Positions 1-64,000 of a stretch of DNA of 64,000 nt are shown piece after piece. Position numbers and translations under genes: made by a program. The stretch is from assembly GCA_022539475.1 (NCBI GenBank), contig VCMS01000305.1, forward strand, positions 1 to 64,000, read 5' to 3'. The notes under the pieces are model-generated. The model ran no database searches, was not told the origin of the DNA, and saw only the letters and a list, made by a program, of their open reading frames with translations. Origin of the DNA: Gracilaria domingensis. Lineage: Eukaryota; Rhodophyta; Florideophyceae; Gracilariales; Gracilariaceae. Each line of letters opens with the position of its first letter. The stretch's first letter is position 1.

Positions 1-225
1 AAATTTTTTTTACGTTCTTCATTATTCGCGTTCAGCAATGGCGCCGCAGAACCGTTTTGCAGCCTTAGAGTAAGGCGGTGGTGAAGCTCTCAAAGTTCTT
101 GGTGAATCGTGAATGAGCATGAAGCGTTCAAAGATGGTCTCCACTACTCGTGCATTATATGATGAGCGAAACGTAGGGGATGATTCGTGGCCTGGCACTG
201 ATTTGAGACCTCAACGGATTTTGTT
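1..225. other. Left flank of the first LTR element
   Basis: Host DNA up to the target-site duplication. A short ATG-initiated frame starts at 113 and runs into the LTR. With the element absent it would continue a few codons into the right flank and stop near 10840, giving about 53 residues, so it may be a tiny interrupted gene or chance. No other feature is seen. Confidence 0.4.
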
Positions 226-666
226 AACTGTGTGGCCCGTCAAACGGTACACGGACAGGTGTGCGTGTCTACACTCCTGCGTTGTGCCCAACGCAGCGGT
301 AATACAGAATATAGTTTAAAAATGCTTTATTATAGTTAATCCTATCTTAGGTTTAGTTAGTTTTCTACGCAGAATCTACCTTGCGTGTGGCCAGGAGGCG
401 CCGCACTACAAGCAGGGCGACATGAGATTGTCTACTTAAGTGGCAGAGAGCGCTCCAACGCTGACCACCCGACCTCATCGGCTGTCAATTGCCAAATTCG
501 TGGTCACCCACAGGAGGCGCCTGCGCTTGCGCAAATACACGTGCATTCCACGCTGTGTACTGCGTTGCGTAGGCGCCCCCTGTGGCGGCATATGCGCTTA
601 AAGTATCTACCACCTACGCCTCTTATAGGCTAGTACGGTAGATACAACGCATCCATTGGCCAAGCC

Positions 667-707
667 AACCGTACCGTCGATTCCCGCCTGGAATCGACGG
701 TGCGGTT
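667..707. repeat. Inverted repeat next to the LTR TATA box
   Basis: Perfect 12-bp arms (673-684 and 690-701, loop 685-689) with core ACCGTCGATTCC. With one mismatch the arms extend by six more base pairs outward to about 18 bp. The position just upstream of the TATA-like box is that of an operator for a dimeric DNA-binding protein. The same structure is at 9315-9355. Confidence 0.7.
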
Positions 708-710
708 GTG

Positions 711-718
711 CATAAAAG
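711..718 (+). promoter_or_regulatory. TATA-like box of the LTR promoter
   Basis: CATAAAAG sits nine bases after a strong inverted repeat and is followed by a leader of about 1.4 kb before the gag start. The same motif is at 9359-9366 in the 3' LTR. This is the best TATA candidate in the LTR; the start site itself is not mapped. Confidence 0.5.
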
Positions 719-1346
719 GGCCGGAGCAGTCGCCTCCGACTCAACTCCGGCCAGACCACTTCCCTTCGACGACCTTCCCCCCTACCCCACCACAACCTTC
801 CAACCTCTCTCCTTTTCCCTTTGTCGTCCTCAACCTTTCCTCATCCCCTACTTCTCTCTCTACTTCTCCCCTTGGCGGCCTGGTCTCACCGCCCTCCCTC
901 GCTCACTGCCACTCACACTGACCCTCTGTCTGGGCTCGTCCTGTGTGAGTAGGCAAAGCGTCTGCACCACCCTTCCATTGGGTTAGCCTTGTGCAGGCGT
1001 GACTCTGCCTTTCATTATCCGCTTTGTTTGGCCTTTCTTGTCTCTTTTGTTCCCTTCGTTGGTTTCTTTCGCTGTTGTTGGTCTATCTGCCATTCTGTCT
1101 TGCCTGAACTACCGTTGTTGTTGTCATCTTCGTTTTTTCCCCGTTTCTTGCTGTTTGGCGGCCTTCTGCTGCCTGCATCCGTTCTATTGCTTCCCGTTTC
1201 GGCCTTGGTCCCTGGTTTTGCTGGTTCTTTCGCGTTGCGATTCTGTTCCTCACATAGTGTTGCTTTGCACCTGTTGTTGCTAGACGCACTGTGTGATACA
1301 GCGTAAGGTTGTCCTTAACCTACGGCCCTGAGGCAATCGTTCAAGA

Positions 1347-1415
1347 GTAAGTTGTCTACAGCTACTCTTTTGGCATTTTGTGTGACTACTAACGTTTCGT
1401 TTGTTTCATATCAAG
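1347..1415 (+). other. Predicted 69-nt intron in the LTR leader
   Basis: Donor GTAAGT (1347-1352), perfect branch-point box TACTAAC (1387-1393), a T-rich stretch and acceptor AG (1414-1415), 22 nt after the branch A. All signals match the strict eukaryotic consensus, in a genome where host genes here show no introns. The same segment is at 9995-10063. Splicing has not been shown. Confidence 0.6.
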
Positions 1416-1846
1416 TGCCAAGGTCTATCGTTTCATCCAGCGAGTATTCGTCCGTGGTCGATCCGGACGAGCGTATAGAAGAAGTCCCCGATCCCGTTCC
1501 TCAGATAAAGAAGTCGGCTGTTCAGCCTCTTGACGGGCCACGCGAGCGCCACATCTTTCGTGTAGCCCACCAGAAGGAGAAGCGCCGTCGTAACCCCCCG
1601 CCACGTAAGCAAATCCTAAAGCGCTGCCGCGTCTGCGACATTAAGGTTCAGAGTCAACGCCAGCTTGAAGTTCACCAAGCAGGCCGACGCCATCGTAGAG
1701 CCGTACGTCGCGCCAACTACACCGAGCAGGACATCCACTGCGAGGTTTGTGACATCAAGTTCTCCGAAGCTCACGATCTGCGTGTGCACTACAGAAGCCG
1801 TCGCCATCGTGCGACCCTTAGGAAGAAGAACAATACTATCTATTAG
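1416..1846 (+). CDS. LTR-encoded double zinc-finger protein (5' LTR copy)
   Basis: A frame of about 143 residues wholly inside the LTR. It has an acidic N-terminal part (DERIEEVPDP), a very basic linker, and two zinc fingers of the U1/dsRNA-binding C2H2 kind (C-x2-C, a spacer of about 12 residues, H-x5-H), CRVCDIKVQ and CEVCDIKFS, each ending in a basic RRH segment. There is no in-frame ATG. A canonical-looking intron ends immediately upstream at 1415 (GTAAGT at 1347, TACTAAC at 1387, AG at 1414) and its removal would place the initiation codon at the junction. Finger proteins of this type bind RNA or DNA. Possible roles are control of the LTR promoter or handling of the element's RNA; both are inference. 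Conservation of the frame in both LTRs is expected from their youth and is not independent evidence. Confidence 0.6.
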
Positions 1847-2131
1847 AGCACAGGTCTCTCTTTTCATTGTCCAGTTGTGACACATTTCTATTCATATCTC
1901 ATTACATATATTATCCTTGTTTGTTCTTCTTTATCTTCTCGCCTATCGTTTGGTATCCCTCTTCTGTTCTTGTGTTCGTGCTTTGTTGTTTGGCTTCTGC
2001 CGCACTCTATCTACGTAAGCTTATATTTGGCTAGTGCTTCTTCGTCCGATTGGACTGGTACTCTACGAGAGCAAACTTTATTTTCATTGTTTTTGCCCCC
2101 TTTGGCTGTAACCGCCGGCGCCATCACAAAA

Positions 2132-3283
2132 ATGGCGTTTTCATGGTACTCTCGCCGAGGTGCCCTTGGCCCCGATACTATGGACACCTCGACGCCTCTC
2201 TTCGACGGATACAATTCCGATGTTCGTCGATTTCTCTTTTTCTTCGAGAACGTTGCCACCCGTGGAAAGCCTGATGAGGAGCGTTCCTCCGAAATCTTGG
2301 GCTTCCTAAGTGGTGACGCCTTCGATCATTATTATAATAATTTCTCTGTAGATGGCGTGCTCACCCCGAACGCGGCCAACTACATATCAGTTAAGAAGTC
2401 CCTGCTCGATCGCTTTGGCGCTGCTGAGGAACCCGAGGAGTATATCCGAGAAGCTGTGACTGCCCGTTTGGACTACGGTGATCTCCTTGGTTCCCTCCAG
2501 CGCATGGACGCTTGCTTCGACAAGGCCGAGTTCAACGCGAAGGCCAAGTTCGGCCTTCTCCGTAAAGCGGTTATGGAGTACGCAGACCTAGCTCAGTTTG
2601 TGATATTCCGCGGAGCAAGCGACTATAAGTCGTTGAAAGACCTCATCAAATCCTTTGTGGCCGGCAAAAAGGCCCTCGGAGCAGGTGGTTCACTGGCGTT
2701 TATGCCTCCTCCGAAGAAAGTGTTACAAAGGAGGCCCGTCGACCCTTCTGATAGGGATCCCACTGCAGACAAGGTGGATCAGCTAGCTAGTCAGCTTGCA
2801 GAACTCACTCTCTTGATGAAGAAGAAGTCAGGACCACCTCCGAAGGCTGATGGAGAGCAAGTTTGTGGCTACTGTCAGAAGCCTGGTCACTTTTCTACTC
2901 GCTGTCCACAGAATCCGCATCGCGATACGCGTTGTGGGGGCTGTGGAAAGATGGGACATTCCATCGCAACGTGTTGGAAGCGCCATTCGGAAAAGAAGGT
3001 CCGTTTCGATGCCGAAAATCAGAAAGAAATCCCGGAAGTTCCCAGACCCAACCAAGTTTCTGTAGTCACCGAGGATGACGTTCAGGATCGCGAGACTGTA
3101 GCGATGGCCAAACGAGCCGCTGATGGCGCCCCATTGCCAAAGCAGGCCCGCCTGGAACATCGGGTTGGTGTCAAGGAGCTTCTGAACCCAGCAAGCGACA
3201 CCCCATTTCGCTTGATTCGCTCAGCTACGCGTAATCGATCCGGGAAGCCTAAGAAGGCCTCCACAAAAGAAGCTCTCTGGTAA
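2132..3283 (+). CDS. gag: Gag of Ty3/gypsy element 1
   Basis: About 384 residues from the ATG at 2132 (MAFSWYSRRG), which lies in the last 12 bp of the LTR. The N-terminal two thirds resemble a retrotransposon capsid (helical, with FDGYNSDVRRFLFFFEN early on). Two CCHC zinc knuckles follow near 2863-2980: CGYCQKPGHFSTRC and CGGCGKMGHSIATC. The basic tail ends in a Lys/Ser/Ala stretch. The open frame continues upstream through LTR sequence as a hydrophobic run, which I take to be non-coding leader. Capsid and nucleocapsid functions follow from the family. Confidence 0.8.
   Translation: MAFSWYSRRGALGPDTMDTSTPLFDGYNSDVRRFLFFFENVATRGKPDEERSSEILGFLSGDAFDHYYNNFSVDGVLTPNAANYISVKKSLLDRFGAAEEPEEYIREAVTARLDYGDLLGSLQRMDACFDKAEFNAKAKFGLLRKAVMEYADLAQFVIFRGASDYKSLKDLIKSFVAGKKALGAGGSLAFMPPPKKVLQRRPVDPSDRDPTADKVDQLASQLAELTLLMKKKSGPPPKADGEQVCGYCQKPGHFSTRCPQNPHRDTRCGGCGKMGHSIATCWKRHSEKKVRFDAENQKEIPEVPRPNQVSVVTEDDVQDRETVAMAKRAADGAPLPKQARLEHRVGVKELLNPASDTPFRLIRSATRNRSGKPKKASTKEALW
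2144..2160 (+). promoter_or_regulatory. Candidate primer-binding site of element 1
   Basis: Directly after the LTR's terminal CA comes TGGTACTCTCGCCGAGG, which starts with the TGG expected to pair with a tRNA CCA end. It lies inside the gag reading frame, because the gag ATG is in the LTR. I could not name the tRNA. Confidence 0.5.
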
Positions 3284-3287
3284 GTCA

Positions 3288-6200
3288 ATGCTCCAGGAGC
3301 ACGCCGGAAAGTATAACGTAATGGAGGAGCTCGCGAATGCCCCCGACCGGGCTCACATTCGGTCAACTCTTCGCGGGGACGCCGATGCGGCCAAGAAAGA
3401 TCTGCGTCGAATCATCTCTGGCCGTTCAACGACCAGAAAGGTCAATGCGACCCAGGTCGAGCGTGAAAACTCTCGTCTTAAGGTTGTGCCTATTACAGTC
3501 TATGGGACCATGACCCAAGCCCTCTTGGACTCTGGCGCTGTCCCGAATCTAATGTCAGCAGAACTAGCGGACCATCTGCCTACTGACACCGAACCCCACT
3601 GAAAGGACGATTAAAGTAGCTGATGGCAATGTTGCCCGCATTCGTGGTACTCTAGAGGGCGTTCCTGTAAGGTTCGATGACCTCCGAGTATCCCTCGAGT
3701 TTCTTGTTATCGAGAAGCCCCCCTTCGATGTAATCATCGGGAACCCCACGCTAGAAAAGCTGCATGCCTGTATCGATCTTGGTACACAAGAAGTCACCAT
3801 GAGTTACAACAAGAAGCACGTCGTTATGACGGACTCGTAGCCCGATCGTCGCGGACGATTAGAAGCATTGGTCCCGTTGTCTCTGAGACATTATAGCGAA
3901 GGATTTCTGACGGTCAGGACTCTGATGCTATCCCGTCTGATCTCCTGAATGAGTGAGTCGGCAGGACTTTGGCTTAACCTACCCGCCGTCTTGTCCTAAT
4001 ATCTATCTCAGACATCCTCACTGATGAGTGACGCACGAACTAATGACCTATGCGAGTACAGTGGAATATAACGTCCGTTACTCGCGCAGGAATCCCCAAC
4101 GCCGATTCCCCCAGAGGTAAGAAGGAGGATCTTGAGCCCTTCAGATGAACTAACGTTGAAACCGCTTAAGGATAAGATCCCCGTTCTCAACAAATATTAT
4201 AAAAATGCTGAGATTGTCCTCCTCTATCAACTCGATAATGTCAAGTGCTAGCCGCACTTCAGACCGGCCCTGAATCTTCGAAGGTTGACCCTCGATGGAG
4301 TCAACATACATAGCCTGCCGCCTACGCGCGACCCCGACATTTCCACCGAGAGTAACGACGAATCAGGACCGATCATCTCCACAGAGCATTCCGTGTCGAC
4401 AACGATCACACACGGCCCTGAACTGTCAAACAATCTGGGCCACTCTCGGAACACTAAATCTATATAGAACAAGAGACGCGCCAGTCACCCACTAGGTAAC
4501 CGCCCGAACACTCTCTCTATAAACATATTCTACCATCCATAAGGATCGCTGTCTGTACCGCGCGGACGCGTGGGACGTAACGCGTACCACCAGTAACCTC
4601 AGGGCTTGAGGCAAATATGGCGTCTAGGTTGCCGGATGTACGTGCGACAGAGAGCAATGTCCCACCAAATTCCCATCCCAGAGGTGTATGGACTGCGTAG
4701 ACGTTCTCAGGGTCGGGGTGTTAGCTGAGTAATCCAGTAGCCGCAGGTCTGGACTCCCTATCGCTGCCGTCAGAGTCTCATCCCACGACTGATCTACTCA
4801 AGTATCTCGATGTGCTGAGCGAGATCGCACGATTCGAGTAAGGACGCGTGAGCGAAGAAGAATAGTTGCAGGACTCTCAAGATCCTGCGCCGTGTCGGAG
4901 AAAGTGTGCGTGCACTCGCAAGATGTCCGCTCACACCTTCAGTGAGCGTGTTCTACTGGTGTATACCAGAGAACAGTAGACAGCCAGAAGATAATGACCG
5001 CGATGATCGTGAGTGTCCTCAAGTATTGGCCTCGACCCAGTAGGTCTAATAAACGCCGATGGGCGCACACGCTCGAAAATATTGTCGGACAGTGAAGTCC
5101 GGCCTCCTGACGATGGGCCCGTAGGTGAAAGCCCGGCGGAGTTCCCAGACGGTAGTGACGATGAGGACGACTCCTCACCGGAGGAAGTAGACCTCATTGG
5201 CTCACCACTCTACCGCGACTCTGACCTTACCATCCCGATCAGAGACGAAGTAGTTCTGCTTCCTTTAGCCGAAGGACAGTCAGTTACTGACTTCTTGGAC
5301 GTGCGGGTTCAATTGCGACATCCAGTACCGTCACCCGCGCGTCCCCCTCATCTAGAAGCACAGAACTTACCGCTCAACCGCGTAGGAATGCTGGAGGACG
5401 ACGACTCCGGCGGTTATGTCATAGCATTTGAAGAAGAACTACCTCCGGACGAAATCGACGCCCGGACCCCGGGAGATGATGAACATTCACAAGACCCAAG
5501 CCGCGACGAAGAAGTTGTGGCCGAGCCTACGTGCCAGCGCAAGACATTGAGTATTCTCTGCAAGATCCAATTGCGCAAGATTCACTCGGTCGCACGCTCG
5601 ACCGACGTGATTACCCCCCCCACACCAACAAGGAGGAGGTGATTCTAGAACGGATCTCTCATCTCCCAAGGGATAGACGGGTGGACCTCCTCGCTGTTCT
5701 GGATAACTTGAATGTCATAGCATGGTCCTTGTATGATCTTAGGCCCTCTGACGTGCCGGTAACGCACAGGTTTGACCTCAGTGTCGAGACCCCAATTCAT
5801 TCGAAGGTCCGAAGGCTACCCCCAAAGCATGACGACGTTGTTCGGAAAGAGGTCGACAAAATGTTGTCCGCCGGGATCATCAAGCCGTCCACCTCTCCTT
5901 GGTCCTTCCCAGTTGTCATCGCACATAAGAAGGATGGAAAGCCCCGGTTCTGTGTCGACTATCGGGGTCTGAACCAGGTCATGACGCCCGACAGGTGGCC
6001 CCTGCCAAACATGGAACAGATTTTGACGATTTGGGTGGTTGTTCGTTCTTCACGACCCTAGACCTTTTCTCCGGATACTGGCAGGTGCGCATGGCCCCTG
6101 ACTGCAAAGAAATGACGACTTTCGTTTGTCGTCAGGGAACCTTCCAGTTTGAAGTCATGCCTTTTGGTCTCATGAATGCCCCAGCCACGTTTCAAAGAAT

Positions 6201-8562
6201 GATGGACGCGGTCCTTCATGGGGTGGAGTTTGCTCGCGTCTATATAGACGACGTTGTCATCTTCTCGAGAAGCCTGGAAGAACATTTGTACCACCTAACC
6301 AGGGTGCTCGAGATCCTTGCAAGTCATGGTCTGAAGATAAAAATATCCAAATGTGATTTTGCACAACCCCGTATCAAACTGCTTGGTCACGTCATCAACA
6401 AGGAAGGCACTTCGGTTGATCAAGACAAGATCGACGTCATCCAAAAGGCCCCCGAACCATCGACGGTAACCGAGCTCCGAAGTTTTCTCGGTCTAGCCAG
6501 TTATTATCGAAGGTTCATAAAGGATTTCGCAGATACGTCAGCAGTATTGCATGCTGCCACTACAGGGAAGGGAAAGCTGAATTTCACCAATGAGATGAAG
6601 ACAGCGTTAATGATCTAAAGGGAAAGTTAGTATCCCCGCCGGTCTTAGCATTTCCGACTTTGAGAAGCCTTTTAGAGTTGAAACCGATGCTTCTTCAGTC
6701 GCGCTTGGTGCCGTTCTGTCACAAAAGAAAGAGGACGGAATGTATCACCCAATTCAATTTGCCAGTCGCACGCTTAATGCCGCCGAGCGAAAGTATTCTA
6801 CTTGCGAGAAAGAGGCCCTAGCCGTGGTCTTTGCCTTGAAGAAGTTTCGCATGTATCTACTCGGAGGTCTCCCCTTTGAGCTTGTTACGGACCACCAAGC
6901 TCTGAAGTATGCATTCCAAAAGAAGGACATTCACGGGCGCCTAGCCCGATGGATGGACCTGCTAGCGGAATACGAGTTCGTTATAGTCTATAGATCTGGC
7001 GATAAGAATCGGGCTGCCGACTATCTCTCTCGCTTTGCCGTTGGGGATCCACCGGAGCCGGATGATGACGTGTCTGTTGTACTGAATGCAACGGACGAGG
7101 TCTATGACTTGGAGCCCTTCTGCGCGCACATCAAGTTGTACCTTGCCGCCTTTTCTTTTCCTGAAGAAGACCCTAAGATCCGCGCTTTGGTTAAGAGGAA
7201 TGCGAAGAAGTTCTTCCTTTGGGAAGGTCTTCTCTATCGCCGTACCAAGAAAGGATTAAGAGTGGTACCCTCTGTAAGCGAGCGCCGTGGCATCCTCTCA
7301 TCCTTTCATGATGACATAGGACATTGGACTTGGAGGCTACTAAGGATCTGGTCCAGTTCCGATTCTGGTGGCCTGGAATGTACCCCGACATCGTTTCATA
7401 TGTTCGCAGTTGTGAGGGGTGTCAGTTCACAACACCCCTGCTTAAGTACCGGCCAGGACAAAGAGCCCCATTGACTGGCCTATTTCATACATTCTCTGTG
7501 GACTTCGCCGGTCCTCTTCCGGCTACCAAGAATGGCAACCGTTTTGCTCTGATTGGTGTAGAACACATAACAGGATGGCCTATTGCCGCGGCCTACGGTA
7601 ATCAGACCTCTACCACCGTCATTCACTTTGTTCGATCTCAGATCGTTTCCCCGTTTGGTCCCCCGCTGACGATCGTGTCCGACAACTTCAGTTCCTTCAA
7701 AGCCAAGGCAGTCGAGGCATACATGGAAAGTAAGAAGATATCCCTCAAGCCCACCATGGCCTATGCCCCTATGTCTAATGGCCGTGCTGAAAGAATGGTT
7801 GGAACCATCAAGAAATCGATTGCCAAGACAATCTTCAATAAGGGACAAGAATGGGATGAAGCCCTCGAGCAAATACTTTACGGATACAGGAGGCGCCGGC
7901 TGGGTGGCGGGTTTTCTCCTTTTGAGCTCATGTATGGCACAGTCCCGCGGATGAGCTCAGACGACCTACCCCCGCTCATCGTAGATCCAACCCCCACTAA
8001 TCGTCATCATGAACTACTTGCAAATTCCGCAGGCAGAGCTTCCAGAGTTCTATCTCAACCCAATCGACAAGACGACCCCAAGTCCGGGCACCGGTTCAAC
8101 GTCGGTGATGAGGTCTTGGTGATACATGGGAAGGCTCTGAATCCCAACGTGAAATGGCCTGCCTTTCAGTCAAAATTCTACGGACCCTGTAAGGTGGTTA
8201 AGGCCAGGCACCCCCGATATGTCCTAGTGTCCCCTCATAATCGCTACACTAGAGAAGGGGTCCACGCCCGCCGGCTCAAGCGGTATCATCGCCGACCAGT
8301 TCATCTGCAGGACGAGGTGGTAGCCACTATTACGGAAGGCGAAGACACCCCTGTCCCATATCCCACTCAGATCACTGTAATGCCACTCCGCGTTGACTAC
8401 AATATCCTCACTGCACCCCACCTCTCGTGTCACTTTATCATTGGAGGGAAAAGCATACATTCATGGCTTAGCCCTTTGAACGTCTCTATCCCAGAGGTGG
8501 AAAGGGTTACCTGGACGCTGACGCATGCCTCGCCCTGTTCTCAATCTCGGGCCCGTTCTTGA
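3288..8562 (+). pseudogene. pol: Broken pol of Ty3/gypsy element 1
   Basis: Domains in order: aspartic protease near 3.5 kb (LLDSGA), an acidic linker around 5.0-5.6 kb, reverse transcriptase about 5.7-6.6 kb (YIDDVVIFS active-site box, VDYRGLNQV), RNase H about 6.7-7.0 kb (TDHQALKYA), zinc-binding and DDE integrase core about 7.3-8.0 kb, and a C-terminal integrase tail to 8562. No chromodomain is seen. The region is interrupted several times, and the stretch between protease and reverse transcriptase is poorly coding, so the copy is treated as a fossil. The motifs place it in Ty3/gypsy. Confidence 0.85.
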
Positions 8563-8878
8563 GTCGTAGAGGAGGATCTATCTTAAGAACATTATTTCGA
8601 CGTGTGCACCAGAACTACGGCAGCAATATCGAGCCAGAATTCGCGGTATATCTTTACCACCATGCAGTCTCCTTGCATGGGCATCTCCCAGAATCGCAAT
8701 TCTACATACAAGAGACTCAGGACCATATTTCGCACTATGCTCGCACAGGAATCGCTCGGATACTCAGCTACACCCCCGACCCAGAGAAGCTAGCAGTACC
8801 CTTTCTCTTCCACTACACCACCGAGAATTAGCCCAGTACTTACGACGCCCGGCGTAGCGTCGTTTGGGTTTGGTGGTG

Positions 8879-10791
8879 TGTGGCCCGTCAAACGGTACAC
8901 GGACAGGTGTGCGTGTCTACACTCCTGCGTTGTGCCCAACGCAGCGGTAATACAGAATATAGTTTAAAAATGCTTTATTATAGTTAATCCTATCTTAGGT
9001 TTAGTTAGTTTTCTACGCAGAATCTACCTTGCGTGTGGCCAGGAGGCGCCGCACTACAAGCAGGGCGACATGAGATTGTCTACTTAAGTGGCAGAGAGCG
9101 CTCCAACGCTGACCACCCGACCTCATCGGCTGTCAATTGCCAAATTCGTGGTCACCCACAGGAGGCGCCTGCGCTTGCGCAAATACACGTGCATTCCACG
9201 CTGTGTACTGCGTTGCGTAGGCGCCCCCTGTGGCGGCATATGCGCTTAAAGTATCTACCACCTACGCCTCTTATAGGCTAGTACGGTAGATACAACGCAT
9301 CCATTGGCCAAGCCAACCGTACCGTCGATTCCCGCCTGGAATCGACGGTGCGGTTGTGCATAAAAGGGCCGGAGCAGTCGCCTCCGACTCAACTCCGGCC
9401 AGACCACTTCCCTTCGACGACCTTCCCCCCTACCCCACCACAACCTTCCAACCTCTCTCCTTTTCCCTTTGTCGTCCTCAACCTTTCCTCATCCCCTACT
9501 TCTCTCTCTACTTCTCCCCTTGGCGGCCTGGTCTCACCGCCCTCCCTCGCTCACTGCCACTCACACTGACCCTCTGTCTGGGCTCGTCCTGTGTGAGTAG
9601 GCAAAGCGTCTGCACCACCCTTCCATTGGGTTAGCCTTGTGCAGGCGTGACTCTGCCTTTCATTATCCGCTTTGTTTGGCCTTTCTTGTCTCTTTTGTTC
9701 CCTTCGTTGGTTTCTTTCGCTGTTGTTGGTCTATCTGCCATTCTGTCTTGCCTGAACTACCGTTGTTGTTGTCATCTTCGTTTTTTCCCCGTTTCTTGCT
9801 GTTTGGCGGCCTTCTGCTGCCTGCATCCGTTCTATTGCTTCCCGTTTCGGCCTTGGTCCCTGGTTTTGCTGGTTCTTTCGCGTTGCGATTCTGTTCCTCA
9901 CATAGTGTTGCTTTGCACCTGTTGTTGCTAGACGCACTGTGTGATACAGCGTAAGGTTGTCCTTAACCTACGGCCCTGAGGCAATCGTTCAAGAGTAAGT
10001 TGTCTACAGCTACTCTTTTGGCATTTTGTGTGACTACTAACGTTTCGTTTGTTTCACATCAAGTGCCAAGGTCTATCGTTTCATCCAGCGAGTATTCGTC
10101 CGTGGTCGATCCGGACGAGCGTATAGAAGAAGTCCCCGATCCCGTTCCTCAGATAAAGAAGTCGGCTGTTCAGCCTCTTGACGGGCCACGCGAGCGCCAC
10201 ATCTTTCGTGTAGCCCACCAGAAGGAGAAGCGCCGTCGTAACCCCCCGCCACGTAAGCAAATCCTAAAGCGCTGCCGCGTCTGCGACATTAAGGTTCAGA
10301 GTCAACGCCAGCTTGAAGTTCACCAAGCAGGCCGACGCCATCGTAGAGCCGTACGTCGCGCCAACTACACCGAGCAGGACATCCACTGCGAGGTTTGTGA
10401 CATCAAGTTCTCCGAAGCTCACGATCTGCGTGTGCACTACAGAAGCCGTCGCCATCGTGCGACCCTTAGGAAGAAGAACAATACTATCTATTAGAGCACA
10501 GGTCTCTCTTTTCATTGTCCAGTTGTGACACATTTCTATTCATATCTCATTACATATATTATCCTTGTTTGTTCTTCTTTATCTTCTCGCCTATCGTTTG
10601 GTATCCCTCTTCTGTTCTTGTGTTCGTGCTTTGTTGTTTGGCTTCTGCTGCACTCTATCTACGTAAGCTTATATTTGGCTAGTGCTTCTTCGTCCGATTG
10701 GACTGGTACTCTACGAGAGCAAACTTTATTTTCATTGTTTTTGCCCCCTTTGGCTGTAACCGCCGGCGCCATCACAAAAATGGCGTTTTCA
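8879..10791 (+). repeat. 3' LTR of element 1
   Basis: Copy of 231-2143 at a constant offset of 8648 with no length change. Differences noticed are a T/C near 1410/10058 and a C/T near 2001/10649. It carries the same promoter motifs, intron signals and zinc-finger ORF, so it could drive transcription into the gene starting at 11269, 478 bp downstream. Confidence 0.95.
10064..10494 (+). CDS. LTR-encoded double zinc-finger protein (3' LTR copy)
   Basis: Identical frame to the one in the 5' LTR, with the same intron-like segment just before it at 9995-10063 (GTAAGT, TACTAAC, AG). In this copy no gag follows, so a transcript starting in the 3' LTR could make the finger protein alone. One amino-acid difference from the other LTR lies upstream of the predicted exon, in intron sequence. 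If the ORF is real, every solo LTR of this family would be a small zinc-finger gene. Confidence 0.55.
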
Positions 10792-10796
10792 AACTG

Positions 10797-11268
10797 CAAA
10801 TAGATTTGAACGGAAAAGATCGCACAACGCAATCTCATGAGATGTCACGATGGATTGACATCGGTTGCAGCGAACCGAGAGAGACCTGAGACCAAATAAG
10901 GGCTTCATAACAGTTGGCTCCTTATCCAATCGGACTTTGACAAAATGATGACATGTTCTGTACACGATCATAAATTGTGCACGGATGCCTGTTTAGAATA
11001 CCCTTGGTAAACTACCAAGGGTATGTCCCATCCGAGTTGGCGCTCCGGAAGGGGGTATGAACCACAAATTCAAGATTGCATCGGGCGTTCGACCTTCTCG
11101 TGCATGCCAACTCAAACTCGGTCAAGGTCTGGATGCGTCATTATGATGTTCGTTCAAACAATCTGATTGAAGAGAAAGCGAAACAGGGGAAGATTTATCA
11201 AGTCTGTCTGGCTCCGAACGCAGTGATTCGTAGCAAGTACCGAAAATCGTCCAAAGAGTCGTTCCGAG
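10797..11268. other. Intergenic region upstream of the DUF4139-like gene
   Basis: Host DNA between the retroelement and the gene starting at 11269. Its only clear structure is the hairpin at 10998-11024. Short overlapping frames here look like chance. The promoter of the next gene should lie in this stretch or in the LTR. Confidence 0.5.
10998..11024. repeat. Perfect 12-bp hairpin
   Basis: ATACCCTTGGTA, a 3-nt loop AAC, then the exact reverse complement. The core TACCCTTGGTAA recurs near 31960, and a form with one change lies on the other strand near 25867, so it may belong to a small dispersed repeat. Confidence 0.6.
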
Positions 11269-13320
11269 ATGAATCAAGCAAAACAGCCTTCCCCCGGGAC
11301 ATCCAGACCCCTCAGTCCCCATCTTCTCCAGGTTCATCGCAATTCCTTTGTGTCCGTTTTCCTGGAAGCCTCTGTTACAGATTCCGAAAGATTACATTTC
11401 GATGTGCCCCCGAAGGATATTGAGTACGCTCTCAGCTCTTTGGTTTTGACTGATAGCCGTGGAACTACTCCAAGCACTTTCGTTCACTCTCCGGCTACTG
11501 TTAAAGTAGCGAATGAGGGATCACAAGAAACATGGTTAAAAGTAATGAACCGCTACCAAGGCGCGAGAGTTGGAATCGAAACTGCTCATGAAAAAACCGA
11601 AGGCACACTCATTGGGTTTCGTCAAGAGCATTACAATTCGCCGGAGAACTCTGGTGCGAGGAACCATTCAAGCTTTTTCATCATCTCTCGTTCAGGTTCT
11701 AAGGTCTCACTGTACCCCATTGACTCAGTCACATCCCTGAACTTCCAAGACCAAGCGATATGTGAAGCACTTTCTCAAGACAGTTTCATGAAACAATACG
11801 TTGTACAAAGGAGAGACATGTACAAGATTGAGTTGGTCACCCATGGTAGCGGTCTGGGACAAGTTGAAGTCCGATACTCAATGCGGAGCCGTTACAAGAC
11901 AGGGTACGAAGTTAATTACGTATTTGCTGTAGATGAGAACGAAGACATCTACGCATGTGGTTTGCGCCCGGATCGTAACCTCAAGTGCTACTTTACATTT
12001 CACAATCCCATCCCTAGCCATCTTTCTAATGTCCAAGTCGAGTTCTGCTCGGGAAAGAAGCAATACGACCGACATTGCTGGCCGTATGATGATCTTAAAG
12101 CCAAAGCAAAGCACGATGATGACGCTCAATCTGTGTCCGAAAGAACGGAGAACTCGAAAGAGAGCTCTACCAGGATTTCAGAAGAAGAGGATGAAGAGGA
12201 CTTCATAGATGAGTTCAGTGAGGTGAGCTCATCGACAACTGGGATAGCGAACTATGAAGAACAGGGTAACGTGATCCGGAGGTTTCCACAGAAAGTTAGT
12301 TTGAAGATGAATGAATCGGTTCGACTTCTGATGTTTGAGAGTTCATGCACTGGGGGGATCATTCGCACGATTGTCACGCAACAAAACGAGCCTTTCGCTT
12401 GTGTGTGTGTTCTTCTGCACAATACGACAAAGGAGAATCTGGAAGCAGGACATCTGCACGTGGAGACAAGCTGCGTTGGTCTGTCACATCATTTTCACAT
12501 CTTTCCTCTAGCTCCCGGCGAGTATTTACTGCGACAGCTTGATCCCTTTTCCGGTATTGAATGTAATAGGTATAAGCAGGTAGACATTGGGGCCATGCGA
12601 TCATGCCATGTGTCCGAAAAGCAGCTGATTGTGGTCACGGATAAAACCAAGACGATGATCGAACAGATCCAAAACAAGAGTGGCAGGGAAGTTGACATTT
12701 TCCTTATGCATTACCTACGCTCTGCGGGAAGAGGAAAGGGAGCAGTTGAAGGTATTTTGACCAAAGGGAGCTGCTTACGTGCAGGGAAGGGAATGTCGAT
12801 GGAACCGTACTCACACTCCATTGAACTTAAATGTGTGGGATACACGTTTAAGCTTGGAAGCTATGAGACCTGCTGGGTGACGATACGAGAGCGTTTAACA
12901 TTCGAGCAAAAGCACATGATTCTGGAAGAGTTAGAAAGCGCGACGATTTGCAATCTGGAGGTGCAACAGATTCTTCCGCCAACGGCGTTGCAATCGCTCC
13001 GTCGACTGCTTTCTCTGGGCAGGGAGTCGGAGCATCTCACGCTGGAACAAACGCTACACCGAAAGAAGCTGAGAAACATCGAAGCATATCGCACTGCGAA
13101 GCGCAAAGAGACGGGCGCGGGCGATGGTGAAGGCGGGAAGGAAGGGCAAAATGGTTTTTCAGCGGAGGAGGAGCTGCAGGAGTACCATTCGCGCACGGCG
13201 CAGGCAAAGGAGGCGCGCGCGGTGTTGGAGGGGCTGGTGGACGAGAACGAGCACAGGCTGTTCGAGGTCCGTCGAGAGATGAACGCGATCAAGCGCCAGC
13301 TTTCCGGCCTCACGGTGTGA
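11269..13320 (+). CDS. DUF4139-like protein with C-terminal coiled coil
   Basis: 683 residues without an intron. The pattern matches the DUF4139 family of large uncharacterised proteins: an N-terminal beta segment (LHFDVPPKDIEYALSSLVLTD), a RGA-like turn (YQGARVGIETAHEKTEGTL), the SKVSLYPIDSVTSLNFQD segment at about residues 140-160, a beta-rich middle (VRYSMRSRYKTGYEVNYVF near 205), and a helical coiled coil at about 615-680 rich in Glu and Arg. An acidic Ser/Glu stretch is inserted near 290-330. The family is best known from bacteria and has no settled function. The expected first beta strand is short or missing, so the start may lie in an upstream exon or be mis-set; the ATG at 11269 is the first in frame. 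The match is by eye and moderately sure. Confidence 0.6.
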   Translation: MNQAKQPSPGTSRPLSPHLLQVHRNSFVSVFLEASVTDSERLHFDVPPKDIEYALSSLVLTDSRGTTPSTFVHSPATVKVANEGSQETWLKVMNRYQGARVGIETAHEKTEGTLIGFRQEHYNSPENSGARNHSSFFIISRSGSKVSLYPIDSVTSLNFQDQAICEALSQDSFMKQYVVQRRDMYKIELVTHGSGLGQVEVRYSMRSRYKTGYEVNYVFAVDENEDIYACGLRPDRNLKCYFTFHNPIPSHLSNVQVEFCSGKKQYDRHCWPYDDLKAKAKHDDDAQSVSERTENSKESSTRISEEEDEEDFIDEFSEVSSSTTGIANYEEQGNVIRRFPQKVSLKMNESVRLLMFESSCTGGIIRTIVTQQNEPFACVCVLLHNTTKENLEAGHLHVETSCVGLSHHFHIFPLAPGEYLLRQLDPFSGIECNRYKQVDIGAMRSCHVSEKQLIVVTDKTKTMIEQIQNKSGREVDIFLMHYLRSAGRGKGAVEGILTKGSCLRAGKGMSMEPYSHSIELKCVGYTFKLGSYETCWVTIRERLTFEQKHMILEELESATICNLEVQQILPPTALQSLRRLLSLGRESEHLTLEQTLHRKKLRNIEAYRTAKRKETGAGDGEGGKEGQNGFSAEEELQEYHSRTAQAKEARAVLEGLVDENEHRLFEVRREMNAIKRQLSGLTV

Positions 13321-15077
13321 TAGTAATCCCCGTACAATGCGCGTATCCCCTGTACATCGCACCGTAGTGCACACATATTCGTACGAACACATATGTACAG
13401 CCTTCTCAGTGGCCACGAAATTCTGCTGGCCACGCGCAAAAAACTACCACATCACATCGGTACATAGCGCATATTATGCGCTATGTATTATTATGCGCCC
13501 CAGCTGTAACCACATTCAGGACAACGTTAGACAGGGTTAGACGCGCCGGTACCATAAGTTAGTCGATACTTCAAGACGTGGATAGTCTTTCGCAAGGTTA
13601 TGAGACCTTACCCTTTTCTGCCAGGCCTAGAAGGAACCGACGCTTTCGTCGGTCCGTCAGTCCAGCAATTTTAGTCGGACACGCGGCACCTTCGCGGAAG
13701 CCCGCTGTTCCTCCCTAACAATGATGATGTGAGCCCTTGGCTTCTCAAGAGTCTATCGTATGAAGCCCGTGACTTCGTCGAGTCTCTCATATCGCCTCCT
13801 GCCAAACGGCGCCAAAATATCTGACGTGCTGGCCGCCAAACGACGTTTAGCACTTGGCTCTTTGCGATGCTCCGCATCGAGCGCCACACGTTCTTCCTTG
13901 TGCGCCTTGGTTCTTGGTTATGAGCTTTTTCAAAGTCACCCACTCGACAAAGCCTGCGGAGGGATATACGACCTGTAATTATCGTTGAGCTGTGGTATGT
14001 CGCAAAGGGGAACGGACAAATCACTTTGATGCGGTGATATGGAATACTGCAGTATCTTATTCCTGTGCATTTTGTTTTCTAGTTACAATTTCCAACGCTT
14101 GCGAGAGTCGCCTTCGCTGTTAAGACGTTAACGACCTCTTCGATGATGTCACTGTGACTTACATTAGCGTTCCTGCATGCTCTCCGTGGGAATCGACCAC
14201 GTATTCATGGAAAGTTTAGTCGTCATATTCCCGATGTGTATGACGTTCCTATCTGCGACATCACGCTCACCAGGGAGCGTAACTTAACAGTTCCATTGAG
14301 CATGACCTACGTGAATAAACCATTCATCGGCACTTAGCAATGGATCCTACCGTTTCGGAGAGCGAGATATTTTGTGAGTGCCGCCGCCGTAAGAAAACGT
14401 CAAAGAGAGGACATCTTGTACCCTTCACCTCGTGCCGCCTTTGACGCAACAACTACTTTTCAATGTTTGAAGCTCTGCTGGAGTTGTCTGGCAGCACCCC
14501 AACCTTACCTTGGAGCTGTTACTCCATCGCGACCTTTTCCTGTTGTACCAAAATTTTACATTGAGCCTGGCGTGTGTCACTGCTGGCTCCACTCTTGATA
14601 CACCTCTATGGACCACCAGAGCGGGCGAAGTTCATAGAACTGCCGTGGAATGAAAATGGGAGCGAAGGCGGAAACGCTGGTTAGCCGATGACGTGTGACT
14701 GACGACTATCAGCATTCGAGGTCGAAACGTGGGGACACAGTCATAGCACTCTGAGCACTCCTTCGTCGTCTGCGAAGCTGACGTGGTTGACCATGAATTA
14801 TTGTTTACCGTGGAACAAGCAGTGTCGCAGACAGGTAACAATCTATTGAGCAGGGAACGGATGGAAAAGGATCGACGATTCGTGCCGAAAACGTGAGACA
14901 AGGAAACAATTTACTTAAAGATTGTACAAGGGCTTTGAGCAAACTGCTCGATACTGGAGGAGCAAGGCAATCTTGACAAAGCGAAATTCGATACACAGAT
15001 AGTTTCTGTCAAATCATGAAAAGCAATGTATGCAAAGCAGCCGTATAGAATAGACAAAAAGTTTGCCGTTCCAACAA
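13321..15077. other. Intergenic region with decayed coding fragments
   Basis: No intact gene. A 13-bp-arm palindrome lies at 13461-13487 and a smaller hairpin with core ACCGACG at 13637-13654. Between about 13690 and 14330 several plus-strand stretches look once-coding: one near 13.7-13.8 kb, one ending HFDAV near 14.03 kb, and one with VYDVPICDITLTRERN near 14.24 kb. I cannot assign a family with confidence. Confidence 0.4.
13461..13487. repeat. 13-bp-arm palindrome downstream of the DUF4139-like gene
   Basis: Arms 13461-13473 (TACATAGCGCATA) and 13475-13487 are exact reverse complements around one T. It sits 140 bp after the stop codon and could form a stem in the 3' transcript, or be a relic of a foldback repeat. 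Confidence 0.7.
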
Positions 15078-16172
15078 TCATGCAGCCCGAATTCGCACAA
15101 AGTGGAAAGCGTGCAACACCTTGTGAAGAAGTTTGTGCGACGACTTACTCTTTCGCTCATGAATCACGAAGGAGAGACTCAGTTCATTAGGATCGATATC
15201 GGCCGCATGAAACGTCCGAGAGTGCTTGATGTATGCTTCTCGATGATCGACGTTGACGTGAATGGAAGGCGTGAAATGCGACACATGCGACTGTTTTGAA
15301 AAGACCACATTCCCACGAGTGGAAGGCTTGAGATTTCGGCCATCGTGGTCGTAGCTGTCACTGTGAGCGCTGTGGGCTCGTTGGATGCGTTCGGATGAGG
15401 GGTTTGGCTCTGCGTAGAAGCAGGATTTATGATGAGTTGAATGACGTTGATGCGGATTTGAAGCGGACTTTTTGGGAAGACGACTAAGTGCACGTCTATG
15501 CCGCCTTGATGGAGGGGAGGATTTGGGAAGGGTTTCTACTGGTTTGTGCAAAGATTCGATGACGACGGGGGTTGTGTTGAGGCGGGTCAGTTTGTCATCT
15601 TCGATTAACGGGGAAGACGGGAGAGCCAACGAGTTTCGCCGGCGCTCCTGGTAGTCCTCAAATGAGTCTTCATCTTCATCAGAAGATATGTCGAAATCAG
15701 AACTCATTTCTGGAGCGGCTTCATGCTTGTTCATACGAAGAGCATCTATCTCCTCTGTTCGTCGGAAGGTTCGACGGAAAGGTGACGCCTGATTCACACG
15801 TTGAATACATCGACGGAAGCCCCCTTTCCGAACTCCAAAAGCAGTGACCGTTTTGCCCGCTTGGACACCTGTCTTCGACGTAAAGGAGAAAGAAGACAAA
15901 TCGGAACTGCTGAAAGAGTAAGCCCGTGCTGGACGGAAAGCGGCGGGGTAGTTGGTAGCTAGAGGAACAGATGTTGGGGCGTTTTGGGGCGAGCCAGAGA
16001 TGATGCGACGGTAGCGTAGACGAGTGTTTGCGTAGTCTGGCTGGCGAGGAAGTTGTGGCACGACGTTGGAAGAACGCTCATGTGGACGCCGCAGCTCGTA
16101 CAGTTGGTACGGATCGACTTGAGAGTGATGAGAGTGCACGCGCGTGGGCGTGGTATTGGTGAAGAAGCTCAT
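15078..16172 (-). CDS. Disordered Ser/Arg/His-rich hypothetical protein
   Basis: About 364 residues from the first in-frame ATG at 16172 (MSFFTNTTPT). No known domain is recognised. The sequence is low-complexity and probably disordered: many Ser, Pro, Arg and His, an acidic patch SSDEDEDSFED near residue 170, several basic RRH/RRT patches and a C-terminal basic helix ending KLLHKVLHAFHFVRIRAA. A single long uninterrupted frame of this length favours a real gene, but compositional bias also lengthens chance frames. The phosphorylation-like SS/DE context would fit a nuclear or regulatory protein; that is a guess. Confidence 0.5.
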   Translation of the reverse strand: MSFFTNTTPTRVHSHHSQVDPYQLYELRRPHERSSNVVPQLPRQPDYANTRLRYRRIISGSPQNAPTSVPLATNYPAAFRPARAYSFSSSDLSSFSFTSKTGVQAGKTVTAFGVRKGGFRRCIQRVNQASPFRRTFRRTEEIDALRMNKHEAAPEMSSDFDISSDEDEDSFEDYQERRRNSLALPSSPLIEDDKLTRLNTTPVVIESLHKPVETLPKSSPPSRRHRRALSRLPKKSASNPHQRHSTHHKSCFYAEPNPSSERIQRAHSAHSDSYDHDGRNLKPSTRGNVVFSKQSHVSHFTPSIHVNVDHREAYIKHSRTFHAADIDPNELSLSFVIHERKSKSSHKLLHKVLHAFHFVRIRAA

Positions 16173-19100
16173 GGGTGGCGGAGGAGAGTTATGATGTCGT
16201 GTGAAGAAAGACGTCGACAACAGATGCGACGACGAGAGGAGTGCCGGAGTTGGGGGATGGCGGAGAGCGCGGAGTTATACGCACGACCGAGATGCAGAGC
16301 ATGTCTGTAAGCAACCCCTTGCTGGCGTGTGCGTGACGGACAGTCTGGCACGTGTCGCGCGCGTGTCCGTGGCGAGAGATGCCGTCGAGCGCGCGAGAGG
16401 AAGAAGGCGGCGGCGGTTCCCGAGGTCAAGCTTGTTGGCAGAATCGATGGCGGTCCGCCTCCGCCAGGAGTTGAGCGGGGGGTTCCTACTTGGCGGTTGG
16501 AGATGACGCGACGGCTACGTAATGTGAGGGCCCAATGGGGTAGCGCAGGGTTTTCGTTGGAAGGATGTTCGGTGGACGTTCACGAACTGATTTGGAGAAG
16601 GAGTCACACCTTGTCGAATGAAGGGATGGTGATTATTGCTGTTTCTACCCACGCGTTGAGTCCGGGGAAGCATTTTGCAGGGCATGGCTTGGGTCCTGAT
16701 AGGCGATCGAAATGAATGGAGTGCAGGAACGCAATGAGGTTCATCCATGGTCGTCAGTCTCCGGACGTGCTCGCGATGCATTGTTTGTGAAAAGGTATCA
16801 ATTAGTTCTACACCTGTCCTGACGAGGAATTGCTTACGGCTTATCTGTTCCTCCTTCCCCAGACCGACCTGAGTCTCTACAGGATTAATCTTACCGTTGG
16901 GTGCACATTAGACACCATGAAGAACAAGGAGGGTGGAGCTCTATGGCGAAGCCGTTTGATGATATGAATGGAGAAAATTTTGGAAAGGCTATGTAAACGA
17001 GTAATGTTTCCAGAAGTGGAACCAGATCATCTGATGGCACACCATGTACGGTTTGATGAGCTTTCATCATTGTCGTGTCTTCGAACTGTCCCTTCATACA
17101 AGCGTGCTCCAGTCGTTCTGAACGTTACCTTTTTTTCCGTCAAAGAAGATAGAGAAAGGGCGAACGGGTGCGGAACAGAAGTAAGTGCATGAAATTCATT
17201 TCAGCTGGATATTGTGTTCCCCGCCAGGCGATGCAAGACTCACGAATCTATTCCTGTCCACACTTCCGCAAAATTCGCTCGCCTTCTTTAGGGCTTGCAG
17301 ATACAGTGTAACCGAATGAATCCATGGCTCGCCTGAATCATTTCGACCGCCTCCTTTTTTTCATTTTCTCGGCCTTCCCTTTCTTTTCATTCTTCAAAAA
17401 AGCTCATAGTATATCTTCTGTTGCATCCCAGTAGTATATCTAGAGCCACAAATATGTACGCTTTCCAAACAGGTAACGCAAGAAAATTGGTTGAATAGAA
17501 AACTTTTCAATTCTGTGTTCTGTAGTATCAGAACTCAATGCTCATTTCTGTATTCTAAGATTAATCCTGTTAATCCACGTTTTGAAAGACGTCAGAACAT
17601 TTTTTCGACCTGTTTCTAAACGAAGTTTTATTTCTCCACATATTTGCTTTGCTTTTGTTTCGAGAATCCAATTCAGAGCCGAGGGATAAAAAAATGTCTG
17701 GTGGGAAATAAGGTTTCCACACTGACGATTGAGGAGTGAAGGAGTTTAGAAGACGAACTGCATTCAAGCCGCATCGAAGCATTACCACGTCACGCGGTCA
17801 GAGCAGCACGCAGCATGACTCAAATTCGTCCCCGACGAATTTCATTCATGCTGCGGCTCGAGAACATGAGTCATTTGTTGTTGTGATCTTCGATACGTTA
17901 CACCTCTCGTGCAAATGAATAGTGCTGCGCAGGACGATGTTTTTGAGCGGCCTCGACTGATCTAACTTCTGAAAAGAACATGATTCTGTGGAAGCCACGA
18001 CAAGAAAGATGTGGCCCACAACTTTGTGGGCGTCATCACAACTTACCTTCGCGTTTCGTTATAGCTTTTTAAGATTACCTAAGGTTTTCATTCACTTTCT
18101 ATCTCGTATTTCTAGGTTCTTGGGGACAATTACTAATTGTCTTCCACAAAATTTGTCTCTGACGTAAAGATAAAAATGATTCTGCTCAAATACCATGTTG
18201 AAGTGCGAGGGCACGGGGATTAAGTAATTCAATTATAGAAAAACGTCCAATTTTTTTGAATATGGAGGAAAATATTGTTTGAATTCCTTTTAAAGTTATG
18301 AGATTCTTTCCGTCGAATTTTTTAAATATTTTTAAATATTTCACAAGTGGTAATCTTTGAAATTTTGAATGCATTCAAAGAGCATTCAAATTGACTGTAA
18401 GCATGTAATTTAAGTCGCAACGAGGTCAAACATAGTATAATTGTTCAACATATTAATAGTAAATCTTTTCTTGAAGTCCACTTCTTCGGAAGTATGGAGC
18501 GCCTATCTTCATGGTACTTGCTCCAATTTCACCGAAACAAAACTTCATTTGAAAGCGCTTACTCTCTACTTTTTACAATCTGAGTTTCAGAGAGTTATCT
18601 CGAGCACTTTTTGACAGAGGTCAGAATAACTGAACCTCCTCAAACACTTCCGAAACCGCCAATGCATATAATTTGTAACTCGTGCCATGCACGCGCATTT
18701 CAGAACAGAACCTCAAACATTTTACTCTAAAAGCAGTTTGAGAAAAGACAACAACAACAAACGAGAAGACAATGAAACCACTACAGTCTCCAAGCATACC
18801 TCGCTACATGAAGCGCAACTTAGGAATTCCAAACTGATCCTAACGACACGGACTGAGAAGTACTGGTTTTCTCATTTCCAAAACGCTGCATTTCGCGATC
18901 GGCTGTACGGCGACAGCGACTGTCTCGACGAGCTTCACGTGTGGCCCTGAGTTGTTCGCGCAGAGTTGTCCGCCTTAGAGCCAAATCAATCAAACGAAGA
19001 AGTTCCGCAGCTTTCTCTGTTTGACTACGTTTCTTCTTTTTCGCTCTATCTCTGGTTCTAATGGCGCGTTTGAATTCGTTCAAGTTTAAGTGCAAAGCTG

Positions 19101-19711
19101 TAACACACTGTTTGGACCTACGTGAAGCTGAGCGAAATCTATTGAGAAAATTGAACGCAGCACAAGTTGTGCGGGAAGGCAGAGGCTTGAAAACGCCCAT
19201 CTCCAGAAAATTCTGCGATCATTGCGCTGTTTTTGAAACGACAATTAATATTTTTTGCGACGATTAATATGTTGAACAGTTAGTAGTCCTTATCTGCATG
19301 TTCAAACTCATCGCTCATGCCGCAGCGCATTATGAGATGTGCGTCAGAAAAGTCGTTCAGAAACTACTTTTGTCGTGAAGTAATAATTACAAAGTATGCG
19401 GGACAGTTTCCCTTGGAAACAAGTCGTCGTTTCCGAAATCTCGTTCCCCTTGCTATTCCGTGACAATGCACCTGACCTCCTGGTGTACGTCCCATGCGCA
19501 TTCCTGCAATTCTGATAGGGGATGGTCCCTCCATTCTGAACAGCGCATTATGAGCAAGTCAGCTTCTTCTTAGCCGCTTCGTGCCTGTGCTGCAAAGGTG
19601 CTGCTTCTCAGTCTGGCAACATTCGCACGTTTGCTGCTCGATACCATCTTGTGTTGGCTCTGAATGATCACCAGCAGCTTTTGTAGCTAAATTTCAACAC
19701 GTTGAACCAAG
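16173..19711. other. Long intergenic region, mostly AT-rich
   Basis: From 16.2 to 16.7 kb the DNA is GC-rich and probably includes the promoter of the minus-strand gene ending at 15078. From 17.2 to 19.7 kb it is AT-rich with only short frames. The only frame worth a note is 18820-19200 on the minus strand. No RNA gene is recognised. Confidence 0.4.
18820..19200 (-). CDS. Possible small basic helical protein
   Basis: 126 residues from an ATG at 19200. The middle (residues 45-100) is very rich in Arg, Lys and Glu and would form a charged helix or coiled coil (RDRAKKKKRSQTEKAAELLR). No homologous family is recognised and the frame could be chance; there is no nearby poly(A) or TATA support. 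Confidence 0.25.
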   Translation of the reverse strand: MGVFKPLPSRTTCAAFNFLNRFRSASRRSKQCVTALHLNLNEFKRAIRTRDRAKKKKRSQTEKAAELLRLIDLALRRTTLREQLRATREARRDSRCRRTADREMQRFGNEKTSTSQSVSLGSVWNS

Positions 19712-21166
19712 ATGGCTCAATTCTTTTTCTTGCATACGAACGTGTTCAACGTTATCAAATATTTGGTATTGTCGCTGACGATTAGCTGCGTGGCCGACGA
19801 TCTTATTCATATTGTTTATGCGTACCGAACGTCAAGAAAGCTGTTGGGAGCAGGCCGCGTTCGTCCAGCGGATTCATTCCTGCGCTTTCGGCACAAGCGC
19901 GACATAACCAATTTTCGCAAGTCGTTTGGTGGAATATCCGTATTTGCTACCGTGCTGGCTGTCTTGAGTCTGGAGATGGCACTGGAGTTCTCCACAGGCG
20001 CAGAATCAGTATGGACCGAAAGAACGGAAACGTTTCGAATGTCGAATCACCTTTCTAATGCAAGCGAGTTTATACAGCACAGTCCGGTTTATATGACAAA
20101 AATGCGCTTGCCATTGGAAAGGGTCGAAGATGTGTGCTACAGCATTCGGAACTCGTGGTACTCACCTACGATTTTTAATTTCACCAACGTTCCTGGAGAG
20201 AGAAAGGGCGTCTGGTGCCTTCAGAACCGTACCACCCACATTGACGCCACTGAGGATCTCGAACGATCGAGTTTTCGCGCTGCCGACGTTGTGGAAATGA
20301 ATATTTGGAACCCCGACGAACTAAGCGTTGGCCGAGATGAGATCGATGCTGAAGTCTATGTTCCCTTTTCGGAAGCACCGGACTCAAGAATTGGCGTGCG
20401 TGAGCACTACAGCCATTTGGCGGTGAACTTCAGCAGAAAAAATGTAATTGAGGAATCTAAGGTGCGACTGACGGCAAACAATACTTTTAGGAATCCCATG
20501 GCTATATTCACGGTGAACTACCGCGTTTCGAATGACAACGTCATCGAATGTCTCTGCAAAGTTGTGTGGAAACCCGACAAAACAACGGGGTTAAGGACAC
20601 AACGCCCTCCTTGGGTGGAGGCGTGTTTGGTACCTATAAGCGAAGAAGATGCCGTCCTAGCACGGAATTCGCCGAGGGCGAATGGAGATGGGCACCAACT
20701 TGTGATGTCAGTTGCTTTGCAGGGTGTGAGTACGTTTCGTGATTTGAATGTTCTTCGTGCTCTGCCATGGATGGTGGGAAAGAACGATGGGATTCACACC
20801 TATCGAGAGCTGGGCGCTCTGGCCTTGCTTAGCCAGAAGATGATTCAAGGGATTAGTGGGGATGGCTATCGTGATCTGCAACTTTCATATGGTGTTGAAA
20901 GTATCACCGTTCCAACATGGGATCTATGGGGAGTGGTTCTTTTCGGGGTCGGACTGATCTTGATGGCTGGCATAAGAATTGCGATGAGCAGGTTGAGAAG
21001 ACGGTTGAAGGTAAAAGGAAACTTGGCGACGGCGAGAGGAGTTGCCACGCATTGGTTGTGGCAGGAGGAGGATTTTAAAGACATCAATGACGCCAAGGGA
21101 GAAGTTGTTCTGGTCACGGATAGCTTGATGAGTGATGGATGGACCAGGGTGAAAGTTAGCAGGTAA
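19712..21166 (+). CDS. Three-pass membrane protein, paralogue A
   Basis: 484 residues from an ATG in good context (ACCAAGATGG). Hydrophobic helices lie at about residues 12-34, 72-92 and 405-425. Between the second and third is a domain of about 310 residues with several N-glycosylation sequons (NAS, NFT, NRT, NFS), likely extracytoplasmic. A cytoplasmic tail follows, beginning with a basic RLRRRLKVK stretch and containing HWLWQEEDF. The signature LNVLRALPWMVG..DGIHTYRELGAL is shared almost exactly with the gene at 22506, so the two are tandem duplicates. AATAAA follows at 21193. The family is unknown to me. Receptor-like or surface functions fit the topology but are inference. Confidence 0.75.
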   Translation: MAQFFFLHTNVFNVIKYLVLSLTISCVADDLIHIVYAYRTSRKLLGAGRVRPADSFLRFRHKRDITNFRKSFGGISVFATVLAVLSLEMALEFSTGAESVWTERTETFRMSNHLSNASEFIQHSPVYMTKMRLPLERVEDVCYSIRNSWYSPTIFNFTNVPGERKGVWCLQNRTTHIDATEDLERSSFRAADVVEMNIWNPDELSVGRDEIDAEVYVPFSEAPDSRIGVREHYSHLAVNFSRKNVIEESKVRLTANNTFRNPMAIFTVNYRVSNDNVIECLCKVVWKPDKTTGLRTQRPPWVEACLVPISEEDAVLARNSPRANGDGHQLVMSVALQGVSTFRDLNVLRALPWMVGKNDGIHTYRELGALALLSQKMIQGISGDGYRDLQLSYGVESITVPTWDLWGVVLFGVGLILMAGIRIAMSRLRRRLKVKGNLATARGVATHWLWQEEDFKDINDAKGEVVLVTDSLMSDGWTRVKVSR

Positions 21167-21192
21167 GGCAGAAGGTAGACTGGTGTTCAGTG

Positions 21193-21198
21193 AATAAA
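21193..21198 (+). terminator. Poly(A) signal of paralogue A
   Basis: AATAAA 27 bp after the stop codon of the gene ending at 21166. Confidence 0.6.
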
Positions 21199-22505
21199 GT
21201 GCGCCCTTGTGTTGAAGATGCTCATGGATGTCTTGCTGAGAGCAAGCATGATTTCATACTGCGGGGTAACTATCCGTGGTTGTGAAGGTTTTATCTGTGC
21301 GCCAATGAAATCGGACGTTGCTGGCGTTGTATTCCAGTAACGAGACGCATATGCGGGGCAGCACTACTTTCATGCCAGTCAAGGAAGCTCTGTCGTCGAA
21401 ATGATTCGTCAACCAGAAAGAATGGGTGGCTGTTTTTGAACAGAAGCTCTTGAGTAGGTGGCGTTTTGTTGTGGCAGCCGTGATCTCGAGGATCTCGGAG
21501 TTGGCATTCGTAAACAGACAACATTTCAGTTCTGTTCCTCTTCCTACACGTCAACCAGCACAAAATTGCGAGCATTACGTACGCTACCGGATCGTGTTTG
21601 TCGTAAGGTTACGAGTTTCATGTTACCGTCGTACAGTATGTGCCGCAGACGTCAGCCTTGTTGCTGTTTCACCGCAGTTTAGGACGATATACCTTCGGTA
21701 GTGTGGACGGAATTTCGGAGTTCCAACAATTTATCTGAAGCCTGCGCAATAAGGCGTTCTTTTACAGAAGTTTACTGATATATGTTGCAAGGCTCGTGCT
21801 GTGCAGAGCAGCAATACGGAAACTCGTTTTGAGCTTTACTTCTTGCGCGACGCATTGTCGAACAAGTGAATGTTTGCGCTTTCAAGCTCCACTATTAGTG
21901 GACCACTAGGAAGTACGATTGCGGGTGGCTGACGCAAGGGTGTCCCCATTCCACTCACCGAGTCACTTGTTTCGTTCACAGATTCGTTCTTCGTTTGCTG
22001 TTGCTTTGCTGTAGTTGTTGCTTTGCTGTTATTGTTCATGATATTTCCTTTCTATCGCTCTTTGGTAAGGTTCTCATTGCGTGTGCGCAATTCCACTTCC
22101 GACACAGAGCTCAGGAAAAGGAGTTATCTCTTGTCAAAGCGGTTGGGAACATCAGAAGCGTTAGCTTAGGTAGTGTCTCCCATGTCTACTATCACAGTTG
22201 TGAACATCCAGCAACATCACATCAACTATTCGTGCCGCTATGACGTACATATTGCCCCGCAAAGCTAACCCGCCACAGTTAGCTAACGCATAGCTACCGT
22301 ATAGCTAACGTTGAAGCTAACTGTTAGATACGACCTTGACATTTCGACAGTACCGTCGTCCGTCTATTGCAAATCTTGACCAGAGTCTGATCTTTATAAC
22401 TCACTGGTATCCTCTGGCTACTGCCTCTTACCAATTGGCTAGAGGCCCTCCGTTCGAAACGAGCGTCGGCTGCACAGGTGTCGAGTGAACACAAGTTCAA
22501 CGAAA
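21199..22505. other. Intergenic region between the tandem paralogues
   Basis: No gene-like frame. It holds the promoter of the gene at 22506, including the AGCTAAC repeat cluster at 22261-22330. Nothing else is recognised. Confidence 0.4.
22261..22330. repeat. Cluster of AGCTAAC motifs upstream of paralogue B
   Basis: At least five copies or near-copies of (T)AGCTAAC within 70 bp, about 180-245 bp before the start codon at 22506. Spacing is irregular (about 10-24 bp). This is the arrangement of a multi-site transcription-factor cluster, or of a decayed short tandem repeat. I did not see the cluster upstream of paralogue A. Confidence 0.45.
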
Positions 22506-24047
22506 ATGGTTCAGTTGACATTCTTGGACATACATTTGTTCAACGTTCTCAAGTTTTTGTTGCTCTCGTTAACGGTGAGTTTCGCCGCAGATGTCCTTCT
22601 CGACACTGTCTGTTCCTACTACACGGCCAGAAAATTGTTAAAAGGAGGTCGCGTTCGTCCTGAAGCGCTGGTGCGACTGCGCGTGCGGAGAGGTCTCAAC
22701 ATACGCAGAGCGTTCGGCGGAGTGCACTTGTTTCTCATTGTGTTGTTGGCTTCCGGTCTGGAGATGGCGCTCGAATTCTCAGCCGACGCGGACACGATTT
22801 GGATCGAACGAACTGGCACATTTCGCATGTCAAACCAGCTTGTGGATGTGAATGGCATTGAACGGTACAGCTCGGTGTACATCAGGAGCATGCGAAAGGC
22901 ATTGCAACGTGTGGAGGGATCTTGCTTTAACATTGATGGTGAGTGGTACTCACCGACTATATTCAACTTGACGAGCTCAGGGGAGTTCCAAGCATGGGGA
23001 CGGGCGGCATGGTGCTTGCAAAACTATACCACTCCCGTGAACGCGTCGCGTGACCTGCAGCAATGTGGTTTTCGCGCTGCCGACGTGGTGGAAACGAAGT
23101 TGTGGAACAGTGCTGAACTGCGAGTTGGACGAGATGAGGTGGATGCGGAGGAAGTTTACGTGCCGTTATCAAACGTGAGTGATGTGAGAATTGGTGTGAA
23201 GGAGTACTACAGCAATTTGGCGGTGAACTTTAGCGAGGAAGGCATCGTTGACGGGTCTTTAAGGCGACTGAGCGCCAATGATTCGCACAGGGAACCGGTT
23301 GCGCTGTTCACGGCCAACTACAACGTTTCGAACGGAGCGACTTTGGAATGTCTGGTGTTGATCGAGTGGAAAGTGGTGTGGGTGGATGGAGAAGATTCTG
23401 GGGAACGGGAGCAAACTGCTCCGCATGCTGAGGCGTGTTTGGTGCCCGTTGAAGGCGACCGCATGTTGCTGGCGCTGGTTGATCACGTAGAGACTTCGGA
23501 ACAGCTTCAACTGATTATGTCGGTTGCCTTGGAGGGGGTGCGTACGTTTCGAGACCTGAACGTTCTGCGCGCACTACCGTGGATGGTGGGGTCGAATGAT
23601 GGGATTCATACGTATCGGGAGCTTGGGGCTTTGGCAGTGCTGAGCCGGAAGATGGTGGGCGAGATTGCCAGCGACGGCTACAGGGACGTCGACCTCACGT
23701 ACGGGGTTGAGATGGTGACCGTGCCGACGATCAGTGTTTGGGGATTGGGTCTATTAGGGGCGGGACTTGCGCTGATGGGCGGCGCTAAAGTTGTGATGAG
23801 CAGGCTGAGAAGAGGGATGAAGATCAGGGGCAACTTGGGAACGGCGCGGGGGGTTGCTGAGCATTGGCTGTGGCAGGAGGAGGAGTTGAACGACATTGTT
23901 GACGGGAAGGGCGACGTCGTTTTGGTGCTGGACAGCGTGGCGGGCGACGGATGGGCGCGGGTGGGCGTGAAGCGGCAGGAGGCGTTCAGGGACAAGGCGA
24001 GGAAAATCGAAGGTGAGTTTGACGCGACGCCCGATGCCACGTGCTGA
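22506..24047 (+). CDS. Three-pass membrane protein, paralogue B
   Basis: 513 residues from the ATG at 22506 (MVQLTFLD), which aligns with the start of paralogue A; the open frame extends upstream without an ATG. Same layout as A: helices at about 11-30, 70-90 and 433-455, a sequon-bearing domain between the last two, and a tail beginning RLRRGMKIRG and containing EHWLWQEEE. The tail is longer than in A and ends in a charged KARKIEGEFDA segment. By eye the pair share roughly half their residues, highest in the LNVLRALPWMVG to GALAVLSRKM block and around the third helix. AATAAA is at 24088. A decayed copy of its 3' half lies at 27179-27813, so this locus has been duplicating. Confidence 0.75.
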   Translation: MVQLTFLDIHLFNVLKFLLLSLTVSFAADVLLDTVCSYYTARKLLKGGRVRPEALVRLRVRRGLNIRRAFGGVHLFLIVLLASGLEMALEFSADADTIWIERTGTFRMSNQLVDVNGIERYSSVYIRSMRKALQRVEGSCFNIDGEWYSPTIFNLTSSGEFQAWGRAAWCLQNYTTPVNASRDLQQCGFRAADVVETKLWNSAELRVGRDEVDAEEVYVPLSNVSDVRIGVKEYYSNLAVNFSEEGIVDGSLRRLSANDSHREPVALFTANYNVSNGATLECLVLIEWKVVWVDGEDSGEREQTAPHAEACLVPVEGDRMLLALVDHVETSEQLQLIMSVALEGVRTFRDLNVLRALPWMVGSNDGIHTYRELGALAVLSRKMVGEIASDGYRDVDLTYGVEMVTVPTISVWGLGLLGAGLALMGGAKVVMSRLRRGMKIRGNLGTARGVAEHWLWQEEELNDIVDGKGDVVLVLDSVAGDGWARVGVKRQEAFRDKARKIEGEFDATPDATC

Positions 24048-24087
24048 ATTGCACCATTGCGGACTGAATTATTTTGTACATTCGAAA

Positions 24088-24093
24088 AATAAA
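24088..24093 (+). terminator. Poly(A) signal of paralogue B
   Basis: AATAAA 41 bp after the stop codon of the gene ending at 24047. The pseudogene copy at 27.8 kb has lost it (AAACAAA-like). Confidence 0.6.
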
Positions 24094-24215
24094 GACAAGA
24101 AACATCGGCTTGAATTTCTGTAAACACCAAGCGCCAGTGTCACCGTCATACGTGTCAAACACGCAGCACCTCCCTTCGCGATAAAACCTCTTCTCGTTCC
24201 TCGAAACACAATTTC

Positions 24216-24221
24216 TTTATT
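24216..24221 (-). terminator. Possible poly(A) signal of the GH5-like gene
   Basis: TTTATT on the plus strand, i.e. AATAAA on the minus strand, 307 bp downstream of the GH5 stop. If used, the two convergent transcripts would end about 100 bp apart. The intervening 3' region (24222-24527) holds small GGAGATCTCC repeats near 24305-24335 and ATC-rich runs. Confidence 0.4.
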
Positions 24222-24527
24222 ATTTTAATCCGATTTGGCGTTTTGTGGGTAGTTGACTATTCACTTTTCTACTATTTAGATAGTCACAAAGACGCCCCTG
24301 ATTGGAGATCTCCCTGGAGATCTCCCGGGAGATGGCAAGACCCGTCGCACGAGTGATGCTCTCTGTCATCATCAGATCATCCATCATCATCACGCCAACG
24401 GTGGGCTTCGGGATTGCTGTACGTACCTCCTCAACGTTATATACCGACAACTTTTGTCGATTCGATATCGTGTGAAGGTTTTGCAGGAAGCAATTGCAAG
24501 CTTGAACGATGATCTTCACGCCGCGAG

Positions 24528-25619
24528 TCATGGGCAAGAATACTGCGCCACGATAGCGTCTACCACGGGGGCCATGGCTGCGCACCACTCATTGGTATTC
24601 CGATTGTAGTACTTGGTGTCCGAGTTCACCGCATACGGAATGTTGCTACACTGCAACGTCTGGCTCATGAAAGTGGCGAATACAACTTGTTCCTCGATCG
24701 AGTAAGAGCCACCGCCAGGCGGACAAGTGGGAGAGGAGGTACCACCGTCATTGAAGTTGCTTGGCATCCATGCACCCACCCATGTTGGGATTCCATTGTC
24801 GGCCGACCAGCTTAACGCCACATCCACCTTGTCCGTTATCAACGACTTCTCCAATTCTGTGCCTGTCGTCCATTGCTTCTTAGGGTTGTCCCGCTTTGGT
24901 CCGGCTGCGTAGAAATGCCACTGCACCATCATGTAATCGTTGTCCGGAACTTCGAGTTTGTCCAGCTCCAGCGGGCTGGAAATCTTGTTCGGGGCAATGA
25001 TCAATATTCTGGTCGCGTCAATGGCATGAACAGCAGTTTCAACTCTCTGATACAGTTCGTTCAATTTGTCGTTATGCTTCTTAATCTCCTCTGTAGTCTC
25101 GATGATGATATTGTATGACAGAAGATAGTCCCTGTCCTGCAGGGCTGTTGCAACAGCGACCCACCAATCAACGACCGCGTCCATCTCATCCGGATTTGTA
25201 GGATCAGACTTGAAACGCGCTCCCTGAAATGCAAGCACTGGTATCAAGGCTGAATCGAGGCAGTCATCCACCGTTCGTTTCATCTCCTCCAGCAACGAAA
25301 CACCAGTTTTCGGATTGATTACCTCCAGGTCATACTCTTTGACGCGGAGTCTGACATGAGAGAAGCCACGGTCCTTGAAGACCTGAGGCACGTCAACTCC
25401 TCTCTGCTCCCGCGATTTCCAGTTTTGTGTTCGCCCAGAACCTGTTTTGAGCCAGTCAACGTCCATCCCAACGCCAAGAAGTGATTGGTATTGGGCAGGG
25501 GTGTACGTCTGCTGCTGTCCCGCAACGGTGGTCACCAACCATAGAGCGCATGCGAAAGGTAGCCCGACCTTCATGCTTCGTGAAACGCTGATGACTTTCC
25601 TCAGATTATCGCTGGACAT
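24528..25619 (-). CDS. Secreted GH5-type glycoside hydrolase-like protein
   Basis: 363 residues from the ATG at 25619; a second in-frame ATG (residue 16, 25574) gives a cleaner signal peptide, MKVGLPFACALWLVTTVAG, and may be the true start. The body fits a GH5 cellulase-type (beta/alpha)8 barrel: GVGMDVDWLKTG early, FSHVRLRV near 86, SYNIIIETTEE near 169-178 holding the candidate acid/base Glu174, RILIIAPN near 203, VQWHFYAAGP near 231, and GIPTWVGAWMPSNFNDGG near 275. The strand that in many GH5 enzymes carries the nucleophile Glu reads VGAW, with Ala282. This may be a subfamily variant or an inactive site. The family cleaves beta-1,4 glucans or mannans outside the cell, which would fit wall remodelling. 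Confidence 0.7.
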   Translation of the reverse strand: MSSDNLRKVISVSRSMKVGLPFACALWLVTTVAGQQQTYTPAQYQSLLGVGMDVDWLKTGSGRTQNWKSREQRGVDVPQVFKDRGFSHVRLRVKEYDLEVINPKTGVSLLEEMKRTVDDCLDSALIPVLAFQGARFKSDPTNPDEMDAVVDWWVAVATALQDRDYLLSYNIIIETTEEIKKHNDKLNELYQRVETAVHAIDATRILIIAPNKISSPLELDKLEVPDNDYMMVQWHFYAAGPKRDNPKKQWTTGTELEKSLITDKVDVALSWSADNGIPTWVGAWMPSNFNDGGTSSPTCPPGGGSYSIEEQVVFATFMSQTLQCSNIPYAVNSDTKYYNRNTNEWCAAMAPVVDAIVAQYSCP

Positions 25620-26095
25620 AGAGCTTCACGTGCGCTTCAGAGATCTTAAAATCGGCGAAGAAGACTGAAGATGCGCTAAAGTGCTATGCTTATTTTGTGT
25701 GGCAATGAGAAATCCAGTATGTTTGGTCGCATTTCTGGGAGGTTGGCAGAGGAGAACCCAAGATTATGAACCGTCGTGCGGATGTTGCTGTATGAGGCTC
25801 TTTCAGCCAGTGCATGACAGACCCCCTGAAAGTTCCCACGAGGCAGAAGGGTATATGAATTAGACAACTTGCCAAGGGTATCACGGAAGGAGAGGGATAA
25901 TCAGGAGCACTGATCCTAGAGAGACTTGGTCGCTGTCATCATGATGAGCAGAGACACTGACATCTGCAATTCTTTGGACCGTTCTGTCGCGCAGAAAACA
26001 AGGGTCATGATGGAAGGGGAGTGAGCGGCCAAGCTGGAGGTGCCACAGAGTCCTCTCTGCTTTTCTGCGCAGCACTGCTAGGCGCTTTGTGAGTT

Positions 26096-26116
26096 GCAGT
26101 GCGGGCCCCGCACTGC
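26096..26116. repeat. 10-bp-arm GC-rich hairpin
   Basis: GCAGTGCGGG and its reverse complement are separated by one C. It is part of the hairpin cluster that includes 26227-26289. Confidence 0.6.
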
Positions 26117-26226
26117 GGGGATAATCAGGTGCTATTAGGGGATTTGGACCCTGAGATTCAACAGGACATCGTGCCGATGGAAAGCTTCGCTTTCCCTATC
26201 ATCAGAAAAAACCTGTTCCCCTCACT

Positions 26227-26289
26227 GCTATCATCATGATATCGTGATGATGATATCAGATATCATCATCACGATATCATGATGATAGC
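26227..26289. repeat. Perfect palindrome with 30-bp arms
   Basis: Arms 26227-26256 and 26260-26289 are exact reverse complements with a 3-nt loop (CAG). The arms are themselves built of ATCATC/GATGAT and GATATC units. A second small hairpin (CCGAAGA/TCTTCGG) follows at 26292-26306 and another (ACTCTGG/CCAGAGT) near 26340. Perfect arms this long are normally unstable, so the structure is either recent or maintained. Confidence 0.85.
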
Positions 26290-27178
26290 CGCCGAAGATT
26301 CTTCGGTAGGCCAGGCTGTCAGGACTGACTTTCTGTCCAAACTCTGGACTCCAGAGTGTTTACGCACAAGTGAGCCCTCCTACCCTACATAGGGCGCGTC
26401 CGTCCGTGCCAGTTTTCCAGACCCCCCCATCATCCTCGGCCCCAGCGTTATCCTTATGCCCCAACACGCTGTGTAGTTCACAGTGTGAACCTGTCCGTCG
26501 TCCATCCCTGTCGCGCGTTCCACTTTTCGCCGTACGTTCAACATGAGCGAAGGTGTTGGCAAAGCTTCTGCGGTTTCTGTCGCGGAGACCTATCGCGATT
26601 CCCGTCGTCGTCGTCGCGCACGAACGCTTCGAATGCACCGCTTCGCAGCCCCTCGTTTTGGCCTCCGCGCCGCAAGATGATGAGCAGGGTGCCGGTGGGC
26701 CTTGCGGGTTTCCCTCTCGTTTACGGCGCTCCGCACCTGAGGATCTGGCGGTTGGGTTATACCTCTGCGCTCGGACGGTGCGTGCGCGACGAGCGCGCGG
26801 CGTTGGCAGCGTGGAAGTTCGTTTGCGGCGGCGCGGACATACTGCCGCAATACGCGCCGGGGTGAACGCGGGGCGACTCACACCCGCTCCCTCAGTCGCT
26901 TCTGCTGTGCGCCGATCGGAGGTGGCCCCCTGCGTCGCAGCCTTCTCGCACGCTCGTCGCAGCGCGCTGGGGTGCTTGTCACTCCGCAGCGCAGAGTCAG
27001 CACTGCGACCGCCAAATTCATTGGAGCGCGCGGCGCACTTCAAGACGGAGGCAGAGCGGATCATGAATGAATGTAGCAGGCCTTATCGCCATGCCGCCGC
27101 GGCGAGTCGCGGTCGGCGAGCGCACGTACGACGGTACGTTGCGCACAAACGCTGCAGACGGGCGACATGACCTGCACA

Positions 27179-27813
27179 TGGGGAACGGGAACACACTGCT
27201 CCGCATGCTGAGGCGTGTTTTGTACCCATTGAAGGCGGCCGCATGTGACCAGCCAGCTGGCGGAACAGCTTCAACTGGTTATGTCGGTTGCCTTGGAGGG
27301 GGTGCGTACGTTTCGAGACCTGAACGTTCTGCGCGCACTGGCGTGGATGGTGGGGGTCGAATGACGGGATTCACACGTTTCGGGAGCTGGGGGCTTTGTG
27401 GCAGTGCTGAGGGAGAAGATGGTGGACGCGATTTGCCAGCGACGGCTGCAGGGACGTCGACCTCACGTACGAGGTTGAGATGGTGACCGTACCGACGATC
27501 AGTGTTTGGGGATTGGGTCTGTTTGGGGCGGGACTTTCGCTGATGGGCGGCGCTAAAGTTGTGATGAGCAGGCTGAGAAGAGGGATGAAGATCAGGGGCA
27601 ACTTGGGATTCCCAAGTTAGGAACGGTCCCGACCTTCTCCCTGACCCAAAGGGTGCTGGTACGCAGCGTTCAGGGAGAAGGCGAGGAAAATCGACGTTGA
27701 TTGACACGCGAAGCACGTTGCCACGTGCTGATTTGCACCATTGCGCACTGAATTATTTACTAGCACATTCGAAAAACAAAAACAACAAACATCGCGGCTC
27801 AAACTTTCTGTAA
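27179..27813 (+). pseudogene. Decayed 3' copy of membrane paralogue B
   Basis: Starts abruptly at a block nearly identical to 23399 onward (GGGGAACGGG then CTGCTCCGCATGCTGAGG) and can be followed to the poly(A) region matching 24120. It has several small insertions and deletions that break the frame and lacks the stretch between the third membrane helix and the C-terminal tail (roughly 160-170 bp of parent). At that junction it carries a short foldback around CTTGGGATTCCCAAG. The 5' half of the gene is absent. High residual nucleotide identity suggests a fairly recent partial duplication. Confidence 0.8.
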
Positions 27814-27943
27814 TGAGCGGGGGCATGGCTGCATGATGCGTTCTCATGGCTTACAGCACGACAACTGGGCGTCATCGTATGTCGTTGTCGACGATGAGGG
27901 ATTGCGTCAGCGAAACGCAACGACATCCTTGATGGTGCATCGG

Positions 27944-27961
27944 TACAACGGTACCGTTGTA
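27944..27961. repeat. 18-bp perfect palindrome
   Basis: TACAACGGTACCGTTGTA reads the same on both strands with no spacer. It lies 30 bp before another perfect palindrome. Confidence 0.7.
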
Positions 27962-27990
27962 GCCTTCTAATTAGTAAGTTCTAACGTGCG

Positions 27991-28012
27991 TGTGTGCCAT
28001 ATATGGCACACA
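27991..28012. repeat. 22-bp perfect palindrome
   Basis: Self-complementary without spacer; core GTGTGCCATATATGGCACAC. With the neighbour at 27944 it looks like paired operator-type sites, or cruciform-forming relics, about 530 bp upstream of the gene at 28536. Confidence 0.7.
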
Positions 28013-28535
28013 AGACTCGTGACCAAGCTACCATTTCAGATATGGTGTACTTCTATCATGTCATGTCCTATAAGTTACGCAACGATATATTCTCTGTCGG
28101 TGGCGTAATTGCTACCCAAGACGGGCGTGCGCAATGCAGCTACCTACCCGACTATATCTCCACGACTGAATTCTCTGGTCGTGCATTTTCTCCACCCACG
28201 CAGTGATTTCGAGCTGCGTAGCCATCAACAAGAACAGCTACAGCTGTATCTACACCGGATACGCCACAAAATGATACTGTCAAGATCGCCCGGGAGGTCG
28301 CTCTCTGTCGCCATCTCGTGATTCCAACTGTTACAACCACTAGCGCCGAGTCGCAACACGACTTAATTCGGATATATTCCTGTTTATCAGCTTAAATGAG
28401 TCTCACGACGTAAATCAGTCCAAAGCAGTTCTTACCACAAGTGCTGCAAACACTTTCAAGGCCATAGCTTCCTCTCCCCCTTGTTCCTGCGCACTGTCAC
28501 ACCACGGCAAACAAATTGTTCCAGGCACTTTCCAA

Positions 28536-31500
28536 ATGAACGCAACCGACATTTGTGAACTTGTCGACGGCGGTTGCCCCATCAATCGCGGGGAAGAATT
28601 CAGATATATTGCCGGCGCCTACCTTGCTGTGTTCGCGCCATGGGGTTTGCTTGCGTTGAATGACATGATTTCTGATCGTTGGAAACCCATTAGAAAAGTT
28701 ATGCGACAAGCGGCTGCTCAGATTCTGATTGCAATCCCCACCGTATCGTACACTGTGTATTATATCCACCTTCAACGAATGGCGCGAGATTACAAAGAGA
28801 TGTGTGCAGCGATTGTGGCCGTTATCTTGTCTTTGTTTCACTTTTGTCGAACTTTGTGGGGACTGTGGCAAGTATATCACCTGTGGATATGGGTGAAAAA
28901 CAGTTTGAGACATCTTCATCACCATGGATATCTGTTTAACGACAAAGACAGAGATCTGTTTCACGAGCGCATGGGTTTCTGGAGTAGATTACTCTTGAAG
29001 CCAATGATTACATCATGTGAGAGGCTACACTCAAACGAGACTCTTTCGAATGCTTTACACAGAATTGAGCGTATGATACCTATCGTTTCAGACGCCACTC
29101 GAGAGTACGACTCCAATGAGAGAAATGAATTCGTCTTGAAACTATTTGAAAATCCCATTCACTTTTACATCAGGACGATGAGGTTTCTGAAACGCAAGCT
29201 TTTAAGTTTCCTCGAGGATGAGCTCATGCTGGGGGAAAGAGCTTTGGATATGTACATCAACAAATCCGTCGTTGACAACGAGTTTTTTGAATGTGATGTT
29301 CCTTTTAAAGTGAATGCTTTTTCACTTCCAACAGAGTGGCATACATTGAGGCACCGCTCGTTAAGGCCAAAATATTTTGCTGACTCATCTGTTCGATACA
29401 TGGTGACTTTCTTGGCTCAGTACGGGAAGGAGTGGCTCGAAGACTCGGTCAAAATTCGCGTAGTGAGAGACGGAGAGGTGAGAAACTGTTCGCGGAAGTC
29501 AAACTTCTTGCACCGTGCTAGGTTAGCTACAAGTTTAAATTTGCGTGACAATGAAGCCGGCAAGAAAGAGAAGAATCGGTCGATTACATGGTCAAGAATT
29601 ATCAGTTGGCGTGAGAGAGAGAAGACGTACAGTGTGGACAACGGAATACACATGCCGTTCGGAATGGGAAAAGGAGATGACGTTCTTCCTAATTCCCATC
29701 GAGATCCAGAATGGTTTTCAGTTTCGTTCAGACGATTCGAATCAAAGATTAAACGCCTCATAGACGACCTACCTCAACATTTGTCTGAACTTTCTCTGGA
29801 CGAAGACAGGAACGTTGATTATTTCAAAAAGATTTGTTCTTCGGACTTGGAGAACTTTCTGCTGTTTTTGCAAAGTGAACCTGTTGCACCTCTTCGGACT
29901 GTTAAGTCTAGAGAACCTGTCGCACCTGTAAGGAGTACCGGCGGTATAAAGCAGGATTTAAAACGGAGAAGCATTGCATCTATACTTCTGATGCTGCTGC
30001 GAATGGCTTATTTGCGCTTGAAAAATTGTGATTGGTTCGATAACATGCTAAGGACACCTGTTTCACGCGACCCTCAAGCAAATGATGCGGAGGAGATTGA
30101 AGAGGAGGAGGTTTTATCTCATTTGAATCTCGACCCCGAACTTGTTCTGAGTGAGAAAGCTGGTGGATCAAAATTGGATGATTTAGGGTTCAGCGCTTTG
30201 TCGGGAGGGTCGCTGAATGGGTCGCTGAATCGTTGGATCGAGTTCACAGTTCATTTAGAAAACTTTTCGTCTATTCTCTCTTCAGTTGCATTCTTCCACA
30301 AGTATCGGATTTGGAGGTTGAAGCACCCCTATTTAGCGGTGGACTGGAAAACTTACTTGGAAGGCCTCCGCTTTGACCCTTCTTCGTATTCTTTCTTGAA
30401 GACGAAAGACTTCAAGCCACAATGTCGTTCACAAATGTTCTATTGGAAGGGCTTGTGGCTACCGGAGAACGCACCTGATGCCATAGGACAACGTGGACCC
30501 AATATCTCTGAAACGAAAGATGGGCAGGGGATCCGATTCATTGGATACATTACAGAGATTGTTCGAAATTGTCTGGCGGAGTGGACGGCAACAGCGGGTA
30601 TGGCAGATATGAATGACAGCTGTTGGACGGTAAGACTGCTTCCCACGGAGCGGGCAGTGAAATTCAGAACCGAAAGCAATTGCAACCTTGCAATGCTCTG
30701 GACAGATTTCAAAGAACGAGGTTCTTCAGATCCGTTTCTTTCAATTCCTAGAAAAGATGGAGAATCGCACCCCTTGGATACGTATATGGAGCTGATCATT
30801 TGGGAATGTCAAAGGTACCTCCTGAGAATGATAGGTGGTGGAAAATGTAAGGAGGGACCGAGGGACTTGAATCTGATTTTGCTATTCTTGTTAGGTTTCC
30901 CAGTGCTGAATACGACGAAATCCGGTTGTGTCGTGACCGTGGAACCTGTGGTGCCAGGTCTGTCTCTGAAGCTTTTGCTTTCGGTGGTAGCAAGCGATGA
31001 AAATGGAGTGTCGATTGAAATGAATCTCGTCAGGAAGAAGGAAGGAGAAACGTTTCCCAAATCGACTGAAGAACGAAATCAAAGCTCCGGTAGCAGTGAC
31101 GAGGATTCTTCCTGTTCCGAAGTGGAGTTCTGCTGGGAAGATTGGATACATTTATTTGATGGATGCATGAAAGTTTTATCTCTAGATTTCCGTGATGGTG
31201 ACTTTGACGAAGAGAGTTGCGCCGGCGAAGGTGGCGATAGTAGAATAGGTAATTCCAGAAGAGGAGACGAAGGTAGATCCGAAAAAGCTGGTGAGGGCAA
31301 AGATTCGGGAGAACATCATAATGGTGTCGATGGCTCAGATGATGATGGGTCCCATCATGACGAGGATAATGCGACGAGCACCAGGAGCTGGGAATCAAAA
31401 AATAGCGTAACAAAGAACACCGTTGACTTGGGAGAGTGGATTGGCGTGCAGACGTGCAAAACTTGTACATGCGAGTATCGACTCAACCAACAGGCCGAGA

Positions 31501-31901
31501 AAATGGAAGTGCGTAACGATATCGATAACAAAACGAAATGCTACTGGGATTGGAAAGGATGGACGCCGCAATGGTTTTTCAGAAAGCATCCTCTTCCCCT
31601 TCGGTATAAGAAGGAATGCATTGAAGGCAACACTGGTACATCTATGGCACCGGAGGAAGATTGTGGGCTTCAAGTCGCTGCTCCTCCTCCTCCTCCCACC
31701 CAATTGAACTACACGAACAATGACATAGCTGAGATTACAGACAGATTCGAGACTACACTGGAAGTGGAAGGGAGCGCAGAAAGCAGTGGGAATGCATCGC
31801 GGAGTGGGGCAAGTGAGGAACAAATTATTTCTGTGGATGTGACACACAGAGAGGGCAATGACACTGTCATAAACTTTGATTCAAATGGAGCTGCAACCTA
31901 G
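28536..31901 (+). CDS. Large multi-domain membrane protein of unknown family
   Basis: 1121 residues in one exon from an ATG at 28536. Three hydrophobic segments lie near the N-terminus (about 24-44, 59-80 and 87-117), the rest being soluble and probably cytoplasmic. The body has several helical, Trp-rich stretches (for example FRRFESKIKRLIDDLPQHL near 400). Acidic linkers occur near 515-525 (EEIEEEE) and 890-955 (DDDGSHHDED). A small cysteine motif CKTCTC lies near 973, a Trp-rich block (CYWDWKGWTPQWFF) near 1003, and a proline run near 1050. I recognise no family. Topology and length recall lineage-specific surface or organelle-envelope proteins, without evidence. The single long frame makes it a confident gene. 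Confidence 0.7.
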   Translation: MNATDICELVDGGCPINRGEEFRYIAGAYLAVFAPWGLLALNDMISDRWKPIRKVMRQAAAQILIAIPTVSYTVYYIHLQRMARDYKEMCAAIVAVILSLFHFCRTLWGLWQVYHLWIWVKNSLRHLHHHGYLFNDKDRDLFHERMGFWSRLLLKPMITSCERLHSNETLSNALHRIERMIPIVSDATREYDSNERNEFVLKLFENPIHFYIRTMRFLKRKLLSFLEDELMLGERALDMYINKSVVDNEFFECDVPFKVNAFSLPTEWHTLRHRSLRPKYFADSSVRYMVTFLAQYGKEWLEDSVKIRVVRDGEVRNCSRKSNFLHRARLATSLNLRDNEAGKKEKNRSITWSRIISWREREKTYSVDNGIHMPFGMGKGDDVLPNSHRDPEWFSVSFRRFESKIKRLIDDLPQHLSELSLDEDRNVDYFKKICSSDLENFLLFLQSEPVAPLRTVKSREPVAPVRSTGGIKQDLKRRSIASILLMLLRMAYLRLKNCDWFDNMLRTPVSRDPQANDAEEIEEEEVLSHLNLDPELVLSEKAGGSKLDDLGFSALSGGSLNGSLNRWIEFTVHLENFSSILSSVAFFHKYRIWRLKHPYLAVDWKTYLEGLRFDPSSYSFLKTKDFKPQCRSQMFYWKGLWLPENAPDAIGQRGPNISETKDGQGIRFIGYITEIVRNCLAEWTATAGMADMNDSCWTVRLLPTERAVKFRTESNCNLAMLWTDFKERGSSDPFLSIPRKDGESHPLDTYMELIIWECQRYLLRMIGGGKCKEGPRDLNLILLFLLGFPVLNTTKSGCVVTVEPVVPGLSLKLLLSVVASDENGVSIEMNLVRKKEGETFPKSTEERNQSSGSSDEDSSCSEVEFCWEDWIHLFDGCMKVLSLDFRDGDFDEESCAGEGGDSRIGNSRRGDEGRSEKAGEGKDSGEHHNGVDGSDDDGSHHDEDNATSTRSWESKNSVTKNTVDLGEWIGVQTCKTCTCEYRLNQQAEKMEVRNDIDNKTKCYWDWKGWTPQWFFRKHPLPLRYKKECIEGNTGTSMAPEEDCGLQVAAPPPPPTQLNYTNNDIAEITDRFETTLEVEGSAESSGNASRSGASEEQIISVDVTHREGNDTVINFDSNGAAT

Positions 31902-32514
31902 CTGAGGAATGCGAAGCTGGGCGTTTTGAGTTGGTTGCGAAGAAGTGAATAACGAGCAAGTACCCTTGGTAAGTGTGCCTGGAGAGTATGGTTGGGGAGA
32001 CGATCTGCCTCTCTAACCTGTTTCTCGGACGTACGACTGTACGTTGAGCACAAACGCGTGGGATAGGGCTTTTTCTGAATGTTTTCAAAACGTGGGCCAT
32101 GTGTCCACGCACGAGCTCCGTCGCGGGCGACCACGGCCCCGCGTCAGCGCCTTCGGCGACATGATGTCGCCGCGCCGTGGCTTGTAGCGCGCGGCTGGCG
32201 GCGCCAAAAGGCGCGGCGGCGCGCCGATTCACGAGCCGCGACGGCTTGTCAGCGCCATGCCCGCCGCCGAGGGCCGTCTCTCGCGGCGCGCCGCGCGCCA
32301 CCAACTGTCTCCGTGGCGCCGCAGCACGCGCTCCGCGCCGCAAGTCCACGCGCGCCGCAGCGCGCGCGGCGCGCCCCCCGTCGCCGCCGACTTACCGCAC
32401 CTCGCCAGCCGCCGCCGCGCCGCCTTATAACGCGCGCGCTGCCGCCGCCGCCGACCCCCCCCCGAGACGACGACGCCCCCGCGCGCCGCGTCCGCCGCGC
32501 TGCAGACGCGCCCC
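31902..32514. other. Intergenic region, GC content rising toward the FkbM gene
   Basis: No gene. From about 32.1 kb the sequence becomes extremely GC-rich with long frames on every strand; these are composition artefacts. It contains one copy of TACCCTTGGTAA near 31960. Confidence 0.4.
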
Positions 32515-33519
32515 ATGGCCTCCACCGTCATCTCCAAGCCGCGCATGCCGCGCGCCGCGCGCGCGTCCGTGCCGGCCGCGGCCGTGCTCACCACCGCCGC
32601 CGTCGCGCTCATGGTGCTGCTGGTGCGCCACGCGCCGACGCTGTCGCTGCCGCCCGCGGCGCGCGAGTGGCACGACAGCCATCTGGGCAGCGTCAGCACG
32701 CCGCTGCGCCACGACTGGTCGCCGGGCGAGAGCGCGGAGGAGTGCGTGCCCATCTTCCGCAAGCTGGCCAACGCGCGCATGCTGTGCGGCCGGCACGCCA
32801 CCGACGGCGGCAGCTGCGACCGGCAGCCGGACTGGGACGCGTTCAAGCTGGGCTCGGTGTGGATGTTCTCGCAGTTTGGGCAGGACGCGTACCTGTTCAC
32901 GCGCCACTTCACGCACATGAAGCGGCGCGGCGTGTACGTGGACGTGGCGTCCAACGACGCGATCAAGCTGTCCAACTCGTTCTTCTTCGACCGCTGCCTC
33001 GGCTGGAAGGGCGTGTGCATCGAGGGCAACCCCATGTACTACGAGCGCACGTTCCGCGAGCGCAGCTGCCTGCTGGTGCCGACGTGCGCGGGCGCGACGG
33101 ACGGCGAGCAGGTGTCGTTCGTGCTGAACGGCGAGCGCGGCGGCGTGGCCGACGACTCGTACAAGTTTGGCACCAACAGCCGCATGGCCAACGACAGCGG
33201 CTCCATGCTGCTGCGCTGCACGACGCTGCAGACGGTGCTGCGGCGCGCGGGCATTGAGCGCGTGGACTTTCTCAGCCTGGACGTGGAGGGCCACGAGCTG
33301 GCCGTGCTGCAGGGGCTGGACTGGGAGCGCACGCGCGTGGACGTGATCAGCGTGGAGGTGACGCACTGCTTTGAGGACGTGGAGAAGCTGCTGGAGCGGC
33401 GCGGCTACGTGAGGCATTTTGTGGGCAAGGAGAGCGACATCTCGCCCGTGGGCAAGGGCTTTCTGGGCATGGATGGCATCTTCGTGCGCCGCGACGTGCG
33501 GCTCGGCGAGCCCGACTGA
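32515..33519 (+). CDS. FkbM-family methyltransferase, membrane-anchored
   Basis: 334 residues from an ATG in strong context (CCCCATGGCC). A single N-terminal helix (about residues 19-40, AAAVLTTAAVALMVLLV) would anchor a type II Golgi or ER protein. The SAM-binding Rossmann core follows: QFGQDAYLF near 121, VYVDVASNDAIKLSN near 140, GVCIEGNPMYYE near 163, and the FkbM signature FLSLDVEGHELAVLQG near 252-267. FkbM enzymes O-methylate small molecules and sugars; in algae a role in methylating wall or surface polysaccharides is plausible but inferred. The gene is far richer in GC than its neighbours, mostly at third codon positions, suggesting a different origin or strong codon bias. Confidence 0.85.
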   Translation: MASTVISKPRMPRAARASVPAAAVLTTAAVALMVLLVRHAPTLSLPPAAREWHDSHLGSVSTPLRHDWSPGESAEECVPIFRKLANARMLCGRHATDGGSCDRQPDWDAFKLGSVWMFSQFGQDAYLFTRHFTHMKRRGVYVDVASNDAIKLSNSFFFDRCLGWKGVCIEGNPMYYERTFRERSCLLVPTCAGATDGEQVSFVLNGERGGVADDSYKFGTNSRMANDSGSMLLRCTTLQTVLRRAGIERVDFLSLDVEGHELAVLQGLDWERTRVDVISVEVTHCFEDVEKLLERRGYVRHFVGKESDISPVGKGFLGMDGIFVRRDVRLGEPD

Positions 33520-33718
33520 GCGTCGGTGAATATATACGTTTATTGCGAGTTTATATTTGTCATACTACACGTAGATCCTATCTAGATAGATTGTTCTAGA
33601 GTCAGTAAATACTCACGTCAGCCGATGCCGTGTTTGCTTACCCAACAACCAGAATCTGCAGATTTGCTTTATTTTGACATTCGCCAACCGCACGCTTTTC
33701 GACGCAACACGTTTTTGT

Positions 33719-33741
33719 CATGCTGAGATCTTCTCAGCATG
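33719..33741. repeat. 9-bp-arm hairpin downstream of the FkbM gene
   Basis: CATGCTGAG, 5-nt loop, then the reverse complement. It could be a 3' transcript structure. Confidence 0.5.
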
Positions 33742-34945
33742 CCAAAGACGTGTCCTCCGTCAAGCAATGAGCGGTGGGGACTCCCCACTGGGGAGCTGCC
33801 GCGCCGCCTTACGTTCTCGGTCAAACAGCACCGCCCGCAAACGCGTGATAGCCGCGAAGGCGCCCCCGCTTTCACGAGAGGCGGCAACCATCTGCGTCTA
33901 TCGCGTCTGAGATGTATGTGCCTCTGAAGCGGCGGTCATGTTCAGAATAGCGGGTTAGCCCGTATCGAGCGGCGCCCATTCACCTTGTTGTCCGAATATA
34001 GATTGCGCAGCGTATGAAAATAGCCGCGCTCATGGCACCCTTCTCCTTGACAAAGCCCTTCAAACTTAAACATAGCGAAAGCCGATACTGCGACGTCACC
34101 CGTGAAGAAAAGGGCATACAGTCTACTCAGCAGCAACACATCTTCCCATCTGTGGCTCCCAGATCGAGCCGCCAGCGCACCAACCGCAGCAGCAGCTATA
34201 ATTTAACTCCCAGGTAGCTGTTGCAGCAGTCTGGAAACCCTCCCTCGCCACCGCACAACAGATGCTACACCCATTCAGCTCCGCATGCAACGCCACAACG
34301 CTTCTCTCGCAGCGAATGGGCGCCCGTCGGATGTAGCGGCTACTATTTATGACCGCACCCACCGCCCAACATCGAAATCTGACGACTCCTCCGCTTCACA
34401 CCCATACATCCGCCAGAGCTACAACAATGCAATCTCCGCAGTTAGAAGGATAACCTCCGAAAAGCGGGCCACATCTGCCACGAGAGGACGGGTCCCCCAA
34501 AAATAGATGAGTGTGTGTAAGAGCGGTGCACGTTTCAAACATCAAACAGCTCTTCAAATGCCGTAAACTTGGCGCGACATGGGTGCAACTCACGTGCTTT
34601 GCCGCCATCGACACCCAATCGTCAGTTCAAGCATTGAGAAGATTCAAACGTCAGGTGCGGTCCTTCCGCACCCCGCGAGCTAAGGCTGTTCTCAACTTTG
34701 ATGCGGCCGCACTTCTGAGCGCCGTGGCAACCAATGCAGGACCCCCGCCCAGTCTTGCTAGTGAACATGTAAACAAAGAGTGCTCCTAAAAAAAGAATCA
34801 TGTTTGAACTATGTTGTACCACGACGATGAAGACAAGTCATTTCGACCTTATCAGAATGTTATCTGTTGATAGATATTTCTATAGATTTACGAAAACACC
34901 ACCACGGATACAGAACGAGTTCATGTTCCCTGCCGCCAAAAATGC

Positions 34946-34953
34946 TATAAAAG
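34946..34953 (+). promoter_or_regulatory. TATA box without a clear gene
   Basis: TATAAAAG in an otherwise gene-poor stretch. The next ATG frame of any size is 35161-35394, giving a leader near 180 nt. Confidence 0.35.
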
Positions 34954-35160
34954 ACTGGCACAGTAACCCCACTCTTCCCGCACAGTTGAGCTGCTTCAAA
35001 GCTTCTCACCTTGCTGAGGACACATCTACATCCTGAATCATCTCGATCACGATCAAACTCGAAGGATCCTATTCTAGCCGAGGAAACACCCCCCAAGCAC
35101 TTGGGATCCAACACTCCCTGCTGTCTACGGTTGCTTTGAGCTGCTTCATTTCCACATCCT

Positions 35161-35394
35161 ATGCCGTCTCAGCGATCAACAGAAACCCGCCCGAAAACCA
35201 CACCTCTGCACAAGAAAAAACAGCGCCGAACTCCCAAAGCTCCAAAGATATGTTTTTCAGTACCCTTCTGCTCTCCGCCGAGTTTTCAGCTTCCTGAGTC
35301 TATCGCTGACCATGGGCTCATGATGACTGCAGAGGGAGGTTGTCCATCGTCAGGGAGTTATATCAATCCCAGTGGTCATGGATCTTGGTTTTAG
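35161..35394 (+). CDS. Possible small basic protein
   Basis: 77 residues from an ATG. The first third is very basic (RPKTTPLHKKKQRRTPK); the rest has no recognised motif. The only support is the TATA box about 210 bp upstream. It could be a chance frame. Confidence 0.25.
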   Translation: MPSQRSTETRPKTTPLHKKKQRRTPKAPKICFSVPFCSPPSFQLPESIADHGLMMTAEGGCPSSGSYINPSGHGSWF

Positions 35395-36083
35395 ATGGGG
35401 TATTTCATGTGGGTTCTTGCCTGCATGAGTCTTGCAGCATTTGTATCACTGTTTTGTCAGTTTGCGAGACATTCGTTTGTTTTAAGGGGGTCAGAAGAGC
35501 ACCGTAGGTCCACAGAGAGACAGGGTAACATCTTTCGTTGCTTGTCAAGGGAATCCTAAGCGTTCATCTATGTTCAGTTCTAACGGAAATAACTGTGACG
35601 GTGAAGCCTACCTCTTATTGAAAGGAACACTATAGCGTGTGTGTAAAGCTTGTTTCATTGTGTACATACTGTGGAGAAGCCGAAGCTTTTGAGGAGATGG
35701 TTTCGTCTAAGACGAGTTGACCGGGACGAATTAAGCAATAAACATTTGAATAGACGTCATCGGGAAAGGTTTAGCATGTTTGCTTTCGGAAGTTTCAGTA
35801 GATGAACAGAATTTGAATCAGAGGGAAAAGAAATTGTGCTCCACAAACGCTTGTTCTGAGATGAACAGTGTTTTCCACTTTTTTCCTCCGCCGCCAATTA
35901 TCAGAGGCATCACGTCCACATCGAAAATATTCGTCTTCCAGAAGACCTTCTGTGGCCTTGAAAACGTTTAGGGAGAGTCCAACTTTATAGAAAAGGGTCA
36001 ACAGGCTTAACTTTAGTGATAATTAGCTCCTACTTTCGTAACTATTCGGATGTGAACTTCCATTTTCATCGAAAGTAGAAACA

Positions 36084-36692
36084 TCAAGCTCGTGTGTAGA
36101 GTTCGTTCCAAGGCCCAGTAACGCTTAGAACCGTATTGCCAATGTCATACGCACTAGGCTCGCTCCAGTTGATGACACCACTTGTATGACCGTTGGCATA
36201 GTATGGTGAGTCAGCTTCCACCAGGAACGTATCTCTGACAAAGCCATCGGCGGCTTGTTTGAGCCTGAGTGTCCACTGGACGCCAGCACGATTAGACCAT
36301 ATGAGCTCATCTTCTGAATTTGCCTTGGCAGTAATCTCGACGTAATGCCAATCATTCTTGTCAGCCCCTGTGTATTGCAGATTCTCGTAGCTCCCCACAA
36401 GCGCGTTTGAAATAGCTTCAGCACTAGTCAGAGAAATGCACTGCGTCTGGGCAGTGTTAGGCACAGTATTGTTTCCGTAGCAGTAATCACACTCGGTGGC
36501 CCCATAAAGAGGCGTGGCGTATGGTTCGGGGCAAGACATGCACGCATCAAGGTTGGCTGCAGGCTGAAATGTTCCTGGTTGGCAAGGTTGACAGCCATTT
36601 GCGCTGGTTCCGTACCCTGGGGAGCACGGGGTTACGACGGCCAAGATCAAGGTTGGGAACGCGAGGAAAAGGAAGGCGAGAAAACGAATCAT
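36084..36692 (-). CDS. Small secreted protein with ephrin-receptor-like Cys-rich repeats
   Basis: 202 residues from an ATG at 36692. A clear signal peptide (about residues 1-18, FLAFLFLAFPTLILAVV) is followed by a cysteine-rich region (22-85) of the GCC2/GCC3 or ephrin-receptor-like type: CSPGYGTSANGCQPCQPGTF then CMSCPEPYATP and CDYCYG. The remaining 110 residues form a Cys-free domain with several Trp (DWHYVEITA, VQWTLRL) and no recognised family. It is likely extracellular. Such Cys-rich repeats often mediate binding in surface and secreted proteins; the ligand is unknown. Confidence 0.7.
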   Translation of the reverse strand: MIRFLAFLFLAFPTLILAVVTPCSPGYGTSANGCQPCQPGTFQPAANLDACMSCPEPYATPLYGATECDYCYGNNTVPNTAQTQCISLTSAEAISNALVGSYENLQYTGADKNDWHYVEITAKANSEDELIWSNRAGVQWTLRLKQAADGFVRDTFLVEADSPYYANGHTSGVINWSEPSAYDIGNTVLSVTGPWNELYTRA

Positions 36693-38815
36693 TTGTTTGT
36701 GGAAGTATGACCTGGTTTAGATGAAGAGTGCAGGAGTAGAGACACTATTTTCGTGGTGGATGACACGAACTGGAGAGAGGGGGGGAACTCTGACTGCTTA
36801 AGTAGGGAGCAAAACAGACGAGATAGGCTCAAACCTTTGACAACAAACCTCTGGTTCTGCGACATTTTGCCCAACTTGACGCTTTGGCCGATATCTGTGA
36901 CGATGGTCTGACGGTGTACTAATATGACCTTTGGCTTTTGCTCTGCATGACACTCATGCACTTTCTTCAGCTCATGAATGCTCTGGTAGTCAAAGAGTCA
37001 GCATCCTGAAAGGAAAGATACCGTGGTACCTCTGTATCGTTTATCGATTTCAGAAATGAGACAAGGAGAGGGTGATCAATATGTGATCCATCGTCATTGT
37101 TACTGATTTGCTGTACAACTAATTTGTTGATTCTCGATGGCGAAATCAAATTGTAATATGAGGTTAATTTGACAAATAGGAGGCTTTCAAGAACAATAGT
37201 ACGTAGTCGCCTTTTTTGAACTTCAGACGATCAGCACATTGCTGAAAAGCCTGCTTTCCTGTGATTCTAGTGGGCAGATTTGTAGATTGAATGCAACAAT
37301 AGAGCCGTCATAGTTGTTGAAGAGTTCATGATCATGGTGACAACTGTCGTGGGTATTATTGTCAGCCCTTCACTCTTCGTTGTCCTTTTTTGCCATGTCG
37401 GATCTAAACAATTAGTATTACAGAGTAAGAAGATACTATCCAATCCTTTTAATGATCAAGACGAGCCCTTCTCGTTTGCGCGTGAACATTTTCGTTTCCA
37501 TCAGGAGCCTTAGTTTATTTCACATGAAGACGGCTTGTAACGCGTTTACGAGCCATGATTAAAGAAAACTGCAGATCAAAGACAAATTCCCACGCTTCCA
37601 CACTTCCTGTAGTGTCTGCGAGCTGCAGATCAAAGGTCCCTCTCAGTACTTCAACACCTACAGCCATGTGTCTTGTGCAAGCACATGAGCGGCCATAGCT
37701 CAGCTGGTAAGCACCGTGACTACTTTTTCCACGAAGTCTGTGACACAGGTTCGAGTCGTGGCGCGGCCACTCCCCCTAACCTACTATACCTCCTATTCTG
37801 TGTCTTGGGCAATCACCTGAGCGCCCTAACCTCAGATTCTATGAGTACTTTTCTTGCGAAGCGCGAATTCGAGTTTTTGCGTGGCCACTTTCCCAAATTC
37901 ACATGTCTTTACAAACATCATGTCCGTGAAGGAAAGTAAGGGTAAAAACGGGAGGGTTAGGAAGGCTGCTTCGGAAGGCGTGAGCCTTACTTCAAACAAC
38001 CAAATTCAGAAGCAATCACGCAATGCAACCACAATTTTAGTTCTATAGAGCCATATGTTGCAAATTAAACTGAGGGTGGATGCAACTTGCATTGTGAGCA
38101 CCAAGTCATGTAACTTGTGTTTTGAGCAAAAGCATCATCCATATGGCGCCATAGTCCATTGTTTTAAATAAATAAATTGATTCAATTATAATTGACAAAG
38201 CTTTTAACTTTGGACAATTTTGTCATGGAAGTAACTGTCTACGACAAAAAACCACAACTCGAGCTTTTTACATATCTCCTCGTCCATCCCCCAAAATATG
38301 AATTCAATCAGAAGTACGGATAAGTCATGTAGAGGTTCGTATTGCGTCCAGTCTCGCAGGATATTGTGTGAGTTGTCTCGAAGCCGTTACATAATACTGC
38401 ATTATTAGGGGATTTAGACCCTCTTCGTTACTGCCCTTCCGCTAGGGGGATTTGGGTCTTTACGTAGGCGATCTATTTGATTGTATAACATTCTATGACG
38501 CGGCGTGATTGGGAAATATCGGGGGCACGACCGCGTTAAGAAGTGGTAGGCTGCTCACCCCTAAAGCTGTAGGGAATCGTTACAAGTATCTCAGAAGGTG
38601 CTATTACATCTGATTCTGATGATGCGATACCTCGATACCTGCACAAGTGTGTAACTTCTCAATGAGATTCATATGAGAACTAAACAATGCTATCTAGAAC
38701 GAATTCTCTGCGATTTCGCCTTGTGTGGGCATGTGTATTAAACTGACTCGCAAGAAGTGACTTCGTTCTTTGCAGCAAAGATCTCATTTCTTTGCTCCAA
38801 ACTTAATGTTTCAAG
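36693..38815. other. Intergenic region with a tRNA-like tandem repeat
   Basis: No protein gene is supported. It holds the tRNA-like unit at 37668-37897 and, near 38402 and 38438, two copies of the ATTAGGGGATTT-type motif also found near 26132. The rest is AT-rich. Confidence 0.4.
37668..37897 (+). repeat. tRNA-related tandem repeat (SINE-like or tRNA pseudogenes)
   Basis: Two similar units (about 37668-37775 and 37800-37897) both start TGTCTTG and end with a GTGGCCACT-like segment. Unit 1 has a perfect polymerase III A box, TAGCTCAGCTGG (37696-37707), and a B box, GGTTCGAGTC (37748-37757), at tRNA-like spacing, but acceptor and T stems do not pair well, so it is not a working tRNA. Unit 2 has lost both boxes. 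This is the pattern of a tRNA-derived SINE or a duplicated tRNA relic. Confidence 0.5.
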
Positions 38816-40258
38816 ATGAACGCCACTCAGCCGATCCGTTTCTATCCCAGGGCATCACTGTCAACAATTCAATTCGAAAATGACACACTTAACAACATTG
38901 CCGCAGGCATCATCACGACAGTCATTATCAGCAGCCTTGGAAGCATCATAAATAGACTGGTAGCTTTGAGCAAGAGAGACGTGTTCAGCTTCAATTCTTT
39001 CACTCGGGCTTTCTTGTTTAATAACTCAGATGATCCCTTGCTTATCTGGTCATGGTTACGTGGCCGATATGATTTTCGCGGTAATGATGGTTCACACACT
39101 TCGCTCAAAGTCGAATACAAACTTCTTATTGCTCCCCTAGCGGCGCGTTGTACGATTCTTGTAATAAGCATTGGCTCAATTGCACTCGCATTGCCCTCGG
39201 AGAAAAGTCTCGACGCTTGCAGTGGAGGTGACTACACTGTTCATTTAGAGCCACCGACAACTGTAACATCAGGCAGCCGGCTATCACTATTTGAACATTG
39301 CCCACCCTTAAAACTGGAATCAAGTGTAGGGAAAGTGCGATCGTCGTTGTCATTATGCTCGTTCTATTTTCCATCAGTTGACTCGCAATCTGAGTATGAA
39401 ATAGTACAGTTTATGGAGTCTGAAGGTATACCGGGAGCTATCGCAGCAAGCTATGACACACAAACCGGGATTGTGATCTCAACTCTGTATTCTGGTAAAG
39501 AAATCATCTTGATGGGCATGATGGTGCATTGGAGGCTTTCCAATGGGGACATATTGCACTCATTGTTTGCAGATTATAACAGCACTCTTCACCTTAGTGT
39601 TTTGGCCGACGGAATAAGTCATGCAGTTAACTCGAGCTGCGAAATTAAGCAAGCTGTGTTTCCGGACTCTGATGGCGATGACTCTAGATCATTTGGAACC
39701 CTGGACTGCAGCTTTGTTCCGGAGGACATGGCCGGACAAGTGGTTTCAGCCTTAACGAGCAGCATTCGTTTTCGAAAGCAAGACGATATAGCGCAACCAG
39801 TCCTGAAGTATTCTGCTACATCATCTGTGAAGGAACGAATTTGCGGCACGGAAGTTACTATTAGCAGTCCACTGGTGAACATTGTGCCTCTGCTAATTGC
39901 GGCGGTTATCTCGTTTACGCTGAACAAGATCATTAAGATTGTGCTTTCCTCGCGAGAGGATGTGACCCACCTCGGCTTCCATATCGTTAGAGAGTTACTC
40001 GGACACGACACCAGCGCGAATCCGTTGCAGAAAGATAAGGCACAGCAGGCAGATGACAGAGTGAACATGAGGAGATATATTTGCGCCGATGGCATGTCCG
40101 CTCATGTGGGATTTGTCGAAGGAGACGGGGACGTGGAAGTGAGTAGGTTCGAGGAGTACAGACGAGTCTCACGGTGCTCCCAAGTCATGTGCGTCGGTCG
40201 TCGTTATGTTCGGAGTTGTTATACGTCACACATCATAGGAACGCGTGATAATGCTTAG
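38816..40258 (+). CDS. Three-pass membrane protein, distant member of the paralogue A/B type
   Basis: 480 residues from an ATG in good context (AAGATGAACG). Hydrophobic helices lie at about 28-48, 103-125 and 340-362. The domain between the second and third holds several Cys and sequons (NSS, NST) and is probably extracytoplasmic. A cytoplasmic tail of about 115 residues follows. The two-helix, ectodomain, one-helix plan and size equal those of the genes at 19712 and 22506, but I see no convincing residue-level match, so a common family is only suggested. No known domain is recognised. A surface or envelope role is inference from topology. Confidence 0.65.
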   Translation: MNATQPIRFYPRASLSTIQFENDTLNNIAAGIITTVIISSLGSIINRLVALSKRDVFSFNSFTRAFLFNNSDDPLLIWSWLRGRYDFRGNDGSHTSLKVEYKLLIAPLAARCTILVISIGSIALALPSEKSLDACSGGDYTVHLEPPTTVTSGSRLSLFEHCPPLKLESSVGKVRSSLSLCSFYFPSVDSQSEYEIVQFMESEGIPGAIAASYDTQTGIVISTLYSGKEIILMGMMVHWRLSNGDILHSLFADYNSTLHLSVLADGISHAVNSSCEIKQAVFPDSDGDDSRSFGTLDCSFVPEDMAGQVVSALTSSIRFRKQDDIAQPVLKYSATSSVKERICGTEVTISSPLVNIVPLLIAAVISFTLNKIIKIVLSSREDVTHLGFHIVRELLGHDTSANPLQKDKAQQADDRVNMRRYICADGMSAHVGFVEGDGDVEVSRFEEYRRVSRCSQVMCVGRRYVRSCYTSHIIGTRDNA

Positions 40259-40885
40259 GAATCTGTCAGCACGATTCAAAGCTAGACGCATTATTGCTCA
40301 CTCCCGTTTCGCTCTCTTGTAGATCTTTAATGTTTGGGTAGTTCGGAGACACAGAACAGGCACTCGCCCATACGGTTCTGCTACAGCGACCGGCAGTAAC
40401 GGACGCGTGAGTCTCATGGGGACGACACTGCTCCCACCCCACAAGCACAGTTTCGAACGGAGCTGTGTCGCTCTACAGCACGTAAGGAGGATACGAAAAA
40501 CGCGCACCAAGTTGTGTTACAGGAAAACAGTCAAGAGTCCGCGAGCTACGGAAGCATTCCACCATTAAAACTTTGTAGTGCCCAAAAAACCTTAAAGGCA
40601 AAAAGGAAAGCCGACTAGATGAGGAAAAGGTATGGATTGACTAAATCGCAGGCAAACGGATGTCTGTTTCGCATATACTCGAAAAACTAGGTGGGAGTGA
40701 GAAGTAAAATGTATACAGTTAGATCGGTAGTAGAGTATTCACATTGAACAGCGAGAGAGCGGCTGCAGGTTCCTGACACATGTAATCAAAGCGCACCAAG
40801 AGGGTATTTCTGAGGATGGTGCCCTGCGTGCCGCCCATCGCGCAAAGCGCCCAAGATGCAACATCCACAGTCCGGTTGCCACACG

Positions 40886-41400
40886 TCAGCGGGTGTGGAC
40901 AGCAGCGGCGTTCGCGACAGATTCAGCGGCGGCCGGCGCGACAGACGCAGCAGTTGCGAGCGGTATAGCTCCGTGCCGTCTGACATGACGGCGCGACATA
41001 CGCGCAATAGTTTGGACGGGGGCACCACGGCGAGGACCATAGTGAGTGCGGCGGCGGAGGCGGGATCGGGAATTGAGACCATGCAGAAGGCAGCAGCTGG
41101 TTCGATGTGGCACAGCGGCGTCATAGCAGGCGGCACACAGCCCGCCGGCCGCGCTCTTGGCAGGATTCGTCACCAGCGCACCGCCGCTGTCGTCGCGCTG
41201 ACACACCGCGCGCGGCCACAAGTGCGCGTGGTCCGAATGGCCGGCGAACAGCGTGACGGCGATGATGTCTGCCTCGTCGCGCGCGCCCAGCCGCGTCGCG
41301 TGGCGCTTTGTGTCAGGTGGTTTTGAGCTCCCGGTTGGCGCGTGGTGCGCGACGAGCCAGCAGTGCGCAAGTTGGCGGCGCTGCGGCGCCGAGAAAAGGA
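40886..41400 (-). pseudogene. Possible decayed trypsin-like serine protease
   Basis: On the minus strand a frame reads CWLVAHHAP near 41.36 kb and VCQRDDSGGALV near 41.18 kb, reminiscent of the C-xxGWG and CQGDSGGPLV segments of S1 peptidases, with an extra residue in the latter. No catalytic His or Asp segment is recognised upstream and the frame is not ATG-initiated over this span. Compositional bias makes chance matches likely. It is kept only as a weak possibility. Confidence 0.2.
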
Positions 41401-41768
41401 AGGGTGGCAGCCGTCGAAATCCAAAGAGCCGGGGATTGCGGTGCTAGCACAAGCCTGGATCTTACGGTGTCGATGCGCTGATCCATGCAGCCCGGCGACG
41501 GTAGCAGAGCCGAGAGATGGCAGAGGGGCTCTCCATGCAGCGCAGCGACGAGAAAGAGCGCGCTGACGAAGATAGTTGGCCACGGCGGTCAAGGAGGGGC
41601 GATAAAGGCGAGGAGCATGCCGACAGCGGCGGTTTGACCGTGATCACATGCAAAACGCATGGGTACGGCGGCAGTATGAGCGCAATCGGAAGCGAAGCAT
41701 GTGGCGACGGCGGCGGTGGGGTATACGACCAAGAACAACATGGCAACAGCGGCGGAGGTGGAGCGACC

Positions 41769-41870
41769 AAAGTGCGGTAGCTGCGGCGGCGTGATCCAGA
41801 TGCGGTAGCTACGGCGGCGCGATCAACGTGCGGTAGCTACGGCAGCGCTATCGGGCAGCGGTAGCAAAAC
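41769..41870. repeat. Short GC-rich minisatellite
   Basis: About three and a half tandem units of 27-28 bp with the core GTGCGGTAGCTACGGCGGCG, preceded from 41590 by looser repeats of GGCGACGGCGG type. Confidence 0.65.
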
Positions 41871-42239
41871 TAAATCCATAAAGAACGCCGCAGAAACCTG
41901 CATCGCGAGAGGAGAACGAGGCGGGTTGTGAGGCGCAGCGACGGCGATGGCGATCGACGGCAATGGCGACCGCCAGAGACACTGGTTCAACCAGTCTGGT
42001 TGTATACCACGAGGCTCGCGAGCGCCGCCGGCGCTCTTTAGATCTCCAATCCACTCACTCCCGTTCAAAATAAATCATCTTCTTCGTGCGTCAAAATCCT
42101 GATATCTGCGTGACAGATTGACATGTTGACATCTAGCGAGCGCATTGAATACGTACGATGTCCTGATAAAATTTTGATAACTGCTTACCATTTAATTGGC
42201 GAGAACAAATATTGATAGTACCTTCGTAGATCCAGTGAC

Positions 42240-42680
42240 TGCAAATAATGTGAGTTAAAAAATAATGTGGTAACAGAGTTAATGGGGTCCACATCAAAAC
42301 AGGATTTTAGCCTGGTTAAGCTGCTTAACTTATTTTAGAATATTGTCGAATAGGATATGGCAATGACTTTGAAAGACATTTTTCACGCTTCGTTTTATGA
42401 TTAGAGGCTAAATCAACTCTTTCTGTACAACTTTTGAGCGATAGTAGTAACAAATATGTTTCTCTTTAAGCTCAATCTCTCCATATGTAGTCTTTCAATT
42501 AAATTAGAGCAGCCAGAAGCCCACATTATCTTTGCCGCTTTTCATTAATGTGGTCTACATTCTTTCAATTTAAATTTTAAATAATCTGGTGCCCAATCTT
42601 TTGTGGGTCACATTAATAGCAGTTTCCTGCTCCTAAAATAGTTGCAATATTAATGTAGCCCACGTTAATTTCCAGGCCCG
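42240..42680. repeat. Decayed inverted-repeat blocks (MITE-like)
   Basis: At least five short segments match TTAATGTGG(C/T)CCACATTAA in either direction (near 42262, 42293, 42520, 42548, 42612, 42650). They resemble the terminal inverted repeat at 54243-54288 (TTAGTGTTGGCC...GGCCACACTAA). This suggests remnants of small DNA transposons inserted into one another. Confidence 0.4.
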
Positions 42681-43576
42681 TATTTGTGACTGAATGACTT
42701 GATAAAAATATAAATGACTAATGACTGACAGACTCGCATATGCAATAGATTTCTACTGTCATTTAGTAATTTTTAGTACACTTGGCCTTAAAGACAGGTG
42801 TCTTATTCATAACCACTCATAATTCTACGCGTGTGTCACATAACAGCTTTAGTGGTTTTCAAACTAAGTTTTGGTTTTGTTTCCACTAAAAAATAGTTTA
42901 CATAGCTAAATAGTCGGTGAGATTCTGGCACAGAGAATCCCTTTTACTGATTACTTTTGCCTTTGTTTTCAATTTCTTGCTCATTTTTAAAAACTTTGAA
43001 GTTTGAATTAACATTCTTTAGAACGAATATACATTGTTAGAGCCTAAGCAAGCTGATATGTATACTTGTATATCTCAAAACTAAGAGCAGTGCAGTTTAC
43101 TTTCTAGGAAATCCCGCATAGAGAAAGGGCAAAAAATTTGTGAGTAAATATGACTGACTACGAATTTTATTGAGTGACTTTCACTTCGACTTGGTCAAAA
43201 ATCTAGTGACAAATACGGCCCTGTTTGAACCAGATAGTATCCCATGCTTTTCTGCTTGAAGCCGTCTTGTATGTTTCGCCCATACTTTTGCGTTAATTAA
43301 GTAGGGGGCGAGTGAGCATAAAAAGGGAGAAACGGCGTGATCTTGCATGAACATTGCCCCAGTAAATTGAGTTCACGTTTGGAGCTTTGCTATTAAACTC
43401 ATCTGCCTTGTTTATGCCGGTACCCGAAAGACAGCGATAGATAGGTCTGAGAAAAGAATCGAGATTTCACAGACACTACAACACGCAGCATTTTGTGGGC
43501 GCTTGCACGCTCGATCACTTAAATGGTCCCCTTCGCATACTTCAAGTTGTTCATGACAGAGCTTACACATAAATAT

Positions 43577-43951
43577 TTAAGATATTTTCTCCAACGAGTC
43601 GATGGAGCTTTCGTAGCACATATGCTTTCGCTGTGTGTATACAGCCAAAGAAGCATTGAGACTGTAAATTGTAAAACTTGCTGCATGGTTGTCCATTAGG
43701 AAGAGGAGGATGCCGTGACAGATGCTCTGCAAAATGAACCGGCTTCGGTCGCGAGGTTGAATGAGCAGCAACTCAAAGACACAACAATCTTCCAGAAAAG
43801 CATCGACATGATGCTTGTTGAACGGTCCTTTCAAGAACCGCACCAAGCCCATTGTTTCGCCCGTTATTTCATGCATGACATCAAGAGGCGACGTTGCACT
43901 AAGAGCTTCGCCATCTCGAAGAGGCAATACTGTGCAATGTCCTCCTGACAT
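43577..43951 (-). CDS. Weak hypothetical frame
   Basis: About 124 residues from an ATG at 43951 (MSGGHCTVLPLRDG). One mildly hydrophobic segment (HGILLFLMDNHAASF) and no recognised family. It stands alone in a gene-poor, repeat-rich stretch and may be a chance frame or part of a decayed gene. Confidence 0.25.
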   Translation of the reverse strand: MSGGHCTVLPLRDGEALSATSPLDVMHEITGETMGLVRFLKGPFNKHHVDAFLEDCCVFELLLIQPRDRSRFILQSICHGILLFLMDNHAASFTIYSLNASLAVYTQRKHMCYESSIDSLEKIS

Positions 43952-44438
43952 TCCGTAACGCAATGGAAAAACCAGTAGTGAACAGAAACATGTTCATATC
44001 AGTTGGATGACAATTTGTCCAATCTGATAATTTGTCCAATCCAGGACTCCCACCCAGTATATTCTGAAGAAAGAAGAAAGAAGAAGTCGCGCTTTCCCTT
44101 GGTCATACGAATCCAGGTTGTCCCAGAATTGAAGTACTGGTCAGGCTCATGTTGATAGTGTTTTCGAAAAGCAACTTACTGAGTACGTCGTGTGACTACC
44201 GTAGCCGTCTGGAACGTACATCTACTCTCCTTTCAATGCGACACTTCTTTGTCGGAACTCAAGTTGCTCTTTATCGACTGGAAACAGAAAGATACGCATA
44301 ACTTAAGCAGTACTTCATTTATGTGAAGAAAACAGTATAAATGACTCCTTGGATATGATGGAAGTCATTACTAAGCAGTGTATTTCAATGCTGCGATTCG
44401 CATGTTTTCGTTGAACTCAACTCTTGTGTAGGAAAAGA

Positions 44439-45101
44439 TCACGGGCAGATTCTACGGATCACACTTTCAACCAAAGATTCATGCTCTTCGTCCTCCTCAT
44501 CTTCATCAGCAAGGGAGAAAAGATTCATCGAGCTGTCACCAGACAGGTCGCTCAGCAGTTCCTGGTTTTCATCTCCGAGAGAGATTACGATGATTTCTCC
44601 TTCCGACCTTTCCCTGAACACCCTCGCTCTCCTTGTAGGGTCACCACCTAAGTCACTTTCCCCGGTACTGAAGAGAACTATCCTCGACTGTCTCTCTGAA
44701 TTAGATCGAAGACGGCGGTCGCAGTATACAATGGGCGCTGCCAGAGACGTCGCACGAGATCCTCTGAAAGTAAGTTGGGCGGCTTTGTTTAGGGCTGTTC
44801 TTAGGTTTGACGTGCGCCCAAACAGTACTCTGTTGGCTGCACCGTATTCCACCGCAGCAACTCTCACTTCACTTCTCTCAGAGAGGCTAGTCAACACATC
44901 TTGGAAGTATTCCTTTTGTCTACTAAACTGCGTTATCGTGAGGTTACTTCCCTCAAGGCCGAAGCATACATCCACCGGGCATGGTGCTACAGAGTTGAAC
45001 TTGACAGCAGTCGATACTTCTTGTGCGGAGCCATGTGCTGCCCACGAAAGGCAAGCAATACTCACGGCGAATGATAGAAATGCGATAGTGAACCTATTCA
45101 T
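44439..45101 (-). CDS. Secreted von Willebrand A-like protein with degenerate MIDAS
   Basis: 220 residues from an ATG at 45101. A signal peptide (about residues 1-26) precedes a von Willebrand A-like domain: CPVDVCFGLEGSNLT at the usual metal-site strand, then VRVAAVEYGAANRVLF, a YCDRRLRS helix start, and RIVLFSTGESDLGGDPTRRARVFRERSEGEIIVISLG. It shares the LGGDP-RRA-FRER signature with the plus-strand gene at 46304, so the two are divergent paralogues about 1.2 kb apart. Where the paralogue has the metal-binding D-x-S-x-S, this one reads GLEGS, so cation-dependent binding is probably lost. The acidic tail (DEDEEDEEHE) is unusual. Extracellular binding is inferred. Confidence 0.7.
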   Translation of the reverse strand: MNRFTIAFLSFAVSIACLSWAAHGSAQEVSTAVKFNSVAPCPVDVCFGLEGSNLTITQFSRQKEYFQDVLTSLSERSEVRVAAVEYGAANRVLFGRTSNLRTALNKAAQLTFRGSRATSLAAPIVYCDRRLRSNSERQSRIVLFSTGESDLGGDPTRRARVFRERSEGEIIVISLGDENQELLSDLSGDSSMNLFSLADEDEEDEEHESLVESVIRRICP

Positions 45102-46303
45102 TGATGTTGAAGTCTGTTGTCAACCTGGATCTTTAGTTGAAAAAAAGGGCAGAGACCGTTGATAGATGAGACCACTTGAACAACGAGAGAGGCAGATTTA
45201 TCTTCTAGCACTAGAAGTGAGGAACTACATTCCACAATGTGGATGTCACTAAAGGGGCTCTCGCGGCGTTGTGCGCTTCTCGGTACGTGCATCGAGAAGA
45301 ACGCAGCGCCTCACACTGCAAAAAGCACATCACTGCTTCATATCGCATGTTCCATGGATATGCCAAACAGGCCAAATGCTAAGGTGTCGTTGTGCTCAAA
45401 GCAGACAATCGATCACTGAATGCTGGAAAAGGGCAAATCGTCACGTTGCATTGTCGCTGGAACCACGTGTACCTTGTTACAATGCGTCACGTATTCCTTC
45501 GTGACGCGCCAATAAGGATGCGGAAAAAGGATGTAAAACAGCCTTGGCGCTTGGCTGGTTGTAAGCTTGTGACAAATTGCCACGAATTTCTTTAGCTATG
45601 ATTTCACCAAATGCTTCTTATTTACAGCTTTCCACTCCATGATTCTACACGTTAGCCTATAGTCGTGCAGTATATGCCCAGAGAGAAGCAAAAGGGCTAA
45701 AGTCTACCACTTGTTTGTGTGTCCGTAACAAAAATCGTATTCGCCAACGAAGACGCTGCAGAATATAGAAGCTCAAGCAGATGGCCGTTCCTGATTTGTG
45801 GTAGCAATCATGAGAGGCTGGTCTAGTACCGATGGTGCTATGTTCGGCCAAAAAGCGTCATGGAATGCGTGGCGTGGAAAAAGAAGTGTCAGATATTCGC
45901 AAGCCTCTTTCTTCCACAGATCGTCGAGTTGTTAAATGTTTTTGGAGTTCAGGGTAGGAGAATGGCCTCCTCTTCATTCAACGAACACTGTTATTCTCTG
46001 CGCTGTACAGTAACAGAGCACCGGGGAGGCGTCTACTACCATATCTGTCCTTGTCTTTGCCTCAAAGGAATTCAAACGTACAGCAAGAGCAAACCAATGT
46101 GTTCCAATGTGCGGCAACGAACAATTATCCCGACGAAAGAGAAGGCAGCGCTTGGTAGCCTGGTGTGGTTCACACATAATTCTGTTCACTATATAAGGGC
46201 TTGAAGCAAAGCCTAAAGTCGTTCTCTCGACTCAAATCACTCACAACTTCTTTGCTCCATCCAACAGCCATTGTAACCAACTTTCTAAACCACCACTCCC
46301 ATC
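45102..46303. other. Divergent promoter region between the two vWA genes
   Basis: No gene-like frame is supported. The TATA box at 46190-46197 serves the plus-strand gene; no clear equivalent is seen for the minus-strand gene. Confidence 0.4.
46190..46197 (+). promoter_or_regulatory. TATA box of the plus-strand vWA gene
   Basis: TATATAAG followed by GGCTTGAAGC, 107 bp before the ATG at 46304. It gives a leader of about 80 nt, and is the clearest host promoter in the window. Confidence 0.65.
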
Positions 46304-46999
46304 ATGTTGGCTCTTTTCTCCGCTTTTGCTCTCTTTTTCACGTTTGCCACTTGCATGCCGCATGAAGAGGCCAGGCTCATGTACAAGCAGACAGTGCGAA
46401 TTGCCACGGAAGAAGTCGAAAGACGTGGATGCAGCGTGAACCTGTGCTTCGCGGTGGACACCAGTGGGTCTGTCAATCAGACTGAGTTCAACCTTGAGAA
46501 GGAGTTCCTGATGGATATCAGTGCAATCGTTGGATCCGATAGCCGATCTAAGCTTGCCGCCGGTCAATATGGTGCAAGAACATACAGAATCTCCTCACTT
46601 ACCAGTGACCCTGAGGTGTTCAATCTGCGTGTGAGAAATGCCGTGTTCCAGCACGATCCCTATACCTCCGTTGGTTCAGGTATTGTGTATTGCGATAGGG
46701 TGTTGAGAAGAGAGGCTAGGACTAACCCCGATGCCAATCATGCTAACAAGATGGTGGTGCTTGGCGATGGCAGGAACAATTTGGGAGGTGACCCAATCCG
46801 TCGTGCGAATACTTTCCGCGAGAGGGCCGGTGGTGTCGTGTCGACCGTTGGCGTTGGATTCCAGGATAGAAGTGCATTAGCGGACATCGCGGGCAGCGAG
46901 GACCGCGTTTTCGCCATCAACGACTATGTTGAACTTTCCTTTGTCCTTGACGACCTTGTGTTCGATATCTGCGGTATCGAGCTCAACATTGATGGTTAG
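46304..46999 (+). CDS. Secreted von Willebrand A-domain protein
   Basis: 231 residues from an ATG 107 bp after a TATA box. A signal peptide (1-17) is followed by a short basic prosegment and a von Willebrand A domain beginning near residue 43: CSVNLCFAVDTSGSV holds the metal-ion site D52-x-S-x-S, then SKLAAGQYGARTYRI, GSGIVYCDRVLRRE, NKMVVLGDGRNNLGGDPIRRANTFRERAGGVVSTVGVG and a closing DDLVFDICGIELNIDG. Length matches one vWA domain. Such domains bind protein ligands through the metal site. A secreted single-domain form suggests an adhesion or lectin-like extracellular role, possibly in wall or defence; this is inference. The upstream minus-strand neighbour is a paralogue. Confidence 0.8.
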   Translation: MLALFSAFALFFTFATCMPHEEARLMYKQTVRIATEEVERRGCSVNLCFAVDTSGSVNQTEFNLEKEFLMDISAIVGSDSRSKLAAGQYGARTYRISSLTSDPEVFNLRVRNAVFQHDPYTSVGSGIVYCDRVLRREARTNPDANHANKMVVLGDGRNNLGGDPIRRANTFRERAGGVVSTVGVGFQDRSALADIAGSEDRVFAINDYVELSFVLDDLVFDICGIELNIDG

Positions 47000-48328
47000 A
47001 TGGGCACGTCTACAACTATTAATTTCCGCCAGCTTCTGCAACTGATCGGCGACGGAAGGAAAGATCTAGCAGGGCTTCCTTCTGAAGGACGAATAGCATT
47101 CAGCTAAGAAGCTGTACGTAAAAGATACCGTTTCTTCGAGAAAATCAGTCACTACTTATTTTATAAGATCGCATAACATGTCTTATTTTTAGAAGACGTC
47201 TCCGCCATGGACTACAAAAAATAAGAAAGATTTCCTGGCTTGAAGACTGCCTGTAAAAGTTTGATGCGGCAGCGGTTTGACGGGCAGCATTGCAGTAAGA
47301 GGGAGAAAACCGACACAATGTGATCTGGTAGACACTGTCCGGGTTTTCGGATCCATTCTGTCGCCGACGCAGATGTGCCCTTCTTCTTGTTATCTATCAA
47401 TTTGCTGAAATCGCACCGCATTTGTGCCCCACGTGTACAGTACGTGTGGTTGGCAAAACGCTGAAAGGAGTCTTTAAACGGAGTGGTGTGAGGCAGTGAG
47501 CACCTACTGCGATGAAGATGGACGTTCACAGAGGTTTGGCGATGTGTGTGGTTGTGGGCACGGATGGCACTTGCGTGGGTCAGTCAGCACGAGCAATTAA
47601 TACGGTTGCGGTTTTTCATCGGCGTTTCCAGCGAATATACACATTGCTATGATGTGGTGTCGAAGCGAACATCGACATTTTCGATGGTGTCTCCTCCGAA
47701 GTTCGGAGTCCGGACACCTCGTGATCCAAGTCGCAGAATCAGAGCCGCAGTAAGGGCGCAAGATTTGTATCAACATGTATACTCGTATTGGTTGCACTGC
47801 TGGTTACTACAAAAATGTAGTACGTGTACTGTAATTATTGCTGTACACGTATTCAGCTAAGTTATATATAGAAAAGTAGCACTTCAACCAAATTGTCAAC
47901 CTTTTATTATTAGTTATTAGGTTTATTGTTTGCAAAGGGCATGTTCGCTTTGGTGATGACGACGACATCATCAATGCGAGCATGCCTTCTGCCAATGGCA
48001 CCTTCGGCAGGCCCGGCGGTGACCAGCCACGCGCTCGATGTGGCAACTTACGGCGCGTCAACGTAGAAAACGACATCGATGGGTGTAAGATACAGGTATA
48101 CGATTCTATGCGTTGTGATCACTAATCAGAGATGCCCATGCGCTCCCCAGTCGTAGACTTGCAGACGTGAGATAATGTTACTGCTTATCAAACTCTCCTC
48201 GCCGCTTCGCCGCTTTCAAATCGCGAGCGGCGCGGTGTACCGAGCAATCTACCGTTTGGTCATCCTTTGGTCAAGCTCACGGTGCTACACTCGTTCTCTA
48301 ACGAATATTAGCACTTCGCTATTCGCTT
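47000..48328. other. Intergenic region upstream of the NLR-like gene
   Basis: No supported gene. Short frames only. Small GC-rich hairpin material near 47980-48015 (TGCC...GGCA). The promoter of the gene at 48329 should be here; no clear TATA box is seen. Confidence 0.4.
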
Positions 48329-51300
48329 ATGTCGCACACAGTTTCTCCTGGGGCTGCAAAGTTTCGAATATTTCTCAGCCATGCTGGAGAAGACAAAGAA
48401 ACTATCGCGAGACCGTTGTATGAGCGGCTTAAAGATCATCACATTTCGGTTTTTCTGGATGATGAGTCCTTTCGTCTCGGAGATGATTGTCCTAAAGTCA
48501 TGCAGAATGCCATGGAAACCGCTCCCGTCGGCGTGTTTGTCTTTAGTCCCGAGTTTGTCGCCAAGAAATGGCCGATGCGAGAACTTCTTACATTTGTTCG
48601 CCGATACGAAGACGCCGTAGCCGCCAATGAGACTCCGCCGCTACTGATCTCTATCTTTTACCGTTTCACTACTAGAGAGTGTCGCGATCCGACTATATTT
48701 CACACTTACAGCAAGCTTTTCGATCAGTATGGTCTTTTCAAACGTGCCCTTGATGATGATGTACCGCTAAAAGATGTAAAGCATGCATTGCATATGGCTG
48801 CCACTCTTTGGAGTATTGAGAACGATCTTGGGGCAACCAATTCCGACCGCCGGAATATGGCCTCCACGAGAAACGAGTTCATTCAGATCGTTCTCAACAA
48901 GATTTTGGATATACCTGGAATGAGAAAGTCCCAATCCTCGGGCACTGCCCATTTAGCGGTCGGTAATCAACCTAGTAAGCAAGATACCTATATCTCAGGA
49001 TTGTGCCAAGTGCCCCCAAATCCGCCGAGATTAGTACTGGAGTATACTTCTCCGACTACAAGCGAAGGAGAGTTAATGTCAGCAATTCTACGCCAAAGTG
49101 AGAGCAGAATTATTGCCATTGTAGCTACCGGAAAAGGTGGTGTCGGAAAGACTTGCGCTTTGAGAGGACTAGCTGACGACAGTGTAATCAAACGCTTGTT
49201 TCCAGGAGGCATTTTTTACATTCAACTTGGAAATGATGCTACGTTATCGCATGTAATTGAGGAAATCGCACATGCAGTTGACTTTACAGGAGGCTCGAAG
49301 CTTTCAAGTGAGATAAGGACGTGCAAGTCTGTTCCAGAAGCATCTGAGAAGGCTGCACAATGGTTTCGACTGCACTCATGCTTGTTTCTTGTGGACGATA
49401 TTTGGAATGTGAGTGGAATAGACTCTAACGTGTTGACCAGTCTAGGGCTCATATTGAACACAAAGAGTCGATTGGTGTACACAACAAGAGACAAATATTT
49501 TCTGGTAATGGCGAACGAAGTGATTGAGTTTAAAGAAAAGGAGGCAGATGGGGAATTGTCGCGGCGAATGTTGATGACACATGCGGGGTTTGATCAAAGT
49601 ACTGTGTTGCTGCACAAGAATAAGGATGCGTTCGATTATTTTCTGAAGTTGTGCCAAGGACTACCGCTTGGGTTTGGCATTGTCGGGAGCTCAGTAAGAG
49701 AATACACACGTGAGTGCTCACCGAATGAAAACGCATGGTCAGAGTTGTACAGTGACATTATATCGGAAGACATGGATCTAATGGAAGCTGAAGCTGCTAC
49801 TTATGGTACACTGGCAAAGATTGTGGATATATCTCTGCAAGTGCTTGAGAAGCGGAATGGGGATAGAAATGTTTCGTACTGGTTTCGTGCTCTGTGTGTA
49901 ATTCAGAAACAGCAATATGTTCCTGTGGGGATGCTACAAAAGCTATGGGGCCTAGATACATTGAAAGAAACGAAACGTGTGGTGAAGTTGTTTGCAGATG
50001 TTTCAATTTTGCAAAGTACGCGAGCTGATGGATCGGTGTCTGTGCAGGTGCATGATTTGATTTTGGACATTGCCGCTCACAAAGCCAAGGAAGCTGGTGG
50101 GAGAGAAGGTTCGTTCAAAAGGGTTGTGAGGAATTACGCGCGATGTAAGCAAATGAATGAGAGAGATGAATCGCTTTCGTATAGAGGGGGACAGTCGCAG
50201 GGTTGTACCGAAGCCAATGATACATTTTGTAATAGTAGGACTCTCAAAAGGCCGCATGGAACAAGAATCAGGGAGGGCCATCAAACTGCAGCTCAAACTG
50301 CATGTGTCAAGCGCTTTCGGTGCGGCGAAGGTGAAGGAGATGATTTGCGGACTAGAAGGCAATATGCGGGGACTGGCAGGGAAGGAATAGAGCGCCAACC
50401 AAAGTCACATGTTGAATCTGAGAGAGGTATTGGAGAAGATGTGACAGCGGTAGGGAGCGAGCAAGGTGTTACAGGTTCGGGGTTGTGCCGGCCATGGTGG
50501 ACTGCTGTTGATGATGGGTACATACACAACAACCTTTGCAGATTACTGCGAAACGCAGGATATGGAGAGGAGCTGCTTTGGCTGTTATCGCGACCGCAGT
50601 GGATTGTGAAACGACTTGTTGAAAGCGGAATCCTTGGTGTGGAAGTGGACTTGGGTCATGGGAAAGCAGTATGCAGCGATGAATCTCCGCAGTCGAGTTT
50701 ACGGAAGGAGAATTTAGAAATGATTGAACGAGCTACGAGATTGGGGGCGTTGTTTGTGAACAAGAACCGTCGTGTGGAGGAGGGATGGTTTCAGGTGCAT
50801 GGGCGGTTGCTGTGGCACGCAAAGCAAAATAAGCTGACAAAAGAGTTTGTAGAGAGGATGGAGAGAAGTGCACCGAAGCCATGGCTGAAAGCGGGTGAAG
50901 GAGTGTTGGAGCAGGCGGGTTGTGGTGCCGTGCGAATTATCCACGTTCAGGGTAAGGCGTTTTGCATTCGAATTGAACCTAAAGCTATTTGGGTTTTGTT
51001 GTCTGACAAATATCGCTATGAAATGCATGTGGGAACGTACGAAACGTTGAGTGAAGACTACAAAGAAAAGAGGCTTGAGGAGCACGGACAGGAGCTTGGA
51101 AGTATGGAGTGTGCTTCGTTCTTGCCGGATGGAAGAACAGTTGTGACTGCGCACAATGGTGGAAAAATTTGCGTATGGAACAGGCAAACAGGAGCTTTGG
51201 AGAAAGTTGTAGCGCACGAGTGTGAAAAGCACAGTAGATTTATCGACTTTTGCGCGGATGGAGCTCTGCTTGCTTGCAGGACAGAAGATCATACTATTCA

Positions 51301-52663
51301 GATGTGGGACGCTCAAAGGGGCAATGCCGTTGGTAAGCCGCTCATAGATCGCTCAGACAAGGTGCTATGTGTCGCTGCAAACGCGGACGGCTCCCGGATC
51401 GTGGCTGGGTCACGCGACCGAAAGGTGCGTGTGTGGGACGCTGGAAGCGGTAAAGCCGTCGGGCAGCCGCTTAAAGGTCACACAGGCTCGGTGGAACGTT
51501 TGGCATTAAACGCGGACGGCACTCGCATCGTGTCTGGCTCTTGGGACGGAACGGTGCGCGTGTGGGACGTTGAAAGCGGCAACGCAGTCGGTAAGCCGCT
51601 CGAAGGTCACACGGAGGGAGTGAGCTGCGTGGCTGTAAACGCGGACGGCACCCGCATCGTGTCTGGCTCATTGGACAAAACGGTGCGTGTGTGGGACGTT
51701 GAAGGGCAAACCTGCCCTGGGAAGTCCTATTTTTTTTCACAGTTTCATACATTGGGATGGAGAAAAAGCAACAACGCAGTCGGTAAGCCGCACGAAGGTC
51801 ACACGGAGGGGGTGAGCTGCGTGGCTGTAAACGCGGACTGCAATCGCATCGTGTCCGGGTCAGACGACGGGACGGTGCGTGTTTGGGACGTTGAAAGCAC
51901 TAACGCCGTCGGGAAGCCACCCGAAGGTCACACTCACTCTGTGGCGTGCGTGGCTGTAAGCGCGGACGGCACTCGCATCGTTTCTGGGTGCACGGACGGA
52001 ACGGTGCGTATGTGGGACGCTGAAAGCGGCAACGCCGTCGGGCAGCCGCTCGAAGGTCACACAGGAGGGGTGAGCTGCGTGGCTGTGAACGCGGACGGCA
52101 CTCGCATCGTGTCTGTCTCAAGCGACCGAACGGTGTGTCAGACGGTGCGTATGTGGGACGTTGGAAGCGGCTTCGCTGTCGGTAGGCTACTCGAAGGTCA
52201 CACACACCGGGTGGAGTGCGTGGCTGTAAACGCGAGCGGCACTCGCATCGTGGGTGGCTCATGGGACGGAACGGTGCGTGTGTGGGACGCTAGAAGCGGC
52301 AACGCTGTCGGTAAGCCGCTCGAAGGTCACACACACTGGGTGGAGTGCGTGGCTGTGAACGCGGACGGCAGCCGTGTTGTGTCCGACGACGGAGAAATGA
52401 AACTGCTGTGGGCATTGAACGGCGATGGCGTTGAGTGCGTGCTCACCTCACGTGACGCCGAGTGGCAGCGTGCCATCGACGCGCTCGAGCTCACCTGGTC
52501 CGGGGGCAAACAATGGGAAGACCCATGGCAGCGGGAGGTGCGCGCTGTCGTCGAGAACGGCTCTGAGATTGTGCTAGGCACCTCCGAATGCGGATTATAC
52601 AACTTACACGGTGGAGATGTGTACTTCACCAGAGACTTCCGGTCGTGCCGCATTGTGCGCTGA
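48329..52663 (+). CDS. TIR-NB-ARC-WD40 receptor-like protein
   Basis: 1444 residues in one exon from an ATG. The TIR domain (about 10-145) begins KFRIFLSHAGEDK; its WPMREL segment places Glu85 where the NADase glutamate of catalytic TIRs lies. NB-ARC (about 230-590): P-loop GKGGVGKT near 268, Walker B CLFLVDDIW near 350, RLVYTTRD near 382, QGLPLG near 445, and VHDLILDIA near 575 as the MHD-type motif. A linker of about 300 residues has no recognised fold. The C-terminus (about 925-1370) has about ten WD40 repeats with unit VRVWD...GHT; the inner ones are nearly identical and 43 residues (129 bp) long. By family analogy this is a STAND signalling receptor of innate immunity, with WD40 as sensor instead of plant LRRs. 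One WD repeat holds an in-frame insertion near 51704-51770. No intron. Confidence 0.85.
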   Translation: MSHTVSPGAAKFRIFLSHAGEDKETIARPLYERLKDHHISVFLDDESFRLGDDCPKVMQNAMETAPVGVFVFSPEFVAKKWPMRELLTFVRRYEDAVAANETPPLLISIFYRFTTRECRDPTIFHTYSKLFDQYGLFKRALDDDVPLKDVKHALHMAATLWSIENDLGATNSDRRNMASTRNEFIQIVLNKILDIPGMRKSQSSGTAHLAVGNQPSKQDTYISGLCQVPPNPPRLVLEYTSPTTSEGELMSAILRQSESRIIAIVATGKGGVGKTCALRGLADDSVIKRLFPGGIFYIQLGNDATLSHVIEEIAHAVDFTGGSKLSSEIRTCKSVPEASEKAAQWFRLHSCLFLVDDIWNVSGIDSNVLTSLGLILNTKSRLVYTTRDKYFLVMANEVIEFKEKEADGELSRRMLMTHAGFDQSTVLLHKNKDAFDYFLKLCQGLPLGFGIVGSSVREYTRECSPNENAWSELYSDIISEDMDLMEAEAATYGTLAKIVDISLQVLEKRNGDRNVSYWFRALCVIQKQQYVPVGMLQKLWGLDTLKETKRVVKLFADVSILQSTRADGSVSVQVHDLILDIAAHKAKEAGGREGSFKRVVRNYARCKQMNERDESLSYRGGQSQGCTEANDTFCNSRTLKRPHGTRIREGHQTAAQTACVKRFRCGEGEGDDLRTRRQYAGTGREGIERQPKSHVESERGIGEDVTAVGSEQGVTGSGLCRPWWTAVDDGYIHNNLCRLLRNAGYGEELLWLLSRPQWIVKRLVESGILGVEVDLGHGKAVCSDESPQSSLRKENLEMIERATRLGALFVNKNRRVEEGWFQVHGRLLWHAKQNKLTKEFVERMERSAPKPWLKAGEGVLEQAGCGAVRIIHVQGKAFCIRIEPKAIWVLLSDKYRYEMHVGTYETLSEDYKEKRLEEHGQELGSMECASFLPDGRTVVTAHNGGKICVWNRQTGALEKVVAHECEKHSRFIDFCADGALLACRTEDHTIQMWDAQRGNAVGKPLIDRSDKVLCVAANADGSRIVAGSRDRKVRVWDAGSGKAVGQPLKGHTGSVERLALNADGTRIVSGSWDGTVRVWDVESGNAVGKPLEGHTEGVSCVAVNADGTRIVSGSLDKTVRVWDVEGQTCPGKSYFFSQFHTLGWRKSNNAVGKPHEGHTEGVSCVAVNADCNRIVSGSDDGTVRVWDVESTNAVGKPPEGHTHSVACVAVSADGTRIVSGCTDGTVRMWDAESGNAVGQPLEGHTGGVSCVAVNADGTRIVSVSSDRTVCQTVRMWDVGSGFAVGRLLEGHTHRVECVAVNASGTRIVGGSWDGTVRVWDARSGNAVGKPLEGHTHWVECVAVNADGSRVVSDDGEMKLLWALNGDGVECVLTSRDAEWQRAIDALELTWSGGKQWEDPWQREVRAVVENGSEIVLGTSECGLYNLHGGDVYFTRDFRSCRIVR
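51340..52390 (+). repeat. Near-identical 129-bp WD40 repeat array
   Basis: Seven to eight tandem units inside the receptor gene, each encoding a close variant of GHTEGVSCVAVNADGTRIVSG followed by TVRVWDVESGNAVGKPLE. DNA identity between units is much higher than protein function requires, pointing to recent amplification or gene conversion. One unit is expanded by the 51704-51770 insertion and another by a short CQT insertion near 52135. Confidence 0.85.
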
Positions 52664-54242
52664 CGTTCCGAGCGGCCATCGCTTCCCATGCTTTGCGCGC
52701 TATTCGCTCTCGCTGAGCCATTTCCTCATGGCCTCAGCACCGCCAGCGGCCTTGCAGGGTGGGTATGGGTACTTCATACCCGATTTCCGGTCGCGCCGTA
52801 TTGTGCGCTCAAGCTAGAACAGCCCATCTTTCGCTTGCCCGTATGCCAGTAAAGGTTGAACTGGACGAAGTGCCGACTTGAACTTGTCACTCCCGGAAGC
52901 GAGCGGTAAGCATTGGTCCCAGCTTTGGCCTGCGGTAGCCGTGTTGAGTCCGGTGCGCATTTCTCGCACTTGTAACTAGACAGGTTGCATACGCGTTGTG
53001 CCGTTTCTGTGCGATACCAAACAAAACACATCTTTTCTGCGCGTCGTTCCTGAGGGCCTCACCGCCAGAGCGCTGCGCACGTGCCCGTTAGGCCGTCTCT
53101 GCCTGTGTCAAATCGTCTGTTTTGTCCACTGCTTGAGGTAATGTGATGCGAACGAGTTGGAACACGCGTGCAATAGGCTGGGCTGCGAAGGCTGCGTGGA
53201 CATTATAGATGGCGATCACCGCCATGATGGCGTTGTGTTCGCGCCAGGACGGCGTTCTGTGCGACGAGAGGTCCGTCTTGGAGCGCGGAGGCGCTGGTCA
53301 GTGCTGAAATGCGCGGGCGAGGAACCGGAACGGGGTAGGAGCCACAGATCGCAACACGGCATCGGCTACGCGACAGCTGCGGGACGAACCGCCTGAGCGC
53401 GGAACTGCACTACCGGATACTCCCGAAACGGCTGGAAGCGCAATGTACTTGTAGCACCATATGGTTGAGTGTAGCGAAGCTCTGTTTGAATGCTCTCTGA
53501 GTTGAGAAACACTCATCACCAGCTCGCCAGACACATCTCACCCATGAAACGATGTGTTTTGCTTGCGGACGTGGCGTCATATGGTGCGATCGGCACGTCA
53601 GACTGCGGTTTCCACAAGGGTGCGTGTGCAAACTGGAGCTGTCTAAAGGTGCCGACCGGCGGGAGAGATGGTCGGCGAGAAGGGGCCACAGGTTGGAGCG
53701 TTTGCAGTTTGCGCGGCTTGCAAACTGAGATCACGCCAGCGGTACCTGACACCCGTTGAGCGGCCCTTCTCACAAGCGTGGCGTCGAGCTGATCGTTGGC
53801 GTCGCCAGATCCTCGCCGTTGTTCCTCGACGAACTTGTGCGGTTGACAACTGGTGAAGCACAACACGCTTTTCGTCGCCGCTGATAATGCTGCGCAGGTC
53901 TGAACGTGAAGTTTCCGCTCTGGCGAAGCATGCGATTCCGGTAACTCGCTACGTTCGGCTTATGAAGCTCGTGCGTTCGACAAATGTGGCGTGGTCCGTC
54001 TCCCTTCACGGCTCGCACTCGTCCCTCCTGCCCTCGGCGCGCTCAGACCGCGGCATGTGCACGCATTGCACGGCGCAGAGCGGCTTGGGCGCTCAAGACC
54101 ATCAGCTGACGATCAGCTGCCGCCTTGACGCGCTCGCTATCACGTCCGAGCTCGCAACTCGCACGAGCCCGTCAGAGATCGTTGAGCGCCGTCGAGGCTC
54201 GACGGTCGAGCTACACCCAGTGACCGTAAATGGAGTGGGTGA
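52664..54242. other. Downstream region with an echo of the receptor's 3' end
   Basis: At 52758-52810 a segment (GGYGYFIPDFRSRRIVRS in one frame) repeats the last codons of the receptor (GGDVYFTRDFRSCRIVR), so a diverged partial copy follows the gene by about 100 bp. From 52.9 to 54.2 kb the DNA is GC-rich with only short frames and no recognised gene. Confidence 0.45.
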
Positions 54243-54288
54243 ATAATTAGTGTTGGCCCATGATTGATGTAGGCCACACTAATTAGGG
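54243..54288. repeat. Inverted repeat near the DNA transposon
   Basis: TAATTAGTGTTGGCC and the near reverse complement GGCCACACTAATTA are separated by about 13 bp. A further TTTAGTGTGGG lies at 54315. This is probably transposon terminal sequence; similar blocks occur at 42.2-42.7 kb. Confidence 0.5.
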
Positions 54289-54447
54289 TGCATAGAGCTC
54301 AAACAGCGGTCGAATTTAGTGTGGGTTGCAGACCAATTTGCGCGGGAAACGGCCGCTTTATCATGAGAAGCTTACTTCAGCTCACAACAGAGACAAAATG
54401 GCTCTCTCACACACACCTGCTTTTGTGCCCGCCACACACAAACTCGT

Positions 54448-55395
54448 ATGACCATGAGCGCACCCCTTAGCGGATCGCCCATTATAGCAGCTTTTCAAAG
54501 AGCTGCACAACGCCGCCGCAGCGTCACCCTGCCGAGGACAGTTCCCAATGTTCTTTCACAACAGCCCGTAGTTGCACCATCTTCTGCCCGCATCCAGCAA
54601 AATGAGATACGCAACAAGCAAACCACAGACAGACGTAGAGTTATTCGGGTTCTTACTATCGGAGAAAGAGCCAAAATTGCAGCCTGGATGTTCAAAGAAA
54701 GCAGTTGCAATGGGCAGAAGCGCATAATTTCCAAAGCAGTTCTTCAGTTCCCTGATCTTTTTCGCGGATCTAAAGACGCTAATCTTCAAAAGGCCAGCCG
54801 CATATGGCGCACTCGAAACGAATATCTATCTGACGATGGACTTGTTGCTACAAGAGGTTCATGCGCAGCAGTGTCTCGTAGCACGCACATGGGCGTAAAG
54901 CGTGTAAATTTAAAGGCCAGACAGGGCCGTGGTCGTAAGCCACGGGCTTGGGTGCATGCTCTGCACCTCGAGATGCTGGAGGAGTTCGATCGTCTGCGCA
55001 AACTGGGTGTCAAATTCAATTGGAAAGTCCTTCAAGCTCTCGCAATTACTATCATTCACACTGGTGTTGACAAGCCGTATGACAGGCATGTTATTGACCC
55101 CAAATCAAAGAAATTGCTCTCAGAGTGTATCACGCGCAGGTGGATACAGGGATTAATCGAGCGCTATCGCATTGTTAGTCGCGCACATACTGGAAAAAAC
55201 ATGCTTTCACCTGCGAAAACAAAGCAGATACACATAGAGGTCGCCATTCATTTGGGGAAAATATGTCGAGCTTTTGGCAGTAGAGTCTGAGACGATGTGG
55301 AAGTAGAGAATGCTGATGAAACTCACTTCGTAATTAACTTTGACAATGGCAGGACACTGGGATTTTGCGGAGAAACGGAAGTAAAGTATGCAGAT
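54448..55395 (+). pseudogene. Truncated DDE-superfamily DNA transposase
   Basis: From the ATG at 54448 about 280 residues resemble the N-terminal half of a Tc1/mariner- or pogo-like DDE transposase: a basic start, helix-turn-helix regions (LTIGERAKIAAWMFKES, KFNWKVLQALAITII) and RRWIQGLIERYRIVSR. A TGA at 55288-55290 interrupts the frame. Directly after it the same frame continues ENADETHFVINFDNGRTLGF, whose NADETH holds a catalytic Asp of the family. Similarity stops at EVKYAD near 55395, where the second LTR element begins. The remaining half is presumably beyond the window on the far side of that element. Confidence 0.7.
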
Positions 55396-56642
55396 TGTGG
55401 GGCAAACTCGGAAGAGTGAAACCCACCAGACTGTCCGAAGGTCCGCTCTCGTGAGAGATGGCAGACCAGTGACAGAGCCCTCTGTACCACCGTAACTCGG
55501 TTGTAAGGCCGAAGTGGCAACTGGCTATACCTACAGAGGTGATAGGCCACGTGGTGAGGAAACGATAAGAAACTCCAGAGATGGGGTGGTATCGGCAACG
55601 ATGAAACACGACCAACGACAGGTGTAGTCCCGAGAGGGAAAGCAACAGAAAACAACAACCAAACAACACCCACACGCGACGGGTAGGGCCTCCTCGGCAC
55701 TGTGCCCGGAGCGAGGCGAGATCCTCCAACGGTAATGCACGGGTTTCCGTAAACACGGCAAAACTCTATACAGAGTCGGATCACTTCGTAATCTAGTCCT
55801 ATACCTCCTCGGTACGACCCTCAGGTCCCGACATCAACGACAGATGTTCCTTAAAGGTACCGAGAGGGTAGGACCACCGTAACCAGACGTGGCTATACTC
55901 GCGAGAGTGATAACCCACGTAGGCGGTTGGCGCCAGAGTGTAGTATAGCTCGGCCAGATCAACGGGGGCTCTACAAGACCAAGTGGTGACGTCACGGGCT
56001 CCCGGGCACGTGTGCCTCCTGTACCACGTGGGACGCGCAAGCGTAGGCTTGGACAAGACTAATTAGTTTATTCTCTTTAATTTAGAATTAATATTTACTA
56101 GGTAGTGTAGATATGTGGCCGGGGTGATGCACCACAAACGCACCTCCCGGTGGCCCACGTGGCACTAGGCCCGTGAGAGCCGGAGGGGCGCTCTGGTGTA
56201 CTAGACCCCCGAGACGCCAACCTCCCGCACCAAATGGTAAAGTCAAGCACCAACTAGGCTAATTTGACACCAGTTCGGTTCTACAGTCACCAATTGGTAA
56301 GTCTAGTAGTCCTCTAATAGTTTTGCTGACCTCGAGGGTTATACGTGCCTGCCGCACACCAGTGCAGGCGTATTTACCACTTGGTCACCGTGCACTATAG
56401 GCAACGGTGGGTGCTGCCGACCTATTAGGTGTCACGTGTTTCACTCCTCCGCCGGGTCGAGCCCACGCAGGGCTCCCCACTAGCAGCTCGCACCGATCGG
56501 CTATACCACATATTTTGGTCTCCCGACCTAGAATTTGTGGATTACCAAGTGGTTTTGGGAAGAGAGGATTTGGAAGTCACGAGATACCCGAGTGGTTTGG
56601 TTCCCGTTGCCGAAGCAATTGGCTCCGACGCCAGTTACCTAA
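55396..56642 (+). repeat. 5' LTR and leader of element 2
   Basis: Non-coding. Two similar blocks (near 55513 and 55891, both GGCTATAC...GTGATA..CCACGT) repeat within it and an AT-rich stretch lies at 56055-56110. ACC-N4-GGT palindromes start at 55978. The exact LTR end is uncertain because the 3' LTR is not in the window; several TGG-starting candidates for the primer site occur at 56515-56600. Confidence 0.55.
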
Positions 56643-58910
56643 ATGGAGAAACGGGGCGCGCGCTACCCAAATAGGGCGCCGAGCGCTCCACCAAGTGGTC
56701 ACCCCATACGGGGTTCAGTGTCCTATCCGGTGTTGGATAACCCGGAGGACCTGATTCGGAAGGAACGCCCACCGAGGGGGAAGAAGGTAGACCGAGAGGC
56801 TGGGGGCCCCTCGACCCTTCCCCGGGCTGACCAAGTGGACGGAGGAGCAGGCTCCGCAAGGGCGGAGCCCGCTCCTGTAACAACCCCAGTGGTAGACCAA
56901 ATGGAGGTGCCAGTCGGACCGCGACTGGACTTGGACGAGGTCACCCGAGTGGTGGTTGATCGAGCCTCCCAGGAGGTCCTCGACAAGGTACCTGTGGTGG
57001 TGTTACAGTACCTCGAAAACGAGGTGCGAGGACACATCGACCGATTGGTTATGCTGGCTCTGCAGCAGCAGGGGGCTAAGCTTCAACCTGAGATGGTGGC
57101 CCAGGCCGCGCTCATGAAGCAAGCTCCCCCGCCTGCAGTAGACGCCACCAAACCACTTGGTATTCTCCACCCTAACCTTCCTACACAACCGACTGGTGAA
57201 GGATTTATCGACCGTATGGGGAAAGGGGCAGAGCCTCCAGGGATGGAGGGCCCGAGGTACGTTTACCTCCCCCAACCTACTGGTGTAGCTCCGTCAGGAC
57301 CAAGTGGTGGAGACCCTGATGGAGATTCGTCGAGCTCAGGAGACGAGCGTCGACGTAAACCAAATGGTAAGAAGAAGAAAACCAAAAGGGGAAAGAGAAA
57401 GAGTCGCCGGTCGGACTCGGACTCTTCGTCCTCAGACACCGATTCGGATTCGTCAGGAGACGACGACCGTACAGGTTCACGACGCAAGAGGAAGGACTCT
57501 CGCAAGAAGAAAGGAAAGAATCCCCGCAAGGGTAAGACCAAAAGGTATAACGATTCGGACTCAACTTCCGACGAGGAGACTGACCTAGAGGTGCTTACGC
57601 CGCTCAATGATTTATTCACCAAAGCGGTCGACTATCGTACCTATAGGTTAGAGAACAGACAGGCTGAGTATACCAAAGAGGTAGCTCAGAAGATAACGAA
57701 GCATCATAGGAAGCTTCGTTTCCAACTGGGTGAAACTCGCTTTAGCGGGGATGACCCTATTGCGATCATTGATTTCCTTCAAAGGTTCAAGATCGCTTGT
57801 GATCAGAATGGGTTTTCAGAGGCAGCAGCCATGTGGCTGTTTCAATTTTACCTAACTGGTCAGGCTGGAGCGTTGCTCCACAGCCGCCTCCAAGGGAACA
57901 CCATGGCGGTGGACGAAGACCAAACGGAAATGTTGACAACATACCCACAGGTGGTTAACTTCCTACTGGAAACCTACGCGACCGATGAGGTAATCCAGGA
58001 GGCGTACGCAGAGGTGCTTGCGTATCGCCAGCGCGCGGGACAAACCGAATTGGAATTCGCTCGCTCCTTATGGGCATTAGCCTCCCGCTGTGGAAGCGTC
58101 TTTACTACCAAAAGGTTGAAATCGATGTACGCCGACAACGTGGCGAAGTCTATCCGATCACAGGTTCGTAACTACGTAGCTACCAACCGCACGGTCGACT
58201 ACAACGCACTAGCCCGCCATGCACAGGGACTAGGCGACACCGTTCGGTCAGGGGCCAGGAAAGACTCCGCACCACTCGGCAAACCATCGAAGGAGAAAGG
58301 TAAGACCAGGCGGTCAGTGTTTGACGTAGAGGAAGAGGAGACCACTACGGGGGAGGCGTCCACACAATACGCCTCCCAGGGTCACCCAGTCCACTTGGTG
58401 CATGCACAACCGACAACTCGATCGCACGGTAATACCTCTTGGTCCAGCTCGCTATCCAGCGAGCCACCCTCAAGACAAACCTCAGCTCCACCATCACAGG
58501 TATCCGTACCGGTCAGCCCGGTCCTAGCGGTACCATTCAAGCAATATGGTGAACAAGGACCATACCCGCAGCAACGGAGTGCAGTACCTACTGGAGGCCG
58601 TCCTCCATCGCGCGCGTCGTCGCTCGCAATGAAGGACCCCACAACCGGCAATCTCCTCTGTTGGTTCTGTTTGTCGCCCCACCACTTGGCAACAGCGTGC
58701 CCAAGTGTGGCTCCGCAGAACAGGAACGCTCTCCTGACTGCTCGCCAGCAGAACCACCAGGATATATTTGGGCCCCCGGCACGGAGCGCAGGCACGGGAC
58801 ACGCAAATGCGCGACCCAATGCAGCCACACCTCATCAGGTACACCTCGTCACGGAGCAGGACCAAACGGATCCCGCCCCGCAGGCGGAAAACGCCGAACA
58901 GTTGGGATAG
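56643..58910 (+). CDS. gag: Gag of Ty3/gypsy element 2
   Basis: 755 residues from an ATG at 56643. The N-terminal 210 residues are Pro/Gly-rich; a charged, Ser/Asp/Lys/Arg-rich segment (about 220-320, many SDSDSSSSD-like runs) follows. The capsid domain lies at about 345-540 (FQLGETRFSGDDPIAIIDFLQRF, QFYLTGQAGALLHSRL). Near 675 comes a single CCHC knuckle, CWFCLSPHHLATAC. The basic/acidic low-complexity region is unusual for Gag and may bind nucleic acid. Pol lies in another frame and overlaps the gag end, as in family members that use programmed frameshifting. Confidence 0.8.
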   Translation: MEKRGARYPNRAPSAPPSGHPIRGSVSYPVLDNPEDLIRKERPPRGKKVDREAGGPSTLPRADQVDGGAGSARAEPAPVTTPVVDQMEVPVGPRLDLDEVTRVVVDRASQEVLDKVPVVVLQYLENEVRGHIDRLVMLALQQQGAKLQPEMVAQAALMKQAPPPAVDATKPLGILHPNLPTQPTGEGFIDRMGKGAEPPGMEGPRYVYLPQPTGVAPSGPSGGDPDGDSSSSGDERRRKPNGKKKKTKRGKRKSRRSDSDSSSSDTDSDSSGDDDRTGSRRKRKDSRKKKGKNPRKGKTKRYNDSDSTSDEETDLEVLTPLNDLFTKAVDYRTYRLENRQAEYTKEVAQKITKHHRKLRFQLGETRFSGDDPIAIIDFLQRFKIACDQNGFSEAAAMWLFQFYLTGQAGALLHSRLQGNTMAVDEDQTEMLTTYPQVVNFLLETYATDEVIQEAYAEVLAYRQRAGQTELEFARSLWALASRCGSVFTTKRLKSMYADNVAKSIRSQVRNYVATNRTVDYNALARHAQGLGDTVRSGARKDSAPLGKPSKEKGKTRRSVFDVEEEETTTGEASTQYASQGHPVHLVHAQPTTRSHGNTSWSSSLSSEPPSRQTSAPPSQVSVPVSPVLAVPFKQYGEQGPYPQQRSAVPTGGRPPSRASSLAMKDPTTGNLLCWFCLSPHHLATACPSVAPQNRNALLTARQQNHQDIFGPPARSAGTGHANARPNAATPHQVHLVTEQDQTDPAPQAENAEQLG

Positions 58911-61900
58911 AGGCCTTCCCCAACTGTCCGAAGACGGAAGGCCTTCCAGAACCAAGTGGTGCAAGTATGGACAATTACCCATTGGTTACAGGGGAGGAGA
59001 GCCTCATGGACGGCACCGAACCGATATGCTTTCTCAAGCATAGTAACTATAAGGTAAACGTCACCCTCGGGTTTACTTCTAACCACTTGGTACCATGCGT
59101 CATTGTCCTGGACACCGGGGCAGGACCTAATCTGGTGAATGCCAAACTATTAACTAACAGACAACTTAATAAGCTTCAGCCATGTACATTAACTAACCCA
59201 CTGGTTGACGCCAACAACAGACCACTAACCGTCATGGGAGCGCTTACCATAATGGTATTGATTGACACCATGAGGGTCCGAGTTCGCTTCATAGTCGTTA
59301 ACCAACTGGCAACAGACTGTATCCTTGGAACAACTTTTATAGACCAGCATGTCAGGGCAATTTTTCCACGTTCTAAGACAGTTCTGTTCCATAATGGCCC
59401 CCGGATCGCCATTATTGGTAACCACAAGGGTGCCTCTACGAAAGAGAACCGCACTCAACACCAACCGGTCCCGGAAAACACACTCTCCAACAAGGTGCGA
59501 TTGGCAAAGGCGGTAACAATACCGCCTATGAACCACTTGGTAGTGAAGGTCACATGCCAACAACCTGGCCTGTTATCCATTCAGAACCATTCACGGTTGG
59601 CCGAACGACACATGACCTTAATGGCGAATGGTATAGTCGACAACATACCGACAAAACCGTTTCAGGTCTACCTGAGTAACTTCAGCAACCGCCCGGTCAA
59701 GTTGCCAAAACACACCGTAATTGGTCTTGCCTTACCGGCTCCCCGTACGATCTTTACAATTATACCACAATGGTCCCACGAGGTCGTGGATGCTAAGGAA
59801 GGGGGGGGCAGTGTCAATTCGTTGAATTCGTCGCGAACAGACCATATGGTGCAGCGACTAGCTGAGCGAGAAGACCAGAAACTGGAGCTCGACCCAGTGA
59901 CCAATTGGAAGACGGAGGTGAATATAGGACTTGAAGGGGAAGAGCTCAGAGCTCGGATCCTTGGACTCCTGGAGCCATTCAGTACCATGTGGTCGGGTAA
60001 GCTGGGAGCCATTAAGGCCACCCAGCACAGGATTGACCTCAAACCGGACTCCCGTCCCATCCACCAACAGCCATACCGCGCGGGACATAAGGCCCGTGAG
60101 GTAGAGCTGGAGGAGGTAGAGCGGATGCTCCGCGAGGGGGTTATAGAACCGGCAAACTCGGAATGGGCTAGCCCTGTAGTGCTAGTCCAAAAACGAGGAG
60201 AGACCCGTATGAGGTTCTGTATTGACTACAGAAAACTTAATGCCGTAACGGTAAGGGACTCGTACCCCATCCCGAGGATGGACGAATGCATCGACTCCCT
60301 AGGAGATGCGAACATCTTTACCACACTGGACGCCAACTGCGGGTATTGGCAGATCGAAATACCAGAGGGTGACCGTGATAAGACTGCGTTTACATGCCAC
60401 GCAGGCCTGTATCGCTTCTTACGCATGCCGTTTGGTTTAAGAAACGCCCCCGCTACCTTCCAAAGGGCGTTAGACATCATACTGTCTAAGTGAAGTGGAC
60501 AACCGCATTGGTATACATAGATGACGTAGTCATCTACTCGAGGTCCATAGAGGAGCACTTCTCGCACGTCCAAGTGGTACTGCAGTTGCTACAAGAGGCA
60601 GGCGTGACCCTCAAACTACGAAAGTGTATGTTCTTCAACCAAGAGGTAGAGTACCTAGGGCATACAATAAGCCCCGGGAAACTCGAAGTGACCAAACGGA
60701 ATATCCGAGCGGTACAGGAAGCGAAGCTCCCTACGTCGCAAACGGACATACGATCCTTTATAGGTCTATGCAACGTCTACCGGCGGTTCATCAAGGGTTT
60801 TGCAAAGATAGCCGCACCCCTGAACCGGAGGTTGCAGAAGGGGCAGCCCACACACTTTGACCACCTGGAAGAGGACGAGGTAGAGGCGTTCTATACATTG
60901 AAAGCAGCGCTTCTCTCCCCACCGGTACTGGCATTGCCCAAAACGGGACTCCCGTATACACTGGACACGGATGCGTCGGACGCCCAAATAGGTTGCTGCC
61001 TAATGCAGGAACAGGAGGACGGCAAGCTCGCACCAATTGGGTATTGAAGTAGAGCTCTTAACCAAGCGGAGCAGAACTACACCGTAACGGAGAAGGAATG
61101 CCTAGCGGTTGTTTGGAGCATGCTGATGCTACGTCCTTACCTATATGGTGTGCGCTTCACGCTCCGAACGGATCACGACTCCTTGAGGTGGATATTAGGC
61201 TTGGCGGACGCATCGGGTCGTCTGGCCCGATGGCGTCTGAGACTCTCGGAGTTTGAGTACGATGTGCAGTACCGCCCCGGGGTCAAGCACCGAGTGGCGG
61301 ATGCATTGTCCCGGTTGAATACCGAAGGATTGGACACTGACCCAGTGGACGACGACATCCCATGCTTTACTATAGAACTAGCTAACCACGAGGTCAATGA
61401 AGTTCTGAAGGGATATTGGCATGATGACAGTACGTACCAAGTGGTAGTGGAGACCCTCCTTCCTGTGGAGGAAGGGGAACACGCTCCAATCACCCGTGAG
61501 GAATTCTTACGCGAACAATCGACCGATAGGTTGTGCAAAACGCTCGCTGACGTACTTGGAAGGAAGGATTCTCATTTCGACGTCGACCACAATGGGTACC
61601 TCATCAGACGCTCACCTTTAGACGGAGCTCCCCAGAACGTCGTACCTGAGTCATTAAGACAAAGGGTGTTATATCTGTCACACAATCCACGGCTCTCGGG
61701 GCACCCTGGAGCCACGCGGTTGTACTATACCCTTCGGAGGCAATTCTACTGGCCGCATATGGCTAACGATGTATATACCTATGTGGCGCAATGCAATTCG
61801 TGCATTAAGACCCGAGGTGGTGTGGCGAAGCACAGGAAGTACCTGAAGCTATTCCCGGCGGCGGGGCCCCTGGAATTCGTAGCAATCGACATACTGGGGC

Positions 61901-63209
61901 CCCTGCCCAAGACCTCAGAGGGTTATCGCTTTGTGGTAGTCATAACCGACAGGTTCACAAAGCTCACCAGAGCCATACCCTGAAGAACCAAACGGCAACG
62001 ACACTAGCAACAGCCTTCCTGGAGAATTGGGTCTACCCGTACGGTGCTCCCATGTACCTACTGACCGATAACGGTTCGAACCTAGCTTCTAAGTTCTTCG
62101 AGGCGGTTTGTACAATGCTAGGGGTCAAGCACTACTTTACCACGGCCTATCATCCGCAAACAAACGGCCAAGTGGAACGCTTCAATAAGACCCTAGTGGC
62201 ACGCCTACGGCACTATGTCGAAGAGCACCAAACCACATGGTCGGAGTATGTCCAACCATTGACATATGCGTACAACCTCCAGGTCCACAGGGTCACTCAA
62301 ACAACCCCATTCGACCTGGTACTTTCGCGAACACCACATGGTATTATCGTCCAGCCCGGACCTGACCGCTCGGAAGCGGCCGGGACACTCACACCGGCGA
62401 AGGTCAAGAGAGACATACTCCAGAAGTTACGCGCCGCTTTGGCTGCTGCCAAAGTTAAGATGACAGCAGCCCAAGAACGGTATAAAGCGGACTATGACCG
62501 AACGGTGAGCAAAGTGACCAAAGTGGTAGCAGGAGACATGGTCTTCCTCGACGTGCCACCAAAAGGTAAGCGTCCAACCCCAGCGGAGATGGAAGAGGAC
62601 ATCCGCCTTGAGGAGGATATCAATTCTAAACTACTACCCAAGTCCACGGGACCATACAAGGTGATTCGCTCCGACGAGCATACCGCTACGGTCATAATGG
62701 AAGGTTTGGAGAACACGGTCTCCATCGACAGGATTGTCAAGGCCGCACAACCGACGACAGCGAATGCACAACCAATAGGTGAGCCAACGCAGCAGGAAGC
62801 GGAGAGGGAGCAAACGTCTCCCATACACCCTCCTATGATGAGTCAGCCGAGCGGTCAACCTTCCACCAGAGCCGTAACGGCTGACCCCACGACCCAAACG
62901 GCACAGGAGATCGACCCTCGGCAAGACCAACGGGTCACACCACCCACGGGGAGCCACGCACCCCATGACCAAATGGAAGAGTCACACCCTCAAGTAGACA
63001 CTCAGGAGTGCGCTATTGACACCATTGTAGGTCACGAACACACCACAAAGGGTATGCGCTACCGGGTAAGATGGTATGGATGGTCGCCCGAGTACGACTC
63101 TATGGAACCACCTGGTCATATCCCTAACAACTTCATCATCCGATACTGGCGCAAACAAGGGCGAACGCCCCCACCAACTGGTATTGCTTCGCGTGGTACG
63201 CGTCGCTAA
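58911..63209 (+). pseudogene. pol: Pol of Ty3/gypsy element 2, with a few breaks
   Basis: Aspartic protease near 59.1 kb (VIVLDTGAGPNLV), reverse transcriptase about 60.0-60.9 kb (RFCIDYRKLNAVT; YIDDVVIYS), RNase H about 60.9-61.3 kb (TLDTDASDAQIG, TDHDSLRWIL), integrase zinc-binding and core about 61.4-62.4 kb (ending near TAYHPQTNGQVERFNKTL) and a C-terminal chromodomain near 63.0-63.2 kb (MRYRVRWYGWSPEYDSMEP). The chromodomain places it among chromoviruses, whose integrases can be steered to histone-marked chromatin. It is broken in about three places and is treated as a fossil. Confidence 0.85.
59792..59808 (+). promoter_or_regulatory. Candidate central polypurine tract
   Basis: GCTAAGGAAGGGGGGGG inside pol is identical over 17 nt to the tract at 63205. 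A second polypurine primer site in the middle of the genome is known in lentiviruses, spumaviruses and Ty1. Confidence 0.5.
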
Positions 63210-63222
63210 GGAAGGGGGGGGG
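63205..63222 (+). promoter_or_regulatory. Candidate 3' polypurine tract
   Basis: GCTAAGGAAGGGGGGGGG overlaps the pol stop codon, the classical kind of plus-strand primer site. It is not directly followed by a match to the 5' LTR, so either the LTR is divergent or more internal sequence (the antisense ORF) intervenes. Confidence 0.5.
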
Positions 63223-63316
63223 TTATCGAAGCCGTTGAACGCCACGCTACACGAAAAGCTAACTAACTAACCTAACAGGAAAACAAAAGAAGATCAGAGA
63301 TCACAATGCAAGACAC

Positions 63317-63322
63317 TTTATT
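63317..63322 (-). terminator. Poly(A) signal of the antisense ORF
   Basis: TTTATT on the plus strand (AATAAA on the minus strand), 39 bp beyond the stop of the antisense frame. Confidence 0.5.
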
Positions 63323-63360
63323 AGTCGAGAAGAATCCACGAGAGGGAACCACGAGGTGAC

Positions 63361-64000
63361 TTAGGAGGCCTTGGAGGACCCACGGCCACGTCCGCGTCCA
63401 CGACTGGTTCCACGACCGCGACCACGTCCACGGGAGGTCCCGCGAGATGAAGCGGAACCTCCACGACCAGAGGACACCGACATAGGTCCGGCGGAGCTTC
63501 CGCCCCCGCCGCTAGCCGCGCTCGGTGGCGCACCACCACTTGGTAAGGGAGCAGAAGTACCAGCAGGTCCCGCAGGGGTACCGCTGCTGACTACCGGCAT
63601 GGTATTCGCAGGACCAGTGGGTGGATGGAAGGAAGGCGGTAAGCTAGACGGAGGGATGCCACCAGAGGTCGGAGGAGCAAGACCACTAGACGGCCCTGCA
63701 CCGGGGGTCAGACCAGTAGGCGGCCTAGGAGCACCGGACGTCGGCGGAAGCGGAGCCGAACGGAAACCAGTTGAGAAACCACTTGGTGCTCCTGTCCCAG
63801 TACTTGCTGGAGGAAGAGGAACGTTGTGAGGACCAAGCGGAGTATGGAAAGGTGCCGAAGAATCACCACCAGGAGGTCCACCAGGGAGTTGATACGTACC
63901 AAGGCCACCAAAGCCTACCATTGGGGTCGCAGGTTGCTGTGACGCAGGAGCGTACGGGTTGAAACTTTCCACCGGGGGTCGATGTAACGGCGCGTGGCCT
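63361..64000 (-). CDS. Antisense Pro-rich, RG-repeat ORF in element 2 (partial)
   Basis: A minus-strand frame of at least 213 residues, open to the window edge, so its start is probably outside; the only internal ATG (63921) would give about 187 residues. The bulk is Pro/Gly/Ser/Thr-rich (PPGGDSSAPF, GPSSGLAPPTSGG) and the C-terminal 35 residues are RG repeats (SRGRGRGRGTSRGRGRGRG), typical of RNA-binding RGG boxes. A poly(A) signal follows. ACC-N4-GGT palindromes at 63535 and 63778 lie inside it, tying it to the element. Antisense extra ORFs near the 3' end are known in some plant Ty3/gypsy lineages; function here is unknown. Low complexity means a chance frame cannot be excluded. Confidence 0.5.
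   Translation of the reverse strand, partial: GHAPLHRPPVESFNPYAPASQQPATPMVGFGGLGTYQLPGGPPGGDSSAPFHTPLGPHNVPLPPASTGTGAPSGFSTGFRSAPLPPTSGAPRPPTGLTPGAGPSSGLAPPTSGGIPPSSLPPSFHPPTGPANTMPVVSSGTPAGPAGTSAPLPSGGAPPSAASGGGGSSAGPMSVSSGRGGSASSRGTSRGRGRGRGTSRGRGRGRGSSKAS

Follow-up and report, generated by a model that had tools for sequence, protein, structure and literature searches.

A chromodomain-bearing Ty3/gypsy LTR retrotransposon of a red alga (element 2, or EL2), young and high in copy number, carries a dense array of ACC-N4-GGT dyads, which occur in excess through its non-coding and coding sequence and are conserved beyond the protein code. This array looks like a built-in recognition signal, because the dyads are kept where the protein code alone would permit drift. 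Positions given below refer to the window, i.e., the whole 64-kb stretch of DNA that was analysed.

Element 2 and its dyad array

The following features of EL2 were located in the window.

55939..56510, plus strand: 5' LTR of 572 bp, TGTAGTATAG...CTATACCACA, with five ACC-N4-GGT sites; 97.0% identity to the 3' LTR of the C4 copy over 572 bp
56516..56529, plus strand: putative tRNA primer binding site TGGTCTCCCGACCT, read from the sequence right after the LTR
56643..58910, plus strand: gag ORF of 755 amino acids, identified by homology, with CWFCLSPHHLATACP, which we take to be zinc-knuckle-like
58661..60493, plus strand: reverse transcriptase (RT) part of pol (PF00078, E 1.4e-15)
61120..61983, plus strand: RNase H and integrase zinc-binding part of pol (PF17917, PF17921)
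62052..63209, plus strand: integrase core piece of pol and C-terminal chromodomain (PF00385, E 3.5e-6; PF13683, E 9.4e-5, below its cut-off)
63361..63999, minus strand: C-terminal part of an antisense ORF that continues past the edge of the window, rich in proline and glycine and containing RG repeats
55978..63787, no strand assigned: array of 52 exact ACC-N4-GGT dyads, plus 23 ACC-N5-GGT and 17 ACC-N6-GGT, by motif count

The domain order (gag, RT, RNase H, integrase, chromodomain) follows from Pfam matches, with gag placed by homology only; a Pfam search with the gag ORF returned no match, and three of its 34 homologues are named, all from Agarophyton chilense (39, 44 and 51%). The window copy has fragmented reading frames and a 5' LTR only, and its contig ends at 65468. 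The C4 copy is complete, 11.4 kb long, with 572-bp LTRs whose mutual identity is 99.8% over 576 bp, and is flanked at both ends by AGGTT, a short target duplication as read from the printed ends.

The exact motif ACCNNNNGGT (ACC-N4-GGT) occurs 52 times within 55978-63787, or 6.66/kb; the 21 copies given by the first-pass annotation of this DNA were thus too few. Among all dyads formed by 64 trimer half-sites with spacers of 0-14, it ranked first in the region 55939-64000 (8,062 bp), with 53 occurrences vs 3.4 in 40 shuffles, so the palindrome-studded element described in that annotation is studded more heavily than stated. Variants with spacers of 5 and 6, which the annotation had missed, are also enriched over shuffles of the same region (24 vs 3.6 for ACC-N5-GGT and 17 vs 3.2 for ACC-N6-GGT). 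A fixed 10-mer as the sole signal was rejected because these two spacers are both enriched and conserved.

The whole window contains 64 ACC-N4-GGT sites, whereas 100 dinucleotide shuffles averaged 11.6 and never exceeded 20. Outside EL2 the motif is sparse: positions 1-54400 hold 10 sites (0.18/kb), and none of the 64 exact window matches falls in element 1, another gypsy element at about 1-9 kb, in agreement with the earlier statement that element 1 and the flanks lack the pattern. The C4 copy likewise has 64 sites over its 11.4 kb, and zero in 3,116 bp of flanking DNA. The own genome has 21,944 sites over 77.9 Mb (0.28/kb). The annotation would also have been refuted by a motif equally common in host genes, and the signal withstood this check.

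The sites extend from the LTR through pol and beyond with a mean gap of 152 bp (CV 0.9), and no tested period is clearly prominent (largest R 0.197 at 10.5 bp vs about 0.14 for random positions). The "leader" over which the annotation had noted sites, besides gag, pol and antisense ORF, proved to be the 5' LTR plus a short leader. Within the 5' LTR, ACC-N4-GGT starts at 55978, 56142, 56229, 56289 and 56376. Twelve of the 52 dyads are ACCAAGTGGT or ACCACTTGGT (starts 55978, 56376, 56544, 56690, 57152, 57299, 58951, 59082, 59532, 61436, 63535 and 63778); the spacers AAGT and ACTT are indeed the favoured ones, with 6 of 52 each.

Selection on the dyads beyond the protein code

Shuffling that preserves the codons, the check by which the annotation was prepared to be refuted, left the excess in place. 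The gag ORF has 16 ACC-N4-GGT sites vs 3.07 (maximum 9 in 1000 shuffles), distributed over the three codon phases as 6, 4 and 6, as the annotation had noted for all phases; the corresponding values are 11 vs 3.2 for the RT piece, 4 vs 0.82 (maximum 4) for the RNase H/integrase piece, and 9 vs 2.95 (maximum 8) for the last pol piece. The view that codon usage, composition or protein motifs generate these words can draw on the trimer counts of the element (252 ACC and 191 GGT) and on codon matching, which explains part of the apparent conservation of the arms by lifting its expectation from 0.389 to 0.565. We nonetheless regard it as extremely improbable: EL2 has 75 dyads in total vs 22.0 +- 3.4 in 500 codon shuffles (maximum 33), every codon phase is used, and the non-coding LTR and leader also hold 6 dyads in 704 bp. 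Chance and codon bias were rejected as the source of the dyads by the dinucleotide and codon-preserving shuffles together, and the earlier conclusion that protein sequence does not explain the sites is upheld by the excess over the latter.

Conservation was assessed against L072, a diverged relative with 61% identity, in which 24 of the 75 EL2 dyads fall in the same alignment columns (codon-shuffled null 5.6 +- 1.8, maximum 12, n=500). At third positions of codons for the same amino acid, identity to L072 reaches 0.703 in the arms (n=74), compared with 0.365 in the spacers (n=52) and 0.397 in the flanks (n=199). The codon-matched expectation for the arm third positions is 0.466 +- 0.051, and matching to all non-arm codons gives 0.565 (z 2.6); the same matching against L073 yields z 1.6. 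In a comparison of the 39 trimer dyads that offered eight or more third-position cells, ACC stands out with z 7.1, the runner-up having 2.7 on 5 sites. Spacers of 4, 5 and 6 are all associated with conserved third positions (0.632, 0.759 and 0.742, respectively, vs about 0.39). Among 29 young copies no constraint at the arms is evident (polymorphic columns 0.070 in arms and 0.071 elsewhere; difference rate 0.0049 vs 0.0088), and the suggested check of synonymous positions was positive against L072 but uninformative among the young copies.

As judged from these alignments, the shared columns and the conserved silent arm positions identify the dyads as a selected, sequence-specific signal rather than a product of codon bias, with the conservation coming mainly from one diverged relative (L072). 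The DNA-level signal of the annotation is retained here in the form of a nucleic-acid-level, sequence-specific, dyad-symmetric signal that is not explained by protein coding.

The antisense ORF is open over 941 codons in the C4 copy, and its substitutions against L073 are distributed over codon positions as 74/50/268; it is coding and under purifying selection against L073. Its product is one candidate reader of the dyads. It had no Pfam match and no homologue at E 1e-3 among 7,999 scored, and the ORF was not detected in L072, though the same kind of sites is present there.

Possible readers and the patterns of other gypsy families

The two favoured spacers, AAGT and ACTT, are mutual reverse complements used equally, and in the C4 copy words co-occur with their own reverse complements (30 vs 12.6, P 0.002). 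In L072 the symmetry of orientation does not reach significance (P 0.23), and spacers 5 and 6 lack it. Of 212 pairs in the EL2 dyads, 129 are the same and 6 are compensated, and after single changes G-U is not favoured over A-C (13 vs 12 of 212). Because both orientations are used and there is no G-U preference, we consider the reading of duplex DNA by a dimer more likely. A rigid dimer would not usually allow spacers to range over 4-6, and pairs just outside the core are complementary less often than expected (189 vs 242, nine rows summed), a shortfall that is not predicted for a dimer on duplex DNA and counts against it.

Dispersed stem-loops for RNA packaging or condensation have been proposed for some RNA viruses. 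It is possible, if rather unlikely, that the dyads are likewise tiny stem-loops (a 3-bp ACC/GGU stem with a loop of 4-6) in the RNA or single-stranded cDNA of the element, acting as dispersed Gag-bound signals of this type. Conservation of all three spacers and avoidance of complementarity just outside the core would fit such structures, as would the any-sequence stems, covarying pairs and mild compensation of other families described below; the scarcity of compensated pairs (6 of 212) and the lack of G-U preference would not. Furthermore, in EL2 conservation is confined to the ACC/GGT stems (0.406 vs 0.386 for all others), and general hairpin selection in EL2 was rejected for this reason. There is no folding strand bias, the shuffled-energy z being alike on the two strands (-0.9 and -1.1), and in the most enriched arm-4 class the 4-bp arms enclose just 2 bases (48 vs 19), too tight for an RNA loop.

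Several other gypsy families of the same genome have dyad or hairpin patterns of their own, another feature absent from the first-pass annotation. Dyad and hairpin tests covered 10 of 30 RT loci plus L074, the 30 loci coming from 150 of 1,776 candidates scored. L055 has 172 short stems of any sequence vs 60.6, L046 shows 26 covarying inner pairs vs 11.1 at its N6 dyads, and both L046 and L074 have complementary inner pairs of any sequence. Mild compensation is seen between families (0.433 vs 0.36, five of nine aligned loci), with no G-U preference. Among 12 and 2 pattern matches in viral contigs, no relatives were confirmed. A functionless mutational process, e.g., hairpin-templated copying errors in reverse transcription, could write palindromes in several LTR families, leave the six host ORFs without dyad or hairpin excess (as found), and produce the any-sequence inner pairs of L046 and L074. 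It is very unlikely to account for EL2, which uses one sequence, ACC...GGT, with arms that stay the same (129 of 212) rather than co-change (6), and element 1, likewise a gypsy element, shows no such excess in its RNase H/integrase ORFs.

Half-site and spacing differ between several families: ACC with 4 in EL2, ACC with 5 and 4 in L072, and CC-GG with a spacing of 6 (L046 group) or 9 (L055 and L074 loci). We tentatively propose a family-specific "dyad code" of half-site and spacing, present in scores of copies across the coding sequence, kept by selection and serving as a self-identity tag for a co-evolving, family-encoded reader. The sites might instead be read by a host DNA-binding protein (in chromatin anchoring, insulation or transcription) that the element exploits, much as Drosophila gypsy uses a host zinc-finger protein according to the cited part of PMC2374998. 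We consider this unlikely, since the motif is sparse elsewhere (0.28/kb genome-wide vs 6.66/kb), the differing spacing is explained more easily by family-encoded readers, and sites for a repressor would presumably be lost rather than kept under selection against silencing.

With moderate confidence, we interpret the ACC-N4(5,6)-GGT dyads as cis-acting recognition sites under purifying selection, read on the duplex by a dimeric or multimeric and most likely element-encoded protein. Purifying selection would maintain the dyads throughout the element, also where they overlap gag and pol. The protein would read double-stranded DNA in either orientation, each subunit contacting one ACC(A/G) half-site, with the two half-sites on opposite strands and their spacing somewhat flexible, and the dense sites would label the DNA of the element as "self". 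Integrase, Gag or the antisense product may be the reader, which would act over the entire copy, most plausibly to counteract host silencing in a VANC-like manner or to steer integration complexes.

Relation to known systems

It is an open question how a mobile element labels its nucleic acid as "self", for packaging, activity or avoiding self-insertion, and here dyads that number dozens per copy, are conserved at silent sites and differ between families offer a directly testable handle. Estimates of neutral silent change in these elements would also be distorted by such a dense second layer of information over coding sequence. Literature searches found at most two papers on LTR retrotransposons in Gracilaria, no paper joining a retrotransposon and the 10-mer, nothing on short palindromes in coding regions of LTR retrotransposons (by title and start of abstract), nothing alike for palindromic motifs and synonymous sites in LTR retrotransposons among the titles listed, and, by title, nothing on such dyads in work on ordered RNA structure in retrotransposons.

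RNA viruses have genome-scale ordered RNA structure, with signals spread through coding sequence as in EL2, whereas the EL2 dyads come without folding strand bias or G-U preference. In HIP1 of cyanobacteria, a highly iterated palindrome (PMC4390886), a short word is likewise repeated extremely often and a DNA-level explanation has been proposed; as characterised in the cited part of that source, it is bacterial, genome-wide and methyltransferase-linked, while the EL2-type dyads have a variable spacer and belong to a eukaryote, where they are restricted to families of elements. The annotation's suggestion that no LTR element has been described with such internal sites does not stand, since 12 Su(Hw) sites lie within 340 bp of the 5' untranslated region of Drosophila gypsy (PMC2374998, cited in part). 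Both elements are LTR retrotransposons with multiple sites for a DNA-binding protein (putative in EL2); the gypsy insulator is a cluster of 12 AT-rich sites within 340 bp read by a host protein, unlike the 64 N4 sites over 11.4 kb of EL2, coding sequence included.

The motif of VANDAL21 in Arabidopsis, YAGTATTAY, is mainly non-coding, in one orientation and often within tandem repeats (PMC5735166, cited in part). Like the EL2 dyads, it is short, dense per copy in one family, rare elsewhere and different between related families. It is read by the element's own anti-silencing protein VANC21, whereas the reader in EL2 is a candidate only. VANDAL21 is a DNA transposon, and its layout is not that of EL2, an LTR element whose dyad-symmetric motif is not tandem and lies inside gag and pol, with 16 N4 sites in gag alone. 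Relative to VANDAL/VANC and the gypsy insulator, the nearest precedents as portrayed in the cited parts of these sources, what sets EL2 apart is that the sites run through coding sequence.

Distribution of ACC-N4-GGT in element 2 and its copies

Most of a chromodomain-bearing Ty3/gypsy LTR retrotransposon (element 2, EL2) makes up the segment 55978-63787; its parts are as follows.

55939-56510: 5' LTR
56643-58910: gag
58661-60493: RT frame
61120-61983: RNase H and integrase zinc-binding piece
62052-63209: integrase core piece and chromodomain
63361-63999 (-): antisense ORF leaving the window at its edge, the end of L040:2456-5278 (+)

The contig of this copy stops at 65468. A complete copy on contig C4 (C4 copy) spans 11.4 kb, has 572-bp LTRs that are 99.8% identical to each other, and is bounded by a 5-bp duplication, AGGTT, as read from the copy's ends. 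At least 40 copies match a 1-kb RT piece at 99-100% identity (40 of 569 candidates scored). The named homologues of the EL2 gag belong to Agarophyton chilense (39, 44 and 51% identity).

The dyad ACC-N4-GGT occurs 52 times in 55978-63787 versus 10 times in the first 54.4 kb of the window. Within the 8,062-bp element part, its 53 occurrences versus 3.4 in dinucleotide shuffles make it the top trimer dyad among all those with spacers of 0-14, followed by ACC-N5-GGT (24) and ACC-N6-GGT (17). The excess survives codon-preserving shuffles in gag and in every pol piece tested, the gag dyads use all codon phases (6/4/6), and the LTR and leader contain six dyads in 704 bp. The C4 copy carries 64 dyads across 11,385 bp and its flanks (3,116 bp) none, nor are there any in element 1, the other gypsy element (window 1-10000; RNase H and integrase ORFs). 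The first-pass annotation had described sites spread over the element in every codon phase and not seen in element 1 or flanking DNA, in agreement with these counts. The whole genome contains 21,944 ACC-N4-GGT (control 18,689), or just 0.28/kb, so the enrichment belongs to element families and not to the genome; ACCAAGTGGT has 838+850 genomic occurrences versus 83+56 for the pattern read backwards.

Several other features were observed in the window. A slight CC-N7/N8-GG excess is present in bins 1-2000 and 8001-10000. The region 55290-55935 upstream of the LTR is rich in CC-N5/N6-GG (12 versus 6 each in bin 54001-56000) and may be a fragment belonging to a different element family, EL2 having inserted into it. 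Beside the element, a 280-aa ORF without a Pfam match, 54448-55290 (+), gives the impression of a fragment of a transposase-like gene. The ORF 48329-52663 (+) encodes 1,444 aa with C-terminal WD40 repeats, and the GH5 gene at 24528-25619 shares 79% identity with A. chilense and 57% with Chondrus crispus. Together with the gag homologues, this gene marks the host as a red alga with kinship to A. chilense.

Conservation of dyad arms between relatives

Comparison of 29 young copies could not show whether the dyads are selected; the relatives usable for this purpose are L073 (92.3% identical) and the diverged L072 (60.7%; 6,365 aligned positions). Between EL2 and L072, 24 of 75 N4-N6 dyads fall in identical alignment columns, while 500 codon-shuffled versions of EL2 have 22.0 ± 3.4 dyads and 5.6 ± 1.8 co-locations, with a maximum of 12. 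Third codon positions of the arms are identical to L072 at 0.684 (n=136), versus 0.388 ± 0.041 for base-matched positions and 0.353 for spacers. The check at synonymous positions proposed by the first-pass annotation gave a positive outcome against L072: among the 995 codons for the same amino acid, identity is 0.703 in arms (n=74), 0.365 in spacers, 0.397 in flanks and 0.366 outside any CC-N4..7-GG dyad. When other CC-GG dyads are excluded from the pool, codon matching predicts 0.466 ± 0.051 for arms (0 of 10,000 draws reach the observed value); when they are kept, it predicts 0.565 (z 2.6). Against L073, arms are identical at 0.944 versus 0.866 base-matched (P 0.0016), and codon-matched conservation is just z 1.6.

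Among 39 trimer dyads with at least eight third-position cells, ACC reaches z 7.1, whereas the 38 others average 0.1; the next highest are GAA (2.7, five sites), TTC (2.4, five sites) and GCC (2.0, nine sites). Spacers of 4, 5 and 6 are each conserved (0.632, 0.759 and 0.742), and EL2 hairpin stems other than ACC...GGT show no conservation (0.406 versus 0.386). These comparisons show a signal that is specific to ACC...GGT and maintained by selection, a conclusion whose strength comes mainly from one diverged relative.

Possible duplex sites or hairpins, and other gypsy families

AAGT and ACTT, the most frequent spacers, are each other's reverse complement and equally common. In the C4 copy, words and their reverse complements co-occur 30 times versus 12.6 expected (P 0.002); L073 gives 14 versus 5.6 (P 0.006), which is not independent of the C4 copy, L072 gives 12 versus 9.2 (P 0.23), and dyads with spacers of 5 and 6 have no such excess. 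Altered dyad pairs include G-U (13) about as often as A-C (12), 6 of 212 are compensated, and folding is similar on the two strands (z -0.9 and -1.1), all of which argues for dyads acting as duplex sites. Alternatively, they may act as hairpins, as suggested by the loop-like freedom of spacers (4-6) and by avoided complementarity just outside the core. This outer pair is less complementary than expected in EL2 (N4, 24 versus 35.2), L072 (N4, 23 versus 33.2; N5, 19 versus 35.6), L073 (N4, 27 versus 33.9; N5, 16 versus 25.9) and nine rows summed (189 versus 242); the avoidance is absent in EL2 N6, EL2 N7 and L072 N6. Weighing spacer symmetry, the lack of G-U preference and strand-equal folding against loop-like freedom and outer avoidance, we consider duplex sites about twice as likely as hairpins. 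In L072, CC-N4-GG commonly has the same base on both sides (A-A 21, T-T 18, G-G 11, of 129).

The 30 RT loci form five groups. CC-Nk-GG is the strongest distance-dependent dinucleotide pair in EL2 (k 4), L073 (k 4), L072 (k 5, then 4), L046 and L042 (both k 6); it ranks second in L055 (k 9) and fourth in L045 (k 6), and no such pair is near the top in L061. GG-Nk-CC is not raised to a comparable level, with some in L055 at k 5 and 6. Hairpins with perfect 4-bp arms and loops of 3-7 exceed codon-preserving shuffles in three sets of mutually related loci, namely L055 (z 13.1; 172 versus 60.6), L058 (9.1) and L069 (6.9); L051 (5.2), L046 (3.9) and L068 (3.2); and L045 (7.0) and L070 (3.7), as well as in L074 (8.8; 169 versus 80.9); the excess is unclear in L042 (1.7) and L061 (1.4). 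For EL2, z is 3.1 in gag, 3.8 in RT, and -0.6 and 0.5 in later pol pieces. None of six host ORFs (z -1.7 to 1.0) has a hairpin excess, and neither does element 1 (z -0.4). L074 also has CC-N9-GG at 44 versus 19 (z 7.1), with inner pairs complementary, in any sequence, in 31 of 49; in L046 N6 this holds for 26 versus 11.1. Between families, stem pairs show mild conservation (unchanged at 0.527 versus 0.456) and mild compensation (paired after double change at 0.433 versus 0.36). In 7 of 16 comparisons, the conservation of third positions within stems lies over 2 sd above that of base-matched positions. Many but not all of the gypsy loci seen thus carry dense dyads or hairpins, which follow at least two grammars. 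The coding RT regions of L055, L058, L069, L045, L051 and L074 are densely covered with perfect hairpins of 4-5 bp, whatever their sequence; these have a C-rich 5' arm and no G-U preference.

Candidate readers and known systems

The antisense ORF is coding: it is open for 941 codons in the C4 copy, with 74, 50 and 268 substitutions relative to L073 at codon positions 1, 2 and 3. Its proline/glycine-rich product with RG repeats has no Pfam match at E 1 and no homologue at E 1e-3. This ORF is an orphan gene of the retrotransposon under purifying selection. It was not found in L072 (9.9 kb), where sites of this type are present as well; gag or integrase, common to both, would therefore be at least as plausible as the antisense product as a protein recognizing the dyads.

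Among the open-licence papers covered, none describes an LTR element whose coding sequence carries conserved dyads from end to end. The first-pass statement that no LTR element is known with such internal sites was too broad: the gypsy insulator, 12 clustered sites within an LTR element with a host reader, is a precedent among LTR elements (PMC2374998). HIP1 offers an analogy only. Nearest in logic is VANDAL21/VANC21, where a dense family-specific motif is read by the element's own protein, whereas the placement, orientation and tandem origin of the motif differ from those in EL2 (PMC5735166).
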